From NCBI RefSeq assembly GCF_002005165.1, contig NZ_CP019699.1, positions 2,480,001 to 2,544,000 on the forward strand: a stretch of 64,000 nt of DNA, written 5' to 3'. A program made the translations under genes and the position numbers. The notes below the pieces were generated by a model. It searched no databases. It saw only the letters and a program-made list of their open reading frames with translations, and had not been told where the DNA came from. This DNA comes from Novibacillus thermophilus. GTDB taxonomy: Bacteria > Bacillota > Bacilli > Thermoactinomycetales > Novibacillaceae. Of this stretch, positions 1 to 64,000 are shown one piece after another (position 1 is the first letter of the stretch; every line of letters starts with the position of its first letter).

Positions 1-48
1 AAAATTCTCGGCAAAGATTTGTTAAGCGACGGAACGGCTAAGTCGTGA
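1..48 (+). CDS. C-terminal tail of an upstream gene, probably a sugar ABC permease (partial)
   Basis: The first 15 codons are open in frame 1 and end at the TGA at 46-48, 25 bases before the next start codon. The tail KILGKDLL resembles the K-[VI]-[FL]-G-K-[ED] ending common in MalF-type permeases, which fits the MalG-type permease that follows. Another frame ending at 39 is also open, so frame and identity are uncertain. Confidence 0.4.
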   Translation, partial: KILGKDLLSDGTAKS

Positions 49-72
49 CTGAATGGATTGGAGGGGAGCGGC

Positions 73-899
73 ATGAGAAAAAATGCGGGACCGTTCTTTT
101 ACATTTTCTTGACCGTGTTTGTGTTCGCGGTGATGTTTCCGTTTTTGTGGATGTTGGCCAGTTCCATTAAGCCGGCTACCGAATTGTTTGGTGAGACAGC
201 GTTTAACCCGATAGCGAAAAACCCGACGCTCGCAAACTACGTGTCAGTTTTTTTGACTACCCGTTTCTACGCTACTTGTGGAACAGCACAGTCGTATCCT
301 CAGTGACGACGATCTACACTGTCGTCGTCGCTGCTTTTGCCGCATATGCCGTCGCCCGGCTGCACTTTAGAGGAAAGAGTGTTATTTTAGGGATCGTGCT
401 GTCGGTTTCGATGTTTCCACAAATCGCTGTCATTTCACCGATTTACATGTTTTTGAAAAATTTGGGTTTAACGAACTCGTATCTCGGGTTAATCATTCCG
501 TATACGACGATTACGTTGCCGTTGTCGATTTGGATATTAGTGACCTTTTTTCGCAAAATCCCATTTGAACTGGAAGAGGCCGCTAAAATCGACGGGGCCA
601 ATTTAATGCAAACGCTGTGGAAAGTTATTTTTCCACTGGCGGTGCCGGGCGTCTTTACAACGGCGATCCTCGTTTTTATCGCCGCTTGGAACGAATTTTT
701 GTTCTCCCTCACAATCAATACAGAAGAACATTACAAAACGGTTCCGGTTGGAATCGCCATGTTTCAAGGACAGTACACCATTCCGTGGGGAGAGATCACG
801 GCTGCAACCGTCGTCGTGACCATTCCCCTTGTGTTGCTCGTCCTCGCTTTTCAACGGCGGATTGTTGCCGGATTGACCATGGGTTCCGTGAAGGAGTAA
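73..899 (+). pseudogene. MalG-type carbohydrate ABC transporter permease, frameshifted
   Basis: Inner-membrane permease of a sugar ABC importer (binding-protein-dependent transport family). The start is the ATG at 73 behind GGAGGGG at 60-66. The N-terminal helix and the FPFLWMLASSIK segment are in one frame. The rest, including the EAA loop (ELEEAAKIDGANLMQTLWKV), is in another. Adding one T to the T7 run at 248-254 joins the frames into about 275 residues, the normal family length. No other damage is visible, so this may be a sequencing artefact or a recent lesion. It sits 29 bases before an oxidoreductase gene and probably belongs to the same operon. Confidence 0.85.
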
Positions 900-928
900 A
901 GCTAACAAAGGGGTAGGAGGGTTTACGC

Positions 929-1963
929 ATGAAAAAGTTGAAAATTGGCGTCATTGGATGCGGCAGTATCGCGCGCCAGCGTCATTTGCCTGAATATGCA
1001 GCTCATTCGCAAGCAGAAATCACGTCCGTTTGCGATATCGTCCTGGAGCGCAGCAGAGAGGTGGCTGAGCAGTACGGGGCTGTCCCCTTCACCCGTTACG
1101 AAGATCTGTTAGCCAGTGACGTCGATGCCGTCAGTGTGTGTACACCGAATTATTTACATGCTCCAGTGACGCTTGCGGCGTTGAACGCCGGCAAACACGT
1201 CTTGTGTGAGAAACCGATGGCGACGACAAAAGACGATGCCTTGAGCATGATGGAAGCGGCCGAAAAAAACGGAAAAAAACTGATGATCGCCCATAACCAG
1301 CGCTTCGTTCGTTCCCATGTAAAAGCTAAACAGTTACTCGAAAAAGGTGAAATAGGGAGAATTTACAGTTTTCGGACTACTTTTGGCCACGCTGGTCCGG
1401 AAAACTGGAGTATTGATGGTGGCGACAGTTGGTTCTTCCATAAACATGAGGCGTCCTTCGGGGCGTTGGGCGACCTCGGTGTGCACAAAGCGGATCTGAT
1501 ACGGTTTTTGCTAGGCGAAGAAGTGGTAGAAGTGGCTGCGTTTGTCGAAACGCTAGCGAAATCGCACGCGACAGTCGATGACAATGCGGTCTGTATATTA
1601 AAGACAGAAAGTGGGATTGTCGGTAGTCTGGCAGCGAGTTGGTCGTATGTGTCGGAAGAAGACAACACTACGATGATTTACGGGGAAAAGGCGATCCTGC
1701 GTCTAGAGGACGATCCCAATCACGCCCTCGTTGTACAGTACCACAACGGAGAAGTGGTCAAATACGCGCTAGGGAACATTCAGTCTAATGCTGCAGACGG
1801 ACAGACCCAATCTCATGTCGTCGATGCATTCGTTCGGTGCATCGTCAACGACACCCCTCCTCCCGTCAGCGGACGAGAGGGACTGCGCGCATTGCACATT
1901 ATTTTAGCCGCACTTGAATCAAACGAAAAAAAGCGAGTGATCCGACTAGACTATAGTTCGTAA
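929..1963 (+). CDS. Gfo/Idh/MocA family NAD(P)-dependent oxidoreductase
   Basis: Cytoplasmic sugar or cyclitol dehydrogenase of 344 residues, the normal family length. The N-terminal Rossmann fold has the dinucleotide motif GVIGCGSIA at residues 7-15. The family EKP motif is at 94-96 with the catalytic lysine. The C-terminal domain carries Asp182 and His186 in GDLGVHKADL, the expected catalytic D-x3-H pair. Start ATG follows an AGGAGG-type site by about 9 bases. It lies in a run with a sugar permease, a second Gfo/Idh/MocA protein and a sugar isomerase, so it probably oxidises the imported sugar or cyclitol. The substrate cannot be read from the sequence. Confidence 0.9.
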   Translation: MKKLKIGVIGCGSIARQRHLPEYAAHSQAEITSVCDIVLERSREVAEQYGAVPFTRYEDLLASDVDAVSVCTPNYLHAPVTLAALNAGKHVLCEKPMATTKDDALSMMEAAEKNGKKLMIAHNQRFVRSHVKAKQLLEKGEIGRIYSFRTTFGHAGPENWSIDGGDSWFFHKHEASFGALGDLGVHKADLIRFLLGEEVVEVAAFVETLAKSHATVDDNAVCILKTESGIVGSLAASWSYVSEEDNTTMIYGEKAILRLEDDPNHALVVQYHNGEVVKYALGNIQSNAADGQTQSHVVDAFVRCIVNDTPPPVSGREGLRALHIILAALESNEKKRVIRLDYSS

Positions 1964-2037
1964 ACGGTGGTGCGCGAAAATGGTCGATCCGTTAAATGAC
2001 CGATAACGGATACTTAAGGCAGATCGGAGTGTTCTAG

Positions 2038-3099
2038 ATGAAAAAACTGCGGATGGGGTTGGTCGGCGCAGGACGTATCGCTACGGCTCGACACATCCCC
2101 GCTTATATGACGTTACCTCAGAAAGTAGATGTGACGGCGATTTGCGACATTCACGTCCAACGGGCAGAAGAAGTTGCGCGGGCTTACTCGATTCCACGCG
2201 TCTTTGAAGATTACCGCGACATGCTGAACGAGGTCGACGCTGTCACAATATGTACTCCGAACACCTTTCACGCTGACATCGCGATTGCCGCTTTGAAAGC
2301 GAATGTGCACGTGTTGAGTGAGAAGCCCATGGCTTTGACGACGAAAGAGTGCGCTTCCATGATCGCAGCGGCAAAACAAACCAAAAAAATATTGTCAATC
2401 GGTTACCACTACCGATTTATGAAACAATCGCAAGCTGCCAAAAAGCTGATGATGCACGGCGAAATCGGCCACCCCCTTGTCGTGAGGGTGCAGGCGCTGC
2501 GCCGCCGAAAAGTGCCGGGATGGGGGGTATTTACGCAAAAAGAGCTACAAGGTGGTGGTAGCTTGATCGACTACGGATGTCATCTTCTAGATTTGGCATT
2601 ATGGCTGATCGGTCATCCGCAACCGCTAGAAATTATGGGAAGCACATACAACGCCTTGAGTAAAACGCCCGGACAAGTGAACGAGTGGGGGAAGATCGAT
2701 TCCGAATCGTTTGACGTTGACGACCACGCGGTAGGATTTGTGAAGTTTGCCAACGACGTCACCTTGTTCATTGAATCGTCGTGGGCCGCGAACATTCGAG
2801 AAGATGTGGAAAGTTTGAGCATATCAGGTGACCGAGGTGGACTTGACGTATTTCCGCTTCAATTGAACTATACCAAGCATGGAATGTTGTTTAACACCGA
2901 ATCCCCGTGGTTACCGGGTTGTGACGATCCAGGCCTGGCACAAGCGGAAAACTTCGTTTCTGCCTGTTTGGGGGAGGCGGACGTCATCGTCAAGCCAGAA
3001 GAAGCGATGGCTGTGTCACAGATTATTGAAGCGATTTATGAAAGTAGCGAATCAAGAAAAAGTGTCCAGTTCGAAAAAGGAAAGGAGATCTCACGGTGA
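2038..3099 (+). CDS. Gfo/Idh/MocA family NAD(P)-dependent oxidoreductase (second copy)
   Basis: A 353-residue paralogue of the upstream oxidoreductase. It has the nucleotide-binding segment GLVGAGRIA near residues 8-16, SEKPMAL with the catalytic lysine near 96, and DYGCHLLD giving Asp178 and His182. The two proteins differ clearly over their C-terminal domains, so they probably act on different intermediates. Paired Gfo/Idh/MocA enzymes with a TIM-barrel isomerase are typical of inositol-like or keto-sugar pathways. A 74-base gap without an obvious terminator separates it from the upstream gene. Its stop overlaps the next start by four bases (GTGA), indicating translational coupling. Confidence 0.9.
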   Translation: MKKLRMGLVGAGRIATARHIPAYMTLPQKVDVTAICDIHVQRAEEVARAYSIPRVFEDYRDMLNEVDAVTICTPNTFHADIAIAALKANVHVLSEKPMALTTKECASMIAAAKQTKKILSIGYHYRFMKQSQAAKKLMMHGEIGHPLVVRVQALRRRKVPGWGVFTQKELQGGGSLIDYGCHLLDLALWLIGHPQPLEIMGSTYNALSKTPGQVNEWGKIDSESFDVDDHAVGFVKFANDVTLFIESSWAANIREDVESLSISGDRGGLDVFPLQLNYTKHGMLFNTESPWLPGCDDPGLAQAENFVSACLGEADVIVKPEEAMAVSQIIEAIYESSESRKSVQFEKGKEISR

Positions 3100-4064
3100 A
3101 ACTCGGTGTGTTCTCGGTGTTGTTGTCAGATCTATCATTTGAAGAAATGTTGGATTATGTGAAAGGAGCCGGCATATCTGCGGTAGAAATCGGTACAGGG
3201 AACAATCCTGGAGATGCGCATTGCCCGCTCGACACGTTGTTGGAGAACAAAGGTGAGCGGGAACGGTATTTGCGAGCCATTCAAACACGCGGGTTAACAA
3301 TCAGCGCCTTCAGTTGTCATGGCAATCCGCTCTCGCCGAATAAGGACGTGGCGCAATCGTCTCACGACACGTTTGTGAAGACGGTCCGATTGGCTGAAAT
3401 GATGGATGTTCCCGTCGTCAACTGTTTTTCGGGTACGGCAGGTGATCACGATGGAGCGAAATACGCGAATTGGCCGGTAGTCCCGTGGCCGACCGAGTAC
3501 AGCGACGTACTGAAGTGGCAATGGGAAAAAAAGCTTATTCCGTACTGGAAACAGTGGGGACAGTTCGCACAGAACCACAATGTCAAAATCGGGTTGGAAT
3601 TGCATGGCGGCTTTCTCGTCCACACACCTTATACACTGTTGAAACTGCGCGAGGCTACGTGCGAAGCTGTCGGGGCCAATTTAGATCCGAGTCACCTGTG
3701 GTGGCAAGGCATCGAACCGGTGGCAGCGATTAGGATATTGGGAGAAGCGAACGCGATCCATCATTTCCACGCCAAAGACACGTACATTGATCAAGATAAC
3801 GTCAACATGCACGGTCTCACTGACATGCAACCGTACAGTCACGTAAAAACGAGGGCTTGGACGTTCCGCACCGTCGGCTACGGTCATGACTTGAAAGAAT
3901 GGTCAGACATGATGAGTGCCTTACGCACGTACGGCTATGACTATGTCGTCAGTATTGAACACGAGGACCCGCTCATGTCCATCGAGGAAGGACTTACCCG
4001 TGCAGTCCGTAATTTGCAATCGATTCTCATGAAAGAGGAACCGACAGACATGTGGTGGGGGTGA
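3096..4064 (+). CDS. Sugar phosphate isomerase/epimerase family protein (IolE/xylose-isomerase-like TIM barrel)
   Basis: A 322-residue AP-endonuclease-2/xylose-isomerase-like TIM barrel. Likely metal ligands are visible in family order: Glu in GLELHGG, Asp in NLDPSHLWW, His in IHHFHAKD and Glu in SIEHEDP near the C-terminus. Such enzymes isomerise, epimerise or dehydrate sugars and inositol derivatives with a divalent metal. Translation starts at the GTG at 3096, overlapping the stop of the previous gene. It is the last gene of the operon; a hairpin follows immediately. The substrate is unknown. Confidence 0.85.
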   Translation: MKLGVFSVLLSDLSFEEMLDYVKGAGISAVEIGTGNNPGDAHCPLDTLLENKGERERYLRAIQTRGLTISAFSCHGNPLSPNKDVAQSSHDTFVKTVRLAEMMDVPVVNCFSGTAGDHDGAKYANWPVVPWPTEYSDVLKWQWEKKLIPYWKQWGQFAQNHNVKIGLELHGGFLVHTPYTLLKLREATCEAVGANLDPSHLWWQGIEPVAAIRILGEANAIHHFHAKDTYIDQDNVNMHGLTDMQPYSHVKTRAWTFRTVGYGHDLKEWSDMMSALRTYGYDYVVSIEHEDPLMSIEEGLTRAVRNLQSILMKEEPTDMWWG

Positions 4065-4065
4065 C

Positions 4066-4092
4066 ACAGGTCGGGCCTTAGGCTCGACCTGT
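4066..4092 (+). terminator. Hairpin just after the isomerase gene
   Basis: Inverted repeat ACAGGTCGGGCC / GGCTCGACCTGT with a 3-base loop and one G-T pair begins 2 bases after the stop codon. No U-tract follows, so it may be a weak terminator or a 3'-end stabiliser. Confidence 0.5.
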
Positions 4093-4197
4093 TGTACGCC
4101 CGCACCCCTTGAAGCAGAATGTTCCCGTTGAGACCAGAAGAAAAACAGTCGTTGACCAAGAATCTTATTTTCCCAACACCGACCAACTCGTTGTACG

Positions 4198-4320
4198 TCA
4201 TGGTTCAATCCAGTGATGCTTCAGCGCATAAATCGCTGCTTGTGTGCGATCCTGTACCTTCATTTTACCGAGAATGTTTGTGATATACGTTTTAACGGTT
4301 TTTTCAGTGATGTGATTCAA
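4198..4320 (-). pseudogene. 3' fragment of a LuxR-family regulator gene (HTH domain only)
   Basis: Read on the minus strand, this encodes about 40 residues of a LuxR-type C-terminal helix-turn-helix domain (segments ITEKTVKTYITNILGKM and KVQDRTQAAIYALKHHW) ending in a stop at 4198-4200. These are the recognition helix and last helix of NarL/FixJ-type response regulators. There is no start codon, linker or receiver domain. The coding sequence breaks off near 4320, where a membrane-protein fragment in the opposite orientation begins. Confidence 0.7.
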
Positions 4321-4437
4321 GCTATATACGGATTAGCTGCCATCGGTTTGTTTGTTCTAATGACGATCATCATTTGGAAACTCAGACATGTCAGGCCAGC
4401 AGATACAACGCCTTATGAAGAAGTAACATCGTTTTAA
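4321..4437 (+). pseudogene. 3' fragment of a membrane transporter gene (possibly MFS)
   Basis: The last 38 or so codons of a membrane protein: a hydrophobic helix (GLAAIGLFVLMTIIIW) followed by a short charged tail ending in a stop at 4435-4437. It resembles the last helix and tail of major facilitator transporters, but the assignment is weak. The reading frame runs on into LuxR antisense sequence with no ribosome site, so this is not an intact gene. It is fused 3'-end to 3'-end with the luxR-type fragment. Confidence 0.45.
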
Positions 4438-4558
4438 AAAGGAATTCAACGTCTCAATGCAGAAATGGTCTGCTTGTGACCAGATCCGTTTCAAGCACTA
4501 GAGGTGACTTGCTGATGTTCAGGGAAAGGTATTTAGCTACCTTCATGAAAATTAAAAG

Positions 4559-4601
4559 TTGACAAAAAATGCTTGACAGACGATAAACCTTAAGCTACCA
4601 T
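4559..4601 (+). promoter_or_regulatory. Promoter of the S-box-controlled operon
   Basis: TTGACA at 4573-4578 and TACCAT at 4596-4601 are separated by 17 bases. A second TTGACA lies at 4559-4564. The riboswitch begins about 30 bases downstream. Confidence 0.6.
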
Positions 4602-4629
4602 AAAAAGACCTAAAATTACATAACAAACA

Positions 4630-4745
4630 TTCCTTATCAAGAGTCGGGGGAGGAACCTGGTCCGATGAACCCGCGGCAACCATTACTTGCCCAAAGTAAA
4701 CGGTGCCAATTCCAGCAGACTGTGAAGGTCTGAAAGATGAGGAAG
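4630..4745 (+). ncRNA. SAM-I (S-box) riboswitch aptamer
   Basis: The conserved S-box core is directly readable: CTTATCAAGAG at 4633-4643, a GGGGAGG segment, CTGGTCCGATGAACCCG, GCGGCAACC at 4673-4681 and a GGTGCCAATTCC segment. P1 pairs TTCCTTATC (4630 onward) with GATGAGGAA (4736-4744). S-box RNAs bind S-adenosylmethionine and switch off sulfur genes when it is abundant. The 3' strand of P1 (GAGGAAGAG) is complementary to the 5' arm of the terminator at 4767-4795, giving a standard antiterminator. The downstream genes are an FMN reductase and a monooxygenase. Confidence 0.92.
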
Positions 4746-4766
4746 AGTTGATCGTTTGTTTATACA

Positions 4767-4795
4767 AAAACCTCTTCCGAATCGGAAGAGGTTTT
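4767..4795 (+). terminator. Rho-independent terminator of the S-box expression platform
   Basis: Perfect 13-bp stem AAAACCTCTTCCG / CGGAAGAGGTTTT with loop AAT. Its 5' arm can alternatively pair with the 3' side of the riboswitch P1, so termination should be SAM-dependent. Confidence 0.88.
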
Positions 4796-5107
4796 AACTT
4801 TTCCGGGGTAAAGGGTGTTCGTGGGATGGAAACAGTTCGTTATTACGTTGTTTCCGTAAATCCTAGTATCAAAATTGGATAAGTTCATTTTAAGGGGGTG
4901 ATCGATCGTCTTCTGTACTTACCATTCGAGCTAGGTAAATTAGTCACTGATTCGTTTAAGGCATTGAATGCGGTACAGAGCTTGAGCCAGTGCACTGTGA
5001 GTACAAATGGCATGCCACGTGTCGGATGCCCTAAGAACCCGTCTGTCTCTTGACGTCACGCGATTAGGAGCAGTCTATCACCAAAAAAATTTTAGGAGTG
5101 CAAGTTA
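4796..5107 (+). other. Leader between the riboswitch terminator and the reductase gene; possible 51-codon ORF
   Basis: These 312 bases hold no gene I can name. An ORF starts with GTG at 4898, just after a GGGGG run, and ends with TGA at 5051 (51 codons, beginning VIDRLLYLPFELGKLVTDSF). The G-run touches the start codon, leaving no normal spacing, so translation is doubtful. A further 18-codon frame starts at 4828 with no clear ribosome site. The stretch may be remnant coding sequence or untranslated leader. Confidence 0.3.
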
Positions 5108-5653
5108 ATGAGCGACGTTATCACGATATCGGGAAGCCCATCTGAACATTCGAGATCAGAGTGTGTCCTGAAATTTCTCTGTTCTTTGATAGAACAGGAA
5201 GGACTGTCGACAATCCAAATTTCAGTTCGAAACTTAAAACCAGAAGATCTCGTCTACGCGCGGTATGACAGTCCGTCGATTGAGGACATAGCACTATCAA
5301 TTAAAAACGCCAAGGGACTCATTGTCGGCTCCCCTGTCTACAAAGCGTCTTACTCGGGTGTGCTTAAAGCGTTATTTGATTTGCTTCCGCAGGATATTTT
5401 GAAACATAAGCCAACCCTTCCGATCATGGTTGGGGGGAGTTTGGCTCACTTGTTAGCCGTTGATTTTGCTTTAAAGCCGCTGCTAACTGCGTTAAAAGCG
5501 CAAAACTTACAAGGTGTTTACTTGCTCGACCAACAGATTGATCGTGAGAACGAAACAAACCCCATTGTCAATCAAGAGGTTTTGCAACGAGTAAAAAAAG
5601 AATTGTATTCGTTCATTCGGACCGTGAAAGAGCAAAAAGCTTTGGTCGTTTAG
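5108..5653 (+). CDS. NADPH-dependent FMN reductase, SsuE family
   Basis: A 181-residue flavodoxin-like reductase. The FMN phosphate loop GSPSEHSRSE is near residues 9-18, and the VGSPVYKASYSGVLKALFDLL segment near 72-94 is typical of SsuE. The family reduces FMN with NADPH and passes it to a two-component monooxygenase. The start ATG follows TTAGGAGTG by about 7 bases. It lies under an S-box riboswitch and 28 bases ahead of a matching FMN-dependent monooxygenase, so a role in releasing sulfur from organosulfur compounds is the best inference. No SsuABC importer is adjacent. Confidence 0.88.
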   Translation: MSDVITISGSPSEHSRSECVLKFLCSLIEQEGLSTIQISVRNLKPEDLVYARYDSPSIEDIALSIKNAKGLIVGSPVYKASYSGVLKALFDLLPQDILKHKPTLPIMVGGSLAHLLAVDFALKPLLTALKAQNLQGVYLLDQQIDRENETNPIVNQEVLQRVKKELYSFIRTVKEQKALVV

Positions 5654-5681
5654 ACGATGTTGTACCTGGAGGTCTGCTCAA

Positions 5682-7082
5682 ATGAAAAAGCAGATTCATT
5701 TGAATGGTTTTACCCAAAATTCGGTTGCTCCTCATTCACCAGGATTGTGGAGACATCCGGCAGATCAAGGTTATCGACATGGGGATCTCTCCTACTGGAT
5801 TGAGATGGCTCATCTTCTAGAACGCGGAAAGTTCGATGCTATCTTTCTGGCAGATGTAAGTGGTGTTTACGATGTATATCAAAACAGTTACAAACCGGCA
5901 ATCCGTAACGCTGTCCAAGTTCCGCTTCACAATACCTTGCTTCAGATTTCTGCGATGGCTGCGAACACGCAATATTTGGGGTTTGCAGCGACTTATTCGG
6001 CTACTTATACACAACCGTACAAATTGGCGCGAGAGTTTTCCACGTTGGACCATTTGACGAAAGGACGTGTAGCCTGGAATATTGTGACCTCCTACTTGGA
6101 GAGCGAGGCGGTCAATCAGGGATTAAAGACCAGAATTGAACATGACAAACGTTATGAACGAGCAGAAGAGTATATGGATGTGGTCTATAAATTGTGGGAA
6201 TACAGTTGGGAAGAAGATGCGGTCATGGCAGACGAGGAAATCGGCGTATATGCTGATCCTGAAAAAGTTCATCCCATTCAACATAAAGGGGAATACTTTA
6301 GCGTGCCCGGTATTCACCTAGTCGAACCTTCTCCACAAAGGACCCCCGTGTTGTTCCAAGCAGGCTCTTCTTCTAGGGGGCGCGACTTTGCGGCAAAACA
6401 TGCAGAAGCTGTTTTTACGACGACCCAGAATACCATAGCGGAATTAAAAGCTTTTTCAACGGATATACGCAGCAGGGCTAAGAAGTTTGGTCGTCGTCCG
6501 GAAGATATCCTCATTTTTCCCGGGGTCGTCCCTATCGTGGGCGCTACCGAAGCAGAAGCAAAGGCCAAGTACGAGGAATTGAAACAGTATGTCAGTTATG
6601 AAGGAACACTCGCGCTTTTGTCGGGACATACGGGAGTTGATTTCTCCCATTATAATCCTGATGAATACGTTGAAAACTTGGAAACGAATGCATCTCGGGG
6701 TTTTCTCCATCAATATACTACTGTCAACCCAGAGAAGAAATGGACGGTGCGGGAAGCCGTTACACATCACGGTCTCGGTATCGGAGCCTGGAAAGTCGTT
6801 GGGACACCGGAACAAATAGCGGATCAGTTTGAGTCTATGGCGGTAGAAGGTGACGTTGACGGATTTAATATCATTCAAGCCATTTCCCCCGGAACATTCC
6901 GCGATTTTGTGGACTATGTCGTTCCGGAGCTGCAAAGCCGCGGGATTCATAGGACGGAGTATGAGGCAACAACTTTACGTGAAAACATGTTTGGAAAGGG
7001 CAGGGTTCGTTTACCTAGTAATCATCCAGCAAAAAGACTCGGTTCACATTTGTCCCGTGAGGCGGCGAAGTCAGTACGTTGA
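5682..7082 (+). CDS. FMN-dependent monooxygenase, NtaA/SnaA/DszA family
   Basis: A 466-residue bacterial-luciferase-like TIM-barrel enzyme of the NtaA/SnaA/DszA/SoxA group, full length. Hallmarks include the WRHPADQGYRHGDLSYWIEMA opening, KFDAIFLADVSG, the RVAWNIVTSYLESEAVNQGL block and a late GTPEQIADQFES segment. The family uses reduced FMN from a partner reductase to oxygenate substrates such as dibenzothiophene sulfone or nitrilotriacetate. GGAGG at 5668-5672 precedes the ATG. Co-transcription with the SsuE-like reductase under SAM control suggests sulfur acquisition from a sulfone, sulfonate or thioether. The actual substrate cannot be read. Confidence 0.88.
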   Translation: MKKQIHLNGFTQNSVAPHSPGLWRHPADQGYRHGDLSYWIEMAHLLERGKFDAIFLADVSGVYDVYQNSYKPAIRNAVQVPLHNTLLQISAMAANTQYLGFAATYSATYTQPYKLAREFSTLDHLTKGRVAWNIVTSYLESEAVNQGLKTRIEHDKRYERAEEYMDVVYKLWEYSWEEDAVMADEEIGVYADPEKVHPIQHKGEYFSVPGIHLVEPSPQRTPVLFQAGSSSRGRDFAAKHAEAVFTTTQNTIAELKAFSTDIRSRAKKFGRRPEDILIFPGVVPIVGATEAEAKAKYEELKQYVSYEGTLALLSGHTGVDFSHYNPDEYVENLETNASRGFLHQYTTVNPEKKWTVREAVTHHGLGIGAWKVVGTPEQIADQFESMAVEGDVDGFNIIQAISPGTFRDFVDYVVPELQSRGIHRTEYEATTLRENMFGKGRVRLPSNHPAKRLGSHLSREAAKSVR

Positions 7083-7087
7083 AGAGG

Positions 7088-7123
7088 ATCACCCACCGAC
7101 TGCGGTAAGCATCGGTGGGTGAT
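7088..7123 (+). terminator. Terminator after the monooxygenase gene
   Basis: 12-bp inverted repeat ATCACCCACCGA / TCGGTGGGTGAT begins a few bases after the stop codon and is followed by a short TTTAT. Confidence 0.75.
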
Positions 7124-7225
7124 TTATGCGACTTAACTTGTACCATTGTCCCACCGCACTTGATGATGGGGCACTTGTATTTTCCGACAACTCCATTCTA
7201 ACCGAGGATTTTGAAATGGCTCGCT

Positions 7226-8164
7226 TTATGTTAATAGCGAAAATCTCTCATCCGTCATATCAGCATTTACAGCTACTCCCGCCTTATGACCTTCTGCAGC
7301 AGAAATTATTAACGAAGAAGGAGCGAATTGTGCGAACTCACCAGCGGCATAAATATTTTTTTGTGAGGTGCGCCCAAAATCATCTGTTACAATCTGTCCG
7401 TTCTCCTGTATTTCAATACCGAGGTGTTCAGCAAATTGATTAGGGCGATAAAATGATAGTTCAATAAACCCACCACTCCTTTTGATTTCCAAGCCTGAAG
7501 CAAACGCAACTTTTTCCAGGTATCCATTTTCTCCGTACAATTTTTGTATCGGTTCCGTGTTGACTACTATTCCTTTCCGCTCTAAATCGTCCTTTATAGG
7601 TTGAGATATTTCGTGACCGTTGGTTGCCACCAATAAATCCTCAGACCAATTGTGAATCAGCTTTCCCAAATGAAACGCCGCACCTTCGTGTTCTGCAATT
7701 AAAATGAGTGGTTGGTCTCTTAACTCCCATCCATCACAATACGGACAGCTAAATAAACTTTTTCCGTAATATTGACTTATTTCTGGAACTTGCGGGAATA
7801 TTTCTCGTATCCCCGTGGCTAAAATTATTTTTTCCGCAAGGGACTGTCTGCCCTCAGACGTTGTAATCTTAAACAGTGCATCACTCGCTTGTTTTGTGAC
7901 CTGTGTCACCGTTTCTCTAAAAAAATGAACGGACGGATACTTACTCAGCTCTTCGATTGCAATATTTTTGAACTCCGCTGGCTTAATGCCGTCTCGTGTC
8001 AAAAATCCATGGGATTCTTGCGTGACCCGGTTTCTGTTCGTCCCGTCATCAAATAGCGCGACATTTCTTCGCGATCTTCCAAGTATTAAACCTGCACTCA
8101 AACCGGCAGGTCCGGCACCTAAAATTGTACAATCAAAGACTTCCACTGTTGTCATCCTCCTCAT
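7226..8164 (-). CDS. NAD(P)/FAD-dependent oxidoreductase, thioredoxin-reductase-like
   Basis: A 312-residue flavoprotein with the low-molecular-weight thioredoxin reductase fold. The FAD motif GAGPAGLSAG is near residue 17-26. A redox CxxC (CPYCDGWE) lies at Cys140/Cys143. The second FAD motif appears as NIYAAGEFAQF near the C-terminus. Three in-frame starts are possible. AGGAGG directly abuts the ATG at 8155, so the GTG at 8146, nine bases from that site, may be the real start. The Rrf2 regulator lies just upstream on the same strand, suggesting redox-controlled expression. The CPYCDGWE variant is typical of orphan TrxR-like enzymes, so it need not reduce thioredoxin. Confidence 0.85.
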   Translation of the reverse strand: MRRMTTVEVFDCTILGAGPAGLSAGLILGRSRRNVALFDDGTNRNRVTQESHGFLTRDGIKPAEFKNIAIEELSKYPSVHFFRETVTQVTKQASDALFKITTSEGRQSLAEKIILATGIREIFPQVPEISQYYGKSLFSCPYCDGWELRDQPLILIAEHEGAAFHLGKLIHNWSEDLLVATNGHEISQPIKDDLERKGIVVNTEPIQKLYGENGYLEKVAFASGLEIKRSGGFIELSFYRPNQFAEHLGIEIQENGQIVTDDFGRTSQKNIYAAGEFAQFAPSSLIISAAEGHKAGVAVNADMTDERFSLLT

Positions 8165-8289
8165 TCAATGTTCAAGATAGTTTAATTGCAGACATTAAAA
8201 CTCTATAAAGGCAACAAAGGTGCAAAAAATAAAGAACATCGATAAAAAAGAATTCATATCCACCACAATATACTTGAAAATAACCCAGA

Positions 8290-8691
8290 TTAGAGGGTAG
8301 ACGTTGCTTTCTTCGCAAGATCAGAAATTTTTTGCTTCTTCAATTGCTCCTCCATTTTTTCTTCTGCCGAAACCATGACCTTTTGAATCAAGCAATCCGG
8401 ATTGTGGTTTAGGCAGCCTTCAAACAGGGACGCAGATCCTTCAATCGCGTGAATGATGTCTAGAAACGAAATGTCTTCCCAATTCGACTTTAGCTTGTAT
8501 CCTCCATTGACACCGGAAGAGGACTCAATCATTCCTGCTTTGACGAGTTTCGTCAGGATTTTGGATAAATACGTAGGTGATACCTGAAGCCGTTCTGCCA
8601 ACTGCAGCACATCCACACGTTGAGTGGGAGTGGTAGCGGCAAGATGGAGCATGGCGTGAAGGGCGTAGTTCGTCGCTTTAGAATACTTCAC
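8290..8691 (-). CDS. Rrf2 family transcriptional regulator
   Basis: A 133-residue winged-helix repressor. Residues 1-65 form the Rrf2 HTH (ATNYALHAMLHLA, then SPTYLSKILTKLVKAGMI, then GVNGGYKL). Two cysteines, Cys93 and Cys100, sit in the loop where Fe-S- or thiol-sensing members carry their sensor residues. There are two rather than the three of IscR, closer to YwnA/YwgB/HypR-like thiol sensors. The downstream gene on the same strand encodes a CxxC flavoprotein, an arrangement comparable to hypR-merA in Staphylococcus. It probably represses that gene and itself in response to disulfide or electrophile stress (inference). Confidence 0.88.
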   Translation of the reverse strand: MKYSKATNYALHAMLHLAATTPTQRVDVLQLAERLQVSPTYLSKILTKLVKAGMIESSSGVNGGYKLKSNWEDISFLDIIHAIEGSASLFEGCLNHNPDCLIQKVMVSAEEKMEEQLKKQKISDLAKKATSTL

Positions 8692-8939
8692 GTGATGTTC
8701 ACCCCTTTCAAAGACTTTGTCTATCCATAATATCTTTTATGGAGGTATATGTCAAATATTTATGCTCCGTTAAAATGGCTTTCCAATAATGACCGATTGT
8801 GAAAGTTCAAACGTATTTAGAAACGTTCCCAATTAGGTGGAAGCCTTATTTTTGTATTGTTGTAAAGGGTTTCAAATATATTGGATGATTTTATAGTTTT
8901 ATAGGATACAAATAAAGAAAATTAAACTGTTACACTATA

Positions 8940-8953
8940 TGTGAGCGCTAACA
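8940..8953 (+). promoter_or_regulatory. cre-like or LacI-family operator before the sugar-binding lipoprotein gene
   Basis: TGTGAGCGCTAACA is a near-palindrome (12 of 14 positions symmetric) with the GCGC centre of CcpA/LacI-family sites. It lies between an AT-rich stretch containing a possible -10 and the ribosome site at 8956-8962, where a bound repressor would block transcription. Catabolite repression of the operon is the simplest reading. Confidence 0.55.
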
Positions 8954-8971
8954 TTAAAGGGGGAAACCGTC

Positions 8972-10249
8972 ATGAAGAGGTTAGGATTGATAATGTTAGG
9001 ACTTTGGAGCATCGTCATTTTAGCTGCTTGCGGTAACGACAGCGAGGAGGCGTCTGCGGACGGTAACATTGAACTGACACTTTGGAACGACTGGACCGAA
9101 GACCGTCCTGAAAACACTGTTTATAAAGATATTATCGCCAAGTTCAATGAAGAGCATGAACGTATTGAGATCGTACTGGAAAGTATTCCCCACGACCAGT
9201 ATGAAACAAAACTCAGAACGCAAGCGGCCGGAAATCAACTTCCGGATATGATGCGTGTGTGGCCGGGAGCTAGAACGGCTCCTCTTGCAGAAGGCGGCGC
9301 ATTGCTTCCGCTTAATCCAATTATTGAACACTGGGATGGGGTGATCCCAGACGACATTTTACAAGATTATGCGGTGGATGGAAATTATTATGCGATACCG
9401 TCCAACATCAGTTTGACCAGTTTAATTTTTTACCACAAAGATATGTTAGAAGACGTTGGTTACGTGGAATTCCCCACGACCTACGAAGAGTTAAAGAAGT
9501 TAATACAAGATTTAAATGATCAAGGTATAACTCCCATAGCGCTTGGCAACAAGGCTGCCTGGCCATTGCAGTCTGTTTATATCTCCACTATCGCAGACCG
9601 ATATACCGGCTCCGATTTTCTGGAAAACGCGTTAAACGACAATGGATCATTTGTTGATGATCAATTTATACAGGCTTTATCCGTCATTGATGAGTTAACG
9701 CGGTTAGGTGCATTTAATGAAGACATGAATACAATCGATGAAGCGCAGTCTAGAAACGAATTCATCAAAGGCTCCACAGCGATGCACTTTGCGGGGTCCT
9801 GGGCCATAGGTCCGATTTTAGACAGTGTTGAGAACACAGATAACATAGGTGTGGCACCGTTTCCAACATTTGAAGGTGGCGAAGGAGATGCGAGCAAAAT
9901 TTCAGGTGTCGCGGGTGGCGGCATTGCGGTGAGCAGCAATCTAAGTGAAGAGGAGCAAGAAGCCGTCTTTGAATTTCTCAAGTATTACTATAGCGACGAT
10001 CTGTTTCAACAACTTATACGAGCTAACATTGTGGTCCCGGCAGATGTAGAAATGGATGACAGCATCCCTCAAGTGTTCCAGGAGGCCAATAGTTTGGCTC
10101 AAGGGGGGCTGGCACCAGTGTATGATGCGACTTTGACACCGGAGTTAACCGACGTGATCAACAATGGTCTTCAATCGATAACGCTGGGCGAAAAAACAGC
10201 TGAAGCGTTAGCTGAAGACATGCAGAAGCAGTTGGAAGAAAGCAGATGA
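8972..10249 (+). CDS. Carbohydrate ABC transporter substrate-binding lipoprotein
   Basis: A 425-residue family 1 extracellular solute-binding protein. The signal peptide ends in a lipobox (ILAAC), with Cys20 as the lipid anchor. It is followed by an acidic linker and the LTLWNDWTEDRP opening of MalE-like binders. The segment NEFIKGSTAMHFAGSWAIG is the typical late signature. GGGGG at 8958-8962 precedes the ATG. It heads an operon with two permeases, a two-component system and a GH1 glycosidase, so a beta-glucoside or similar disaccharide is the likely ligand. No ATPase gene is present locally, so a shared MsmX-type ATPase is presumably used. Confidence 0.9.
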   Translation: MKRLGLIMLGLWSIVILAACGNDSEEASADGNIELTLWNDWTEDRPENTVYKDIIAKFNEEHERIEIVLESIPHDQYETKLRTQAAGNQLPDMMRVWPGARTAPLAEGGALLPLNPIIEHWDGVIPDDILQDYAVDGNYYAIPSNISLTSLIFYHKDMLEDVGYVEFPTTYEELKKLIQDLNDQGITPIALGNKAAWPLQSVYISTIADRYTGSDFLENALNDNGSFVDDQFIQALSVIDELTRLGAFNEDMNTIDEAQSRNEFIKGSTAMHFAGSWAIGPILDSVENTDNIGVAPFPTFEGGEGDASKISGVAGGGIAVSSNLSEEEQEAVFEFLKYYYSDDLFQQLIRANIVVPADVEMDDSIPQVFQEANSLAQGGLAPVYDATLTPELTDVINNGLQSITLGEKTAEALAEDMQKQLEESR

Positions 10250-10250
10250 G

Positions 10251-10278
10251 TACGGGTTGCCTTTTTAGGCAACCTGTA
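10251..10278 (+). terminator. Intercistronic hairpin between binding-protein and permease genes
   Basis: TACGGGTTGCC / GGCAACCTGTA forms an 11-bp stem with one G-T pair and a 6-base loop just after the lipoprotein stop codon. Without a U-tract it more likely protects the 3' end of the abundant lipoprotein mRNA or attenuates than terminates fully. Confidence 0.55.
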
Positions 10279-10303
10279 CACACTCTTCGGAGGAGAGGGG
10301 AAC

Positions 10304-11179
10304 ATGCATCTCGTCAACAGAAAAAGAGTAGCCATTGTTGTTGGCATACTGCCGGCTTTCACAATGTATGCTGTGTTTGCGATCTTTCCGATTATGCATT
10401 CCTTTTATTACGCCTTAATGAATTGGGACGGCTTTTCAAATATGACGTTTGTCGGACTCGACAACTTTAAGAAGTTATTTCAAGAACCGTTATTCTGGAA
10501 TTCGGTTAAAAATAATATTTATGTCGTGTTAGCTTCTGTGTTAGGGCAAGTTCCAATTGCGTTATTTATTGCACTTTTACTCAACAGAAAATTAAAAGGC
10601 GCCAGGATATTCAGGACGGTTGGTTTCCTGCCCGTTGTTTTGTCTACAGTGATTATCTCTTTAACGTGGAGTCTTATTTATAACTCTCAAAACGGTATGC
10701 TGAATGGCCTGTTGAGGACTATCGGGTTAGAAGGATTGGCCCAAAATTGGTTAGGGGATACGCGGTGGGCATTGATGGCTGTTTTAGTTACGATTATTTG
10801 GCAATTTGTTGGCCTCTACCTCATTATTTTTTTGGCGGCGTTACAAAATATACCGGAAGAAATATTGGAAGTTGCTAAAATTGACGGCGCTTCCGAATGG
10901 GTCACGACTTGGAAAATCACAGTGCCAATGATTTGGGACACGATTATCGTCGCCGTCATGCTATGTATATCAGGCAGCTTGAAAACATTCGATTTAATTT
11001 ATGTCATGACGAAAGGCGGGCCTGCCCACTCCACGGAAGTGATGGCGTTATATATGTTTAATGAGACATTCAACAAATTGAACTACGGTTACGGCAGTGC
11101 CGTGTCTGTATGTATTTTCATCTTTAGTCTGATTTTAATTCTGATGGTGACGAAACTGTTTGGCAGAAAAATGATGTAG
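10304..11179 (+). CDS. Carbohydrate ABC transporter permease (MalF/UgpA type)
   Basis: A 291-residue inner-membrane permease with six predicted helices. It starts at ATG behind GGAGGAGAGGGG. The EAA loop, which contacts the ATPase, is visible as EEILEVAKIDGASEWVTTWKITVP near residues 185-208. The segment FDLIYVMTKGGPAHSTEV is characteristic of UgpA/MalF-like subunits. It pairs with the next gene to form the membrane channel of the importer headed by the lipoprotein. Confidence 0.9.
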   Translation: MHLVNRKRVAIVVGILPAFTMYAVFAIFPIMHSFYYALMNWDGFSNMTFVGLDNFKKLFQEPLFWNSVKNNIYVVLASVLGQVPIALFIALLLNRKLKGARIFRTVGFLPVVLSTVIISLTWSLIYNSQNGMLNGLLRTIGLEGLAQNWLGDTRWALMAVLVTIIWQFVGLYLIIFLAALQNIPEEILEVAKIDGASEWVTTWKITVPMIWDTIIVAVMLCISGSLKTFDLIYVMTKGGPAHSTEVMALYMFNETFNKLNYGYGSAVSVCIFIFSLILILMVTKLFGRKMM

Positions 11180-11191
11180 GGGGGATTCGAA

Positions 11192-11995
11192 ATGGCGAGA
11201 TATCTTGTTTTGATTGTTTTTGCTTTAGTCAACGCTTATCCGATCGTTTGGATGATCATGAATTCCTTCAAGTCAGAAAGGGAGTTTGCTGTCAATCCGT
11301 TCGGTTTCCCAAAGGAGATGGTTTTGGAAAATTACGTTGATGCTTGGGAAATCGCTAATTTTGGGGTCTTGTTTAGAAACAGCGCATTTGTCGTTATGAC
11401 GGCAACCGTTATAACCGTGCTCATTGGGGCGCTCGCGTCGTATTTTCTATCCAGGTTTGAATTTAAAACGAATAAGCTTCTATACACCTTTTTCATTTTT
11501 GGAATGTTAATCCCCATTCACGCAACATTAGTCCCCATGTTTATATTAATGCGAAATCTTGGATTATTGGATACGTCTGTAACATTGCTGTTTCCGTACA
11601 CTGCCTTTCACTTGCCGATCACGATATTTATTTTGACGAGCTTCATGAAGGCTTTTCCGAAGGAGATAGAGGAATCGGCGATTATGGACGGCAGTGGCAT
11701 CTTTCGCATTTTTTGGTCGATTATTTTGCCCATGTCGCGTCCGGCGTTAGCAACTGTCATTATTCTTAATTTTATATATAATTGGAATGAGTTTTCGTTT
11801 GCCTTGGTCCTCATTAACGAACCGTCTCTCCAAACACTTCCGCTGGGCCTTGCAAATTTTGCGGGTCAGTTTACGACGAACTACGGAGCGCAAATGGCTG
11901 GGCTGACGATGTCGTTAGTTCCGATCGTCGTGTTCTACTTATTTTTCGAGAAGAACATTGTCAAAGGGATGACAGCCGGTGCTGTAAAGGGGTAA
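11192..11995 (+). CDS. Carbohydrate ABC transporter permease (MalG/UgpE type)
   Basis: A 267-residue permease with a MalG-type EAA loop (KEIEESAIMDGSGIFRIFWSIILP) and the usual ending ...IVKGMTAGAVKG. The GGGGGG run at 11179-11184 serves as ribosome site for the ATG at 11192, 12 bases after the previous stop. It completes the membrane part of the importer and is followed after 7 bases by the sensor kinase, implying one transcript. Confidence 0.9.
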   Translation: MARYLVLIVFALVNAYPIVWMIMNSFKSEREFAVNPFGFPKEMVLENYVDAWEIANFGVLFRNSAFVVMTATVITVLIGALASYFLSRFEFKTNKLLYTFFIFGMLIPIHATLVPMFILMRNLGLLDTSVTLLFPYTAFHLPITIFILTSFMKAFPKEIEESAIMDGSGIFRIFWSIILPMSRPALATVIILNFIYNWNEFSFALVLINEPSLQTLPLGLANFAGQFTTNYGAQMAGLTMSLVPIVVFYLFFEKNIVKGMTAGAVKG

Positions 11996-12002
11996 GGGTG
12001 CC

Positions 12003-13760
12003 ATGAGGCGGCACTGGGGATTGAGAAGAAAGTTTGTGATTTTGTTCCTCGTCTTCATCACTCTACCGACGGTTCTCTTTGGTTTTCGAGTCTATTATCA
12101 ATCATCGGTATCGCTAAACAAGCAAGCGGAAAAGGATTTAGTTAGCAAACTGGAAAAGAATGAACAAATTCTTTTATCGATCATCAAGAACGTCGAAAGC
12201 ATGACATCCTATATGATTTACGATCAGGATTTTCGAACCTTTTTTACAACAGCTGAAGAAGAGATGCACCGGCTAGAATATAAAAACGCAGTGAAAGGCA
12301 TAAACGGGTACTTTACGTTTCAACTGATGTCCAATGAATACATCTCTTCTGTATATTTAGAGGGGAAAGACGGGCATTCGTTGAGATTCGGGGAACCGAT
12401 TAAAGGGAATGAAGGGCGATTGGACCGTGTTGCAGAGGAGGGAGAAGGGGCCCCGGTTTGGAGTCATGCTTATCGGGTGACGAGTGACTGGGACGGTGAG
12501 AAATATTTAATCAGTGTATCCAGAATCGTCAATGACCTCAATCGAATTAATGATCCCATTGGAAAAGTGAGAATTCGTCTCGATTCGTCAAAACTGTTTA
12601 AGCACCTTGAAGCAAATGCGTCAACGCAAACAGGCCATTACTTTGTGGTCACCATGCAAGGAGATGTTGTCATTCACCACAATCCATCGTATGTGGGAAA
12701 GCGATATCCCGATCCTAAGCTGACGGACTGGGCAATCAACGGTGAACTGTCATCCTACAACTATGAAACAGATTCCGGTAACTATCTTGTTGTGAAAAAG
12801 AGGCTGGAAGGTACAAATTGGATCTCCGTTGCCGTCGTGGATGAAGGAGAATTGGTCAAAGAATTACACAATGTACAAGGTTCTGTAAGAAACATGGTGA
12901 TCGTTCTCTTTCTATTAGGAATGGCGGGATTTGCATTTTTTTACCAGTCAAATGTAAAGCGCATCATCGCACTGACAACCCAAATCAAGCAAGTGGAAAA
13001 TGCGAATTTTGCTGCCAGTGTCGATGTGAATTCTTCGGATGAAATCGGAAAACTCGGCATGCAGTTTAATAAAATGGTGCAAAACATCAAAAGATACATT
13101 GATTCAGAGTACAAACTTAAAATTAAACAAAAAGAATCTGAATTAAAAGCGCTTCAGAGCCAAATGGATCCACATTTTTTATACAATACACTGGACATGA
13201 TTCGCTGGACGGCACGGTTGGAAAATGCGATGGAAACCGGACAGTTAATCGAGCAGCTTTCAAAAGTGTTTCGAATGAATGTGAAAAATGACAACATGTG
13301 GGTTCTGTTAGAAGACGAGCTGGCTTACATTCAAGCTTATCTCGAACTACAGAAAAGTCGTATGGGTGACCGGTTGGATTTCAGCATTGTGATGGACGAT
13401 CGAGTGAAAGGACACCTGGTGATGAAGCAAATGCTGCAACCGCTTGTGGAAAACAGTATTCAGCATGGATTTAAACAGTTGCCCAGACAAGGGATGATTT
13501 ACATACGATGCTATCAAGCTAATGCTCAACTATGGATTGACGTCATAGACAATGGTTGGGGATTTCAAACAGAGGATAAAACGAATGATCGACACACGGG
13601 ATACGCTTTAAACAACCTAAAAGATCGGTTAAATATTGCTTTCGGAGAAAAATACGGACTCGTTCCGTTGGATACGAATGAAGGGGCGGCATATCGTCTG
13701 GTACTTCCTCTTCTGAATGAGGAAAAATTAAAGGAGATCCAAAAGGAAACAGGTGAATAG
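12003..13760 (+). CDS. Sensor histidine kinase, YesM/LytS-type
   Basis: A 585-residue membrane kinase. A transmembrane helix (about residues 10-27), an extracytoplasmic dCache-like sensor to about residue 295, a second helix, a HAMP domain and a His_kinase domain (QSQMDPHFLYNTLD, His391 being the phosphorylated residue) precede an ATPase domain with an N-box (LQPLVENSIQHGF) and a DNGWGF G-box. YesM-type kinases sense carbohydrates arriving at ABC importers and work with AraC-type regulators. The partner gene starts 3 bases after this stop codon but is disrupted. Confidence 0.9.
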   Translation: MRRHWGLRRKFVILFLVFITLPTVLFGFRVYYQSSVSLNKQAEKDLVSKLEKNEQILLSIIKNVESMTSYMIYDQDFRTFFTTAEEEMHRLEYKNAVKGINGYFTFQLMSNEYISSVYLEGKDGHSLRFGEPIKGNEGRLDRVAEEGEGAPVWSHAYRVTSDWDGEKYLISVSRIVNDLNRINDPIGKVRIRLDSSKLFKHLEANASTQTGHYFVVTMQGDVVIHHNPSYVGKRYPDPKLTDWAINGELSSYNYETDSGNYLVVKKRLEGTNWISVAVVDEGELVKELHNVQGSVRNMVIVLFLLGMAGFAFFYQSNVKRIIALTTQIKQVENANFAASVDVNSSDEIGKLGMQFNKMVQNIKRYIDSEYKLKIKQKESELKALQSQMDPHFLYNTLDMIRWTARLENAMETGQLIEQLSKVFRMNVKNDNMWVLLEDELAYIQAYLELQKSRMGDRLDFSIVMDDRVKGHLVMKQMLQPLVENSIQHGFKQLPRQGMIYIRCYQANAQLWIDVIDNGWGFQTEDKTNDRHTGYALNNLKDRLNIAFGEKYGLVPLDTNEGAAYRLVLPLLNEEKLKEIQKETGE

Positions 13761-13763
13761 GCG

Positions 13764-15327
13764 ATGTCTTTCAATATGTTAATCGTGGATGACGAACCTG
13801 TTATATGTCGTGGCTTAGAAAATACCATTCAGTGGGAACAGCACAATGTCAAAGTTGTGGATACCGCGCATGACGGTGAAGATGCGATCGAAAAAATACA
13901 ACGCCACGCTCATGTTGACATTGTGATCACGGATGTAAAGATGCCAAATGTAGACGGTCTGCAATTGGCCTCTTTCCTCCATGAACGCTACCCTCAGATT
14001 CGCATGATTGTGATCAGCGGATACGATGAGTTTGCATATGCCCAGAAAGCGATCCAACTCGGTGTGAAAGACTATTTGTTAAAACCCGTCAATGTTGAGG
14101 AGCTCGTCCAAAAAGTCCGGGGACTCACGCGTGAAATAGCGGACGAACGGAAATTAAGAGCAGAGTTTCGGGAAACGAGTTTAAAGAACGCGATTTTCCA
14201 ACAAATAGCTGACGTACCGGTACGATGCCCTCATCCGTTTCGCGCATGTGAAGATGTTAAAATTTATCCGTTTATAAGTGTGTTACAGGAATATATGCAG
14301 AAAATGAAGCACTTAAGTGATGACAAGATAAACGTACAAAAGATGCGCTGGAAAAACCTCATCGATACGACCCTGAACCAAAATGGATTTGAATCCGTAT
14401 CCGTTTTTACAGGGGAAAATGTCTTACTTACATGTGTGAAAGTTGAAAACGAAGACCGTTTCCCAAAGAAAATCGTTTCGCTGTTGAAACAAGACTGGTT
14501 GACGTTCATATGGAGTGATGAGGTCATTCACCTCGCCCGCCTTAAGGCAAAAATGACAGAGTTGACAAGGGCGATAAATTATTTGCCTTTAGTAGAGGAC
14601 GGAGAGATTGTTTTATCTAAATTTGAACGTGAACGACGACGTGTACCGACCTATCCTTACGACCTGGAAAAAAAGTTTGTCGATGAATTCTTGCAATTTG
14701 GAAGCGCGGGTTTGCGAGACCTATCGGATGAATTGTTTCGTTACTTCAGGTCACATAAATTTTTTCTGGAAGAGGTTGTTCAAGTATGCAGGGAGATTTT
14801 GATCAAGGTCATCAATCAATACGGGCCTCTGCTCGGGACAATGTGTACCCGTTAGATGTCCAGTACAAGCAGTTTGTGGATGTCCAGTTGTATAATTCTT
14901 ACCGGCTTTTACAAGAATTGTTCGATGACGATGTGATGGCGATTACGAGCAAGCTGGACGAGAAAAAAGAGGATCAAAAGAATTGGATGATTGAAAGGGC
15001 TGAAGCGTATATACAGGAATACTATACATCAAACATTAAAGCGTATGAAGTTGCAGATGTGATCAATGTTTCGCCTAATTACTTCAGTTATTTATTTAAA
15101 CAAAAGACGGGAAAAAAATTTAATGAATATGTCAATCAGCTAAGGGTTGAGGAAGCCAAATCACTCCTCGTCGAAACCCCTTTTAAGGTTAGTGAGATAT
15201 CCGAGCAAGTCGGATTTCAGGAGTATAAGTACTTTGCAGAAGTATTCAAAAGTTTACTGGTATCACGCCCACGGCTTATCGCCATTTGATGTCAAAAAAT
15301 GAACGAGTGAAGCAAGGAGGAACATAA
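13764..15327 (+). pseudogene. YesN-type response regulator (receiver plus AraC HTH), two frameshifts
   Basis: The N-terminal receiver domain (LIVDDEP, phospho-Asp57 in VITDVKMPN) is intact. The first frame stops at 14853-14855 after a frame change near 14835-14837, where one extra G would restore LLGDNVYPLD. The C-terminal AraC-type HTH (YEVADVINVSPNYFSYLFKQ ... VSEISEQVGFQEYKYFAEVF) lies in the next frame. It is shifted again at the A4 run at 15248-15251, where one extra A would give the canonical FKKFTGITPTAYR ending with a stop at 15325-15327. Restored length is about 521 residues. As written, no full-length DNA-binding regulator is made. Confidence 0.88.
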
Positions 15328-15328
15328 T

Positions 15329-16767
15329 ATGGGAGAAATCAAGGTCAAAGTGCCGGAAGATTTTATGATGGGGCGGCGGCTTCCGCATGGCAAACAGAGG
15401 GATGGTCCGGAAAGAAAGATTTTCAAGATTCCTACTTGGATGTTTGGTACAAACATGACAAAAACGTGTGGCACAACGGATACGGGCCCGCAGTCGCGAC
15501 AGACTTTTATCATCGTTACAAAGAAGACATACGGCACATGAAGGAGATCGGGCTCACCCATTTTAGAACATCCATCAATTGGTCCCGTTTCTTAGTCGAT
15601 TATGAACATGCCGTAGTAGACGAAGAGTATGCGCGTTACGTCGACGATGTGATCCATGAACTGATTGAAAATGGTATCGAACCGATGATATGCCTTGAAC
15701 ACTATGAAATTCCGGCCGTTTTATTTGAGAAATACGGCGGTTGGGGCTCCAAACACGTCGTGGACTTATTCGTTCAATACGCGGAAAAAGTGTTTGAACG
15801 TTACGGTGACCGTGTGAAACATTGGTTCACCTTTAATGAACCGATTGTTGTTCAAACACGCGTATATTTAGATGCCGTTCGCTGGCCATTTGAGCAAAAT
15901 ACAAAAAAATGGATGCAATGGAACTACAACAAGAGCTTAGCCACTGCCCGGGTCGTGAAGTTGTTTAAAGCATTAGGTTTGCGAGAAAAGACAGGCGCTA
16001 AAATCGGTGTGATTTTAAACCCCGAGGTGACCTATGCGCGGTCTGTCGCCGAACATGACCAAGAAGCCGCGAGAATGTACGATTTATTTTTCAACCGCAT
16101 CTTTTTAGACCCGTCGATCAAAGGAGAATATCCACAAGCGCTATTTGAGTTGATGGAAAAACACAGTATCGCGTTCGAGCATACGCCGGAAGAGTTGGAC
16201 GTGATCAAAGAAAATACGGTTGATTATGTCGGGCTGAACCTTTACTTTCCACGTCGCGTAAAAGCCCGTTCATCGGCATGGAATGAAAACACCCCTTTTC
16301 ATCCGGAGTACTATTACGAACAGTTTGATCTTCCCGGCAAAAAAATGAACCCTTATCGCGGTTGGGAAATTTATCCGAAAATCATGTACGATATGGCCAT
16401 GCGGATGAAAGAAGAGTACGGCAACATCGAGTGGTTTATTGCAGAAAACGGCATGGGGGTAGAGGACGAACAAAGATTCAAAAATGACGATCAGGTGATT
16501 CAAGATGATTACCGAATCGAATTTATTCGTGAACATTTAACGTGGCTTTTAAGAGCTGTTGAAGCGGGCGTGAATTGTAAGGGCTATATGCTGTGGGCTT
16601 TTACAGACAACGTTTCACCGATGAACGCTTTTAAAAACCGGTACGGTTTAGTGGAGATCGATTTAGAAAATAATCTGAAACGGTCATTCAAGAAATCGGC
16701 ATACTGGTATAAACAATTAATAGAAACGAGACAGTTTGATGCGACTAACGACGATCAGGTGAAATAA
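15329..16767 (+). pseudogene. GH1 family beta-glucosidase, single frameshift near the start
   Basis: The ATG at 15329 follows AAGGAGG at 15314-15320. After MGEIKVKVPEDFMMG the frame is lost. One extra G in the run at 15370-15373 restores the family segment GAAASAWQTEGW and joins it to the long downstream frame, giving about 479 residues. The acid/base Glu is in WFTFNEP and the nucleophile in WFIAENGMG. GH1 enzymes hydrolyse beta-glucosides or their 6-phosphates. An ABC importer rather than a PTS lies beside it, so unphosphorylated substrate is likely. Everything after the lesion is undamaged, so a sequencing error is possible. A shortened product from an internal start (15436) would lack the first barrel strand. 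Confidence 0.88.
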
Positions 16768-17664
16768 ATGAAATCTTACTTGGCTGTTGACATCGGCGGA
16801 ACGTTTGTAAAGAGTGGCATGGTTCGAGAAAACGGCGAAATAGTTGCAACTCATAAGGTCAAAACGCCTAAAACGCTCGATGACTTATTGCATACCATTC
16901 AGGCGTTTTGTCATTCCCGCCCAGGTGTTGCTGGGATTGCGATAAGTTGTCCCGGAGCTGTATCAGACGATGGAGTCGTTTATGGATCTTCTGCGATCCC
17001 GTATATACACGGACCAAGTGTGAAGAAATTAGTGGAACGCCGAACAGCACTACCTGTTTTTGTCGAAAACGATGCCAACTGTGCAGGCTATGCGGAAATG
17101 TGGAAAGGATCTGCCAGAGGGAAAAAAGACGTTCTTGTGATGGTGATTGGCACTGGGATAGGCGGGTCCGTATTCAAAAATGGGTTACTGCACAAAGGAG
17201 CGAATTTACACGGCGGGGAATTTGGCTACATGCTCTTGACCCCCGATGTTCAAGACAGTAACGACGTATGGTCCAGAGTGGCTTCCACTAAAGCACTGGT
17301 CAGAAAAGTAGCGAAGATGAAACAGATGAACCCCGATTCCATATTGGGAGAAGACATTTTTAAGATGGCCGAATCAGGTGATCAGGCTTGTATTCAAGCT
17401 ATAGACGCATTTTATCATCTTTTAGCTGTCGGGATTTACAATTTGCAGTATATTTACGATCCCGAAATCATATTAATCGGCGGGGGAATTAGTGCAAAGG
17501 AAGATTTGATAGACGAAATAGATGAAAGACTCGATAGAATTTTAGAGAAGATTGACTTGGCAAAAGTCAAACCTAAAATAGAACCGTGCAAATTTCGGCA
17601 AAATGCAAATTTGTTAGGAGCCGTTTACGGATTTATGTTGGAGCATCAGAATAGAGAGCTGTAA
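16768..17664 (+). CDS. ROK family sugar kinase (possible beta-glucoside kinase or glucokinase)
   Basis: A 298-residue ROK protein. It has the ATP phosphate loop DIGGTFVKSGM near residues 8-18, the catalytic DANCAGYAE segment near 98-106, and GTGIGGSVFKNG near 128-139. The CxCGxxGC zinc motif of many ROK kinases is absent, as it is in BglK-type beta-glucoside kinases. The ATG directly follows the GH1 stop codon, so the two are coupled. It probably phosphorylates the sugar imported or released by the neighbouring proteins; glucose versus a beta-glucoside cannot be decided from sequence. Confidence 0.85.
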   Translation: MKSYLAVDIGGTFVKSGMVRENGEIVATHKVKTPKTLDDLLHTIQAFCHSRPGVAGIAISCPGAVSDDGVVYGSSAIPYIHGPSVKKLVERRTALPVFVENDANCAGYAEMWKGSARGKKDVLVMVIGTGIGGSVFKNGLLHKGANLHGGEFGYMLLTPDVQDSNDVWSRVASTKALVRKVAKMKQMNPDSILGEDIFKMAESGDQACIQAIDAFYHLLAVGIYNLQYIYDPEIILIGGGISAKEDLIDEIDERLDRILEKIDLAKVKPKIEPCKFRQNANLLGAVYGFMLEHQNREL

Positions 17665-17672
17665 GGAGTGGA

Positions 17673-19226
17673 GTGAAATTGGCGTACGTGATCGGGGTTG
17701 ATATCGGCACGACAAGTACGAAATCGATCGTGTTTGATCTCGAGGGAAAGATTGTCGGGCGGTATCTGGTTGATTATCCGCTTTACACGCCGGAGCCCGG
17801 GGCGGCTGAGCACAATCCAGATGAAGTTTTTGATGCTGTTACGAAGACGATTGCCCAATCCATTCACAAAGCCGGAATCGACCCCCGACACATACGGTGT
17901 GTCTCGTTCAGCTCCGCCATGCACACACTGATCGGGGTAGACGACCATGGCCAGCCGCTGACTGGCTGTCTCTCGTTTGCTGACACCCGCAGCTTCGCCC
18001 AGACACGACACATCCGCGAGCACCTAAACGGTCACGCCCTTTACCTTCGCACTGGAACACCTTTGCATCCGATGGCGCCACTCTCCAAGTTGCGCTGGTT
18101 ACGCAACGAACGCGGTGATATTTTTAACCGTGTTTACAAGTTTGTCTCGATCAAGGAATATGTGTTGGCACGGCTGTTTAATCAATACGTCGTCGATTAC
18201 TCCATTGCGTCTGCCACGGGCCTCTTCAATTGGCAGCAGTTCGCCTGGGATCAGGAAGCGCTACGTGTGGCAGGGGTGAAGGAGGCGCAACTTTCAACCC
18301 CACGACCACCTACCCACATGTTGACTGGCTTGGACCGAGCATGGGCTGATACACTGAACTTACCCGTCAATGTTCCGTTTGTCATAGGGTCGAGTGACGG
18401 TGTACTGTCCAATATTGGTCTCGGTGCCGTTCGTCCCGGTGTCATGGCGGCCACCATCGGAACCAGTGGCGCGGTCAGAAGGATGGTCCATCACCCTATG
18501 ATTGACCCGGAGGGGCGCCTTTTCTGTTACGCCTTAACGGAAGATCGCTGGGTGATCGGAGGGCCTGTTAACAACGGGGGACTTGCGTTTCGCTGGGTAC
18601 GCGATGAACTTGGAGAAGCAGAAGTTGCCACCGCAAAACGATTGGGAAAAGATCTGTATGAAGTGTTGACAGAGGTTGCCGAAAGGGTGCCTCCGGGCTC
18701 GGAAGGGTTGATCTTTCTTCCTTTTCTGACAGGTGAACGGGCACCGTACTGGAACGCAAACGCCCGCGGCATGTTTTTCGGATTATCGCTGAATCACCGC
18801 AAAGAACACATGATTCGCTCTGTTTTAGAAGGCGTCATCTACAGTATGTACAGTGTCGCACTCGCGTTAGAGAGTCTCGCGGGCGAGGCAAAAGAAATTC
18901 GTGCGTCGGGCGGATTTTCCAGATCGCCCCTGTGGCGGCAAATATTAGCTGACGTGTTTGGTAACGAAGTGACGATTCCCGTCCATTACGAAAGCACATG
19001 CCTCGGGGCGGCAATACTGGGGATGTGGGCTCTCGGAGAAATTGACTCTTTTGAAGAGGCTCAAGATCTAGCCGGAGCGGTGAACCGTCACAGACCGATT
19101 GTGGAAAACGTGAACACTTATCGAAAGTTAATGGCGATCTACCGCCGTGTTTACGATCATTTGTTAGACGAGTTTGAGGCGATCGCAGAGTTTCAAAGAA
19201 GCGTTGGTAGACACGGAACCAATTGA
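17673..19226 (+). CDS. gntK: Gluconokinase, FGGY carbohydrate kinase family
   Basis: A 517-residue FGGY kinase of normal length. The N-terminal ATPase segment is VIGVDIGTTSTKSIVF. The family signatures HPMAPLSKLRWLR and GGFSRSPLWRQILADVFG are typical of gluconokinases of the B. subtilis GntK type. The likely start is GTG at 17673, shortly after AAGGAG. It converts gluconate to 6-phosphogluconate, and the next gene encodes the enzyme that uses that product. It lies 8 bases after the ROK gene, so the operon probably extends to here. Other FGGY substrates such as xylulose are less likely given that neighbour. Confidence 0.85.
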   Translation: MKLAYVIGVDIGTTSTKSIVFDLEGKIVGRYLVDYPLYTPEPGAAEHNPDEVFDAVTKTIAQSIHKAGIDPRHIRCVSFSSAMHTLIGVDDHGQPLTGCLSFADTRSFAQTRHIREHLNGHALYLRTGTPLHPMAPLSKLRWLRNERGDIFNRVYKFVSIKEYVLARLFNQYVVDYSIASATGLFNWQQFAWDQEALRVAGVKEAQLSTPRPPTHMLTGLDRAWADTLNLPVNVPFVIGSSDGVLSNIGLGAVRPGVMAATIGTSGAVRRMVHHPMIDPEGRLFCYALTEDRWVIGGPVNNGGLAFRWVRDELGEAEVATAKRLGKDLYEVLTEVAERVPPGSEGLIFLPFLTGERAPYWNANARGMFFGLSLNHRKEHMIRSVLEGVIYSMYSVALALESLAGEAKEIRASGGFSRSPLWRQILADVFGNEVTIPVHYESTCLGAAILGMWALGEIDSFEEAQDLAGAVNRHRPIVENVNTYRKLMAIYRRVYDHLLDEFEAIAEFQRSVGRHGTN

Positions 19227-19256
19227 ACTATAAAGATGTTGAAGGAGAGATCCTGT

Positions 19257-20156
19257 ATGCAGATTGGACTAATCGGTTTAGGGAAAATGGGGTATAATCT
19301 TGGGCTCAACTTGTTAGAACATGATTACGAGGTTGTAGCCTACGATGTCAAAGAGGACCGAGTCCATGCTCTTGTTTCCGAGGGCGCCAAAGGGGCTTTT
19401 CAGGTGTCAGAGTTGGTGGCTACTCTGAGCAATCCCCGCGTGGTGTGGTTGATGGTGCCTGCGGGAGAGGCTGTTGACCGTATTTTGCACGATATATTGC
19501 CTTTAATGGAGAAGGGTGACATCTTGATTGACGGGGGGAATTCCCATTACAAAGACTCCATCGCCCGCTACCATCGAGCACGAGAGAAAGGCGTCCGCTA
19601 CTTTGATGTGGGAACGAGTGGCGGAGTATCAGGAGCCCGGAACGGTGCCTGTTTGATGATCGGCGGTGACGCTGATGTCTTTCCCACAATTGAACCCATT
19701 TTTGCCGACATCAGTGTCCAAAACGGTTACTATTTCGCAGGTGGCATAGGAAGCGGGCATTTCTTGAAAATGATACACAACGGGATTGAATACGGAATGA
19801 TGCAGGCGATTGCCGAGGGGTTTGAGTTGCTGGAGAGAAGCCCGTTTGACTACGACTACAGAAACGTGGCCAAAGTATGGAGTCACGGATCGGTCATTCG
19901 CGGTTGGTTAATGGAACTGACAGAAAAGGCCTTTGCTAAAGAACCGCGCTTGGAAAGTATTAAAGGGGTCATGCATTCGTCCGGTGAAGGAAAGTGGGCG
20001 GTGGAAACGGCGCTGGATGTACAAGCATGTGCTCCCGTTATCGCGCTGTCTCTCATGATGCGCTATCGCTCGCTCGAAGACGACACCTTCGCGGGTAAAG
20101 TCGTAGCAGCTCTACGAAAGGAATTCGGAGGACATGATGTGGAAAAACACGAGTAA
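19257..20156 (+). CDS. 6-phosphogluconate dehydrogenase (decarboxylating), short NAD-type
   Basis: About 299 residues, the length of the short GntZ/YqeC-like group rather than the roughly 470-residue Gnd. It has the nucleotide motif GLIGLGKMG, IDGGNSHYKDS, and the substrate segment GTSGGVSGARNGACLMIGG. The lysine segment SGHFLKMIHNGIEYGMMQA follows. I start it at ATG 19257 because GGAGAG lies about 9 bases upstream; an upstream ATG (19236) has no such site. It oxidatively decarboxylates 6-phosphogluconate to ribulose 5-phosphate, completing gluconate use with the adjacent kinase. Confidence 0.9.
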   Translation: MQIGLIGLGKMGYNLGLNLLEHDYEVVAYDVKEDRVHALVSEGAKGAFQVSELVATLSNPRVVWLMVPAGEAVDRILHDILPLMEKGDILIDGGNSHYKDSIARYHRAREKGVRYFDVGTSGGVSGARNGACLMIGGDADVFPTIEPIFADISVQNGYYFAGGIGSGHFLKMIHNGIEYGMMQAIAEGFELLERSPFDYDYRNVAKVWSHGSVIRGWLMELTEKAFAKEPRLESIKGVMHSSGEGKWAVETALDVQACAPVIALSLMMRYRSLEDDTFAGKVVAALRKEFGGHDVEKHE

Positions 20157-20186
20157 ATGAGGAACAAGTCCAAAATTGTGTGTAAA

Positions 20187-20605
20187 TTATCTCCATAAGC
20201 CGGCGAGGCGCTTTGTCACCTCTGACGCCAATCGGTAAGTCATCCCCGGAGCGGTCGCTAACTCCGCCCCAGTATCATGACGTCAGGACTGTATCTTTTA
20301 CGAGGTTTTAATCCTATCGCCTCATCAACCGGATAATGCGCGTTGCCGTTTTTGTCATACATTAAGTGGCGTCGGTAGGTCACTGGCCCAAAGAAACAGG
20401 TGAACTGGCGCTGATCACGCCGCTCACTTTTCCAACCGTAATAGGTCTTGTAATACGCCACCAGGGCCTGATCCAGTTGCTCCAAAAACTCCCCCAACTG
20501 ATCCGCAATGATGCCCATCATTTTCACACGTAGGGTTTCCCAAAAGGACAACATGTCTGAAGACTGTTCTAAAATAGATGCGATTTCTGGTATAATTGGT
20601 TTCAA
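20187..20605 (-). mobile_element. Remnant of an ISLre2-like insertion sequence (5' part of transposase)
   Basis: On the minus strand a TTG start behind GGAGAGG opens the N-terminal part of an ISLre2-type transposase (FFGPVTYRRHLMYDKNG ... EAIGLKPRKRYSPDVMIL). The frame is lost near 20270, where one extra base would continue VAELATAPGMTYRLASEVTK, and then stops at 20187. Full-length proteins of the family are several times longer, so most of the element is deleted. I could not identify terminal inverted repeats. It separates the gluconate genes from a truncated abrB-type gene. Confidence 0.75.
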
Positions 20606-20685
20606 GGAAGACCTCTCCTTTCGTCACGGTTAGGAGTCATGTTTAGGTCTTCCTTTTCTGCATTTTTCCTCAGAAATTCTGCTAA

Positions 20686-21635
20686 GCCCCTTCGAGTGAA
20701 ATTTTATACATACTTGTATTCATAACGTGCGTCTGTTTTTATTATTTGAATGTCCCTGCTGGATGGCTGTTAGGGTCACTATGTGCGAGTATTATCTACA
20801 ATTTATTCGTGAGTCCGAGGAAACCTAATAAGCGATTATTCACTTTTGCGTTATGTTTGATCGGTTTAACACTCGGATCTCTGGCAAGCTGCTCACCGTT
20901 TGATTTTTCCTATAATGGTTGGGCTGTTTTTAACTTTAGCAGGAGGGTGGACTCTTGGGCACATTTTATTTCGCTTTTCTAAACTAGATAGAAAAACAGC
21001 TTTTTTTTCGTTTATTCCGGGAGGAGCTTCCGAAGTTTTAGGATTGGCAAGTAAACAAGGGGCTAATGTGCCAATAGTAGCTACTTTTCATACAGCCAGA
21101 ATATTACTTTTTGTAACTATTCTACCTTTTTTAGCAGGTAATGGGGGCGAAAACCCTTTTCCGTCATCTTTAGTAGTGGACGTTATTCTAAAAATAGATG
21201 ATTTAATTGTGATGTTTTGTTTGGTAACGGTCGCTTTAACATTTAACTATTTGAAATCATTTCCTGCTGGGCCGCTTTTCTATTCGACATTGCTTGCATT
21301 GATTTGGAATTTTGGAGGGTCGTTTGAGATGCCTGTATTGGCGACAGGTATTGGTCAAATGTTAATAGGAGTTAACATAGGCCTCAAATTTAATCGAGAA
21401 ACATTCAAAACATTAAAGTCGATAGGAGTGCTTGGAATTTCGTCTTTGTTATTAATGGTTTCTTTAAGTATTACGGTAGGGTATATTTTTTCCATGTGGA
21501 CGCAAGTGGATTTTTGGAGTTCTGTTTTAGGATGGGCACCGGCTGGAGTCTGCAGTAATCATGCTTCAGTTTATACGGCTTTATACAGTTTTTTTTAGTT
21601 TACCACTAGTGAGTTTGTGGTTAAAAAAATCTTAG
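20686..21635 (+). pseudogene. AbrB-family membrane protein, truncated and frameshifted
   Basis: Hydrophobic protein of the AbrB/AbrB_dup membrane family (putative transporters or ammonia monooxygenase-like regulators), with LNVPAGWLLGSL near the start and PGGASEVLGLA and GVNIGLKFNRETF later. The N-terminus runs into IS remnant sequence without a start codon. The frame changes near 20880, between GLTLGS and the LWQAAHRLIFPIM segment. The end is shifted at the T8 run at 21589-21596, where one more T gives SLPLVSLWLKKS and a stop at 21635. Three separate defects make real decay more likely than sequencing error here. Confidence 0.75.
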
Positions 21636-21652
21636 ATGGATCCTAGCCTATT

Positions 21653-21673
21653 GACCAAAAAGACCAAAAAGAT
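21653..21673 (+). promoter_or_regulatory. Tandem response-regulator box, copy 1 (acylase promoter)
   Basis: Direct repeat (GACCAAAAA)x2 followed by GAT. Identical 21-base boxes occur at 27694 and 30689. A TATGAT -10 at 21713-21718 and a TTGTAA -35 at 21690-21695, 17 bases apart, follow at the same distance as at the other two copies. The proposed ligand is the DctR-like regulator encoded at 30023 (inference). Confidence 0.75.
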
Positions 21674-21802
21674 TCCTATGATTTATATATTGTAAATAAA
21701 ATTTTATTGTCCTATGATTTGGATATCCAACAAGTCAAAAAATTCTTTTAAATATGTTATGTTTATAGGAATTTTTTAAATGATATACAAGGAGTGAGGT
21801 TA

Positions 21803-24463
21803 TTGAAAAGAAAAGCAATATTGTTGATTCTCGTATGTGTGCTTTTGATTACGCCTACTTTTTATTCAGGTAACGCGGCAGAATCGTCGTTGCACTATAA
21901 AGTCTCTGGACTTGAAAAACCAGCCGAGATTCTTGTTGACCGGTGGGGAATTCCACATATTTACGCCTCTTCTACAGATGATGTTTATTTTGCACAAGGA
22001 TTTAATGTCGCCCGTGATCGTTTATGGCAACTTGATCTATGGCGTAGGAATGGATTGGGAAAGCTCTCGGAAGTCCTTGGCCCAGAATACATAGAACAAG
22101 ACAGAGCGAAACGTTTATTTTTATACCGCGGAGACATGGATAAAGAGTGGGAAGCTTATGGCCCGGATACGGAAAAGATTGTGACATCGTTTGTTAACGG
22201 TATCAACGCCTATATTGACCTGACAGAAGAGGATCCCGATCTGATTCCAGAAGAATTCAAGATTCTTGGCTACAAGCCTTCTAAATGGCAGCCTGAGGAT
22301 GTCGTTCGCATTCGAAGTCATGGTTTGACACGAAATATCACCAATGAAGTAGCTCGAGCTATTACGTTAAGAGAATACGGTAAAGACGTTGAAAACATTC
22401 GTAAAGGCTTAGAGCCAGATTGGGAATTTACTATTCCTGAAGGATTGGATCTTGAAGCCATTTCCGAAGATGTTTTGGCAACTTATCGGTTAGCGACAAA
22501 TGGTGTTTCTTTTGATGGAATTGACAATCAGGTTACAACGGAAAACTTAAATGATCAAATTGAATACGAGTCTAATCTCGGGAGTAACAACTGGGTCATC
22601 AGTCCTGAAAAATCAAAAACGGGTCGACCGATCTTAGCTAATGATCCTCACAGAGCACTAGGCGTACCTTCACTTCGTTATATAGCGCACTTGTCAGCAC
22701 CCGGATTAGACGTTATCGGCGGCGGTGAACCTATCCTGCCAGGCATTTCCATTGGCCACAACGGAACAGTAGCATTCGGGCTCACTATATTTGCGATCGA
22801 CCAGGAAGATCTGTACGTATATGAAACAAATCCAGACAATCCTTCTGAATATCTTTACCAAGGCAAATGGGAAGAAATGACATCTGTAAAGGAAGAAATC
22901 AAGGTTAAAGGTGAGAATCAACAGGAAGCAGAATTAGAATTTACCCGACATGGACCAGTTATATATAAAGATGAAGAAAATAATCGTGCTTTCGCAGTTA
23001 GAGCGGCATGGTTAGAACCGGGAATGGCACCGTACTTGGGAAGTTTGGCTTACATGGGAGCTAAAAGCTGGGATGAGTTCTATGAGGCAATGAACAAATG
23101 GGGATCGCCATCAGAGAACCAAGTATATGCTGATATAAATGGAAACATTGGGTGGAAACCAGGTGGGTTGACACCCGTGCGAGATAATTGGGATGGGTTA
23201 TTGCCAGTACCTGGTGATGGAAGATATGAATGGGACGGCTTCCTCAACCAAGAAAATTTACCCTTCGAATATAATCCCGATCGGGGTTGGATTGGTACAG
23301 CAAATGAAATGAATTTGCCGGATGATTATGATTATGAAAAATATAAACTCGGATTTGAATGGAGTGCGCCATTCCGTTACCAGCGTATTGCGGAAGTAAT
23401 GGAAAACTATGAAAAAATAGGATTGGAAGATTCACAGCGCCTTCAAACGGACTACGTATCAATTCCTGGACAGCGCATCACTAGATTACTAGATGGTCTT
23501 CAGTCCTCTGAGGAAAAAGTAAACCGTGCTTTGACATTGCTACAAAATTGGGATGGTGACTTATCCATTGATTCATCCGCAGGTGCCTTGTTTGAAGTAT
23601 GGTATCAACACCATTTACGCAAGGCAGTTGTGGAAGAAATTATGTCAGAAGAAGCAGCTCATCACGTTGGATCTGGTGACCCTGTTGTTATCTTAAATCT
23701 GTTAGAAAATCCGGATGAACGTTTCGGAGAGAATCCAGAAGAAGTGCGTGATCAAATTCTGTTGTCTAGTCTAGTAGACGCAATCAGCCATGTAGAAGAG
23801 CTTCTCGGATCGCAGATGGATCAATGGCAATGGGGAGATTTGAAGCATGTCTATTTGGAACACCAGTTATCTGATTTAGTTGATGAGGAACAGCGAAAAA
23901 AAATGAATATTGGTCCTCTTCCACGTGGTGGAAGTGGAGACACTGTTGGGAATACGAGTTATAATAGAGGAAATTTCCGACAAACCAGCGGCGCAACCTT
24001 TAGGATGGTTCTGGATGTTGGAAACTGGGACAATTCAGTTGCGATGAACAGCCCTGGTCAATCAGGAGATCCGAACAGCAAACACTACGATGATCTGTTC
24101 CAAAAGTGGGCAAATGATGAGTCAATCCCGTTGTTATATAGCAGAGAAAAGGTTGAGGAAGCAACGGAAAAACGTATTGTTCTATTGCCTAATCTGGAAA
24201 CAAGTGCCGACAGCATACAAACACTTGTTGAGCATTTCGAAGAAGAGGGTGAATTTGCAAACGATGAAGTTTTTCATTCTTTACTTCTTCATTTGAGGGC
24301 AGTGAGTCATTTCGAAAACCTAGGAGCAGCCGAAAAAGTCGTTAAGCATATGGGTGGTTTTAAGGATTTAATCGACTATCAACAAGACAATGGGTTGATT
24401 TCCGAATTTGTGTACAGCGTGCTCATAGCTGAAGCTAATAATTTAATTGAGAAGTGGCAATGA
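21803..24463 (+). CDS. Penicillin acylase family protein (secreted Ntn hydrolase) with FIMAH-like tail
   Basis: About 886 residues. I start it at TTG 21803, nine bases after AAGGAG; a GTG at 21794 overlaps that site. A lysine-rich hydrophobic signal peptide ends near AAESS. The alpha part has VDRWGIPHIYA and AQGFNVARDRLWQLD. Autocleavage is expected before the serine of GSNNWV (about Ser261), the N-terminal nucleophile of the beta chain. The last 85 or so residues form a helical FIMAH-like module also present in the hydrolase at 27793. The family hydrolyses amide bonds of acylated amines such as beta-lactam side chains or acyl-homoserine lactones. The substrate here is unknown. A DctR-type box lies upstream. 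Confidence 0.88.
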   Translation: MKRKAILLILVCVLLITPTFYSGNAAESSLHYKVSGLEKPAEILVDRWGIPHIYASSTDDVYFAQGFNVARDRLWQLDLWRRNGLGKLSEVLGPEYIEQDRAKRLFLYRGDMDKEWEAYGPDTEKIVTSFVNGINAYIDLTEEDPDLIPEEFKILGYKPSKWQPEDVVRIRSHGLTRNITNEVARAITLREYGKDVENIRKGLEPDWEFTIPEGLDLEAISEDVLATYRLATNGVSFDGIDNQVTTENLNDQIEYESNLGSNNWVISPEKSKTGRPILANDPHRALGVPSLRYIAHLSAPGLDVIGGGEPILPGISIGHNGTVAFGLTIFAIDQEDLYVYETNPDNPSEYLYQGKWEEMTSVKEEIKVKGENQQEAELEFTRHGPVIYKDEENNRAFAVRAAWLEPGMAPYLGSLAYMGAKSWDEFYEAMNKWGSPSENQVYADINGNIGWKPGGLTPVRDNWDGLLPVPGDGRYEWDGFLNQENLPFEYNPDRGWIGTANEMNLPDDYDYEKYKLGFEWSAPFRYQRIAEVMENYEKIGLEDSQRLQTDYVSIPGQRITRLLDGLQSSEEKVNRALTLLQNWDGDLSIDSSAGALFEVWYQHHLRKAVVEEIMSEEAAHHVGSGDPVVILNLLENPDERFGENPEEVRDQILLSSLVDAISHVEELLGSQMDQWQWGDLKHVYLEHQLSDLVDEEQRKKMNIGPLPRGGSGDTVGNTSYNRGNFRQTSGATFRMVLDVGNWDNSVAMNSPGQSGDPNSKHYDDLFQKWANDESIPLLYSREKVEEATEKRIVLLPNLETSADSIQTLVEHFEEEGEFANDEVFHSLLLHLRAVSHFENLGAAEKVVKHMGGFKDLIDYQQDNGLISEFVYSVLIAEANNLIEKWQ

Positions 24464-24495
24464 ACTTTAAAGTGGACAACGTAAACGTCTGACGG

Positions 24496-24525
24496 AAGGG
24501 GGAGCAGAGGATCCTGTTCCTCCTT
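24496..24525 (+). terminator. Hairpin between acylase and DASS transporter genes
   Basis: 12-bp stem AAGGGGGAGCAG / CTGTTCCTCCTT with two G-T pairs and a 6-base loop. There is no clean U-tract, so partial termination or mRNA stabilisation is likely, leaving the downstream genes at lower expression. Confidence 0.5.
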
Positions 24526-24571
24526 GTTGTCATTTGTGCGTGATTAAGAATTTTGGGAAATAGGTGTCGAA

Positions 24572-26047
24572 ATGCCGAGAAAAAAAGTTATAAAATCCGA
24601 ACCACAGTACCGATCCGCTAATCTCGAAGGTCTACACAAAGAAAAGCGTCTGAATAGAAAAACAGCATTCGCTTTCTGTGTGGCCGTCTTATTGTTTGGT
24701 ATAGCGGTCGAAGGGTTAGGGGCCGAAGTCCCCTGGGAGGCACGCGCAACCATTGGCATTACGCTCGCAGCCATTGTTTTGTGGGCATCAGAGGTCATTC
24801 CATTTGGACTGACATCGTTGCTCGTTTTAGTAAGTCTAGTGATGACCGGCGCTTGCACTGTGGAAGTTGCTCTAAGCGGGTTTTCCAAAGGAGCTGTCTA
24901 CTTGATTGTAGGCGGGATGATGATGGCACAAGCTGTCAACCACACTGCACTGGGAAAGCGATTGACATATGCGCTTATGGCCCGAACAAAAGGTGACATG
25001 AAGCGTATTTTATGGGCTGTGATACTCGTTCCGCAAATGCTCGCTTTATTTATCCCTGCGACAAGTGTCAGAACGGCGTTACTGCTTCCGCTCGTCTTGT
25101 CTATTGTCAACGTGCTCCACCTGCCCGAACGGTCCGGAGCAAAAAAGCAATTACTCGTCGGTTTGGCTTTCGGGGCGAATGTAAGTGGTACGGCAATACT
25201 GCCAGCCGCCATCGGCAATGTGCTCACGGTAGAGATACTCGATATTTATCTAAAACACAGTATTTCATATATTGACTGGTTTTGGTACACATTCCCCGTC
25301 TGGTTCGCTATGATTCCAACGACCTGGTGGTGTATTCGCAGAGCGTTTCCGGCAGAACGAGAAACTCATCATGCGTTAACTGCGGTCATGCAGCAGAAGT
25401 TGCAGGCATTAGGGCCCCTTACGAGTGAAGAAAAGCGTTGCTTGCTGATCTTGGCTGGAACCGTTTTCTTGTGGATGAGTGCAGAATGGCACGGTTTGGA
25501 TCCTGCCATTCCAGCACTGCTGGCGGTTGTCGCCATGAGCCTTCCCGGTGTCGGCGTCGCAACGTGGAGGGAAGTCGTTCAAGTCGATTACGGTTTGGTA
25601 CTGTTGCTCGGATCAACATTATCCCTCGGCATTGTACTAAATAATTCCGGTGCGATTGACGTGGTTACACAATGGTTGAAGGGAGCTTGGTTTGTTCATC
25701 TGGCGGAGGCGCCTTTTTTATTAATCGTTGTGATGATTGTGATGGCCCATCTTTATCATCTTGTGGTATCCAATATTTCCACTGCCGTGGTCACGTTCCT
25801 CCCCATGGTAATCGGTGTCGCTCTGGAGATGGGGGTTAATCCGGTTGTATTGAGTGTATTGTCGGCGATCACTATTTTGTACGGGTTTCTTCTTGTCGTT
25901 GAAACGCTCCCCACGGTTCTTGTGCACGGAACGGGTGAAATCAATCAACGTGATTTTTGGCGTGCCGGAGTCCCCCTCACTGTCGGGTCGATTATGATAC
26001 TAACATTAGTGGCGGTAACATGGTGGAAATGGATCACTTTTGCATAA
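24572..26047 (+). CDS. DASS family (SLC13-like) anion:Na+ symporter
   Basis: A 491-residue carrier with about 12 hydrophobic segments after a charged N-terminal tail. Characteristic stretches are SEVIPFGLTSLLVLVSLV, MMAQAVNHTALGKR, IPATSVRTALLLPL and the late SNISTAVVTFLPMV, matching the two SNT-like loops of the divalent anion:sodium symporter family. These proteins import di- and tricarboxylates or sulfate. AGGTG precedes the ATG. It sits between the acylase and a CitA-type kinase, suggesting uptake of a carboxylate or a co-sensor role (inference). Confidence 0.85.
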   Translation: MPRKKVIKSEPQYRSANLEGLHKEKRLNRKTAFAFCVAVLLFGIAVEGLGAEVPWEARATIGITLAAIVLWASEVIPFGLTSLLVLVSLVMTGACTVEVALSGFSKGAVYLIVGGMMMAQAVNHTALGKRLTYALMARTKGDMKRILWAVILVPQMLALFIPATSVRTALLLPLVLSIVNVLHLPERSGAKKQLLVGLAFGANVSGTAILPAAIGNVLTVEILDIYLKHSISYIDWFWYTFPVWFAMIPTTWWCIRRAFPAERETHHALTAVMQQKLQALGPLTSEEKRCLLILAGTVFLWMSAEWHGLDPAIPALLAVVAMSLPGVGVATWREVVQVDYGLVLLLGSTLSLGIVLNNSGAIDVVTQWLKGAWFVHLAEAPFLLIVVMIVMAHLYHLVVSNISTAVVTFLPMVIGVALEMGVNPVVLSVLSAITILYGFLLVVETLPTVLVHGTGEINQRDFWRAGVPLTVGSIMILTLVAVTWWKWITFA

Positions 26048-26073
26048 GCGATGAGGTGTGAGGTTTTTCAATA

Positions 26074-27657
26074 ATGAAGCGAAGAATGAAATTGCGGACC
26101 AAAATGCTGCTCCTCTCTTTTATATTGGTCTCTTCTTCGGTCATCGTCAGTGGTTTGTCAATGCTGTACAGCATTTCCTATTCTTTTGAAAAGGAGATTA
26201 GACAGCGTGCGATTGCTATTTCCAGAACGGTTGCCCAGTTAGATGAAATACGGGACTACGTGGGAAAAGAAGGCGGCGCACGGATCATTCAACCGGTGGC
26301 CGAACGAATCCGTTTAGCCACGAATGTTGATTACATCGTCATTTTAGACATGAATCGCATAAGGTATTCCCACCCTTCGGAATCGCGGATCGGGGAGAGG
26401 TTTGAAGGTGGGGACGAGGGTGCCGCATTTTCTGAATTGGAGTATACCTCGAAGGCGAAAGGGACGTTAGGGTACGCAATTCGCGCTTTTGTCCCTATTA
26501 TGGATAGAGAAGGCATTCATCAAGTCGGAGTCGCGGTTGTTGGCATTTTAGCCCCAACATTTGAATCTTATTTGGCTGAGTATCAAAGCAATATGTTGCT
26601 TTCGTTAGTATGGGGGCTATCGATCGGATTAATAGGCTCTTGGATTATCGCCAACAGTGTAAAAAAGCAAACCCATCAGTTAGAACCCTTTGAGATAGGG
26701 CGGTTGTTGGAAGAGCGTTCAGCTGTCATGGAAGCAATGGATATTGGCATCATTTCGATTGATATTAATGGGAAAGTCAACTTCATGAACAGAGTAGCGG
26801 AACAGTATACGAAGGTAGCAACTTTATTTGATGACGCTGAGGATCTCACCTTGAGTCAATTGTTTTCAGGGACGTGGCTGATGGATCTGAACTTTGTCAA
26901 TCAAAAAATTCAAAATAAGCCTATCAGTATCCACGGCACGATGTACTTAATTTCTTCCTATCCTCTTCATGTCCATCAAGATCTCGTCGGATCTGTAGTG
27001 ACGATAAAAAGTCGGTCAGACGCTCACCAATTGGCCGAGGAGTTAACTGGCATTAAAAATTTGGTCGGCGCTTTAAGAGCTCAGAACCACGAGTACATGA
27101 ATAAATTGCATAGTATCGCAGGTTTAATTCAGTTGGATCGGACTGAAGAAGCATTGAATCTGATGATTGACGAAACTTCTCAGGAAGAAAACCTTGTTCA
27201 GTTTCTGAAAGACAACATTGACGATTACGCTGTTTCCGGGTTACTGCTTGGAAAGCGTTCTCGGGCAAGGGAGCTCGGTGTGACTCTGAGGATAGATAGA
27301 AGCTCCTATTTATCCCAAATAGTAGATGGGTTTAGGGCCGGCGATCTTGTCAGTATACTTGGAAATTTAATTGACAATGCCATTGAAGCCTGCCAAGGTC
27401 AGGAAAAACACGTTGTCTGTTGTTTGGTGCAAGGTGATGAACATGGGCTGCGTATTGTCGTTTGTGATACGGGGAAAGGGATGTCACACGACGAACAAAC
27501 AAAGATTTTTGACTATGGCTATAGTTCCAAAGCAGAGGAAGGCCGGGGGATTGGCTTGGCCTTGGTAAAGGAAATTGTAGAGGCTAACCAAGGTTGTATT
27601 CATGTTGAAAGTCAAGTTGGAAGCGGGACAAAGGTTGAAATCACAGTCCATCGTTAG
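26074..27657 (+). CDS. Sensor histidine kinase, CitA/DcuS/DctS-like
   Basis: A 527-residue kinase. An N-terminal helix (residues 10-32) and a second helix near 173-192 flank a PAS-like extracytoplasmic domain of the carboxylate-sensor type (VDYIVILDMNRIRYSHP). A cytoplasmic PAS and a kinase core with NHEYMNKLHSIAGLIQL (His339 likely phosphorylated), an N-box LGNLIDNAIEAC and DTGKGM follow. Such kinases sense external citrate, malate or fumarate. Its natural partner is the CitB-family regulator at 30023; the hydrolase gene at 27793 lies between them, an unusual split. It follows the DASS gene by 26 bases. Confidence 0.9.
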   Translation: MKRRMKLRTKMLLLSFILVSSSVIVSGLSMLYSISYSFEKEIRQRAIAISRTVAQLDEIRDYVGKEGGARIIQPVAERIRLATNVDYIVILDMNRIRYSHPSESRIGERFEGGDEGAAFSELEYTSKAKGTLGYAIRAFVPIMDREGIHQVGVAVVGILAPTFESYLAEYQSNMLLSLVWGLSIGLIGSWIIANSVKKQTHQLEPFEIGRLLEERSAVMEAMDIGIISIDINGKVNFMNRVAEQYTKVATLFDDAEDLTLSQLFSGTWLMDLNFVNQKIQNKPISIHGTMYLISSYPLHVHQDLVGSVVTIKSRSDAHQLAEELTGIKNLVGALRAQNHEYMNKLHSIAGLIQLDRTEEALNLMIDETSQEENLVQFLKDNIDDYAVSGLLLGKRSRARELGVTLRIDRSSYLSQIVDGFRAGDLVSILGNLIDNAIEACQGQEKHVVCCLVQGDEHGLRIVVCDTGKGMSHDEQTKIFDYGYSSKAEEGRGIGLALVKEIVEANQGCIHVESQVGSGTKVEITVHR

Positions 27658-27693
27658 AAATGACGACTCGTCCAGGAAACGATTGTTCCCTAA

Positions 27694-27714
27694 GACCAAA
27701 AAGACCAAAAAGAT
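27694..27714 (+). promoter_or_regulatory. Tandem response-regulator box, copy 2 (CocE-type hydrolase promoter)
   Basis: (GACCAAAAA)x2-GAT, identical to copies 1 and 3. A perfect TATAAT -10 lies at 27753-27758; the -35 position 17 bases before it reads ATGGAA, poor enough to need an activator. The 8 bases CAGTAT..TCGTT after the box are also shared with copy 3. Confidence 0.78.
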
Positions 27715-27792
27715 CAGTATTATCGTTATATGGAAAATTATTGTAAGCGCTTTATAATGACAAGAGACATTGTTTCCCGAGGAGGAGCGGCG

Positions 27793-29778
27793 ATGGGTAG
27801 AAAAAAGTATTTTTCCGCTTTATTGATGTTGTTACTCTTTGTTTCCACCACCTTAGGGCACAGTATGTTCGACAATACGGCGGAAGCATTTGAGGAGGTT
27901 CAAGTTGACGGTCCAAAGGGAGTGGGAACCGAAAACAGAAATTGGGTTACAGAGCCCGAGACACCGCCGACGTCAAGTGAACGCTATCCAGTTACAGTAT
28001 ACGAGGACGTAACCATTCCGATGCGTGACGGTGTCAAATTGAAAGGCCGTTTATTCGTTCCAGACCTTCCGGATGGACCGGGGCCTTGCGTCCTTTATCC
28101 GAACGGTTATGGGCACGGAAGCCCGGATTCAGGAGAAAATAGAATTCCCCGTGATTTGGCAGAACGCGGTTATGCGTCTCTACACGTCAGTATGCGCGGT
28201 TCAGGAACTTCGGAAGGGGAAGGGAACCTTTACAACAAATACGGAGAAGACGGTTACGACCTTGTGGAGTGGATGGCAGACCAACCGTGGTGTAACGGCA
28301 AAGTTGGAACGATCGGATCATCGTTGAGAGGAATTAATCAGTGGTTGATTGCTAAAGAACTTCCGCCAAGTCTAAAGGCGATAAGTCCGATCATAGCCTG
28401 TGGTGATTGCTACCATTACTTATGGTATCCAGGAGGCATGCTACCAGGTCCTGGACGGGTTGCCCGTGGCGAGCCTGAATACCCATCTGCCATACAGCAT
28501 CGCAATTTTGATGACTGGTGGCGTGAACGCTCCACATTGACTGAGGACCTTGAAGCAATAGCTAGCCACGACATTGCCGCCCTGATTTCTGGCGGATGGA
28601 ATGACTACATTTCCCCGGGTAATGTGCATGCGTTCAAGGAATACAGCGCGGCAGGTGGTATAAGTAAGATGATTATGGGTCCGGGGGCCCATGGTTCGGT
28701 GACAGGTTTACTGCCTTATGATTTTGAAACCTACCAGGTACTCTGGTTCGATCGTTATCTAAAAGGGATAGACAACGGGATCGATGAGGAAGATAACGTC
28801 TTAATTTATGTACAGGGTCCGAACCAGTGGAGATTTGAGAAGGCGTGGCCAATTCCCGATACGCGAACAGTCAAAATGTATCTGAGTGAGCAAAAAAGCG
28901 GCTCTATTGAAAGCAAAAACGATGGCTCCTTTAGGTCAATTCCTTCGTGGGAGCGAAGCGAAAGCGCTAACTACGAGTACTCACCTGAATCGGGCCCGTT
29001 TTTACACACGATGCTGGATTCATCCAGCGGCCGGTTAAAGATTGACCAGACGCCCTATGAAGAGCAAACGGTCACATGGACTACATCTCCCCTGCTCGAC
29101 GCTACAGAAGTAACAGGAACGATGACACTAGACATATGGGCTGAGACAAATGCAGAGGACATTGACTTCGTCGTTCAAATTTCTGACGTAGCCCCAGACG
29201 GAACATCCACGGCAGTGACTGCGGGCTACTTGAATGCGCCGCGATCCAAATCGCGTTCTCATCCTCTACCCCTTGTTCCAGGAAAAATTGAGCACTATCA
29301 AATCGAAATCCTGCCAACCTCTTATGTTTTTAAAGAGGGACATCGCATCCGTTTAAGTATTGCAGGTGGAACGAAGGAGCATCCGGAACAAAGGGCACCC
29401 CAAGGCCCCGGTCTGAATCCGAATGAGGCTTCTGTCAAGATTTATCAGGATGAGAATCATCCGTCGAGTTTAGAGATTCCCGTGATTGGCACTGCGGTGC
29501 CACCGTTGGATCCGGGCAGTGCGACGGACATGATTACCGTTGTTGAGCACTTTAAAGAAGAGGGAGAGATCGCAAACGATGCAGCATTTCGGTCATTACA
29601 GACTCATTTGACTGCCGTCGGGCATTATGAAAACAGGGGATTAACGGAAAAAGCTGTCCACCACATGAAAAGCTTTAAGCTGTTGTTGGAGCATCAGAAC
29701 AAAAATGGATGGATTTCCGAAAAGGCTTACAACATACTCAAAAGAGACGCTGATTATTTGATTAAGAAGTGGCAGTAG
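27793..29778 (+). CDS. CocE/NonD-type alpha/beta hydrolase (S15-like), secreted, with FIMAH-like tail
   Basis: About 661 residues from the ATG at 27793, 7 bases after GAGGAGG; an upstream in-frame ATG lies at the promoter and is excluded. A signal peptide with hydrophobic core ALLMLLLFVSTTLG is followed by the hydrolase domain. RDGVKLKGRLF opens it, the nucleophile is Ser177 in GSSLRG, and MGPGAHGS carries the likely catalytic His. A jelly-roll domain (VQISDVAPDGTS ... FKEGHRIRLSIAGG) as in X-Pro dipeptidyl peptidases and cocaine esterase follows. The last 85 residues match the C-terminal FIMAH-like module of the acylase. It cleaves an ester or amide outside the membrane; the substrate is unknown. 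Confidence 0.87.
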   Translation: MGRKKYFSALLMLLLFVSTTLGHSMFDNTAEAFEEVQVDGPKGVGTENRNWVTEPETPPTSSERYPVTVYEDVTIPMRDGVKLKGRLFVPDLPDGPGPCVLYPNGYGHGSPDSGENRIPRDLAERGYASLHVSMRGSGTSEGEGNLYNKYGEDGYDLVEWMADQPWCNGKVGTIGSSLRGINQWLIAKELPPSLKAISPIIACGDCYHYLWYPGGMLPGPGRVARGEPEYPSAIQHRNFDDWWRERSTLTEDLEAIASHDIAALISGGWNDYISPGNVHAFKEYSAAGGISKMIMGPGAHGSVTGLLPYDFETYQVLWFDRYLKGIDNGIDEEDNVLIYVQGPNQWRFEKAWPIPDTRTVKMYLSEQKSGSIESKNDGSFRSIPSWERSESANYEYSPESGPFLHTMLDSSSGRLKIDQTPYEEQTVTWTTSPLLDATEVTGTMTLDIWAETNAEDIDFVVQISDVAPDGTSTAVTAGYLNAPRSKSRSHPLPLVPGKIEHYQIEILPTSYVFKEGHRIRLSIAGGTKEHPEQRAPQGPGLNPNEASVKIYQDENHPSSLEIPVIGTAVPPLDPGSATDMITVVEHFKEEGEIANDAAFRSLQTHLTAVGHYENRGLTEKAVHHMKSFKLLLEHQNKNGWISEKAYNILKRDADYLIKKWQ

Positions 29779-29815
29779 GTTTTAAGACCGTGTACGTGAA
29801 TGTCTTGTATCAAGG

Positions 29816-29845
29816 AAAAGAAGTCCTTCGGGGGCTTCTTTTTTT
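29816..29845 (+). terminator. Rho-independent terminator after the CocE-type hydrolase gene
   Basis: Stem AAAAGAAGTCC / GGGGCTTCTT around a UUCG-type loop followed by T7, 40 bases after the stop codon. Confidence 0.85.
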
Positions 29846-30022
29846 GGCCGCCGTTCCAGCAAAAGGATGCCCCAGGAACTTTGACATCATGCAGTAGCCA
29901 TTTTGGCAATAAGTTGACTGTTAATTTTAAGATTTTTAAGTTAGAATTATAAAAATAATCATCGTTAGTTTTATTAAAAATTTATATTTTTAAACGCCAA
30001 GTTAATTGAAAGGGGTGTTGAT

Positions 30023-30688
30023 ATGATTAAAGTCGTGATGGTTGAGGATGATCCAATGGTATTGGAAGTAAACAAAGGGTTCTTAAAAAAAATCCCTTCT
30101 TTTCATCTCATCGATAGTGTAATGGACGGTCGTAACGCCTTGCAGTCCATAAAGACACACAAGCCAGATCTCGTGTTGCTTGATATGTATTTGCCGGAGA
30201 TATCTGGGTTGGATGTGCTAACGGAAATCAGAACGCACGACATTCCGACAGATGTACTGATGATTACAGCTGCACGGGACGCTAAAACAGTCCACAAAGT
30301 TTTTCGATTAGGGGCTGTGGACTACATCGTTAAGCCTTTTCGATTCGACCGATTTCGGCTCGCTTTGGAAAAATACCAGAAGATGTGGAAGAAATTGATG
30401 GAAGTGAAGACGATCAGTCAGGAAGATATCGACCATTGGATAGAGAGGGATTACGACGGTAGATCCGAATCACTCCCCAAAGGAATTAGCGACATTACGT
30501 TAAAGCAAATCATGATGGCCCTCTTTGAGCAAGATCAACCAGTCACTGCAGAACAACTAGCCAATGACTTGGGAATGGCTAGGGTTACAGTGCGTCGATA
30601 CCTGGAATACTTGGTACAACAGAATAAGATACGCGTTGAAATTGAATACGGGAGTGTCGGGCGGCCCAGACACTATTATTCGATCTGA
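30023..30688 (+). CDS. Response regulator, CitB/DctR family
   Basis: A 221-residue regulator. The receiver domain occupies residues 1-120 with the acidic pocket VEDD (residues 7-10) and phospho-Asp54 in LVLLDMYLP. The C-terminal domain carries an HTH typical of CitT/DcuR/DctR (TAEQLANDLGMARVTVRRYLEYL). AAAGGGG precedes the ATG. It is the natural partner of the CitA-like kinase at 26074 and ends one base before box copy 3. I propose it binds the three identical tandem boxes in this locus (inference from position and family). Confidence 0.9.
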   Translation: MIKVVMVEDDPMVLEVNKGFLKKIPSFHLIDSVMDGRNALQSIKTHKPDLVLLDMYLPEISGLDVLTEIRTHDIPTDVLMITAARDAKTVHKVFRLGAVDYIVKPFRFDRFRLALEKYQKMWKKLMEVKTISQEDIDHWIERDYDGRSESLPKGISDITLKQIMMALFEQDQPVTAEQLANDLGMARVTVRRYLEYLVQQNKIRVEIEYGSVGRPRHYYSI

Positions 30689-30709
30689 GACCAAAAAGAC
30701 CAAAAAGAT
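30689..30709 (+). promoter_or_regulatory. Tandem response-regulator box, copy 3 (TRAP operon promoter)
   Basis: (GACCAAAAA)x2-GAT begins directly after the regulator stop codon. TTGGCT (30726-30731) and TACAAT (30749-30754), 17 bases apart, follow. The box-to--10 distance is 40 bases, against 39 and 40 at the other two copies. Confidence 0.78.
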
Positions 30710-30772
30710 CAGTATCCTCGTTTTATTGGCTAAAAAGTGTAAGCGGTTTACAATTTCATTGTCGTTAAAGGG

Positions 30773-31825
30773 GTGGTGATCATACTCCGGAAAGTTATAC
30801 TCACGACCTGTCCTATAATCATTCTTTTTGTTTCTGTTTCTTGTCAATACGGGACTTATCCTCAAGATCATGAGCAACTGAGTGCAGATGAACGCATCGT
30901 GATTCGTTTTTCTCATGTTGTGGGCGAAGATACTCCGAAGGGTCAGGCCAGTCGTAAGTTTGCCGAATTGGTTGAAAGTCGAACCGACGGTTACGTGGAA
31001 GTTCAAGTCTTCCCCAATAGTTTCCTGTACCGGGACGGCGAAGAATTCGATGCTCTTTTGAAAGGAGATGTTCAAATGATCGCTCCTTCGACATCGAAAG
31101 TAACAAAACTTGTTCCTGAATGGCAAGTCATTGATTTACCTTTTGCTTTTAACAGTGACCAAGAAGTGAATGAATATTTAGAAAGTCCGGCGGGACAAGT
31201 ACTGTGGGATAAATTGAAACGCGAAGGCCTGTACCCACTGGCGTTTTGGAATAATGGCTTTAAGCAGATGACGAACAACCGGAACCCTTTAATCGACCTT
31301 GCCGATTTTAAGAATCTCCGCTTCCGTGTCATGTCGAGTGAAGTGTTAGAAGAACAATTTTCCCTTTTAGGTGCGCAGGCACACGTTGACGCCTTTGATC
31401 AAGTTTACCCGCTCTTGGAAAAAGGAGAAATTGATGCCCAGGAAAATACTTTTTCAAACATTGTCAACAAAAACATTCACACTCAACAAGAGTACATGAC
31501 GATTAGTAATCATGGGTATTTAGGTTACCTCGTCCTTATGAATGAAAAATTTTGGCAAAACCTGTCAGACGAGATTCAGATCGTGTTGTTGGAAAGTATG
31601 CAGGAAGTGACGGAATGGGAAAGAGGGATTGCTGAGGAAATCAACCGCGAAAACAGACAGACGCTTGAACAGTGTGACTGCGTAAACCTTCATGAATTAA
31701 CCCACGAGGAGCGGGTTGTGTGGGAAAGAGCCCTTGAACCGCTGTACGATTCATTTACAGAGCAGTTTGGAGACAAATACATACATTATATTCCAAAATT
31801 TAAGAAAGAAAGGAGTTACAACTGA
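30773..31825 (+). CDS. DctP-type TRAP transporter solute-binding lipoprotein
   Basis: A 350-residue extracytoplasmic receptor of a tripartite ATP-independent periplasmic-type carrier. The signal peptide ends in a lipobox (VSVSC, Cys24). The body has FSHVVGEDTPKGQASRKFAELV at the N-terminus and the conserved NLRFRVMSSEVL segment, with an Arg that usually salt-bridges the substrate carboxylate, then QENTFSNI. Two consecutive GTG codons (30773, 30776) could start it. It binds an organic acid and delivers it to the permease at 33019. It is the first gene after box copy 3. Confidence 0.9.
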   Translation: MVIILRKVILTTCPIIILFVSVSCQYGTYPQDHEQLSADERIVIRFSHVVGEDTPKGQASRKFAELVESRTDGYVEVQVFPNSFLYRDGEEFDALLKGDVQMIAPSTSKVTKLVPEWQVIDLPFAFNSDQEVNEYLESPAGQVLWDKLKREGLYPLAFWNNGFKQMTNNRNPLIDLADFKNLRFRVMSSEVLEEQFSLLGAQAHVDAFDQVYPLLEKGEIDAQENTFSNIVNKNIHTQQEYMTISNHGYLGYLVLMNEKFWQNLSDEIQIVLLESMQEVTEWERGIAEEINRENRQTLEQCDCVNLHELTHEERVVWERALEPLYDSFTEQFGDKYIHYIPKFKKERSYN

Positions 31826-31827
31826 AA

Positions 31828-32913
31828 GTGCAAAAAGTAACGTTGAACATGTACAGACAATGGGACAAGATCTTTTTCGTCGTGTTGTTTGGACTGGCGC
31901 TAGTAGCCCTCGCTGCGTGTGGGAATCAGGCCGGAGATGCATCTAATGAGACTGGGGGTGAGGAAGCTCCTGAAGAAGCTAATGCAGAAGAACGGGATTA
32001 CCCCACCACAGTTACCATAGGCACTGCTTCACAAGGTGGAACTTACTACATTTTCGGTGGTGGGCTGGCTAATTTACTGGAAGAACATCTCGGTGTAACG
32101 TCAAACGTCGAAGTCACTGGAGGTCCGGTGCACAATATGCAATTAATCCAATCTGGTGATCAAGAACTAGGTATGGTGACAACGGGACCGGCATACGAAG
32201 GGGTCACCGGTACCGGGGAATGGACCGGAGGGGAAAAGCTGGATGACGTAAGAATTACGTTTCCGATGTATTCGACCCCCTTCCACTGGTGGGCACTGGC
32301 CGATAGTGGTGTGACAGATCTCTCCGGGATTGAGGGACAACGTGTCGGTGTCGGTCCTGCCGGGGGGACGTCAGGGACCTATTTGCCCATGATCCATGAA
32401 CTTTTAGAATTGAATACAGAAGATGTACAGGCGGGTGCCAGTGATATGGCTTCCCAAATGTTAGATGGTCAGCTTGATTATATCGGGTTCGCTGCCGGGA
32501 TTCCTATCGCAGCAGTGACGGAAGTGGAGGCGCAGCGGGAAATCAATTTATTTGGAGTTGAGGGGGAGCAACGCGACCTTATTTTGGAAGAGTTTCCCTT
32601 CTTCTATGAGTATACGATTCCGGCAGGTACGTACGATTCTTTGGATGATGATTTAGAGACGATCGCGATGTACAACTTTGGTATCGTCCACAAAGATGTG
32701 AATGCCGATTTCGTCTATGATTTGGTCAAAGCTTACCACGAAAACATTGAGCAAATGATCGACACCCATGCGTCTGCTAAAGAAGCTGAAGATCCCGAAG
32801 CGATTTTAAATAACAAAAACCTTCCCATGCACCCAGGAGCAATTCGCTATTACGAGGAAATTGGAATCAAACTACCGGATGAAGTTTATCCACCGGAGTG
32901 GGACGGGAATTAG
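31828..32913 (+). CDS. TAXI family TRAP transporter solute-binding lipoprotein
   Basis: A 361-residue protein with lipobox LAAC (Cys31) and an acidic linker. The TAXI hallmark GTASQGGTYYIFGGGLANLL lies near residues 67-86, and GVGPAGGTSGTYLPMI is also typical. GTG at 31828 follows the DctP stop by 2 bases, with AAGGAG about 12 bases upstream. TAXI receptors form a different fold family from DctP receptors yet serve the same kind of permease. Having one of each in tandem before a single permease gene is unusual. Confidence 0.9.
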   Translation: MQKVTLNMYRQWDKIFFVVLFGLALVALAACGNQAGDASNETGGEEAPEEANAEERDYPTTVTIGTASQGGTYYIFGGGLANLLEEHLGVTSNVEVTGGPVHNMQLIQSGDQELGMVTTGPAYEGVTGTGEWTGGEKLDDVRITFPMYSTPFHWWALADSGVTDLSGIEGQRVGVGPAGGTSGTYLPMIHELLELNTEDVQAGASDMASQMLDGQLDYIGFAAGIPIAAVTEVEAQREINLFGVEGEQRDLILEEFPFFYEYTIPAGTYDSLDDDLETIAMYNFGIVHKDVNADFVYDLVKAYHENIEQMIDTHASAKEAEDPEAILNNKNLPMHPGAIRYYEEIGIKLPDEVYPPEWDGN

Positions 32914-32936
32914 GCCTGTTTTATGGAGAGAGAATC

Positions 32937-32968
32937 ATTCCCTACCTTTTTATAAAAAGGTAGGGAAT
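32937..32968 (+). terminator. Perfect intercistronic hairpin between TAXI receptor and permease genes
   Basis: ATTCCCTACCTTTTTA and its exact complement form a 15-16-bp stem with almost no loop, followed by CCTTTTC. It probably limits read-through so that receptor exceeds permease. Confidence 0.65.
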
Positions 32969-33018
32969 CCTTTTCACCTTACAGGTTGAGGCAGTATTTA
33001 CACAGGAGGTGACCGAAT

Positions 33019-34977
33019 GTGACGGATAAAGGGAAATCGCCAAAAATCGATACATCCGTAGACATTAAATCCTTTTCCAAAACCCGCGATTTAACGGGAT
33101 GGGTTCGACACTTGTTTATGACGGTCGCTGTCGTCGGCGCTCTTTTTCACCTGTACATTTTAAATATTAATCCTATCGACCCGTGGGTATTCAGAAGTAC
33201 ACACCTTGTATTCGGTGCTGTGTTAGGATTTTTAATTTATCCTGGGTGGAGAACAAGATCCTCCAAAATCCATGTTGTGGACTGGATCTTGGTCGTCGTC
33301 ACGATTTATGTTGGTTTCTACATTTTTGTCAACCTCGATCAGCTTTTGTTTCGCTTTGGAGTATCGCCTACTCGTATGGATTTCTACGTCGCGTTGGCCG
33401 GTTTGTTGATCGTCCTTGAACTTACGCGGCGCACGAGTGGTTGGATGCTTCCTCTTTTAGCTTTACTGTTTGTTTTATACGTATTTGTAGGGCCGTATCT
33501 ACCTGGCATTCTCCATCATTCCGGATATTCGGTTGAGCGGTTTGTCACGTACATCTACGGACTGGATGGCGTGTTCGGCGTGACTTTAGATGTATCGTCC
33601 AAGTACATTATTCTCTTCATTATTTTCGGAGCTTTTCTGCAAATGTCAAGGGTGGGGCAATACTTTATTGATGTCGCCTTTGCTGTAGCCGGGGGATTGC
33701 GGGGAGGTCCTGCCAAAGTCGCCGTCGTTTCCTCCGGACTCATGGGAATGATGAACGGAACATCCGCCGGTAATGTAGTGGCGACTGGGTCTCTCACCAT
33801 TCCGTTGATGAAAAAAGTCGGATATCCACCGCGATTCGCAGGGGCGACCGAAGCCACCGCCTCGGCCGGAGGGCAGTTGTTGCCCCCGATCATGGGGGCT
33901 GGCGCCTTCTTAATGGCTGAGATTATTGGCATTCAATACACGGAGGTCATCATAGCGGCAATCATTCCTGCCATTTTATACTTTATTTCCGTTTACTTCA
34001 TGGTCGATCTTGAGGCGATTAAACAGGGAATGAAAGGATTATCCCGTCAAGAGTTGCCACAGCTCAAAGACATGCTGAAAAGCGCCTACCTTTTTCTGCC
34101 GGTCGTTTTACTCATTTACTTGCTGGCGAACGGTTTCTCTGTCATCTTAGCCGGTAGCTTAGGGATTGTGGCGTGTCTTGTCGTCAGCCTGTTTCACCCA
34201 AAAACACGTATGGGTCTGAAACGGATTTTACATGCGTTTGAATTAGGAATGAAGGATTCTGTCCAACTGATTGCGGTTTGTGCATGTGCGGGCATCATTG
34301 TGGGCGTAATTGCGTTGACCGGTGTGGGACTGCGTTTCAGTTCCATGCTGTTGTCCATCGCTGACCACAATTTGCTGATCGCCTTATTGTTCGCAATGGT
34401 GATCTCTATTTTACTCGGGATGGGGATGCCTACAACAGCCGCTTATGCCGTAGCGGCATCAGTCGTGGCGCCGGGGTTAATTCGCATGGGCGTCGAGCCG
34501 TTGTTTGCCCATATGTTTGTCTTTTACTATGCCGTCATCTCGGCCATTACGCCTCCCGTTGCTTTAGCTGCTTATGCAGCAAGCGGTATCGCGGGGACGG
34601 ACCCCATGAAGACTTCCATCCAAGCTTTTAAGCTGGGATTAGCTGCGTTCATTATACCCTTCATGTTCTTCTACAGCCCTCAACTGCTGTTAGAAGGAGG
34701 AGAGTCGGTCGGAGGTATCCTATTTGCTGCCATTACGGCAACCATTGGCGTCTATCTGTTGGCTTGTGCAGTCCAGGCATGGTTCTTCGGCAAGAAAGCC
34801 AGTTGGTATAGTAGACTCTTGTTATTGGCAGCATCGATTATGTTAATGATGGCCGATGTTACTTCTGATTTCATCGCCCTCGGCTTCGTCCTGATCGTCA
34901 TTTTGATTCAAACTGTGACAGCCCGAACGGAGGCGGTCAGTCGAGTGACGGGACAGGAGAAAAAGGTCAAGATGTGA
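33019..34977 (+). CDS. Fused TRAP transporter permease (DctQ-DctM type)
   Basis: A 652-residue integral membrane protein with many hydrophobic helices. The N-terminal third corresponds to the small DctQ subunit. The large DctM part has SSGLMGMMNGTSAGNVVATGSL, AGGQLLPPIMGAGAF and GMGMPTTAAYAVAASVVAPG, the conserved elevator loops. Such fusions normally accompany TAXI receptors. AGGAGGTGA precedes the GTG at 33019. It imports the ligand of the two preceding lipoproteins, using a sodium gradient as known for the family. Confidence 0.92.
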   Translation: MTDKGKSPKIDTSVDIKSFSKTRDLTGWVRHLFMTVAVVGALFHLYILNINPIDPWVFRSTHLVFGAVLGFLIYPGWRTRSSKIHVVDWILVVVTIYVGFYIFVNLDQLLFRFGVSPTRMDFYVALAGLLIVLELTRRTSGWMLPLLALLFVLYVFVGPYLPGILHHSGYSVERFVTYIYGLDGVFGVTLDVSSKYIILFIIFGAFLQMSRVGQYFIDVAFAVAGGLRGGPAKVAVVSSGLMGMMNGTSAGNVVATGSLTIPLMKKVGYPPRFAGATEATASAGGQLLPPIMGAGAFLMAEIIGIQYTEVIIAAIIPAILYFISVYFMVDLEAIKQGMKGLSRQELPQLKDMLKSAYLFLPVVLLIYLLANGFSVILAGSLGIVACLVVSLFHPKTRMGLKRILHAFELGMKDSVQLIAVCACAGIIVGVIALTGVGLRFSSMLLSIADHNLLIALLFAMVISILLGMGMPTTAAYAVAASVVAPGLIRMGVEPLFAHMFVFYYAVISAITPPVALAAYAASGIAGTDPMKTSIQAFKLGLAAFIIPFMFFYSPQLLLEGGESVGGILFAAITATIGVYLLACAVQAWFFGKKASWYSRLLLLAASIMLMMADVTSDFIALGFVLIVILIQTVTARTEAVSRVTGQEKKVKM

Positions 34978-35074
34978 CTTTTCGGCCTGTACAGCCGGAC
35001 CGTTCTGATTATAAGATAAGACCGCTATTTCAGTAAGTCACACAAACCATTTTCCACAAATTTAAAAGAAAGTG

Positions 35075-35101
35075 TGCCCAAAACCTCAGCGGTTTCGGGC
35101 A
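35075..35101 (-). terminator. Terminator between convergent TRAP permease and VOC genes
   Basis: TGCCCAAAACC / GGTTTCGGGCA, an 11-bp stem with one mismatch and loop TCAGC. T-rich sequence follows on the minus strand, so it best serves the VOC gene. Confidence 0.6.
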
Positions 35102-35160
35102 GTAAAAGGGAGGTTCTGCGCGCATTTTCGAGCATACCTTGCGCCTCTTCTTGTGATTTA

Positions 35161-35604
35161 TTAAAAATCATGCATCGTTACACAAAGCTGTATAACGATT
35201 CCAAACGGATCTCGAATAATCGCATACCCGGGACTAAACGAATTTTCTTTAAGAGGTACTAACACGGTTACCTTTCCATGTTGAACCAGCGAATGGTATA
35301 GGTTCGTAATGACAAGTTTATCTTTTGACTGAATACACAGTGACGAGCTGTTGCCCAATTGCCACGGGTGTGAAGGATCCATCGTCTCGTCTGCTACCAT
35401 AAGTTTGTTAGCGCCAATTTCCAAGACAGAGTGTGTAATATAATGATCCTGACCTTCTTCATAGGTGAAATGAGGGTCCATTTCCTTCATCTCTTTATAA
35501 TTTTTCTTAAGGAGAATATTTGCTCCTAAATACTTTTCATAAAACGCAATGGCCGCTGCAGCTTTTCCATTTAAAGATAAAAATGGAATCACTTCAACAT
35601 TCAT
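35161..35604 (-). CDS. VOC family protein (PhnB-like glyoxalase fold)
   Basis: About 147 residues from the ATG at 35604, chosen because AAAGGAGG lies 7 bases upstream; longer in-frame starts lack a site. It has the PhnB/3-demethylubiquinone-methyltransferase-like form of the vicinal oxygen chelate fold: VIPFLSLNGKAAAAIAFYEKYLGA at the N-terminus and YAIIRDPFGIVIQLCV at the C-terminus. No enzymatic activity can be inferred. The WYL-domain regulator gene is divergently oriented 88 bases away and probably controls it. Confidence 0.85.
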   Translation of the reverse strand: MNVEVIPFLSLNGKAAAAIAFYEKYLGANILLKKNYKEMKEMDPHFTYEEGQDHYITHSVLEIGANKLMVADETMDPSHPWQLGNSSSLCIQSKDKLVITNLYHSLVQHGKVTVLVPLKENSFSPGYAIIRDPFGIVIQLCVTMHDF

Positions 35605-35692
35605 TTTGTTGCCTCCTTTATCATCATTCATTACACTATCAAGTATAGTCATCAAAGGTGACAATCTGTGGCACCATTAGGAGGCGTTTTTC

Positions 35693-36595
35693 GTGAAAAA
35701 AACAGAACGTATAAATCAAATGCTCCGCTTCATCAATCAGAAGCAGCGTTTTACTCTTCAAGATTTAGTACAAGAATTTCAAATATCAAAAAGAACAGCA
35801 TTAAGAGACATAGCAACGTTGGAGGAGATTGGTGTACCTTTATATGCCGAACATGGCCGTTATGGAGGGTACCGATTGCTTAATTTGATGCAGCTCCCAC
35901 CAATATCTTTTAACAATCAAGAAGTTTATGCCCTTTATTTTGCCATGAAAGCACTACGTAGCTTTGCTAATTTACCTTTTCAAGTATCTTTTCTTTCCAT
36001 TCACAAAAAATTTCTCAATGCATTAACGGAAAGCCAAAGACAAGCTATCGAGAGAATGCAAAATCGAATTTCTTTTCGGCATACGGAACAAATCAAAGAT
36101 AGTGAACATTTGGAGATTTTGTTAATGGCAGCTGTAAATAATAAAGTGATCAAGATATCTTATCAAAAACTGTCCAAAACAGATGCTCGTTTGATTCAGC
36201 CCATTGCCATTTACTTCATGAAAGGCTATTGGTATTGTCGAGCTTATGATGTGGATAAAAGAGTTTACCGTGTTTTCCGTTGTGATCGGATCACATCTGC
36301 TGAAGCAAAAGATATCCAACCCTTAGCGGAGTTAACCGAAATAACGATGCAAAATGCTCATTCACTCTGGCGTCCTTCTGAAAATGCGGTTCAATTCAAA
36401 TGTTTAATTGACCAAAGGGGAGTAGAGTATTTTCAGCAAGAACATTACCCCTCGATGAGATTAATCAATGAGATGGGAAATACGTACCTTGTCGGTTCAT
36501 ATGAGCCAAACGAACTTGATTTTATCATTAAGTTCCTTTCTGGGTTTGGTAAATCCATAAAAATAATGGAACCTGTTATTTTAAAAGAAAATTAA
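35693..36595 (+). CDS. HTH/WYL-domain transcriptional regulator, YafY type
   Basis: A 300-residue regulator. The N-terminal HTH_11 winged helix (FTLQDLVQEFQISKRTALRDIATLEE) is followed by the segment HGRYGGYRLL and a central WYL domain (IKISYQKLSKTDARLIQPIAIYFMKGYWYCRAYD ... YRVFRCDRI). GTG at 35693 lies behind AGGAGG. WYL domains sense small ligands or nucleic acid. The divergent VOC gene is the obvious target. Confidence 0.88.
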   Translation: MKKTERINQMLRFINQKQRFTLQDLVQEFQISKRTALRDIATLEEIGVPLYAEHGRYGGYRLLNLMQLPPISFNNQEVYALYFAMKALRSFANLPFQVSFLSIHKKFLNALTESQRQAIERMQNRISFRHTEQIKDSEHLEILLMAAVNNKVIKISYQKLSKTDARLIQPIAIYFMKGYWYCRAYDVDKRVYRVFRCDRITSAEAKDIQPLAELTEITMQNAHSLWRPSENAVQFKCLIDQRGVEYFQQEHYPSMRLINEMGNTYLVGSYEPNELDFIIKFLSGFGKSIKIMEPVILKEN

Positions 36596-36884
36596 GACAG
36601 TACTATACGGATTTACTGGATAGCATTTAGACCTTAAATGTCTCGACTAAGTTTTGCCGACGGACTTGGTATAAAATTCGAACTGGGGAGGTCACCGAAT
36701 GACTTCTATTCTCACATAGGTTGACTTGCATCGTGCCTATTTGAAGGTTTGGATTTATATGGTTAACCTCTGGCAATTTTTGTCGGCACTCGATGTGAAC
36801 ATCGATGGTATAAACTGTCTCAGTTAACGATTGATCATTTTGCTTAATCGTGTTCATAAAGGCTGATTTTTGAGGAGAGCTCAA
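36596..36884. other. Intergenic stretch with a weak minus-strand ORF
   Basis: These 289 bases hold an open frame on the minus strand (36627-36884, up to 85 codons, containing INPNLQIGTMQVNLCENRSH) that I do not recognise. It has no ribosome site before either ATG and overlaps the start of the next gene. It may be a small hypothetical protein or chance. Confidence 0.25.
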
Positions 36885-37725
36885 ATGAAGCGTGTATTAG
36901 TGGCTGGTGCAACGGGTTATTTGGGAAGATACGTTGTTAAGGAACTAAAAAGGCAAGGGTATTATGTCAGGGTACTCGTAAGACACCCAGACAAGTTAAA
37001 CCAAACGGGGGATTTTCTAGCGCCTTCTATCGGTGACGATGTTGATGAAATCGCCGTAGGTGACATTACAAAACCGAATACGTTAAAACACATTTGTGAC
37101 GACATGGATTACGTTTTCTCATCTGTTGGAATCACGAGGAAAAGTCATGGTTTGACCTTTAAAGATGTTGACTATCAAGGGAATGTCAACTTATTAAAGG
37201 AAGCAGAGCACAGTCATGTTGCGACGACGTTTGGGAGGATCCCGGTCCTTTAATTGAAGCTAAAGCGCGTTTTGTTAAGGTTTTAAAAGCATCGCATATC
37301 AGCCATATTGTAATCAGACCGACCGGCTATTTTTCTGACTTAACCCAGTTGTTGACAATGGCCAAAAAAGGTAGAGTTTACCTGATTGGAGACGGTCAAT
37401 CTAGAATGAATCCGATTCACGGCGAAGATTTAGCGCATTTTTGTGTACAGTCCCTCTCGGAAGTAAATCAATCACTTGATGTCGGCGGTCCCGAAACATT
37501 GACATATGAACAATAAAATGGCCTTTGATGTGTTGGATCAGAGAGAACAGATCACACACCTTCCATTCAGTCTATTAAACACCATTTCTTTAGGTCTGAA
37601 ATTGTTCAGTAAACATCATTATGGGGTTTTACGTTTTTTTATGAACGTCATGCCTCACAATGTGATTGCACCAATGTATGGAAAACATAAGTTTAAAGAT
37701 TTTTTCAGGAGAGAGTGTAACGAGA
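36885..37725 (+). pseudogene. NmrA/YwnB-like NAD(P)-binding SDR gene, several lesions
   Basis: Starts at ATG 36885 behind GGAGAG with an intact Rossmann opening (VLVAGATGYLGRYVVKELKRQGY) and proceeds to VNLLKEAEHSHV. A gap of roughly a dozen codons and a frame change near 37215 follow, then another frame gives LIEAKARFVKVLKASHISH, IVIRPTGYFSDLTQ and GRVYLIGDGQSRMNPIHGEDL. A stop at 37514-37516 and a third frame (MAFDVLDQREQITHLP ... MYGKHKFKDFF) finish it. The multiple independent lesions show genuine decay. The family comprises atypical SDRs that bind NAD(P) or act as redox sensors. Confidence 0.8.
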
Positions 37726-37763
37726 AGCGGAGCGGAAAGCGAACTGATGATCCTCGAACTAAT

Positions 37764-37791
37764 CCACTAGACCTGGAATCTGGTGGCTTTT
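37764..37791 (+). terminator. Hairpin after the SDR pseudogene
   Basis: CCACTAGA / TCTGGTGG stem with one G-T pair and a short loop, followed by CTTTT. Confidence 0.5.
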
Positions 37792-37793
37792 AG

Positions 37794-38190
37794 TTATGTT
37801 AAATTGCATGTTTCGACACATGCCTCAACTAAATGTAAAAAATTTGCGTTTTTCCTTATTCCACGGGAAATAAGCAGAGGTGGTTTCGTTTTAAGCATAT
37901 TTTAAGGAGGGATTTTATTTGGCTCCTGTTTATCCTGATTTCTACTTGCCTGCATTTTGTTTTTAGTTCTATTCAGGGCATTGACGTTTTTTAGATCGTC
38001 GTTTATTCTAATAATTGTAAAAAAATTATTACATAAAATCATGTTTAAAACGAAATGGCAGTCACATCAATGGGATAAGTTTTGGACGCATAGAGAAGAG
38101 CAGGAAGTCGAGCGAGGAATTAATTTTTCCATTGGCTTAGGTACTACGCCGCTAAATGACAGAATAATGAAACAATTAGGGGGCTGAAAA
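37794..38190 (+). other. Degenerate stretch upstream of the DUF819 gene
   Basis: AAGGAGG at 37905-37911 precedes a TTG-initiated frame that stops after about 15 codons. Overlapping frames then encode hydrophobic segments and a 46-residue tail (KTKWQSHQWDKFWTHREEQ ... TPLNDRIMKQLGG) ending at 38187, two bases before the next ATG. It looks like the decayed or truncated C-terminus of a preceding gene of the same operon. I do not recognise the family. Confidence 0.35.
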
Positions 38191-39408
38191 ATGTCAGATT
38201 CGATTATACAGCCTGATGATACATGGATGTTATGGGCATTTTTGGCAGGTTGGGCCGCGGTAAGCATTTATTTAGAGCAAACATATAAGTGGGCATCCAA
38301 AATGTCAGGGGCAATCATAGCGCTTGTCGGTGCCATGCTTCTAGCAAACTTCAATATAATACCGACTGAATCTCCCGTTTACGATACGGTTTGGTCTTAT
38401 GTCGTTCCGTTATCCATTCCGTTACTTTTATTCCGTTCCAACATTTTAAAAATATGGAACGAAAGTGGAAGATTGCTGGTCATCTTTCTGCTAAGCTCAA
38501 CTGGTACAGTTACGGGCGCAATTGTTGGTTTTTTTTTGTTACGGGATCACCTTCCGGTTCTAGATAAAATTGCTGCGATGATGACAGGTTCATATATTGG
38601 TGGGGGAGTCAACTTTGCAGCCATGTCAGCAAAATTTGAAACACCGGGAGAAATTGTGTCTGCGACGGTAGTGGCAGATAATATGTTAATGGCACTCTAT
38701 TTCCTTGTATTGATCCTCATTCCAACTGTTTCCTTCTTTAGAACACATTATAAAACTCCTTATATAGATGAACTTGAAAAAAATACAGATAACAATGACA
38801 ATCTAGCTTCTTCCTATTGGAAGAAAAAAGAAGTCGCTTTAAAAGATATTGCCCTTGCCGTAGGGACTGCCTTTGTCATTGTGGGAGTTTCCTTTAAAAT
38901 TGCCGAATTTTTCGATGGAATCATTCCTTCCGGGGAACACGTCCACTTCTTCCTGAATGTATTGAATGGCATTTTAGGGGACAATTATTTAATGTTGACT
39001 ACCTTAACGATGACAGCAGTAACCGTGTTTCCACGTTATTTTGAAAGCATTCATGGTGCGCAGGAAATCGGGACGTATTTAATTTACGTTTTCTTCGTCG
39101 TCATCGGGGTACCCGCATCCTTACCGTTAATTTTACAAAACGCCCCTCTGATTTTTGTTTTCGTTTTGATCATGGTTTGTATTAACATGTTTGCATCCTT
39201 CTTGTTGGGTAAACTGTTCAAATTCTCACTGGAAGAAATTATCCTTTCCAGTAATGCCAATATTGGCGGGCCGACTACCGCTGCAGCGATGGCTATTTCT
39301 AAAGGGTGGACCCAATTAGTCGGTCCAATCTTATTAGTTGGGACATTAGGTTATGTTATTGGAAACTACGCCGGAACGGCAATAGGAGTTTGGCTAAGTC
39401 ATTTCTAA
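38191..39408 (+). CDS. DUF819 family membrane protein (YjcL-like)
   Basis: A 405-residue protein with about ten hydrophobic segments. It has the DUF819 features SYVVPLSIPLLLFRSNILKIW near residues 69-89, TGSYIGGGVNFAAMS near 131-145, and SSNANIGGPTTAAAMAISKGW near 351-371. AGGGGG precedes the ATG. The family is predicted to be a transporter; the substrate is unknown, though some members lie by cell-wall peptide genes. No partner gene is intact here. Confidence 0.88.
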   Translation: MSDSIIQPDDTWMLWAFLAGWAAVSIYLEQTYKWASKMSGAIIALVGAMLLANFNIIPTESPVYDTVWSYVVPLSIPLLLFRSNILKIWNESGRLLVIFLLSSTGTVTGAIVGFFLLRDHLPVLDKIAAMMTGSYIGGGVNFAAMSAKFETPGEIVSATVVADNMLMALYFLVLILIPTVSFFRTHYKTPYIDELEKNTDNNDNLASSYWKKKEVALKDIALAVGTAFVIVGVSFKIAEFFDGIIPSGEHVHFFLNVLNGILGDNYLMLTTLTMTAVTVFPRYFESIHGAQEIGTYLIYVFFVVIGVPASLPLILQNAPLIFVFVLIMVCINMFASFLLGKLFKFSLEEIILSSNANIGGPTTAAAMAISKGWTQLVGPILLVGTLGYVIGNYAGTAIGVWLSHF

Positions 39409-39464
39409 GTTCTTTGGTTAACCTGATGAAGATCTGGCTGACGAAACGAATGCAAGGGCGATTG

Positions 39465-40034
39465 TCAGCGCCGATAAGTTTTTATAGCCGGTGGTTCATA
39501 AGAGTCAAATTGATCAAGTAACCGGTTTGGTTCAACGTCTACAAGGGCCATAGAACGGTACGTTTCATGCATGAATTGTTCCTTCGTCATATGCTGAAAC
39601 AATTCCAGCAAAGGATCAAAGTAATGATTGATATTAAGAAGACCACAAGGTTTTTGATGGAGTCCTAATTGGGCCCAGGTAAAAATTTCAAAGAACTCTT
39701 CCAATGTTCCTGGCCCACCTGGCAAAACGACAAAACCGTCTGCAAGCTCTGCCATTCGAGCCTTCCTCTCGTGCATCGAATCCACAATAATCAGTTCTGA
39801 CAATCGTGTATGGGATATTTCTCTCTGTTCCAAAAATCTCGGCATAATCCCGATGACGTGTCCGCCTTCCTCTAAAACAGCGTCCGCAACGGCTCCCATC
39901 AGGCCGACACTCGCTCCGCCATAAACAAGTGTAAGATTACGCTTGGCTAGCTCTTCACCCAAATTCTTGGCGTTCTCTATATACACATTAGATGCTCCCT
40001 CACTGGAACCACAAAATACAGCTACGTTTTTCAA
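39465..40034 (-). CDS. LOG family protein (TIGR00730, YvdD-like)
   Basis: A 189-residue Rossmann-like protein. FCGSSEGAS near the N-terminus, the nucleotide loop GGASVGLMGAVADA, and PGGPGTLEEFFEIFTWAQLG with the catalytic PGGxGTxxE motif identify it. Related proteins hydrolyse N6-substituted or plain AMP to base and ribose 5-phosphate. The start is TTG at 40034, nine bases after AGAGGAGA. It is transcribed divergently from the MazG-like gene. Confidence 0.9.
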   Translation of the reverse strand: MKNVAVFCGSSEGASNVYIENAKNLGEELAKRNLTLVYGGASVGLMGAVADAVLEEGGHVIGIMPRFLEQREISHTRLSELIIVDSMHERKARMAELADGFVVLPGGPGTLEEFFEIFTWAQLGLHQKPCGLLNINHYFDPLLELFQHMTKEQFMHETYRSMALVDVEPNRLLDQFDSYEPPAIKTYRR

Positions 40035-40139
40035 TGTGGCGTCTCCTCTCTATCTGAATTCTGTGCACAGCGATCATATTATACAAAAGTCTTGATGAAT
40101 TGTTAAACTTTACGATAATGGAATGAGGGGTGAGAAAAA

Positions 40140-40457
40140 ATGGATGTCACTGAATTTCAACAATGGGTTAAGGAGTATTATGAAAATAGGGGCTGGTCTG
40201 AACTAGACATTTTTATTCGCATTGGTTTTCTAGCAGAGGAAACTGGAGAAGTCGCACGGGCCATTCGAGCCCTTGAGATCGGTAGGGATAGACCGGATGA
40301 GGTCACTGACTCGTTTTTAGACAATAGAAAGGCTTTAGTAGAAGAATTAGGAGACGTATTGGGGAACGTCATTGTAATAGCCAATAAATATAACATCTCT
40401 TTAGAGGAAGTGTTTCATTCTCACAAGGAGAAACTTTCAAAGCGTTACTCTAGTTAA
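40140..40457 (+). CDS. MazG-like nucleotide pyrophosphohydrolase
   Basis: A 105-residue all-alpha NTP pyrophosphohydrolase. The metal-binding motif EETGEVARAI (residues 33-42) and EELGDVLGNVIVIANKY (residues 75-91) give the ExxE...ExxD pattern of the family. GAGGGG precedes the ATG by about 7 bases. It probably hydrolyses a non-canonical nucleotide in the cytoplasm. Confidence 0.88.
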   Translation: MDVTEFQQWVKEYYENRGWSELDIFIRIGFLAEETGEVARAIRALEIGRDRPDEVTDSFLDNRKALVEELGDVLGNVIVIANKYNISLEEVFHSHKEKLSKRYSS

Positions 40458-40719
40458 GTCCGTAAAGTGATCCCATTTCAACATCCTCGGTTTCTGAAAC
40501 CGTTCAGGTAAGGAGGATGTTGAAATGGCTCCATGAGTTCGCCTCAATCTTGCTCCCATCAAGAAAGTCGTCTTTTCATTGAGCTGTTCCTCCTGTACAA
40601 GCCGTCTATGCGAAAAACGTTCCAAAAATCGAGCTGCTTGTGGCTTGCCACATGTGCACAGAGATCGAATGAATACATTCGTCAATCTATTCTTACTATT
40701 ATAAATAATTTCGAAGCGA
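40458..40719. other. Intergenic stretch with a long hairpin
   Basis: The notable structure is at 40473-40528: CCATTTCAACATCCTC pairs perfectly with GAGGATGTTGAAATGG (16 bp), enclosing a smaller hairpin GGTTT/AAACC. No U-tract follows. The rest (40529-40719) carries no gene I can support. An open minus-strand frame (40437-40685) has no recognisable domain and runs through the hairpin. Confidence 0.5.
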
Positions 40720-40748
40720 TTGACGTAATGAAAAGTTGCTGATAAGAT
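40720..40748 (+). promoter_or_regulatory. Promoter of the ABC-chelatase operon
   Basis: TTGACG at 40720-40725 and TAAGAT at 40743-40748 with a 17-base spacer. The expected start is near 40755, inside the adjoining Zur box. The leader to the first ATG is about 180 bases and contains an inverted repeat around GGACATGTCC (40893-40902). Confidence 0.72.
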
Positions 40749-40756
40749 GCTGTATG

Positions 40757-40779
40757 TAAATCGTAATCATTACGATTAA
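40757..40779 (+). promoter_or_regulatory. Zur box (zinc-uptake repressor operator)
   Basis: Core TCGTAAT-C-ATTACGA at 40761-40775 is an exact match to the Bacillus Zur 7-1-7 consensus and is extended by flanking AAA/TTA. It is distinct from Fur (GATAATGATAATC) and PerR (TTATAATNATTATAA) boxes. It overlaps the predicted transcription start, the right position for repression when zinc is sufficient. Confidence 0.85.
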
Positions 40780-40933
40780 GATGCCGTCATTTTCATGAGA
40801 TCTGTCGGTTTGAAGTGTATTTTTTGACGAAAGGAGGGCACGGGTTCCATAAGGTAGTCGAAGCCAGAGTTATCTAATTGAACGGGGACATGTCCGTTCT
40901 GTTTGATAGTCCACAGCCTGGAGGTAATATGTC

Positions 40934-41929
40934 ATGAGCTCCTCAAAACTTACAAAAATTTGTGCGTACTCGCTCATCATCTGTCATTTTGTGCTGTTGG
41001 CGACAAGCTGTTCGCCATCCACTGTAACTCCCACAACACCCGAATCTGTACCGCTCGATCAGCCGGAGCCATTGTCTTTTGAAGATGATGCCGGCCGGGA
41101 GATAACGTTGCCCCAAAAACCGCAGCGGATCGTCGTGCTGTCACCTCAACTGTTGAATTTACTATATGCCGTCGGGGGACGCGCAGTTGCCCGCGCCACA
41201 TCGACAGGCGAAACGGTCCCGGAAACAGCGGAAAATCTGGAAGATGTCGGAGGGATGACGACAGTCCACACGGAAAAGCTGCTGGCGTTAAAGCCTGATC
41301 TCGTAATTGGGTCCACCGTTTTTCATCGCGACTTGGCCGGAGTGTTGGACGAAAGCCGTGTGCCGTTTGCCCTGTTTAAACTCGGTACATACTCGGACTT
41401 GAAAGAAAAAGCGGTATTGTTCGGCAAAATCGCCGGAACGGAAGGCAAGGCGAAAGAGGAGCTCGTAAAGCTGGATCGGCAGATGAACCAATTAACTGCC
41501 AAGGTTCCGGCTAATCAAGCGCCTACGTTTATCATGCTGAACGTGACTCCGAGCAGCATTTCCGTCCAGCGGCAGAACATGATCGGGCTCGAGGTAGCGG
41601 CGATGTTGAAAATGAAAAATGTGGCGGAAACGTTGCCCGCTTCGGATACGAGCCCGTCCACTGCCCCATTCAGTTTGGAAAAAATCGTCGAACTCAATCC
41701 GGATTTCATTTTTATTCTCATTCACGGCGCCAGAACAGAGGGTGAGCATAAAATCCGGTCCGATCTCGCTGGACAGCCTGCTTGGGCATCGCTCCGAGCC
41801 GTCAAAGAAAACCGATTGGCCATTTTGCCGTCAGATTTGTTCCTGTCCAATCCGGGCTTTCGGCTGAATGAATCGGTTGAGTATTTGGCAAAGCTCGTTT
41901 ATCCGGACGTTTACGGTCATGGCAAGTAA
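40934..41929 (+). CDS. FecB/BtuF-type ABC substrate-binding lipoprotein
   Basis: A 331-residue metal-chelate binding protein. Lipobox LLATSC gives Cys26 as anchor. The helical-backbone binder fold shows FEDDAGREITLPQKPQRIVVLSP at the N-terminus and VHTEKLLALKPDLVIGS. GGAGGT lies 8 bases before the ATG. The family binds siderophores, haem, cobalamin or other metal complexes. Being first in a Zur-box operon points to a zinc-related complex; cobalamin cannot be excluded from sequence. The stop overlaps the permease start. Confidence 0.87.
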   Translation: MSSSKLTKICAYSLIICHFVLLATSCSPSTVTPTTPESVPLDQPEPLSFEDDAGREITLPQKPQRIVVLSPQLLNLLYAVGGRAVARATSTGETVPETAENLEDVGGMTTVHTEKLLALKPDLVIGSTVFHRDLAGVLDESRVPFALFKLGTYSDLKEKAVLFGKIAGTEGKAKEELVKLDRQMNQLTAKVPANQAPTFIMLNVTPSSISVQRQNMIGLEVAAMLKMKNVAETLPASDTSPSTAPFSLEKIVELNPDFIFILIHGARTEGEHKIRSDLAGQPAWASLRAVKENRLAILPSDLFLSNPGFRLNESVEYLAKLVYPDVYGHGK

Positions 41930-42920
41930 TCCGTTTCGCGTTTCAGTCTCCAGGAACGTTCTGGTGTTTATCGCTCTGACGGCGGCGGCTTTTCTTGGGA
42001 TTGCGTTTGGCATCGGTACTGGAGCGGTATCGATTTCACTGGTGGACATCTGGCAGTACTTGTTTCACGGCTACGACGGTCCGATGAAGGAGATTGTGTG
42101 GAATATCCGCTTGCCCCGCACATTGGTTGGAGCGTTTGTGGGAGCCAATCTGGCTTTGTCTGGTGCGATCTTGCAAGCGGTCATGCGCAATCCGCTGGCT
42201 GACCCGCACATTATCGGCGTTTCGTCGGGAGCAGGACTGTTTGGTGTCATCGTGTTGATTTTATTTCCCCACATGTGGTCGATACTGACCCCGGTTGCTT
42301 TTCTCGGGGCCTCCGGAGCCGCGATCCTGATTTATTTGCTGGCCTGGAGAGATGGCGTCCAACCGGTTCGCCTCATTCTGGCTGGCGTTGCAGTATCGTC
42401 TTTTCTTGGCTCGGGTATTTCCGCCTTGCTGATTTTTTTTAGCGACCGAGTCGACGGAGCGCTCGTGTTTATGGTCGGCGGATTGTCTGCCAAAAGCTGG
42501 CCTGAGCTGGAAACGATCCTTCCTTATTCGGTTCTGGGTCTATGCGTGGCCCTTTCCGGCAGCTCGCATCTGAATGTGCTGGCACTGGGAGATTCGAACG
42601 CCCGGGGGCTCGGACTGCCCGTCGAGGCGGTTCGTCTCATCATGGTAGCGACAGCCGCTTTGCTCGCTGCGAGTGCGGTGAGCGTTGCCGGGCTGCTCGG
42701 TTTTGTGGGGCTGATCGTACCGCACTCGGTCCGTTTGCTCGTCGGCAGTGACTATCGGATCCTTCAGCCTGCTACTGCCTTGATGGGCGCTGCCGTCGTG
42801 ACTTTTTGCGATACGTTCGCCCGCATGATGTTTGCGCCCGTGGAGCTTCCGGTCGGCATTATAATGGGCGTGCTTGGCGCACCGTTCTTTTTGTACTTGT
42901 TGAGGAGGGAAGCGGGATGA
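41919..42920 (+). CDS. FecCD-type ABC transporter permease
   Basis: About 333 residues from ATG 41919, overlapping the upstream gene by 11 bases. It has the family segments WNIRLPRTLVGAFVGANLALSGAILQAVMRNPLADPHIIGVSSGAG and the late GLIVPHSVRLLVGSDYR, with about ten hydrophobic helices. It forms the homodimeric channel for the complex captured by the preceding lipoprotein. Confidence 0.92.
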   Translation: MASNPFRVSVSRNVLVFIALTAAAFLGIAFGIGTGAVSISLVDIWQYLFHGYDGPMKEIVWNIRLPRTLVGAFVGANLALSGAILQAVMRNPLADPHIIGVSSGAGLFGVIVLILFPHMWSILTPVAFLGASGAAILIYLLAWRDGVQPVRLILAGVAVSSFLGSGISALLIFFSDRVDGALVFMVGGLSAKSWPELETILPYSVLGLCVALSGSSHLNVLALGDSNARGLGLPVEAVRLIMVATAALLAASAVSVAGLLGFVGLIVPHSVRLLVGSDYRILQPATALMGAAVVTFCDTFARMMFAPVELPVGIIMGVLGAPFFLYLLRREAG

Positions 42921-43741
42921 CGGCGTTGGTGCTGGAAGAAGTTACGGTCAAGTATCAGCATCGCACTGTGATCGACAAACTGAACTGGCAGGTGGAAACC
43001 GGTAAAATCTACAGTGTTATCGGCCCGAACGGATGCGGCAAGAGTACGCTGCTCAAAACGATCGCCGGCCACTTAAAACCAGACCGGGGAGAGGTTTTGC
43101 TGGATGGCAAATCGATCGGCAGCTATTCACGGCGGCACTTGGCGAAGTGTGTCGCCATGCTTCAGCAGAGTCAGGATAAGCTGCCGGAAATGACTGTGCG
43201 CGCGCTCGTCGGTTACGGGCGCTTTCCACATAAACCGATGTGGGGAGCCAACCGAAAGGAAGATGAGGAGATCGTAGAGTGGGCAATGGCACAGACCGGA
43301 ACCCTCCCTTTTGCGGAGCGAAAGTTGTCCGCATTGTCCGGAGGCGAACGCCAGCGGGTTTGGATTGCGATGACGCTGGCGCAAAAGACGAATCTGTTGT
43401 TATTGGATGAACCGACGACTTATCTCGATGTGAGCCACCAATGGGAAATTATGGAGCTTATCGCTGACATTAACCGGAAGTACGGCATAACCATTGTCAT
43501 GGTTTTGCATGACATTAACCATGCTGCCGCTTGCTCCGATGAAATTATGGTGATGAGCGCCGGTCGTATGTATGCGAGCGGCACTCCCGAGCAAGTCATC
43601 ACCGAAGAAATGCTCGGCGACGTCTTTGGCGTGAAGGGTCTCGTGGAGCGGGATACTGACAGCGGCCGCTTGAACTGCCTCATCAGGGGACTGCTGGGAA
43701 CGGCGAATCTTCCAGCGGGGAAAACGGTTAAGGCAACGTAA
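42917..43741 (+). CDS. FecE/BtuD-type ABC transporter ATPase
   Basis: A 274-residue ATPase starting at ATG 42917 (ATGA overlap with the permease stop, GGAGGG upstream). Walker A is GPNGCGKST, the Q-loop is in MLQQSQ, the signature is LSGGERQR and Walker B is LLLLDEPT followed by the D-loop and a switch His in VLHDINHA. It completes a one-operon importer with the two preceding genes. Confidence 0.93.
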   Translation: MTALVLEEVTVKYQHRTVIDKLNWQVETGKIYSVIGPNGCGKSTLLKTIAGHLKPDRGEVLLDGKSIGSYSRRHLAKCVAMLQQSQDKLPEMTVRALVGYGRFPHKPMWGANRKEDEEIVEWAMAQTGTLPFAERKLSALSGGERQRVWIAMTLAQKTNLLLLDEPTTYLDVSHQWEIMELIADINRKYGITIVMVLHDINHAAACSDEIMVMSAGRMYASGTPEQVITEEMLGDVFGVKGLVERDTDSGRLNCLIRGLLGTANLPAGKTVKAT

Positions 43742-43805
43742 AGTATAACTCGGAAATCTGCTGACGAAAAAGGCATAAAAGCCAGGGAGAGGATGGGAAA
43801 TAAAC

Positions 43806-44735
43806 GTGAACTCGGAAGTGTTTCCGTTTGCGGCGATTGTCGGGCAGGAAATGATGAAAAAGGGACTGCTGCTCAATCTTGTCAATATGAGTCTCGGCGG
43901 CGTATTAATCCTCGGCGAGAAAGGCACGGCCAAATCGACGGCGGTACGGGCGCTCGCCGATTTGATGCCTGGACTGCGCGTCGTCAATTTACCTGTCAGT
44001 GCTACGGAAGATCGCGTCGTCGGCACTTTGGATATTGAGCATGCGGTCCGGGAGGGGGAAAAACGGTTTGAGCCGGGGCTGTTGGCGGCGGCACACGGAC
44101 ATATTTTGTATGTGGATGAGATCAATTTGCTGGATGACGCGATTGTCGATGCGCTGCTCGATGCCGCTGCCATGGGGGTGAACACGGTGGAGAGAGAAGG
44201 GATATCGCATTCGCATCCGAGCCGGTTTGTGCTCATCGGCACCATGAATCCGGAAGAAGGCGAACTGCGTCCCCAGCTGCTGGACCGGTTCGCACTTTCA
44301 GTGGAAGTGAACGGAGAGCGCGAGGTGACGAACCGGATGGAGGTCATTCGCCGCCGATTGGCGTTCGAATCAGATCCCGTCCAATTCCGGCGAACGTACG
44401 AGAAGGAACAGGCGGAACTTCGCAGGCGGGTTGAACGCGCCCGAGAATTGCTCCAACGCATCGAACCGTCTGAGGATTTACTGGTATGGACCGCGACGGT
44501 CGGGATTCGACTGGGGGTGGACGGCCACCGCGCGGACATCATGTTAATGAAAACGGCCATGGCGCTCGCCGCGTTCCAGGGAAGGACTCGTATTGTGCCA
44601 GAGGATATGGTTGAAGCGGCGATGATGGTGATGCCACATCGCATGCGCAAGCGGCCGTTCGAAGAGGAGGCTTTCGACGCCGAAGCGATACGGACGCTTC
44701 TCGGGGATTTACAGGAGGTCACTCATGCGCCTTAA
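43806..44735 (+). CDS. ChlI/BchI/CobS-like AAA+ chelatase ATPase subunit
   Basis: A 309-residue AAA+ ATPase of the magnesium/cobalt chelatase I type. Walker [10 protein letters not shown] is at residues 37-45, Walker B is [11 protein letters not shown], sensor 1 is [18 protein letters not shown] with an arginine finger, and [13 protein letters not shown] lies in the C-terminal helical domain. It starts with GTG at 43806. In chelatases this subunit powers metal insertion with a D-type subunit and a large H/N-type subunit; both follow here. It is 64 bases after the importer ATPase, so it is probably co-transcribed. Confidence 0.9.
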
Positions 44736-46695
44736 CGCTGCCGTGTATCCGTTTTGTGCCGTCGTCGGCCAAGACCGTGCAAAAAAAGCGCTCTTGCTTC
44801 ATGCGGTCAACCCCTTGCTGAAAGGCGTGCTGTTGGCCGGCGCACCGGGCACAGGGAAGACGACCCTTGTGCAAGGCGTTGCCGAACTCTTGCCGGAGCG
44901 TAAGAGAATTGACATCCCCCTCACTGTCGACGAAGACCGGCTTTTAGGAGAATTGGATATCGCGGCTGCCGTTCGGAGCGGTGAGCCTGTGTTTGCCCCA
45001 GGTTTGCTCGCCGAGGCGGACGGGCACATGGTGACAGTCGACAACGCAGACCTAATGCCGGAGAGACATCTGAAAACAATTTTAACCGCCGCGGATTGTG
45101 GGAATTGCGAGTCGAAGAGCCGGGAACGGTCTGATTGGAAGCCATCACGGTTCCTGTTGGTCGGCACGTTGGTTCCGGAGGAGGGGAAGCCGATGCCCGC
45201 CATGTTGGATCGGTGGGGCTTGTACGTCCGTCTCGAAACGCCGGCGGATCCTTCAGAACGGGCGGCAGTCGTAAGCCGCTTATTGGCCTTCGATCGGAAC
45301 CCTGATGCGTTCAGACACAAGTTTGAACGGGAGACAGAAGCTTTAAGAAAAAGAGTTGCCGCTGCAAGAGGGCGACTTTCGACCGTCCATGTCAGTGAGA
45401 ACGTGCTGCGACTCGCAGCAGAAATTGCGGGGGAAGCCAGATGTCCGGGACACCGAGCAGATATCCTGCTGCTTGAAACGGCTAGGGCCCTTGCAGCGTG
45501 GGAGGGTCTCTCCGAAACGACGTCTCATCATCTGCGTGAAGCAGCCGGATTCGTGTTGCCGCATCGCATGATGGGAGCGTTGGAAAATCCGGAAGTTTCA
45601 ACCGGGGAACCGTCCGAGGGGGATCAAGCGCGGGAGCAGATGGAGAACAGTGCACCCCCCCATCGTTCGAGTGAACCAAGCAGTCCCGAACCCAACGACG
45701 CTAGGCAAGAAGATTCGGATAGCCGGAAGCAAGGCGGCCAAGTTGGCCAACTTGAACACACACCCCCGTCCGTACATCCAGGCGACAACGTCGCCGAATC
45801 CGATTACGGCCACGCTTCTAACTCCGAAGCACACGCTATCGTTGAAACAGTTGGTCAAGAAATCGACATCCGTCAGTTCATGTTCACGCCGCCCTGCGCC
45901 TTGCAGAAGGCGAATGCGGGAAAACGGAATCGAGGGGGAACGGGCTCATCTGCTGGCCGGTACGTTCGGGCTGAGAAACCGCGGGGACCGCTAAAGGACC
46001 TCGCCTTCGATGCCACGTTTCGAACGGCGGCGCCTTATCAGCGTTTGCGCCGGGAGCGTTACGGTCCGAACGACAGACAGCTCACATTGTTGATAGAGCC
46101 GAGGGACTTGCGTGTGAAGGTCCGGGAAAGCAGAACTGGAACCGCGTTGTTGTTCGTTGTTGACGCAAGCGGCTCAATGAACGCGGGCAAAAGAATGAAG
46201 GCCGTCAAGGGCGCCGTGTTATCCTTGCTCCGCGATGCGTATCGGCAGCGGGACAGCGTCGGTTTGATCGCTTTTCGGGGCAGGGGGGCGGAACTTTTGC
46301 TGGGCATGACGCGCAGCGTGGAACTTGCCGAGCAAAAGCTTAAAATGATGCCGGTTGGAGGGAAAACGCCCTTATCAGCAGGGCTAATCAAAGGGTTGGA
46401 GACGATCCGGTCCGTGTCGAACAAAGGGAGCGGGCTCGTTCCGGCGATGGTTGTCATCACCGACGGGAAGGCGAACGTCAGCTTCGGATCGGGGCTTGAT
46501 CCATGGCGGGAAAGCCGGATCGCCGCCCAACGCGTTGCCGCGGCAGGCGTGCGAACGCTGGTGATCGATACAGAGGAAGGATTCGTCCAGCTCGGTTACG
46601 CCCGCAAGCTGGCGGACGATTTGCAAGGCTCGTATTACCGACTGGCAGAGTTGGAAGCTGACCACATCGAACGTGCCGTACGAACTCTGGTTTAG
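44725..46695 (+). CDS. ChlD/BchD/CobT-like chelatase subunit (AAA+ plus VWA)
   Basis: A 656-residue protein. The N-terminal AAA+ domain has an intact Walker A (GAPGTGKTT, residues 39-47) but a Walker B changed to [10 protein letters not shown], lacking the catalytic Glu as usual for D subunits. An acidic, proline- and serine-rich linker spans about residues 285-420. A C-terminal VWA domain has the MIDAS motif DASGSM (Asp480), the KTPLSAGL threonine and [10 protein letters not shown]. It overlaps the upstream gene by 11 bases. It is expected to form the double hexamer with the ChlI-like protein and couple ATP hydrolysis to the CobN-like subunit. Confidence 0.9.
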
Positions 46696-46735
46696 GTGAC
46701 GCACTCATGAATTTATGAAATGGGAGGATGACAGG

Positions 46736-49700
46736 TTGAAGCTGTTCATTTTAACGAGTGGGGACACGACTCTGGCCCTTTTGTCGAGAGCGTATCGGAC
46801 GCTGGATCAGAAGCAGCGGAGTCAATTGCAGCTGGCCATCGCCGACTTGGGGAACCGAAATCTTGACGAACTGCGGCTGGACATCGAAAAAAAGCTCCCC
46901 GGAAGCGACTTGGTGATGATCGATGTGCATGGAGTCCGCCGGGAGGTGGTTGAACAACTCACCTTCATGCTGGGCAAAGGGACGGTTCCAATCGTCCCGC
47001 TGGGCGGCAATTCCGCCGAGATCCTACCTCTGCTTCGCCTCGGCAAGCTGACCTCCGAACATTTGCCGGACCCCTCGGACCAAGGTGCAGGAACTTCGCT
47101 GCCACAAGATCTCAAAGCAGATTACGATTGCTATTTGCGGTTTGCCGAATATTGGCGGGGCGGCGGTACGTCCAATATGCTCGGGCTGCTATGTCTGGCA
47201 GGCCGGGCGTACGGGGGCTGTGACCGGTTGCCGGAGCCAGACGATCCTGTTTGCGTTCGTGAATTGTGCATCTTTGAACCGAGAGAGCAGAAGGTGTATT
47301 TATCCGTGTCTGCCTACCGTTTCAGCCGCGGATACACTGACGATCGGCCGAACGTGGCCCTCCTGTTTCTCGGCAACGGAAATCCGCTGGACACTGCCGA
47401 TTGTATCGGACAACTCATGAGCAAATTGGAAGCCTTCGCCAACGTCATGCCGATCGCCTTTCCTTCCGTGATGAACATCCCCATCGATCGGTTGCGCGAT
47501 CTTTTGCTTGGAGACGGACGACGTGCGGATCTCATCGTCAATCTGCTGCCTTTCCGGCTTGGAGTGGGCCCTGGCGGGACTAGTGCAGGCGAGGCGGAAG
47601 ACATGCTCAAAGTGTTGGAAGCCCCCGTGCTCCATCCGGTTTTCCTGTCTAGTACGACGGAAAGGGAATGGAGACAGTCCGTTAGCGGGCTGGAGCCGCC
47701 ACTGCTGCTTGTCCAAGTCGTGCTTCCGGAGCTTGACGGCAGCATTGAGACGTATCCGATCGCCGCACTGCAGGATGAAGGGGAAGATGCGGAATTGGAA
47801 GTGCCCTTGAAGCGGCTGCAGCTCATTCCGGAGCGGACGAATCGGTTGATCGGACGCATTCGCCGCTGGCTGGCGTTGCGAAGCAAACCGAACCATGACA
47901 AGAGACTGGCCATTGTGTGTTATCACTATCCGCCAGGCGAAGGAAATGTCTTCGGCGCTTCCTTCCTGGACACGTTCGAATCGGTGGCCCGTTTATTGAC
48001 CTGGCTCAAGCAGCGGGGATACAACGTGGAAGAGATGTCCGCAGCAAAGCTTCGCGCCCGCTTCACGGAAGAGGGTCTAGTCAATTCCGGAACGTGGACG
48101 GGCGATCGTGCGTCCAGGGAAATGATCCGTTACGGCGATCCTGATTTTGAGACCAAGTTATCCGGTCGTTCATGGGGAAAAGAGGCGATGGTCCGTTGGG
48201 GCCGACCGCCCGGTGATGTGATGACCGAGAACGGTTCGTTCCTGATTCCCGGAATTGTAAACGGCGATGTGTTTGTCGGTGTGCAGCCGACTCGGGGCAT
48301 TCACGAGGAACCGGAGAAGTCGGTTCACGATCGGTCGCTGCTGCCGACGCATCAATATACGGCGTTTTATCAATGGATCCGCGAGGAGTTCAAAGCAGAT
48401 GCCGTCGTGCATGTCGGCACGCACGGCACGCTGGAATTTCAGCGCGGCAAAGAATCCGCCCTGTCAGGAGACTGCATACCAGACGATTTCATCGGGGATT
48501 TGCCCAATTTGTATTACTATTACGTCGGAAATCCGTCCGAAGCGATGATCGCCAAGCGCCGCAGCCATGCGGTGTTGATCGGCTACCAGGCGCCTCCCTT
48601 TACAGAAGCTGAACTTTACGGCGAGTGGCGCCGTCTCGAAGCGCTGCTTCATGAATACCGTGAAGCCGAGCTGCAAGATCCTGACCGGTGCGATGAGATT
48701 CTCGCAAAGCTAAAGACCGAAGCGAAGTCGCTCCACTTGTCCGTCGAGACGCCGGAGCAAATGGAGGAAGAGCTGTACCGGATGCAGCGTTCCCTTATCC
48801 CGAGCGGGCTGCATGTGCTGGGAGACGGCTATTCGCCTGAAGCGGCAGCTGCTCACATGCGGTTTGTGCTGCGCCACGATCGGGGAAACATCCGCTCCTT
48901 GCGCAGCTTGCTCGCGGAAGGCAGGGGCTTGAAGGCGGAAGAACTGCTTTCCGGCGGGCATGCAGAACGGCTTCGAGAAATAGATGTCGAGGCTGACTCG
49001 CTGGTTGAAACGTATGTGGCGACGAAGTCGCTTCCGCCGGCTTACGCGGGGAGGAACCCGGAGTGGGTCAAATCGTTGATTCGTTCATTGGAGTACGGAT
49101 ACAGGGCTTACGAAAGCGCGACGGTCAACGAGGAGGCGGAAAGTTTGCTGCGGGCGTTGGAAGGGCGGTATATACCGGCCAAACTCGCCGGTGACGTGCT
49201 GCGCACCCCTGAGGTGCTGCCGTCCGGACGCAATCTGTTTCAATTTGACCCGAGCCTGGTTCCGAGTCGAACAGCAGCTGAAAGAGGGGCGGCGGTGGCG
49301 GAAAGTTCGATACGGCAATACCGCCGACAACACGGCGAATATCCGAACACGACGGCGGTCGTACTCTGGGGTCTGGAAACATCGCGGACGCAAGGGGAAA
49401 CGATCGGTCAAATTCTTCATTACATGGGGGTTCGGATCGGCGGAATCGGTACTTTTCGCACGGAATACGAGGTGATCCCGCTCTCTGAATTAGGCAGACC
49501 GCGTCTGAACGTCGTGGTGCATATGACCGGTTTGTTCCGCGATATGTTCCCGAATGTACTGGAAGATTTAAACCGGGTCTATCGGCAGGTGTCCGAACTC
49601 GATGAACCCGACGAGTGGAATTGGTTCAAGGCGCATACGCGAAAAGTGGAGGCTGAGCTGCTCGCCGCCGGATATGGGGCAAAACAGGCCCACGACTTGG

Positions 49701-50422
49701 CGTGCGGCCGGATGTTCGGCCCGGCGCAAGGGGAATACGGTACAACCGTAACCCGAATGATCGAGACGAAACAGTGGCGCGATGAATCCGAGCTTGGACG
49801 GGCATACGCGGACAGCCAGCAGTATATTTACAGCTTGGAAGAGCGTGGACGGGCGGAACCGGCGCTGTTCCGTTCCCACTTGCTGGCGGTCGACATCGTA
49901 TCGCAAATTCGCAGCAGTCACGAGCGGGAGGTAACGGATTCCGACCATTACTATGAATATTTCGGCGGCTTGTCCAAGTCAGTGGAGTTGTTGAAAGGCC
50001 GCAAGGCGGAAATTCACATTACGGACACGACGGGGGAGCAGGTGAAGACCGAACCGGCGGATCTTGCGATTGCGCGCGGGGTCCGCACCCGGCTGACCAA
50101 CCCCAAATGGATCGACGCGTTGATGCGACATCCTTATCACGGCACGATGGAAATTGCCCGCCGGTTCGAATATGTGCTGGGCCTTGCGGCAACGACCGGA
50201 AAAGTGGAGACGTGGGTCTTTGACCAGCTGTACGACGTCTACATTGCGGATGAGGAAATGAGTCGCGAGATGCGGGACAACAACCGGTGGGCTTATCATG
50301 CGATGATGGAAACACTTCTTGAAAGTCACCAGCGGGGGTACTGGCAGCCGGAGGAAACGGTCATTGATCGCCTTCGGCAAAAATATATGGAACTCGAAGG
50401 GGATTTGGAGGACGTCCGGTAA
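46736..50422 (+). CDS. CobN/ChlH-like large chelatase subunit
   Basis: About 1228 residues. I place the start at TTG 46736, 8 bases after GGAGG; an upstream in-frame ATG (46715) precedes the ribosome site. Family segments include HVGTHGTLEFQRGKESAL near residue 560 with candidate metal-handling histidines, GDLPNLYYYYVGNPSEAMIAKRR and, later, a GRNLFQFDP stretch. CobN and ChlH bind the tetrapyrrole and insert the metal. No other corrin or chlorophyll gene is present, and the operon carries a Zur box, so metal and ligand may differ from cobalt and hydrogenobyrinate (inference). Confidence 0.9.
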   Translation: MKLFILTSGDTTLALLSRAYRTLDQKQRSQLQLAIADLGNRNLDELRLDIEKKLPGSDLVMIDVHGVRREVVEQLTFMLGKGTVPIVPLGGNSAEILPLLRLGKLTSEHLPDPSDQGAGTSLPQDLKADYDCYLRFAEYWRGGGTSNMLGLLCLAGRAYGGCDRLPEPDDPVCVRELCIFEPREQKVYLSVSAYRFSRGYTDDRPNVALLFLGNGNPLDTADCIGQLMSKLEAFANVMPIAFPSVMNIPIDRLRDLLLGDGRRADLIVNLLPFRLGVGPGGTSAGEAEDMLKVLEAPVLHPVFLSSTTEREWRQSVSGLEPPLLLVQVVLPELDGSIETYPIAALQDEGEDAELEVPLKRLQLIPERTNRLIGRIRRWLALRSKPNHDKRLAIVCYHYPPGEGNVFGASFLDTFESVARLLTWLKQRGYNVEEMSAAKLRARFTEEGLVNSGTWTGDRASREMIRYGDPDFETKLSGRSWGKEAMVRWGRPPGDVMTENGSFLIPGIVNGDVFVGVQPTRGIHEEPEKSVHDRSLLPTHQYTAFYQWIREEFKADAVVHVGTHGTLEFQRGKESALSGDCIPDDFIGDLPNLYYYYVGNPSEAMIAKRRSHAVLIGYQAPPFTEAELYGEWRRLEALLHEYREAELQDPDRCDEILAKLKTEAKSLHLSVETPEQMEEELYRMQRSLIPSGLHVLGDGYSPEAAAAHMRFVLRHDRGNIRSLRSLLAEGRGLKAEELLSGGHAERLREIDVEADSLVETYVATKSLPPAYAGRNPEWVKSLIRSLEYGYRAYESATVNEEAESLLRALEGRYIPAKLAGDVLRTPEVLPSGRNLFQFDPSLVPSRTAAERGAAVAESSIRQYRRQHGEYPNTTAVVLWGLETSRTQGETIGQILHYMGVRIGGIGTFRTEYEVIPLSELGRPRLNVVVHMTGLFRDMFPNVLEDLNRVYRQVSELDEPDEWNWFKAHTRKVEAELLAAGYGAKQAHDLACGRMFGPAQGEYGTTVTRMIETKQWRDESELGRAYADSQQYIYSLEERGRAEPALFRSHLLAVDIVSQIRSSHEREVTDSDHYYEYFGGLSKSVELLKGRKAEIHITDTTGEQVKTEPADLAIARGVRTRLTNPKWIDALMRHPYHGTMEIARRFEYVLGLAATTGKVETWVFDQLYDVYIADEEMSREMRDNNRWAYHAMMETLLESHQRGYWQPEETVIDRLRQKYMELEGDLEDVR

Positions 50423-50437
50423 GCCAGAATCCGCCAT

Positions 50438-50489
50438 GCCCGGTTTTTGCAAAACGGATTTTGCTGTATCGGCTTTGCTCAAACCGGGC
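50438..50489. terminator. Bidirectional terminator-like structure between CobN-like and tatC genes
   Basis: GCCCGGTTT (50438-50446) pairs with AAACCGGGC (50481-50489). Inside lies a perfect hairpin GCAAAA-CGGA-TTTTGC. It sits between convergent genes. Confidence 0.55.
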
Positions 50490-50493
50490 CTGC

Positions 50494-50943
50494 CTATATA
50501 CTCTCCTGTTGCATAAACGTTTTGAGCTGTTCTTGTTTTTTTTCGATAGACGCTTTGGACAAATGGATACTTGCTTCATACAACAAAATGAATGGGACGG
50601 ATACGAGGAGCGGCAACAAAAAGTCTGGCGGTGTGAGCAGTGTACTTACAACCATTATAGCAAAATAGGCATACTTCCTTATGTTTTTCATGTGATCCGG
50701 TGTGAGGACCCCAAGAGTCGTCAAGAACATGGCGCCAACCGGCAGTTCAAACAAAAGGGCAAATGGGACAGTGATTCGGAATAGAAACTTAAAGTACCCT
50801 TCTACGGTTATCATCACATTAAACATGCCATCTGATAAAGATAGAATAAACGGGAAAATCAACTGTACAAACACCACGTATCCAAATGCGAGCCCGCCGA
50901 CAAATAGTAGAAAAACAAAGGGAATGAAGAGACTAAATCCAAT
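50494..50943 (-). pseudogene. tatC: tatC, 5'-truncated
   Basis: The frame encodes the C-terminal 150 or so residues of the Sec-independent translocase subunit TatC: FVFLLFVGGLAFGYVV, FELPVGAMFLTTLGVLTP, and the conserved YAYFAIMVVSTLLTPPDFLLP. Intact TatC is about 240-250 residues and begins with a cytoplasmic EHL-type motif and two helices. Here an in-frame stop at 50944-50946 and only a short unrelated stretch separate it from tatA, so that N-terminal part is missing. As it stands the protein should not recognise twin-arginine signals. Confidence 0.85.
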
Positions 50944-50996
50944 TCATTTCTGTTCTGTTTTTTTCTCCACTTGGCAATTAAATTCACGATCAACAC

Positions 50997-51176
50997 CTAT
51001 TGATCCGACTTTTTCTCATGGTCGATCTCCCTCGCCATGTCTTGAACAGCGTGTTTGAATTCCTTCAACGTCTGCCCTGTAGCCCTCCCGATTTCTGGCA
51101 GCTTCTTCGGTCCAAAAATGACGAGCGCAATCGTCAAAATCAAAATTAACCCTGGAATGCCTATTGTTGAGAACAT
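50997..51176 (-). CDS. tatA: Twin-arginine translocase subunit TatA
   Basis: A 59-residue protein. A single N-terminal helix ([17 protein letters not shown]) with the [21 protein letters not shown] hinge and amphipathic helix is diagnostic of TatA. AAAGG directly precedes the ATG. TatA polymerises to form the pore for folded proteins carrying RR signals. It is followed by the truncated tatC and divergently faces a Tat substrate gene, as in the phoD-tatAC unit of B. subtilis. Confidence 0.92.
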
Positions 51177-51246
51177 CCTTTCACCTGCTTTCTTCGTCTA
51201 TTCGTTTTTCTCTATTCTAACAAGAAAATTTCAGAAAACAGAATAA

Positions 51247-51290
51247 TTAACGGAAAATTAACAATAAAACTAAGTGTTTAACTGTTACTT
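51247..51290 (+). promoter_or_regulatory. Pho-box-like direct repeats in the tatA/phosphatase divergent promoter
   Basis: TTAACG at 51247 and TTAACA at 51258 are 11 bases apart, matching the TT(A/T/C)ACA repeats bound by PhoP. Degenerate copies TTAACT (51278) and TTACTT (51285) follow. Phosphate-starvation control of the adjacent phosphatase and Tat genes is inferred. Confidence 0.5.
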
Positions 51291-51348
51291 AAACGCTACT
51301 TAATGTTTTATTGTTACTTTGGTTCATGAAAATGAAGGAGGGATTGTG

Positions 51349-52781
51349 ATGGGCATGGACAGGCGACAATTTTTAAAGGTTAGTGGACTGACAACAGCGG
51401 CTATTGCATTAGGAACGACAGGACTGTTATCACTTGGAGAAAACGGACGTAAGGCATTAGCAGCCCCTAGGCCAACTCGAGGTTCATTTGGGGGTATGGT
51501 CCGCTGGTCAAAGATCCAGGAGGGGTTCTGAACCTTCCGAGGGGGTTTCAGTACCGCATTATTTCCGAAGAGGGCGGAAAACTTTCTGATGGTCGCCCTA
51601 TTCCGGCATTGTTTGACGGCATGGCGGCATTTCAAGGAAAAAACAATGCGACCATCCTTGTCCGCAACCACGAATTGACGAGTCAAACAGATAACCCTGT
51701 AATAGGCAAAAATCCGTACGATAAAGACAATACTGGTGGGACCACCGCTCTAGTGGTGGGTCCTGATCGTAAATTGATCAAAGAATATGTGACGTCATCT
51801 GGTACCGTTCGAAATTGTGCGGGTGGGGGCACCCCTTGGGGAACGTGGCTGACGTGTGAAGAAACGAGGGAGACAGGACATGGGTATGTATTTGAAGTTG
51901 ATCCACTAGACCCTGAGAACAATTTATCGAAAACACCGATTCGAGCAATGGGAGCTTTTTCCCATGAGGCCGTAGACGTGGATCCCGCGACGGGGATCGT
52001 GTACATGACGGAAGATGATGGCCCAGAGAGTTACTTTTACCGGTACATTCCGAATGATCCTAGCGGAAAAGTCGGTTCTCTGCATAAAGGGGGGAGATTG
52101 CAAGCGGCTGCCATTGAGGAAATGAGCTCCAACGAAATAAGTAAGTATTACACTGGCAAGAAATTTGGCATTGTATGGAAAGACCTTGACCCAGAAAAAC
52201 CGACGTTAGATGCGCGCAATAAGGGATGTATCCAGTTTTCCCGCTTGGAAGGCTGCCATTTCGTGAACGGAGTATTCTGGTTTTCGGACACGGATGCAGG
52301 GGATAAGCACTTAGGACGGATTTATCGCTATATCCCAGCTACGAATACGTTAGAACTTTTCTTCGAATCCACAGATGCGAACGATTTGGAATCGCCTGAC
52401 AATGTCACCATTACGCCGTGGGGTGATTTGTGGATCGTAGAGGATGGAGCGGGATCAGACCGTATCATCGGGTTAACTCCTGAAGGAACGACCTACGTCT
52501 TCGCAGAAAATGTACTGAATTATTCAGAATTAGCTGGCCCCACTTTCTCTCCTGATGGACAAACTTTTTTTGTCAATATTCAAACGCCTGGAATTACGTT
52601 CGCCATTTGGGGGCCGTTCTCACATAGAAACGCGGCTAGAAGCCGTTTAATGGGGCACGCTGCACCACCGGAGCACTATGCACCTAAAATTTCGGACAAC
52701 TTAATGGCATTCGCAGAGGTACAAGGCATGTCTACGTTGGAAGCAGCTGCGTTCCATCGCCACGGTGTGCCTATATTATAG
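51349..52781 (+). pseudogene. PhoX-like phosphatase (DUF839) with Tat signal, frameshifted
   Basis: The ATG at 51349 follows GGAGGG. The signal peptide carries the twin-arginine motif DRRQFLKVSG and a hydrophobic core up to ALAAP. The frame stops at 51529-51531. Adding one G to the G5 run at 51490-51494 joins it to the long frame, restoring GSFGGYGPLVKDPGGVLNLP and giving about 477 residues. The downstream part has RNHELTSQ, GGTPWGTWLTCEE and the EDGAGSD segment of calcium/iron-dependent PhoX enzymes. It would act outside the membrane to release phosphate. The only defect is a homopolymer one, so an artefact is possible. Confidence 0.85.
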
Positions 52782-52831
52782 AGAGCTAAATTGAATTCAA
52801 GAAAAAGAAGTGAAAAGGAGATGGTTTTACC

Positions 52832-53413
52832 ATGAGTGTAAAGAGAAAATTAGGTTATGGATTTGCATTAGTGGTACTTGGATTGTCTTTAGTGGTAGGA
52901 GGAACGTTTGCATACTTCAGTGATACAGCGACCGCCAACAACACATTTACCGCTGGTACACTCGATTTGGCATTAGACCCGGAAGTCATCATCGATGTCG
53001 AAAATTTGGTGCCTGGCGATTCTGAGTTCCGCACGTTCTACTTGGAAAATAACGGAACGCTCGATATCAAAGAAGTGCTTCTTCGTACCAGCTATACGGT
53101 AGAAGATGCTAAGAACGACAATACCGATGACTTTGGAAAACACATCCGTGTCAACTTCCTGGAAAATGCAGATAAGTCTGAGGACTATGGGTACAATGAC
53201 ATTATTTACTCTACCACGCTATACGATCTGCAATATATGGTTCCAGATGCGGTAGAAAAAAACATCATTGGTTTTGAAAATGAGCAAAGCGGATTGCCGG
53301 CTGGTACGAATGACACGATGTATGTCGAATTTGAATTTGTGGACAATGGAGAAGATCAAAATCAATTCCAGGGAGATACTCTAAACCTTCAGTGGTCATT
53401 TGAAGGCAGATAA
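52832..53413 (+). CDS. TasA/CalY (camelysin) family secreted protein
   Basis: A 193-residue protein with a signal peptide ending GGTFAYFSDTATANNTFTAGTLDL, the very conserved SipW-type processing region of TasA, CalY and camelysins. The mature part is an acidic beta-rich domain (LVPGDSEFRTFYLENNGTLDIKE). AAAGGAG precedes the ATG. These proteins form biofilm amyloid fibres, and some are described as M73 peptidases. No sipW or tapA gene is adjacent. Confidence 0.9.
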   Translation: MSVKRKLGYGFALVVLGLSLVVGGTFAYFSDTATANNTFTAGTLDLALDPEVIIDVENLVPGDSEFRTFYLENNGTLDIKEVLLRTSYTVEDAKNDNTDDFGKHIRVNFLENADKSEDYGYNDIIYSTTLYDLQYMVPDAVEKNIIGFENEQSGLPAGTNDTMYVEFEFVDNGEDQNQFQGDTLNLQWSFEGR

Positions 53414-53433
53414 TAGAATAAAAAAATCATAAA

Positions 53434-53471
53434 TAATCCCCGGTTTGCTCATGTGAGTAAACCGGGGATTA
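53434..53471 (+). terminator. Terminator after the TasA-like gene
   Basis: TAATCCCCGGTTTGCTCA / TGAGTAAACCGGGGATTA, an 18-bp stem with one mismatch and almost no loop. No long U-tract follows. Confidence 0.75.
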
Positions 53472-53582
53472 CGTATTTATGTAAGATTCCCCAAAAGCGA
53501 CCTTGATCGGGACGAGGCAGGCCGTAAAACCTGAAAAATTGAGAAACCTCACGGTTCCCGATGAATTTTTTGAAAATAATTA

Positions 53583-53624
53583 TTGACAAACAATTCATGA
53601 TATACTAATATACAAGTATATTAG
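53583..53624 (+). promoter_or_regulatory. Promoter with overlapping palindromic operator for the GntR gene
   Basis: TTGACA at 53583-53588 and TAATAT at 53606-53611 with a 17-base spacer. CTAATATAC-AA-GTATATTAG (53605-53624) is a perfect 9-bp inverted repeat with a 2-base centre that covers the -10. GntR/FadR-type repressors commonly bind such sites in their own promoters. Confidence 0.7.
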
Positions 53625-53673
53625 AGTTCTAGTATGCCTTTAGGAGTGAGTAGAGCTGCTAAACATTAACGAT

Positions 53674-54357
53674 ATGACTGAAACGGCTCACCATTCAGTG
53701 AGTGAACGCGCTTACTCTGTATTAAAAAAACTGATTATTAATCTGGACCTGCCTCCAGGGAAAAAAATCACAGAAAACGAAATCGCTGAAGGTTTTAAAG
53801 TGAGTCGAACACCTGTGAGAGAAGCTTTTTTGAGATTGTCACAAGAGGGATTAATCGTCGTTTATCCACAAAGGGGTTCGTTTGTGTCCCTCATCGATTT
53901 AGATCATGTTGAAGAAGCGAAGTTTATGCGCAAGCATTTAGAACCTGCCGCAGCTAAATATGCTTCAAGTATTGAGTTTCCAAGAAAACAGTTAGAAGAG
54001 CTGGAAAAAAACTTAAACGACCAAGAGGCGTGTGTTGAGGAGGAAAATTACAAAAAACTGTTCGATTTAGATGGGGAATTCCATAGAATCATCTTTACCG
54101 GATGTCACAAAGAGCGTACGTGGAAGTCACTGCAGCAGATGATGATCAATTTAGACCGGATCCGAATGTTAAGTTTAGCTTCCCACTATAATTGGCAAAT
54201 TATTTTGGAACAGCATCGAAAAGTGGTTCAAAGTATCCGGTCAAAAAACCCAAACCAGGCGGAACAAGTGATGTTGGAGCACATGAAACTAGTAGACGTG
54301 GACATTGGCGACCTTGTACAGCGATACCCCGATTATTTCAAGAGAAGGGCTGGTTAA
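53674..54357 (+). CDS. GntR family transcriptional regulator (FadR subfamily, FCD domain)
   Basis: A 227-residue repressor. The winged helix spans residues 1-75 (LPPGKKITENEIAEGFKVSRTPVREAFLRLSQEGLI ... YPQRGSFVS). The all-helical FCD ligand domain follows with metal-ligand positions in FDLDGEFHRIIF, EQHRKVVQSI and EHMKLV. FCD regulators sense sugar acids and other carboxylates. The start is uncertain: AGGAG lies 27 bases before the ATG, and a CTG at 53656 would be better spaced. It heads a decaying sugar-acid catabolic cluster. Confidence 0.88.
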   Translation: MTETAHHSVSERAYSVLKKLIINLDLPPGKKITENEIAEGFKVSRTPVREAFLRLSQEGLIVVYPQRGSFVSLIDLDHVEEAKFMRKHLEPAAAKYASSIEFPRKQLEELEKNLNDQEACVEEENYKKLFDLDGEFHRIIFTGCHKERTWKSLQQMMINLDRIRMLSLASHYNWQIILEQHRKVVQSIRSKNPNQAEQVMLEHMKLVDVDIGDLVQRYPDYFKRRAG

Positions 54358-54358
54358 C

Positions 54359-54646
54359 GTGAGATTAGAAGACAAAGTTGCAGTTGTGACCGGAAGCGGA
54401 AGGGGCATCGGGGCTGCTATTGCGCACGGTTATGCTAGTGCCCGGGTCACGAAAATTGTTCAAGGCTTAATCCGTAAAGGGGGGCATCATCCGGAGAAGC
54501 TGGAAGCGAGAATCCCTGCCGGAAGGATGGGAGAAGTTGAAGATTTAGTGGGATCAGCCGTATTTTTAGCCTCTAATGAATCGGACTATGTAACCGGAAC
54601 CACGTTGATTGTAAACGGTGGCTGGCTTGCAAACGGATACACGTAA
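54359..54646 (+). pseudogene. Short-chain dehydrogenase gene with large internal deletion
   Basis: GTG at 54359 opens a classical SDR start (LEDKVAVVTGSGRGIGAAIAHGYAS) that jumps without frame loss to the C-terminal part (KIVQGLIRKGGHHPEKLEARIP ... GSAVFLASNESDYVTGTTLIVNGGW). Roughly 150 residues, including the catalytic Ser and Tyr-x3-Lys, are missing, so the 95-residue product cannot be an active dehydrogenase. Intact members are about 250 residues. It starts one base after the GntR stop codon. Confidence 0.85.
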
Positions 54647-54692
54647 AAAATCTAGCATGTGAACAACTAAATGTTAAAGGAGAAATGTTCGG

Positions 54693-55420
54693 ATGAAAAT
54701 TGTTGATGTACGGCCAACCACGGTCACAATACCGTTAGAAGCTCCATTGCGGCATAGCAACGGCGTGCATTGGGGGCGGTTCGTACGGACGATCGTTGAG
54801 GTTGAAACAGACGAAGGAATTGTAGGAGTGGGGGAATTAGGCGGAGGGGGAGAAAGTGCTGAACTTGCTTTTCAAGGTCTGAAACAATACTTAATCGGCC
54901 ACGATCCTTTTCAATTAGAGGCATTACGCTTCAAAATATCAAAACATCTTGAATCCGGCTGTCGACGTCATTTTGCTAGATACGACGTTCTGGGGAGGCA
55001 TTCGCCCCTGTTTAAAGGCAGCCGCGATTTGCGAAGCGTTTCAATTGGGTGTAGCGGTTCATTCTTCCGGAGAGTTAGGAGTACAATTGGCCACCATGTT
55101 ACATCTGGGCGCAGTGATCCCAAACATGACGTTTGCGCTCGACGCCCATTACCATCACCTAGTGGATGATGTGATCGAGGGAGGGAAGCTCCAGTATTGT
55201 GGATGGAAAGATCCAAGTGCCGGAAAAACCTGGCTTAGGGGTTACAATCGACCGAGATAAACTGGGAAAGTACGCAGATTTATACAAAGAATTAGGGGGA
55301 TATCCGTATGACCGGGACCCCTACCGCCCTGGTTGGTATCCGTTAATTCCAAATCATGAATGGGCGAATCCAGAAATCTGTTTGGGAGAAGGTGATTCGA
55401 AATGGGAAATAACACAGTGA
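54693..55420 (+). pseudogene. Glucarate-dehydratase-like enolase superfamily gene, internal deletion and frameshift
   Basis: The first 80 or so residues are the capping domain of a mandelate racemase/glucarate dehydratase-like enzyme ([21 protein letters not shown]). Near 54950 the frame changes and jumps to the end of the barrel ([26 protein letters not shown], then [18 protein letters not shown]). About 200 residues with the catalytic Lys and metal ligands are lost. An extra base near 55195 shifts the frame again before [20 protein letters not shown]. The reading frame ends overlapping the start of the uronate isomerase gene. Confidence 0.85.
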
Positions 55421-56652
55421 AGAGCCGATCAGAGATTAGAGACGTTGTGGCACAGGGAATTCAAGATACAAAAATAATTGATGTACACACTCACCTGTTT
55501 CCGCCCTCTTTTGGGGAACTATGTTTGTACGGCATCGACGAACTTCTGACGTATCATTACCTTATTTCTGAAGCGTTTCTGTGGCTGGATATACCGTACG
55601 AATCTTTTTGGAAGATGTCTAAAAGAGAACAGGCCGACCTCATTTGGGAGACGCTGTTTTTACAAAATAGCCCGGTAAGTGAAGCCGCGCAGGGGATACT
55701 TACTATTTTAGACGAATTGAATGTACCCGTTTCAAAAAACCTTGACGACGTCCGTCGAGCGTTCGATCAGCGGGACGTAGACGAATACATATCGCGGGTT
55801 ATGCACGTATCGAATGTCGAAGAAATTGTGATGACAAATGACCCGTTTGATCCTGCGGAAAGGCAATATTGGGAAAAAGGAGAGATGGGAGATGACCGGT
55901 TCCGTTCTGCACTCCGATTAGATCCTCTCGTAAACGATTGGGATCACACAGTCGCATTAGTACGGGAAATGGGGTATGAAGTTGATGAAAGGGTGGACCG
56001 AAGAACAGTAAAATCGCTACAACAGTTTTTAAAGGATTGGATAGAGAAGATACATCCGTTGTATGTCGCGCTATCTCTACCACATACGTTTACCTTTCCT
56101 GAAAGAGGCTCCTCAACCAGGATTCTTGAGGAATGTTTAATACCGATATGCGAACAGTACGAATTACCCATGGCATTAATGGTCGGTACAAAAAGACAGG
56201 TAAATCCGGATTTAAAGCTGGCTGGGGATATGGCGGGAAGAGCTGACATGGCAGCATTAGAAAATTTGTGCAGACAATATCCGCATCAAAAATTTTTAGT
56301 GACCATGCTCTCCAGAGAAAATCAGTATGAGTTGATTACGCTTTCTCGCAAGTTTAGAAACTTGATGATTTTTGGGTGTTGGTGGTTTTTAAATACACCT
56401 TATCTCGTCGAAGAAATAACGCGAATGAGATTTCAACTTCTAGGGAACCGTTTTATACCTCAACATTCAGATTGCCGGGTTTTCGAACAGTTGATTTACA
56501 AATGGAAACACACCAAGCATATCTTAGAAAATCTTTTAATGGAGCATTACGAACAGCTATTGAAGAAGGGATGGCCAGTCGAAGTGTCGGACATTCGGAA
56601 TGACATAGAAAAGCTGCTAAGAGGAAATGTTTTACATTTCATAAACTCATAG
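55402..56652 (+). CDS. Uronate isomerase-like amidohydrolase superfamily protein (Bh0493 type)
   Basis: A 416-residue enzyme closely resembling, as I recall it, Bacillus halodurans Bh0493, which isomerises D-glucuronate and D-galacturonate. Shared blocks include DVHTHLFPPSFGE (HxH metal motif), DIDELLTYHYL-type segments, MSKREQADLIWE, VMTNDPFD, SRFRSALRLDPL-type and FLVTMLSRENQ, LMIFGCWWF and FIPQHSDCRV. Its frame appears intact although its neighbours are broken. ATG at 55402 lies behind GGAGAAGG, within the end of the enolase remnant. It would feed uronates into a 2-keto-3-deoxygluconate route, for which no other gene survives here. Confidence 0.88.
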   Translation: MGNNTVKSRSEIRDVVAQGIQDTKIIDVHTHLFPPSFGELCLYGIDELLTYHYLISEAFLWLDIPYESFWKMSKREQADLIWETLFLQNSPVSEAAQGILTILDELNVPVSKNLDDVRRAFDQRDVDEYISRVMHVSNVEEIVMTNDPFDPAERQYWEKGEMGDDRFRSALRLDPLVNDWDHTVALVREMGYEVDERVDRRTVKSLQQFLKDWIEKIHPLYVALSLPHTFTFPERGSSTRILEECLIPICEQYELPMALMVGTKRQVNPDLKLAGDMAGRADMAALENLCRQYPHQKFLVTMLSRENQYELITLSRKFRNLMIFGCWWFLNTPYLVEEITRMRFQLLGNRFIPQHSDCRVFEQLIYKWKHTKHILENLLMEHYEQLLKKGWPVEVSDIRNDIEKLLRGNVLHFINS

Positions 56653-56673
56653 CCGAGAAAGGGGAAGAGAAAA

Positions 56674-56867
56674 ATGAAGAGGTTGAGTTAACATAACAGA
56701 AAACCCGTACTTGATCACGGTCATGGTGTTAGGGTTTTTAGTGTTCGCCGGGTATGGTTATGGAAAGCACAGTGAATACACTGTTGTTGACGCCTATTTT
56801 TCTACCAATTATGCAAAGTATCGGGATGGACCCGGTGCACTTTGGCATTTTAAGGGTGATACCGTGT
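56674..56867 (+). pseudogene. Remnant of a TRAP transporter DctM gene (possibly fused to a DctP start)
   Basis: After a ribosome site and ATG (56674, MKRLS then stop) come degenerate frames matching a DctM permease: TENPYLITVMVLGFLVFAG, a frame change near 56752, then MVMESTVNTLLLTPIFLPIM and QSIGMDPVHFGIL. Only about 55 of some 430 residues survive. MKRLS may be the first codons of a deleted DctP receptor gene. It was probably the uptake system of the sugar-acid cluster (inference). Confidence 0.7.
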
Positions 56868-57031
56868 GAATCATTAATGTGAACTTTGAGAGTGACTGTA
56901 CTTGGAGGTAGTGCCAAACCATCCTAGCGTCCAGCAGATCCGTTTTCGGCATTAAGTCACTGGTCCAGTCCGACGACATTCTCCGGAAGTACGACGCCAA
57001 TCGCGTTAAGCAAGAAAGGAAATGCGGTGTC

Positions 57032-57424
57032 ATGAAACCCCTAAAATATGAAAAAAATCATACGCTTTACGCCATTAAAGCCTTGATGACGCGTGACTAC
57101 GAAAATATTACGATCGGCAAACTGGGGACTTTTTCTTTTCAAAAAGGGTTGTATGTGTATGTCGGCAGTGCCAAAAGGAATTTGCACTCCAGAATTGAAA
57201 GGCATATTAAATTGGAGAAAACGAAACACTGGCACTTTGATTACGTACGGCCTTTTCTTCAAATAGTAGAGATAGAGACATATTCAGGAGAAGAAAGAGA
57301 ATGCCGGCTTTTTCAAAGGCTCATGACAGAAAATGGAGGACATGTACCTATTCGTGGTTTTGGTTCTTCCGATTGCCACTGTAAAGCGCATATGTTCTTT
57401 GTTCCTTTGAAACAGCACTTGTGA
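57032..57424 (+). CDS. DUF123 / GIY-YIG nuclease-like protein
   Basis: A 130-residue protein. FQKGLYVYVGSAKRNLHSRIERHIKLEKTKHWHFDYV matches the GIY-YIG-like DUF123 core, and ECRLFQRL ... IRGFGSSDCHCKAHMFF is its C-terminal signature. The domain also occurs fused to endonuclease III in some organisms. AAAGGAAA precedes the ATG weakly. A DNA-processing role is possible but unproven. Confidence 0.85.
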   Translation: MKPLKYEKNHTLYAIKALMTRDYENITIGKLGTFSFQKGLYVYVGSAKRNLHSRIERHIKLEKTKHWHFDYVRPFLQIVEIETYSGEERECRLFQRLMTENGGHVPIRGFGSSDCHCKAHMFFVPLKQHL

Positions 57425-57469
57425 TCGAATAGCTTCTTTTTTTGAAACCGTCAGTCGCCTTTACGATAG

Positions 57470-57538
57470 AAAAAAGCCCGCTGTTCAGTTTTGGGTATCA
57501 CAAGCAGAAAACCGCTTGTTGAAAACTTTCTTGCGGGC
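57470..57538 (-). terminator. Terminator of the endonuclease/phosphatase family gene
   Basis: On the minus strand GCCCGC ... GCGGGC closes a branched stem containing ACAAGC/GCTTGT and is followed by T6. Confidence 0.7.
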
Positions 57539-57551
57539 TATAAAATAGTGG

Positions 57552-58466
57552 TTATCTCATTTTGATGTCCGCGACGACGGGGAAGTGATCGCTCGGGAAC
57601 TGACCGTGCTGTTGAAAATTCGAGATTTCGATCGTTTTCGCAGTAACAGATCCGCGCGCCATAATCCAGTCGATGCGCTGCTCAGCTCCTCCGCCGGTTA
57701 CATCCTCGAAACCGTTAAAAGTGCCAAGCCCTTCGCCGATGCGCTTGTCGGCTGACTCCCAGAGGTCGACAAAGGAACCGTCGTTTACCAGCGTTTCATA
57801 CGGTGCTGTGCTGGGTCCGGTGTTGAAGTCGCCCGTTAAGACAATCGGGAGTTCGGGATCGAAATCTAGAGCGCGTTCCACGATCAGCCTGGCGCTTTTT
57901 TCCCGCGCTTCTTCCGAGACATGGTCGAAGTGCGTATTGACCAAATAAAATTCTTTTTTTGTTTTCACATCAAGAAAGCGAACCCACGTAACCATTCTCG
58001 GGATGGTGTTTCCCCATGAAGTTGAACCGATGACCTCGGGAGTATCCGACAACCAGTAATGATCATATTCTTGCGGTTGCAGGCGGTTAGCGTTGTAGAA
58101 GACCGCCATGAACTCACCCTTACTGCCGCCTTCCCGGCCCAGTCCGATCCATTCGTATCCAGGCAAGTCTTGGTGGATATGTTTTAGTTGGTGGTAGACG
58201 CCTTCTTGTGTGCCGATCACATCAGGTCGTTTGCGCTGGAGCAGCTTTCGCATGACTGGTCGACGCTCTTCCCACGAGTTTGGCGGGACGTCACTGGCGT
58301 AGCGCAAATTGTAACTCATCACCCGCAGCTTGCCGGACGAGACAGGTTTCCCTTTGTCTTTGGCGGCGGCGATGCCGTTGTGAAAGACAAGCGGCAGTAC
58401 CGTAAATCCACTGAGAACAACAGACAAGGCGAGAATACTTACAACGAAGCGCTTCGTCCTTTTCAT
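57552..58466 (-). CDS. Secreted endonuclease/exonuclease/phosphatase family protein
   Basis: A 304-residue protein. The signal peptide (KRTKRFVVSILALSVVLSG) ends near AAAKDKG. The catalytic fold shows VMSYNLRYAS, IGTQEG with the metal-binding Glu, LVNTHFDHVS, LTGDFNTGP (metal and catalytic Asp/Asn) and the final PSDHFPVVADI with the catalytic His. Related secreted proteins hydrolyse nucleic acids, phosphoinositides or sugar phosphates; the close pattern NLRYASDVPPNSWEERRP is typical of the bacterial sub-group of unknown substrate. GAGGAG precedes the ATG. Confidence 0.9.
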   Translation of the reverse strand: MKRTKRFVVSILALSVVLSGFTVLPLVFHNGIAAAKDKGKPVSSGKLRVMSYNLRYASDVPPNSWEERRPVMRKLLQRKRPDVIGTQEGVYHQLKHIHQDLPGYEWIGLGREGGSKGEFMAVFYNANRLQPQEYDHYWLSDTPEVIGSTSWGNTIPRMVTWVRFLDVKTKKEFYLVNTHFDHVSEEAREKSARLIVERALDFDPELPIVLTGDFNTGPSTAPYETLVNDGSFVDLWESADKRIGEGLGTFNGFEDVTGGGAEQRIDWIMARGSVTAKTIEISNFQQHGQFPSDHFPVVADIKMR

Positions 58467-58846
58467 CTTCTCCTCACGTTCCTTTCTGTTTTGAACTGTA
58501 CGTAGATAACGATCGTGAGCATTTAATAAGAGTCTATGATCATTTTATTAAGGTTTGATATATTTTATTATTCGCTCCACTTTCATCGGGACAATTGGCA
58601 TGGATAGCTGAGTCATTGCTTTAGATCCGTTTCAGTAAAAAGGGGAATGGGTGTCGATGTAAAAGACATCGCATCGCCGTTGAGGGGAACCGATGCATGA
58701 AGAAGATCAAACGGGCAAGAGATGGTGAGGAGGAAAGGGCCTCCTTTTTTAATTTTGTCAGTATCGCTGATGACGAAATCGTGTTTACATTCCGTTGTCG
58801 GCTGGGATGACAGCGTTTTATGATAACGTTAGGGAGGTGGGTTAGA
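58467..58846 (+). other. Leader region of the mannitol operon, with a candidate leader peptide
   Basis: This 380-base gap holds AT-rich promoter-like sequence near 58530-58570, but I cannot fix -35/-10 elements. At 58693-58728 a 12-codon frame (MHEEDQTGKRW and stop) lies behind GAGGGG. Its stop codon directly abuts the terminator hairpin at 58729, so it may be a leader peptide for attenuation or the scar of a lost gene. Confidence 0.4.
58729..58750 (+). terminator. Leader terminator upstream of mtlA
   Basis: GGAGG-AAAGGG-CCTCC followed by T6, about 100 bases before mtlA. The stem is short but the U-tract is good. It could be an attenuator within the mtl leader. Confidence 0.65.
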
Positions 58847-60256
58847 GTGTCCCAACAAGAAGGGGGAACGCTTAGGACGAAGGTTCAGCGGCTTGGAAGT
58901 CATTTGAGCGGTATGATTATGCCGAACATCGGTGCGTTTATTGCGTGGGGACTCATTACGATGTTGTTCATTCCGACGGGATGGATCCCGAATGAACAGC
59001 TGGCCTCGTTAGTAGATCCGATGATCAAATTCTTGTTGCCGTTGCTCATCGGGTATACTGGAGGAAAGATCGTTCACGACGTCCGCGGAGGGGTTGTTGG
59101 AGCGACCGCCACGATGGGGGTCGTCGTCGGTGCGGACATCCCGATGTTTATCGGGGCCATGATCATGGGACCGTTAGGTGGATACGCGATCAAGAAAGTC
59201 GACCAACTGTTAGCTGGGAAGATTCGGACAGGATTTGAAATGATCGTGAACAACTTTTCGGCCGGCATTCTTGCCGGATTGTTAACCATCTTCGCTTTTT
59301 GGGGAATAGGACCCGTCGTGAGGGGGGTAAGCAGCTTTCTGGCTTCTGGAGTGGATGTGATGATCGGCGTTGGCCTCTTGCCATTGGTGAGTTTACTCAT
59401 CGAACCGGGGAAAGTGTTGTTTTTAAACAATGCCATTAACCACGGCATCTTAAGCCCGATTGGCGTCGAACAAGCGGCAGAGTTTGGAAAATCCATTCTG
59501 TTTTTACTCGAAACGAATCCCGGACCCGGCCTGGGCATCTTGCTCGCGTTTTTGTTCTTCGGCCGGGGAACGGCGAAACAATCTTCATCCGGTGCCGCCG
59601 TCATCCACTTCCTCGGGGGAATTCACGAAATTTACTTTCCGTACATTTTAATGAGACCGCTGCTGATTGTAGCGGCGATCGCGGGCGGGATGAGCGGTGT
59701 ATTCACATTTTCACTCTTCAATGCAGGACTTGCCGCGGTACCGTCACCGGGAAGTATATTTGCATTGCTTGCCATGACTCCCCGGGGAAATTACTTGGGG
59801 GTCATCGTAGGGGTTGTCGTGGCAACGGCGATATCGTTTATCATCGCGTCAATCATTCTCAAAACTGCCGAATCCGAGGAGGAAGATTTGAAAAGCGCGA
59901 GTGAAAAAATGCAAACGATGAAAGGGAAGAAGAGCCGTGCCGCTGAGGTGTTAGCATCGGTAAAAGGACCGACAAACAAAGTCGTCTTCGCCTGTGATGC
60001 AGGGATGGGTTCGAGCGCGATGGCCGCTTCGACGTTCAGGAACAAAGTAAAGGAAGCTGATCTGGACACTGTGGAAGTAGCGAATACGTCGATCAACAAC
60101 TTGCCGGATGATGCCGATGTGATTATTACCCACCGAGACTTGACTGAGCGGGCGAAGGAGATAAGGCCGGATGCCGAACACATTTCGGTGGAAAATTTTT
60201 TAAACAGTCCCGAATATGAGGAGCTCTTGACAAGATTGAAACAACAACAGCGTTGA
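58847..60256 (+). CDS. mtlA: PTS mannitol-specific EIICB component
   Basis: About 469 residues from GTG 58847, chosen for GGGAGGTGG 8 bases upstream. The EIIC membrane domain (GSHLSGMIMPNIGAFIAWGLIT, then GGIHEIYFPYILMRP) is followed by the EIIB domain with the phosphocysteine Cys383 in FACDAGMGSS. The fused EIIA of the E. coli protein is absent and is encoded separately by the third gene, as in Bacillus and Geobacillus. It imports mannitol as mannitol 1-phosphate. Confidence 0.95.
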   Translation: MSQQEGGTLRTKVQRLGSHLSGMIMPNIGAFIAWGLITMLFIPTGWIPNEQLASLVDPMIKFLLPLLIGYTGGKIVHDVRGGVVGATATMGVVVGADIPMFIGAMIMGPLGGYAIKKVDQLLAGKIRTGFEMIVNNFSAGILAGLLTIFAFWGIGPVVRGVSSFLASGVDVMIGVGLLPLVSLLIEPGKVLFLNNAINHGILSPIGVEQAAEFGKSILFLLETNPGPGLGILLAFLFFGRGTAKQSSSGAAVIHFLGGIHEIYFPYILMRPLLIVAAIAGGMSGVFTFSLFNAGLAAVPSPGSIFALLAMTPRGNYLGVIVGVVVATAISFIIASIILKTAESEEEDLKSASEKMQTMKGKKSRAAEVLASVKGPTNKVVFACDAGMGSSAMAASTFRNKVKEADLDTVEVANTSINNLPDDADVIITHRDLTERAKEIRPDAEHISVENFLNSPEYEELLTRLKQQQR

Positions 60257-60274
60257 GGTCAGGAGGTGGATGGT

Positions 60275-62374
60275 GTGTATGTCACCACCCGGGAGCGCTC
60301 AATCTTACAACGGTTACTGGACGGCAGGAACAAAACGACGATTCAGACGTTAGCCGACGAACTCGGTGTGAGTACGCGCACCATCCAGCGCGACCTCAAA
60401 GGCGTGGAAGACGTTCTGACGGAGTATCATTTGACGCTTGAAAGAAAGGCCGGCACGGGTTTGGCTGTGCAAGGAGAAGCAGAAGCCCGGGAGCAATTGA
60501 GGCGCTTTCTGTCTTCGCTCCGACATGAAGAGTATACACCGGAGGAGCGGCGGTTGTTGCTGCTCACAGTGTTGTTACAACACCGTGAACCGATTAAGCT
60601 GTTCGCTTTGGCCAGCCACCTTAATGTAACGGTTGCGACCGTGAGCCACGACTTAACCAAGGTGGGGAAGTGGCTGGAAGACTTCCGTCTCACGCTCGTT
60701 CGCAAAAGGGGTTACGGTGTGGAAATAAAGGGAGAGGAACGAGACGTCCGCAGGGCGATCGGTGCGCTGATCAACGAAAATTTAAACGAAGCACACGTTT
60801 ATCGCGCCATCGTCAGTCGCATATCCGAAAGGGAGGAAGCGACGGACCCGGTCTCGGAGCGCTTGCTTCATTTAATGGATTTAGAGATGCTGCGCGATGT
60901 GCAGCGGGCAGTGGAATCGCTGCGGAAGCAGTTCTCCGAACACGTGGCAGACAGTTCTTACTTCGCTTTAATTGTCCATGTCGCACTGGCGATCGACCGC
61001 ATTCGCCAAGGCAAAAAAGTCGAAATGGCACCGGAGTATTTACAAAAATTGGCGATGCACAAAGAATACCACCTTGCCAGTCAGTTAGCTCACGCGTTAG
61101 AAAGGATGTTCGGCATCGACATCCCTGACGAAGAAATCGGGTATATGTCGATGTATTTAAGGGGAGCCAAGTTACGAGAAGAGCGGGATGACGTGCTGGA
61201 AGAGTCCAACCTGCAACTGGCTGTCCGAGTGAAACAGTTGATAGACGGTGTGGAAGACGAGCTTCAGACAGCGTTTCACGACGAATCACTGTTTAAAGGG
61301 CTGCTCTCCCATTTAAAGCCGGCGCTCTATCGGGTTCGCCAAGGAATGAAGATATACAACCCGCTGCTGGAAAAAATAAAAGCGGACAATCCGGATCTCT
61401 TCCACATTGTGAGGAAACAGGCCCAGCGAGCGCTCGATTCCGGGACGATTCCGGACGAGGAAATCGGGTTTCTCGTCATGCATTTCGGTTCGGCGATTGA
61501 ACGCCGGAAACGGCAGTCTGCCGTTAAAGCGTTGGTCATTTGTTCCAGCGGCATCGGCTCGTCTAAACTGTTAATGAGCCGATTACAAAAGGAATTTCCA
61601 GAAATCAGAACAATCGAAAATGCATCCCTGTTCGACGTAGAGAAGAAAAATGTGGATAATTACGACTTGGTCATTTCAACCGTTCCGTTAAAACATGTGG
61701 CGGACTACTTTTTAGTCACCCCGTTCCTGTGGAAAAAAGAAGTGAACCAAATCAGAGACTTCCTCGAAAGTTATCAGCCGAAGCAGCCGGTATCCCCACG
61801 TGATCCGGATCAACGCCAAACGACTGAACATTTGCTCGAACGGTTCGAGCAAATGGCTTCCGTCAATGAAGACATCGTCTCCATTCTCACTCATTTTCAG
61901 GTGAAGGAATTGGAGGAGAACGTGTCGTTAGAAGACGGTCTCAACGACATATGCCGGGATTTCGAACGGAGCGGTTTGCTGTCCGGCGCGAACTCGGTTG
62001 TCGAGGGTCTGCTCGCAAGAGAGCAGGCCGGAGGGGTGGCCATTCCGGAGACGTCTCTTGCTCTGTTTCACGTTCGCACAGAGGAGATTGAGAAGCCGTG
62101 TGTTTCCATGTGTGAGTTAAAAGTTCCCGCCCTTCGAAAAGGCATGGACGGGATGAGGGTCCCTGTCAAGCGCGCGCTCGTTTTACTCGCCCCTTTAAGT
62201 ATGAGCGAACAGCGCCTTTCGCTGATGAGTTCCATCAGTGCTCTCCTCATCAAAAGTGAGGCACATACGACGGTGTTTGAAAAAGGATCAGAGACAGAGA
62301 TTCGTGCATTGCTGGCGGAATCGTGTCAGAACTACGTGCGGAATTTAATCAATCAAGGAGTGGACGATGCATGA
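60275..62374 (+). CDS. mtlR: Mannitol operon activator, PRD-containing
   Basis: About 699 residues. I choose GTG 60275, 7 bases after AGGAGGT. The N-terminal HTH (TIQTLADELGVSTRTIQRDLKGVE) and a second HTH precede two PTS regulation domains. Histidines lie in the PRD segments YFALIVHVALAIDRI, HKEYHLASQLAHALE and FLVMHFGSAIERRK. An EIIB(Gat)-like domain carries Cys423 in VICSSGIGSS, and an EIIA-like domain closes the protein. In related bacteria, PTS phosphorylation of these domains adjusts DNA binding at the mtl promoter. Confidence 0.93.
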   Translation: MYVTTRERSILQRLLDGRNKTTIQTLADELGVSTRTIQRDLKGVEDVLTEYHLTLERKAGTGLAVQGEAEAREQLRRFLSSLRHEEYTPEERRLLLLTVLLQHREPIKLFALASHLNVTVATVSHDLTKVGKWLEDFRLTLVRKRGYGVEIKGEERDVRRAIGALINENLNEAHVYRAIVSRISEREEATDPVSERLLHLMDLEMLRDVQRAVESLRKQFSEHVADSSYFALIVHVALAIDRIRQGKKVEMAPEYLQKLAMHKEYHLASQLAHALERMFGIDIPDEEIGYMSMYLRGAKLREERDDVLEESNLQLAVRVKQLIDGVEDELQTAFHDESLFKGLLSHLKPALYRVRQGMKIYNPLLEKIKADNPDLFHIVRKQAQRALDSGTIPDEEIGFLVMHFGSAIERRKRQSAVKALVICSSGIGSSKLLMSRLQKEFPEIRTIENASLFDVEKKNVDNYDLVISTVPLKHVADYFLVTPFLWKKEVNQIRDFLESYQPKQPVSPRDPDQRQTTEHLLERFEQMASVNEDIVSILTHFQVKELEENVSLEDGLNDICRDFERSGLLSGANSVVEGLLAREQAGGVAIPETSLALFHVRTEEIEKPCVSMCELKVPALRKGMDGMRVPVKRALVLLAPLSMSEQRLSLMSSISALLIKSEAHTTVFEKGSETEIRALLAESCQNYVRNLINQGVDDA

Positions 62375-62811
62375 GCCTTTCCATTTTGACAGAGAAGAAC
62401 ATTACGATGAGAGCGAAAGCAGCGTCTAGAGAGGAGGCGATTCGCGAAGCCGGTGATGTACTGGTTCAAAACGGGTATGTCGAGCCCGCTTATGTCGAAA
62501 AAATGCTGGAACGTGAACGAGTGACCACGACGTATATGGGAAATCTGTTGGCCATTCCCCACGGAACAGAGGACGCAAAAGCAAACATCAAAGCATCAGG
62601 AATTTCTGTCCTGTTGTTTGAACAGCCCGTGGACTGGGACGGCCATGACGTACGGCTCGTCATCGGCATTGCAGGGAAGGGGAACGAACATTTGGACGTG
62701 CTGTCAAAAATAGCAATTTTATGTTCGAAAGAAGAGAATGTCCGCAAACTGCTGCAAATTCAATCGGCGGATGAAGTGCTTCGCTTTTTCTCAGAAGGGA
62801 ATGCAACATGA
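62371..62811 (+). CDS. mtlF: PTS mannitol-specific EIIA component
   Basis: A 146-residue EIIA of the mannitol/fructose family with the phosphohistidine His64 in LLAIPHGTEDAK. The ATG at 62371 overlaps the mtlR stop (ATGA), behind AAGGAG. It receives phosphate from HPr and passes it to the EIIB domain of MtlA. Confidence 0.95.
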   Translation: MSLSILTEKNITMRAKAASREEAIREAGDVLVQNGYVEPAYVEKMLERERVTTTYMGNLLAIPHGTEDAKANIKASGISVLLFEQPVDWDGHDVRLVIGIAGKGNEHLDVLSKIAILCSKEENVRKLLQIQSADEVLRFFSEGNAT

Positions 62812-63947
62812 AAGCTGTTCACTTCGGGGCCGGAAACATCGGCAGGGGGTTTATCGGGGCACTGTTGCGCCAATCTGGTTACGATGTCGTTTTTGTCGAC
62901 GTCGACGCACGGATTATCCATGAACTGAATACCCGCCGAGCGTATGAGGTGAAGGTGGCGGAGCAAACCGTTGAACCTTTCACCGTAGAAGGGATTCGCG
63001 GACTGAACAGCCGGACGGACGAACCAGAAGTCATAGAGGAGATCGCTTCCGCTGACCTTATCACGACAGCGGTGGGCGTTGCTGTTCTGAAGTTCGTCGC
63101 CGCACCGATCGCCGCGGGACTTGTCGCGCGGAAAGATTCACAGACACCGCTCAACATCATCGCCTGCGAAAACGCCATCGGGGCGAGCACAATGCTCCAG
63201 GAATACGTGCGAGCGCTGCTCACGAAAGAAGAGTGGCTACGGCTTAAAGAACGGGTCGGTTTTCCCAACGCTGCTGTCGATCGGATTGTGCCCAACCAAG
63301 GCGAAAGGGATCTGCTGTCCGTGACGGTAGAGCCTTATTATGAATGGGTAGTCGATGAAACGGCAATCAACGGACCGGCCCCTTCCATTCACGGCGTGAC
63401 GTACGTGAAGGACTTGTTGCCTTATATCGAGCGGAAACTGTTTACGGTGAACACGGGACATGCGATGACTGCGTACCTCGGTTTCAAACAGGGCATGAAG
63501 ACGATTCAGGAAGCGATTCACGACGAGCCGATCGCATCGCGCGTCAGGCAAGCGCTCAGTGAAACGACTGCGCTCCTCGCCGACGTACACGGCTTTTCTG
63601 AAGCGGAACTGCGGACGTATGCGGAAAAAATTTGGCTCCGTTTTAGGAACCCGCATTTATCCGACCGGGTGGAACGGGTCGGTCGGAATCCGATTCGCAA
63701 GCTCGGCTACAACGATCGGTTGGTCAAACCGGCGAGACTGTTACTCGATCGGGGTTATGAACCGCAGGCGTTGGTTCAAGGAATTGTTGCCGCGCTCGCG
63801 TTTGACGTCAGCGAGGATGAAGAGAGTGTACGCCTGCAGAAGATGCTGAGCGAAAACGGTGTGGAGTCGACGATTGTTGAAGTGACAGGGTTAAAACGCG
63901 ACGATGAGCTCGTGAAACGCATTGTAAAGAGTGAAATGGAAGATTGA
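62808..63947 (+). CDS. mtlD: Mannitol-1-phosphate 5-dehydrogenase
   Basis: A 379-residue NAD-dependent polyol dehydrogenase of normal length. The N-terminal nucleotide motif is HFGAGNIGRGFIGALL. NAAVDRIVP and the conserved segment KLFTVNTGHAMTAYLG, with the catalytic-lysine region, are present. It overlaps mtlF by 4 bases. It oxidises mannitol 1-phosphate to fructose 6-phosphate for glycolysis. Confidence 0.96.
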   Translation: MKAVHFGAGNIGRGFIGALLRQSGYDVVFVDVDARIIHELNTRRAYEVKVAEQTVEPFTVEGIRGLNSRTDEPEVIEEIASADLITTAVGVAVLKFVAAPIAAGLVARKDSQTPLNIIACENAIGASTMLQEYVRALLTKEEWLRLKERVGFPNAAVDRIVPNQGERDLLSVTVEPYYEWVVDETAINGPAPSIHGVTYVKDLLPYIERKLFTVNTGHAMTAYLGFKQGMKTIQEAIHDEPIASRVRQALSETTALLADVHGFSEAELRTYAEKIWLRFRNPHLSDRVERVGRNPIRKLGYNDRLVKPARLLLDRGYEPQALVQGIVAALAFDVSEDEESVRLQKMLSENGVESTIVEVTGLKRDDELVKRIVKSEMED

Positions 63948-63950
63948 ATT

Positions 63951-63975
63951 GACCCGGAGATCCGGGTCTTTTTTT
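63951..63975 (+). terminator. Rho-independent terminator of the mannitol operon
   Basis: GACCCGGA-GA-TCCGGGTC followed by T7, three bases after the mtlD stop codon. Confidence 0.93.
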
Positions 63976-64000
63976 GCCCTTTCCCCATTTCCTTCGCGAT

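Follow-up and report, generated by a model that had tools for sequence, protein, structure and literature searches.

In Bacillus subtilis, the DctS-DctR-DctB system is described as consisting of a DcuS-type kinase, a DcuR-type regulator and a DctB co-receptor (PMC6978683), and dctP is described as carrying a cre, TGAAAACGCTATCA, at -14 (PMC3463425). MaeR from Lactobacillus casei, a response regulator of the citrate family, is reported to bind three tandem copies of TTATT(A/T)AA, with 1 bp between the first and second and thus a 9-bp period, and acetyl phosphate is reported to strengthen this binding (PMC5457438). The winged-HTH protein BldC from Streptomyces is described as binding head-to-tail 9-bp direct repeats, two or four per promoter (PMC5859096). 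Going by the excerpts of these sources, the three tandem repeats of MaeR are the closest published architecture that we found, and we do not claim that the DctR site is unpublished; papers in the open literature matching the motif strings were, judging from titles and the beginnings of abstracts, not about this regulator family.

The window analyzed here, a stretch of 64,000 nucleotides from Novibacillus thermophilus, encodes the same types of components as the B. subtilis DctS-DctR-DctB/dctP system, and a cre-like sequence lies over the -10 at two of the three promoters, as is reported for dctP. Different from the SDF symporter of the B. subtilis dctP system, the transporters that would be controlled in the window are of the TAXI-TRAP and DASS types, together with two hydrolases. 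Compared to the MaeR site, the window arrays have other repeat letters and four units, with 9-bp spacing in most sites. DcuR and DpiA from E. coli are the nearest named models for the regulator encoded at 30023 and its HTH, a comparison at the level of protein models. BldC serves as a working model for the array geometry; it is MerR-like and has no receiver domain, and no homology is claimed.

Four-unit arrays at three promoters

A 21-mer was found in three exact copies in the window, at 21653, 27694 and 30689, all on the + strand. The original prediction had stated that it occurs nowhere else in the window, which proved exact, with no fourth copy at up to three mismatches and a mean of 0.01 matches in dinucleotide shuffles of the window. 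The genome-wide search with mismatches that it had proposed did not give many sites either: at up to three mismatches, the 3.63-Mb genome contains the three exact 21-mers and a single 3-mismatch match (G000:C1:1878378), and a looser pattern gave eight weaker matches besides the three sites. The 3-mismatch match was set aside for its promoter-model score of -14.4, and an identical pair from the looser pattern (1496424 and 3244383) for lying within a 736-aa membrane-protein ORF; the remaining weak matches were set aside on matrix scores. An AT-rich match at 172225 scored 17.7, marginally above the threshold of 17.4.

The two repeats described originally are indeed present at the three promoters, but the element so defined was incomplete: the 21-mer is the upstream part of a 36-bp element of four head-to-tail 9-bp units reaching the -35, with units 3 and 4 being degenerate. 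The four units abut the -35, which is followed by a 16-17-bp spacer and the -10 of a sigma-A-like promoter (array scores are from a matrix built without the window):

21653..21688, + strand: array 1, GACCAAAAA GACCAAAAA GATTCCTAT GATTTATAT, score 29.8
21690-21695 and 21713-21718, + strand: promoter 1, -35 TTGTAA, 17 bp, -10 TATGAT
27694..27729, + strand: array 2, GACCAAAAA GACCAAAAA GATCAGTAT TATCGTTAT, score 37.2
27731-27736 and 27753-27758, + strand: promoter 2, -35 TGGAAA, 16 bp, -10 TATAAT
30689..30724, + strand: array 3, GACCAAAAA GACCAAAAA GATCAGTAT CCTCGTTTT, score 41.2
30726-30731 and 30749-30754, + strand: promoter 3, -35 TTGGCT, 17 bp, -10 TACAAT

The first base of array 3 directly follows the stop codon of the regulator gene, and units 3 and 4 of array 1 are poorer than those of arrays 2 and 3. 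The weak -35 hexamers (4/6 matches at each promoter) and the -10 hexamers named originally were recovered, but the gaps between box and -10, given as 39-40 bases with a 17-base spacer, are 39, 38 and 39 bases with spacers of 17, 16 and 17 bp, so that, counted from where the box begins, the -10 is at +60, +59 and +60. Since promoter-like sites are not in excess in the region (24, vs 22.9 in shuffles), the hexamers alone prove nothing; the window promoters are credible because the -35 and -10 have a fixed place relative to the arrays in other genomes. At all three sites, the array is in register with a sigma-A-like promoter, as proposed for a DctSR operator.

The genes around the arrays are as follows:

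21794..24463, + strand: Ntn acylase of the Penicil_amidase family with a C-terminal FIMAH domain, first gene after array 1
24496-24525: hairpin with a weak T-tail, between the acylase and DASS genes
24572..26047, + strand: DASS-family sodium:anion symporter
26074..27657, + strand: DcuS/MalK-type sensor kinase with sCache_3_2, SPOB_a and HATPase_c, 26 bp downstream of the DASS gene
27793..29778, + strand: CocE/NonD-family hydrolase with FIMAH, first gene after array 2
29813..29845, + strand: terminator-like hairpin, between the hydrolase and regulator genes
30023..30688, + strand: DcuR/DpiA-type response regulator (receiver and winged HTH), the proposed binder
30773..31825, + strand: DctP-family solute-binding protein, DctB-like, first gene after array 3
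31828..32913, + strand: TAXI-family TRAP solute-binding protein
33019..34977, + strand: fused TRAP transporter permease

Thus, the box precedes the acylase, the CocE-type hydrolase and the TRAP operon, as originally noted. Both enzymes are probably exported, which for the acylase was judged by eye from its N-terminus. The acylase could start at a TTG a few codons inward, and the hydrolase probably starts at ATG 27793, with GAGGAGG upstream, because the ORF start at 27730 lies upstream of the -10. Among solved structures, the best match to the acylase was the D-succinylase from Cupriavidus sp. P4-10-C (7eby; 863.7 bits, residues 3-774 of the 864 searched), with FIMAH outside the matched part. 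By this relation, the acylase is D-succinylase-like, and hydrolysis of N-succinyl-D-amino acids is its putative activity. A literature search on the FIMAH domain yielded nothing of use. The DASS gene is possibly transcribed from promoter 1; the hairpin at 24496-24525 could cut it and the kinase gene off from this promoter. The hairpin at 29813..29845 (-16.7 kcal/mol, z -1.94; 13/200 shuffles fold equally well) is missing from the region-wide scan that gave the promoter and hairpin features.

Arrays beside DctR-type regulator genes in other genomes

Many Bacilli, as well as Desulfovirgula and Desulfocucumis, were found to have the same array layout next to genes for DcuR/DctR-type regulators. 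In 64 gene-first loci, selected by regulator homology only (L008-L031, which are 24 of 80 homology loci, and 40 loci taken from the upper part of a second homology list), the first 18 bases, in degenerate form, were present at up to one mismatch in 26/64 and at up to two in 41/64, vs 0/64 and 5/64 for the reversed 18-mer. The remaining 56 of the 80 loci, mainly receiver-domain matches and largely from other phyla, gave 0/56 and 4/56. Loci already in the pattern-first stretches were left out of the second list, e.g. those of G087, G020, G059, G206, G024, G141, G242, G212, G021, G286, G054, G074, G144, G111, G108 and G082, as were G251, G233, G023 and G187. With a 68-bp matrix trained on matches from these loci, leaving out the scored locus together with its near-identical sites each time, 37/64 loci scored above the top reversed-matrix score of 17.4. 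The other 27/64 were negative within the 8-20 kb covered per locus, beyond which an array may fall; the ARVT recognition helix is shared by 16 of them, and in some (L027, L160, L162 and L188) an array is present that is shifted or weaker.

The 23 de-duplicated sites were selected without regard to units 3-4, the -35 or the -10, and in them C is conserved at +21 (1.09 bits) and +30 (1.47 bits), TA at +24/25 (1.62 and 1.26 bits) and TT at +37/38 (0.89 and 0.88 bits), followed by a consensus TATAAT at +60 to +65 (0.39-0.94 bits). The spacing of box, -35 and -10 is thus kept across genera. In the pattern-first search, the degenerate pattern matched 70/299 genomes at up to one mismatch, many of the matches being GAAC-type and several lying in coding sequence. 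The reversed pattern also gave some matches across the 299 genomes. Outside the window's own genome, 13/13 strict sites, the subset with two ACCAAAA cores, adjoin homologues of DctB, HK, RR, SDF or DASS, a proportion that stands without a measured null rate, and a regulator gene lies within ~6.1 kb in 11/13. Ten genes just 3' of arrays, our pick from 18 loci, encode eight SDF dicarboxylate symporters, one DctP and one TctA (the gene at L128 is the second ORF, after a 151-aa one). Across genomes, the array is therefore associated with DctR-type regulator and dicarboxylate transport genes, and this association, together with the kept spacing, supports the activator site that had been read from the three window promoters.

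In the supported clade of the window regulator, an array and the regulator gene are no more than 78 bp apart in 8/8 members, and in the seven relatives (L008, L009, L130, L131, L150, L151 and L152) the array lies just after this gene. No array was found within up to 1.5 kb on either side of the acylase homologues (1e-150) in two other genomes of the 299 or of the hydrolase homologues (1e-100) in four, so the regulon membership of both enzymes is drawn from this genome alone. The seven relatives and these six array-less homologues would fit a situation in which only site 3 works as an operator, sites 1 and 2 having been copied along and hardly affecting regulation. This is quite unlikely, as sites 2 and 3 are identical at 33/36 positions in the array vs 15/60 just upstream, the three 21-mers are identical while their flanks differ, and the copies at sites 1 and 2 both retain their spacing to a -10.

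The regulator encoded at 30023 and its paralogue

The 30023 product matches PF00072 (94.2 bits) and PF20714, the DpiA-like HTH (36.7 bits), both above the Pfam cut-off. Its best NCBIfam models are DcuR and DpiA, below their equivalog cut-offs (166.9/262 and 137/264 bits), and by these protein models it is a CitB/DcuR-type family member and not DcuR or DpiA themselves, in line with its first assignment as a CitT/DctR-type regulator. The predicted phosphoacceptor D54 is invariant across 26 sequences. An AlphaFold2 model (mean pLDDT 92.9) has, by its secondary structure, a winged HTH with the recognition helix at about residues 187-199. The 26074 kinase is of the DcuS/MalK type, and its sensor domain is nearest to DcuS among solved structures.

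The only other gene found in the genome with a DpiA-like HTH, G000:C1:2933717, encodes a CitB-family regulator and lies beside TctC/B/A-like genes. A weaker array, GCACAAAATGAACAAAAT, overlaps its stop codon and is followed by a cre-like sequence, so that its site and the window arrays are related. The window arrays might hence be bound mainly by this paralogue, or by both regulators, but we regard this as very unlikely: its own site scores just 4.0 and has A at base 3, and seven relatives retain the box beside the 30023 orthologue. Moreover, where no more than 300 bp separate the best array from the regulator gene, a Ser before the recognition helix goes with A at base 3 of both first units (10/10), whereas Ala goes with C in at least one of them (17/17), and both regulators of this genome fit this split. 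Over all loci, a C at base 3 of unit 1, unit 2 or both was found with 48/56 Ala and 2/12 Ser/Thr regulators, eight Ala regulators having A in both units; these counts cover the 68/112 regulators bearing both traits, in a set that mixes homology-found and pattern-found loci and favours window-like arrays. On the tree, the split comes down to only two independent changes, with a median p of 0.5 in the sign test, and a residue-base code is therefore a lead only.

It is barely credible that the box is no activator operator but an UP-element-like A-tract, as the composition of A-tracts every 9 bp upstream of the -35 recalls, an RNA element or a mobile repeat, given that the phased C at +21 and +30 is not needed by A-tracts, that the box lies upstream of the transcription start implied by the -10, that there are three copies only with unrelated flanks, and that arrays associate with one regulator family.

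Proposed catabolite control and scavenging regulon

Two promoters have a cre-like site over the -10, and none was found at promoter 1 at up to one mismatch:

27742..27755, + strand: cre-like site TGTAAGCGCTTTAT, overlapping the -10 of promoter 2
30738..30751, + strand: cre-like site TGTAAGCGGTTTAC, overlapping the -10 of promoter 3

Each of the two fits the 12-base pattern TGNAARCGNTWT with 0 mismatches and lacks the terminal CA of the consensus WTGNNARCGNWWWCAW; the acoR cre box, TGAAAGCGCTTTAT, is described as deviating likewise at the terminal CA (PMC3463425). In L169 and L179, where an SDF gene follows, the sequence at +51 has the same letters as the dctP cre and the same place. At up to one mismatch, a cre-like site occurs in 15/26 array promoters vs 17/1300 shuffles.

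From the computed sites, spacing, conservation, gene association and protein families, we infer binding, activation and CcpA action: with a probability of roughly 0.88, the arrays serve the DctR/DctS-type pair 30023/26074 as its operator, at which activation by the regulator is overlaid by catabolite repression. Phosphorylated 30023, controlled by the DcuS/DctS-type kinase 26074 and probably also by the DctB-like binding protein 30773, would bind the four-unit operator. With the array covering about -72 to -37, directly before a weak -35, binding of the regulator would activate sigma-A polymerase, and in the presence of a better carbon source CcpA would repress promoters 2 and 3 via the cre over the -10. 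The regulon would comprise acylase-(DASS-kinase), the CocE-type hydrolase and DctB-TAXI-TRAP, to the operon extent predicted from gene order. The exported hydrolases would free succinate-like acids, their predicted products, from conjugates; the two-component system would sense the freed acids, e.g. succinate, and the DASS and TRAP transporters would import them. The four units, the CcpA layer, the spread over many genera and the D-succinylase-like acylase go beyond the original prediction.

What is unusual is that a D-succinylase-like acylase and a CocE-type hydrolase, which may release dicarboxylic acids, have been recruited locally. More tentatively, and with doubt, these features might reflect a general operator grammar of Gram-positive dicarboxylate response regulators, in which four 9-bp units stacked on the -35 hold an oligomer of winged HTH domains, residue 186 (Ala/Ser) sets base 3 (C/A) and CcpA competes at the -10, a grammar that in this lineage was extended by copying to two enzymes, an exported amidase resembling D-succinylase and a hydrolase of the CocE type, to form a regulon for scavenging, by which succinate-like acids are released from conjugates, sensed and imported.

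The array provides a readable operator for a common two-component regulator family for which the literature as excerpted gave just one comparable site, that of MaeR, and by it regulons of this kind could be recognized in the genome sequences of many Bacilli. The arrays further connect dicarboxylate sensing with two enzymes, the D-succinylase-like acylase and the CocE-type hydrolase, and so point to a natural role and a substrate class for both.

Three copies of a longer promoter element

A 21-base direct repeat, GACCAAAAAGACCAAAAAGAT, had been noted in front of three transcription units, and exact copies were indeed found in the window only at 21653, 27694 and 30689, with no further window match at up to three mismatches (mean of 0.01 in shuffled sequences). 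The same search of the whole 3.63-Mb genome returned these three and one match with three mismatches, and the -10 elements and spacings claimed for the three promoters are correct to within a base. The family search yielded a single other genome, which has no match at up to one mismatch. With the pattern loosened to two degenerate units and TA, the Novibacillus genome has 11 matches at up to two mismatches, versus 3 for a reversed control; only the three window sites match it perfectly, and the remaining eight include the site of a paralogous regulator and two inside one kind of ORF.

The element proved longer than first described: lining up sites from other genomes revealed four 9-bp units in one direction followed by a -35 and a -10. 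Conservation was measured in 23 de-duplicated sites from 64 regulator loci, picked by their first 18 bases alone. Outside these bases, counted from the first base of the box, C is kept at +21 and +30 (1.09 and 1.47 bits), TA at +24/25 (1.62 and 1.26 bits), TT at +37/38 (0.89 and 0.88 bits, the next G just 0.21) and a consensus TATAAT at +60 to +65 (0.88, 0.83, 0.41, 0.76, 0.39 and 0.94 bits). With the -35 starting at +37 and the -10 at +60 (17-bp spacer), the array therefore ends just before the -35. An extra single base stands behind unit 2 in two foreign stretches (L027 and L140).

Third and fourth units of the window arrays
21653, array 1, before the acylase gene: GATTCCTAT GATTTATAT
27694, array 2, before the CocE-type hydrolase gene: GATCAGTAT TATCGTTAT
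30689, array 3, before the DctB-TAXI-TRAP genes: GATCAGTAT CCTCGTTTT

Scored with a 68-bp matrix built without them, sites 1, 2 and 3 reach 29.8, 37.2 and 41.2, against -5.0 for the best other place in the window.

Two own-genome stretches (G000:C1:1496424 and 3244383) carry the same region in opposite orientation, and each copy has a membrane-protein ORF of 736 aa plus a 241-aa ORF of identical translation; this duplicated region is probably a mobile element. In the window, a minus-strand fragment of a UPF0236-type protein (20258-20605; 81 of 400 profile positions) is probably a mobile-element remnant. A short NAD(P)-binding/epimerase-like ORF, also in the window (36870-37253), is limited to the N-terminal portion of the families it matches.

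The regulator and its association with the array

The product of 30023, the proposed response regulator, combines a receiver with a DpiA-like HTH and is nearest to DcuR and DpiA, falling under the equivalog cut-offs of both. Its structural model (mean pLDDT 92.9) shows a winged HTH of helices and a two-stranded wing, with the recognition helix at about residues 187-199; R187, T189 and R191 are invariant across 26 regulator sequences. The kinase at 26074 is DcuS/MalK-like by profile match, and its sensor domain, which retains RYSHP, best matches DcuS among solved structures. In a tree of 112 regulators, the 30023 protein belongs to a supported clade of eight members, each with an array no more than 78 bp from its gene. 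The order kinase-regulator-array-DctB-TAXI-TRAP occurs in three other stretches (L008, L130 and L131; in L130 the kinase and DctB are each split over two ORFs), while in the window the kinase and regulator genes have an array-hydrolase unit between them and the kinase gene is preceded by an array-acylase-DASS unit.

Among the 64 loci selected solely for encoding a relative of the 30023 protein, a degenerate 18-mer occurs in 26 at up to one mismatch and 41 at up to two, compared with 0 and 5 for the reversed 18-mer, and with 0 and 4 of 56 loci matching mainly the receiver (largely other phyla). By the 68-bp matrix, leave-one-out, 37 of the 64 exceed the top reversed-matrix score. The 27 below it include L028-L031 (Negativicutes bin, Sporomusaceae bin, Lucifera, Sporomusa) and L180 and L184, with [ST]RVS-type recognition helices; 16 of the 27 have the same ARVT helix as the 30023 protein, so the regulator's presence is no guarantee of a recognisable array in the stretch examined.

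DctB, kinase, regulator, SDF and DASS-type genes are few per genome. Among the matches to the degenerate pattern in 299 genomes of the class, 13 places outside the own genome have two ACCAAAA cores 9 bp apart; all of them adjoin homologues of such genes (a raw count), and at 11 a regulator gene is no more than about 6.1 kb away. Ten hand-picked genes just 3' of an array (first ORF past it, second in L128) comprise eight SDF sodium:dicarboxylate symporters, one DctP binding protein and one TctA. Together, these counts place the site in a dicarboxylate regulation system. The arrays are very probably the operator (roughly 0.9), and at the level of sequence evidence the three-promoter regulon is real.

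The paralogue (33% identity), encoded with its CitB-family kinase at L190:6718-7560 (G000:C1:2933717 onward), precedes TctC/B/A-like genes (translations, by eye). Its weaker, degenerate 9-bp array, GCACAAAATGAACAAAAT, overlaps its stop codon, is accompanied by a cre-like TGTTAACGCTTACA and scores 4.0, under the matrix threshold. Across regulators whose best array is no more than 300 bp away, that array has C at base 3 of one or both of its first two units if Ala precedes the recognition helix (17/17) and A in both if Ser does (10/10), a split reflecting two independent changes only and not significant on the regulator tree. Elsewhere in the window, a response regulator with an AraC-type HTH (13764-15289) is split over two ORFs that overlap, the receiver in 13764-14855 and the HTH in 14786-15289, as a frameshift would produce.

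Possible catabolite control and a possible mechanism

A cre-like sequence at up to one mismatch was found in 15 of 26 promoters (the 23 plus the window's three) versus 17 of 1300 after shuffling. Of these 15, 11 overlap the -10, at positions +48 to +51 (+48 in window promoter 2, +49 in promoter 3), and 4 lie at +77 to +82. In B. subtilis, CcpA has a strong site at -14 of dctP, the cre TGAAAACGCTATCA (PMC3463425). L169 and L179 both carry its 14 letters unchanged at +51, with an SDF gene match beginning 107 and 116 bp from the start of the box; the -10 implies a transcription start at about +72, which would put the middle of this cre at about -14. Nothing else in the analysis comes as close to experimental support as this agreement of a measured cre with the array register.

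The 9-bp period is already known from MaeR, a citrate-family regulator that binds three tandem repeats, of which the first and second are separated by 1 bp, and whose binding is stronger with acetyl phosphate (PMC5457438). BldC places winged HTH domains head to tail on two or four 9-bp repeats (PMC5859096). Given these repeats and this geometry, the phosphorylated regulator would form an oligomer on the four units and would contact polymerase at the weak -35.

Enzymes and transporters of the proposed regulon

The acylase (21794-24463) is related to D-succinylase (residues 3-774 of 864 searched, 863.7 bits), which has been applied to N-succinyl amino acids (PMC7431475); the other enzyme (27793-29778) is a hydrolase of the CocE/NonD family. 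Otherwise unrelated, both end in a FIMAH domain (PF22888) and have N-termini that look export-signal-like by eye, and both are probably exported. Homologues occur in 2 other genomes of 299 for the acylase (E <= 1e-150) and 4 for the hydrolase (E <= 1e-100), and the array is absent from their examined flanks. Transcription from promoter 1 may run on into the DASS and kinase genes, though it would have to pass a hairpin at 24496-24525. In the TRAP unit (30773-34977), DctP-type and TAXI-type solute-binding proteins precede one fused permease; the DctP-type protein (30773) is a candidate sensor partner of the DctB kind.

These genes can be read coherently as a scavenging regulon in which succinate-like acids would be released outside, sensed and imported, the succinate-like substrate being a guess from enzyme relationships. 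The regulon's oddest feature is the recruitment of two hydrolases.
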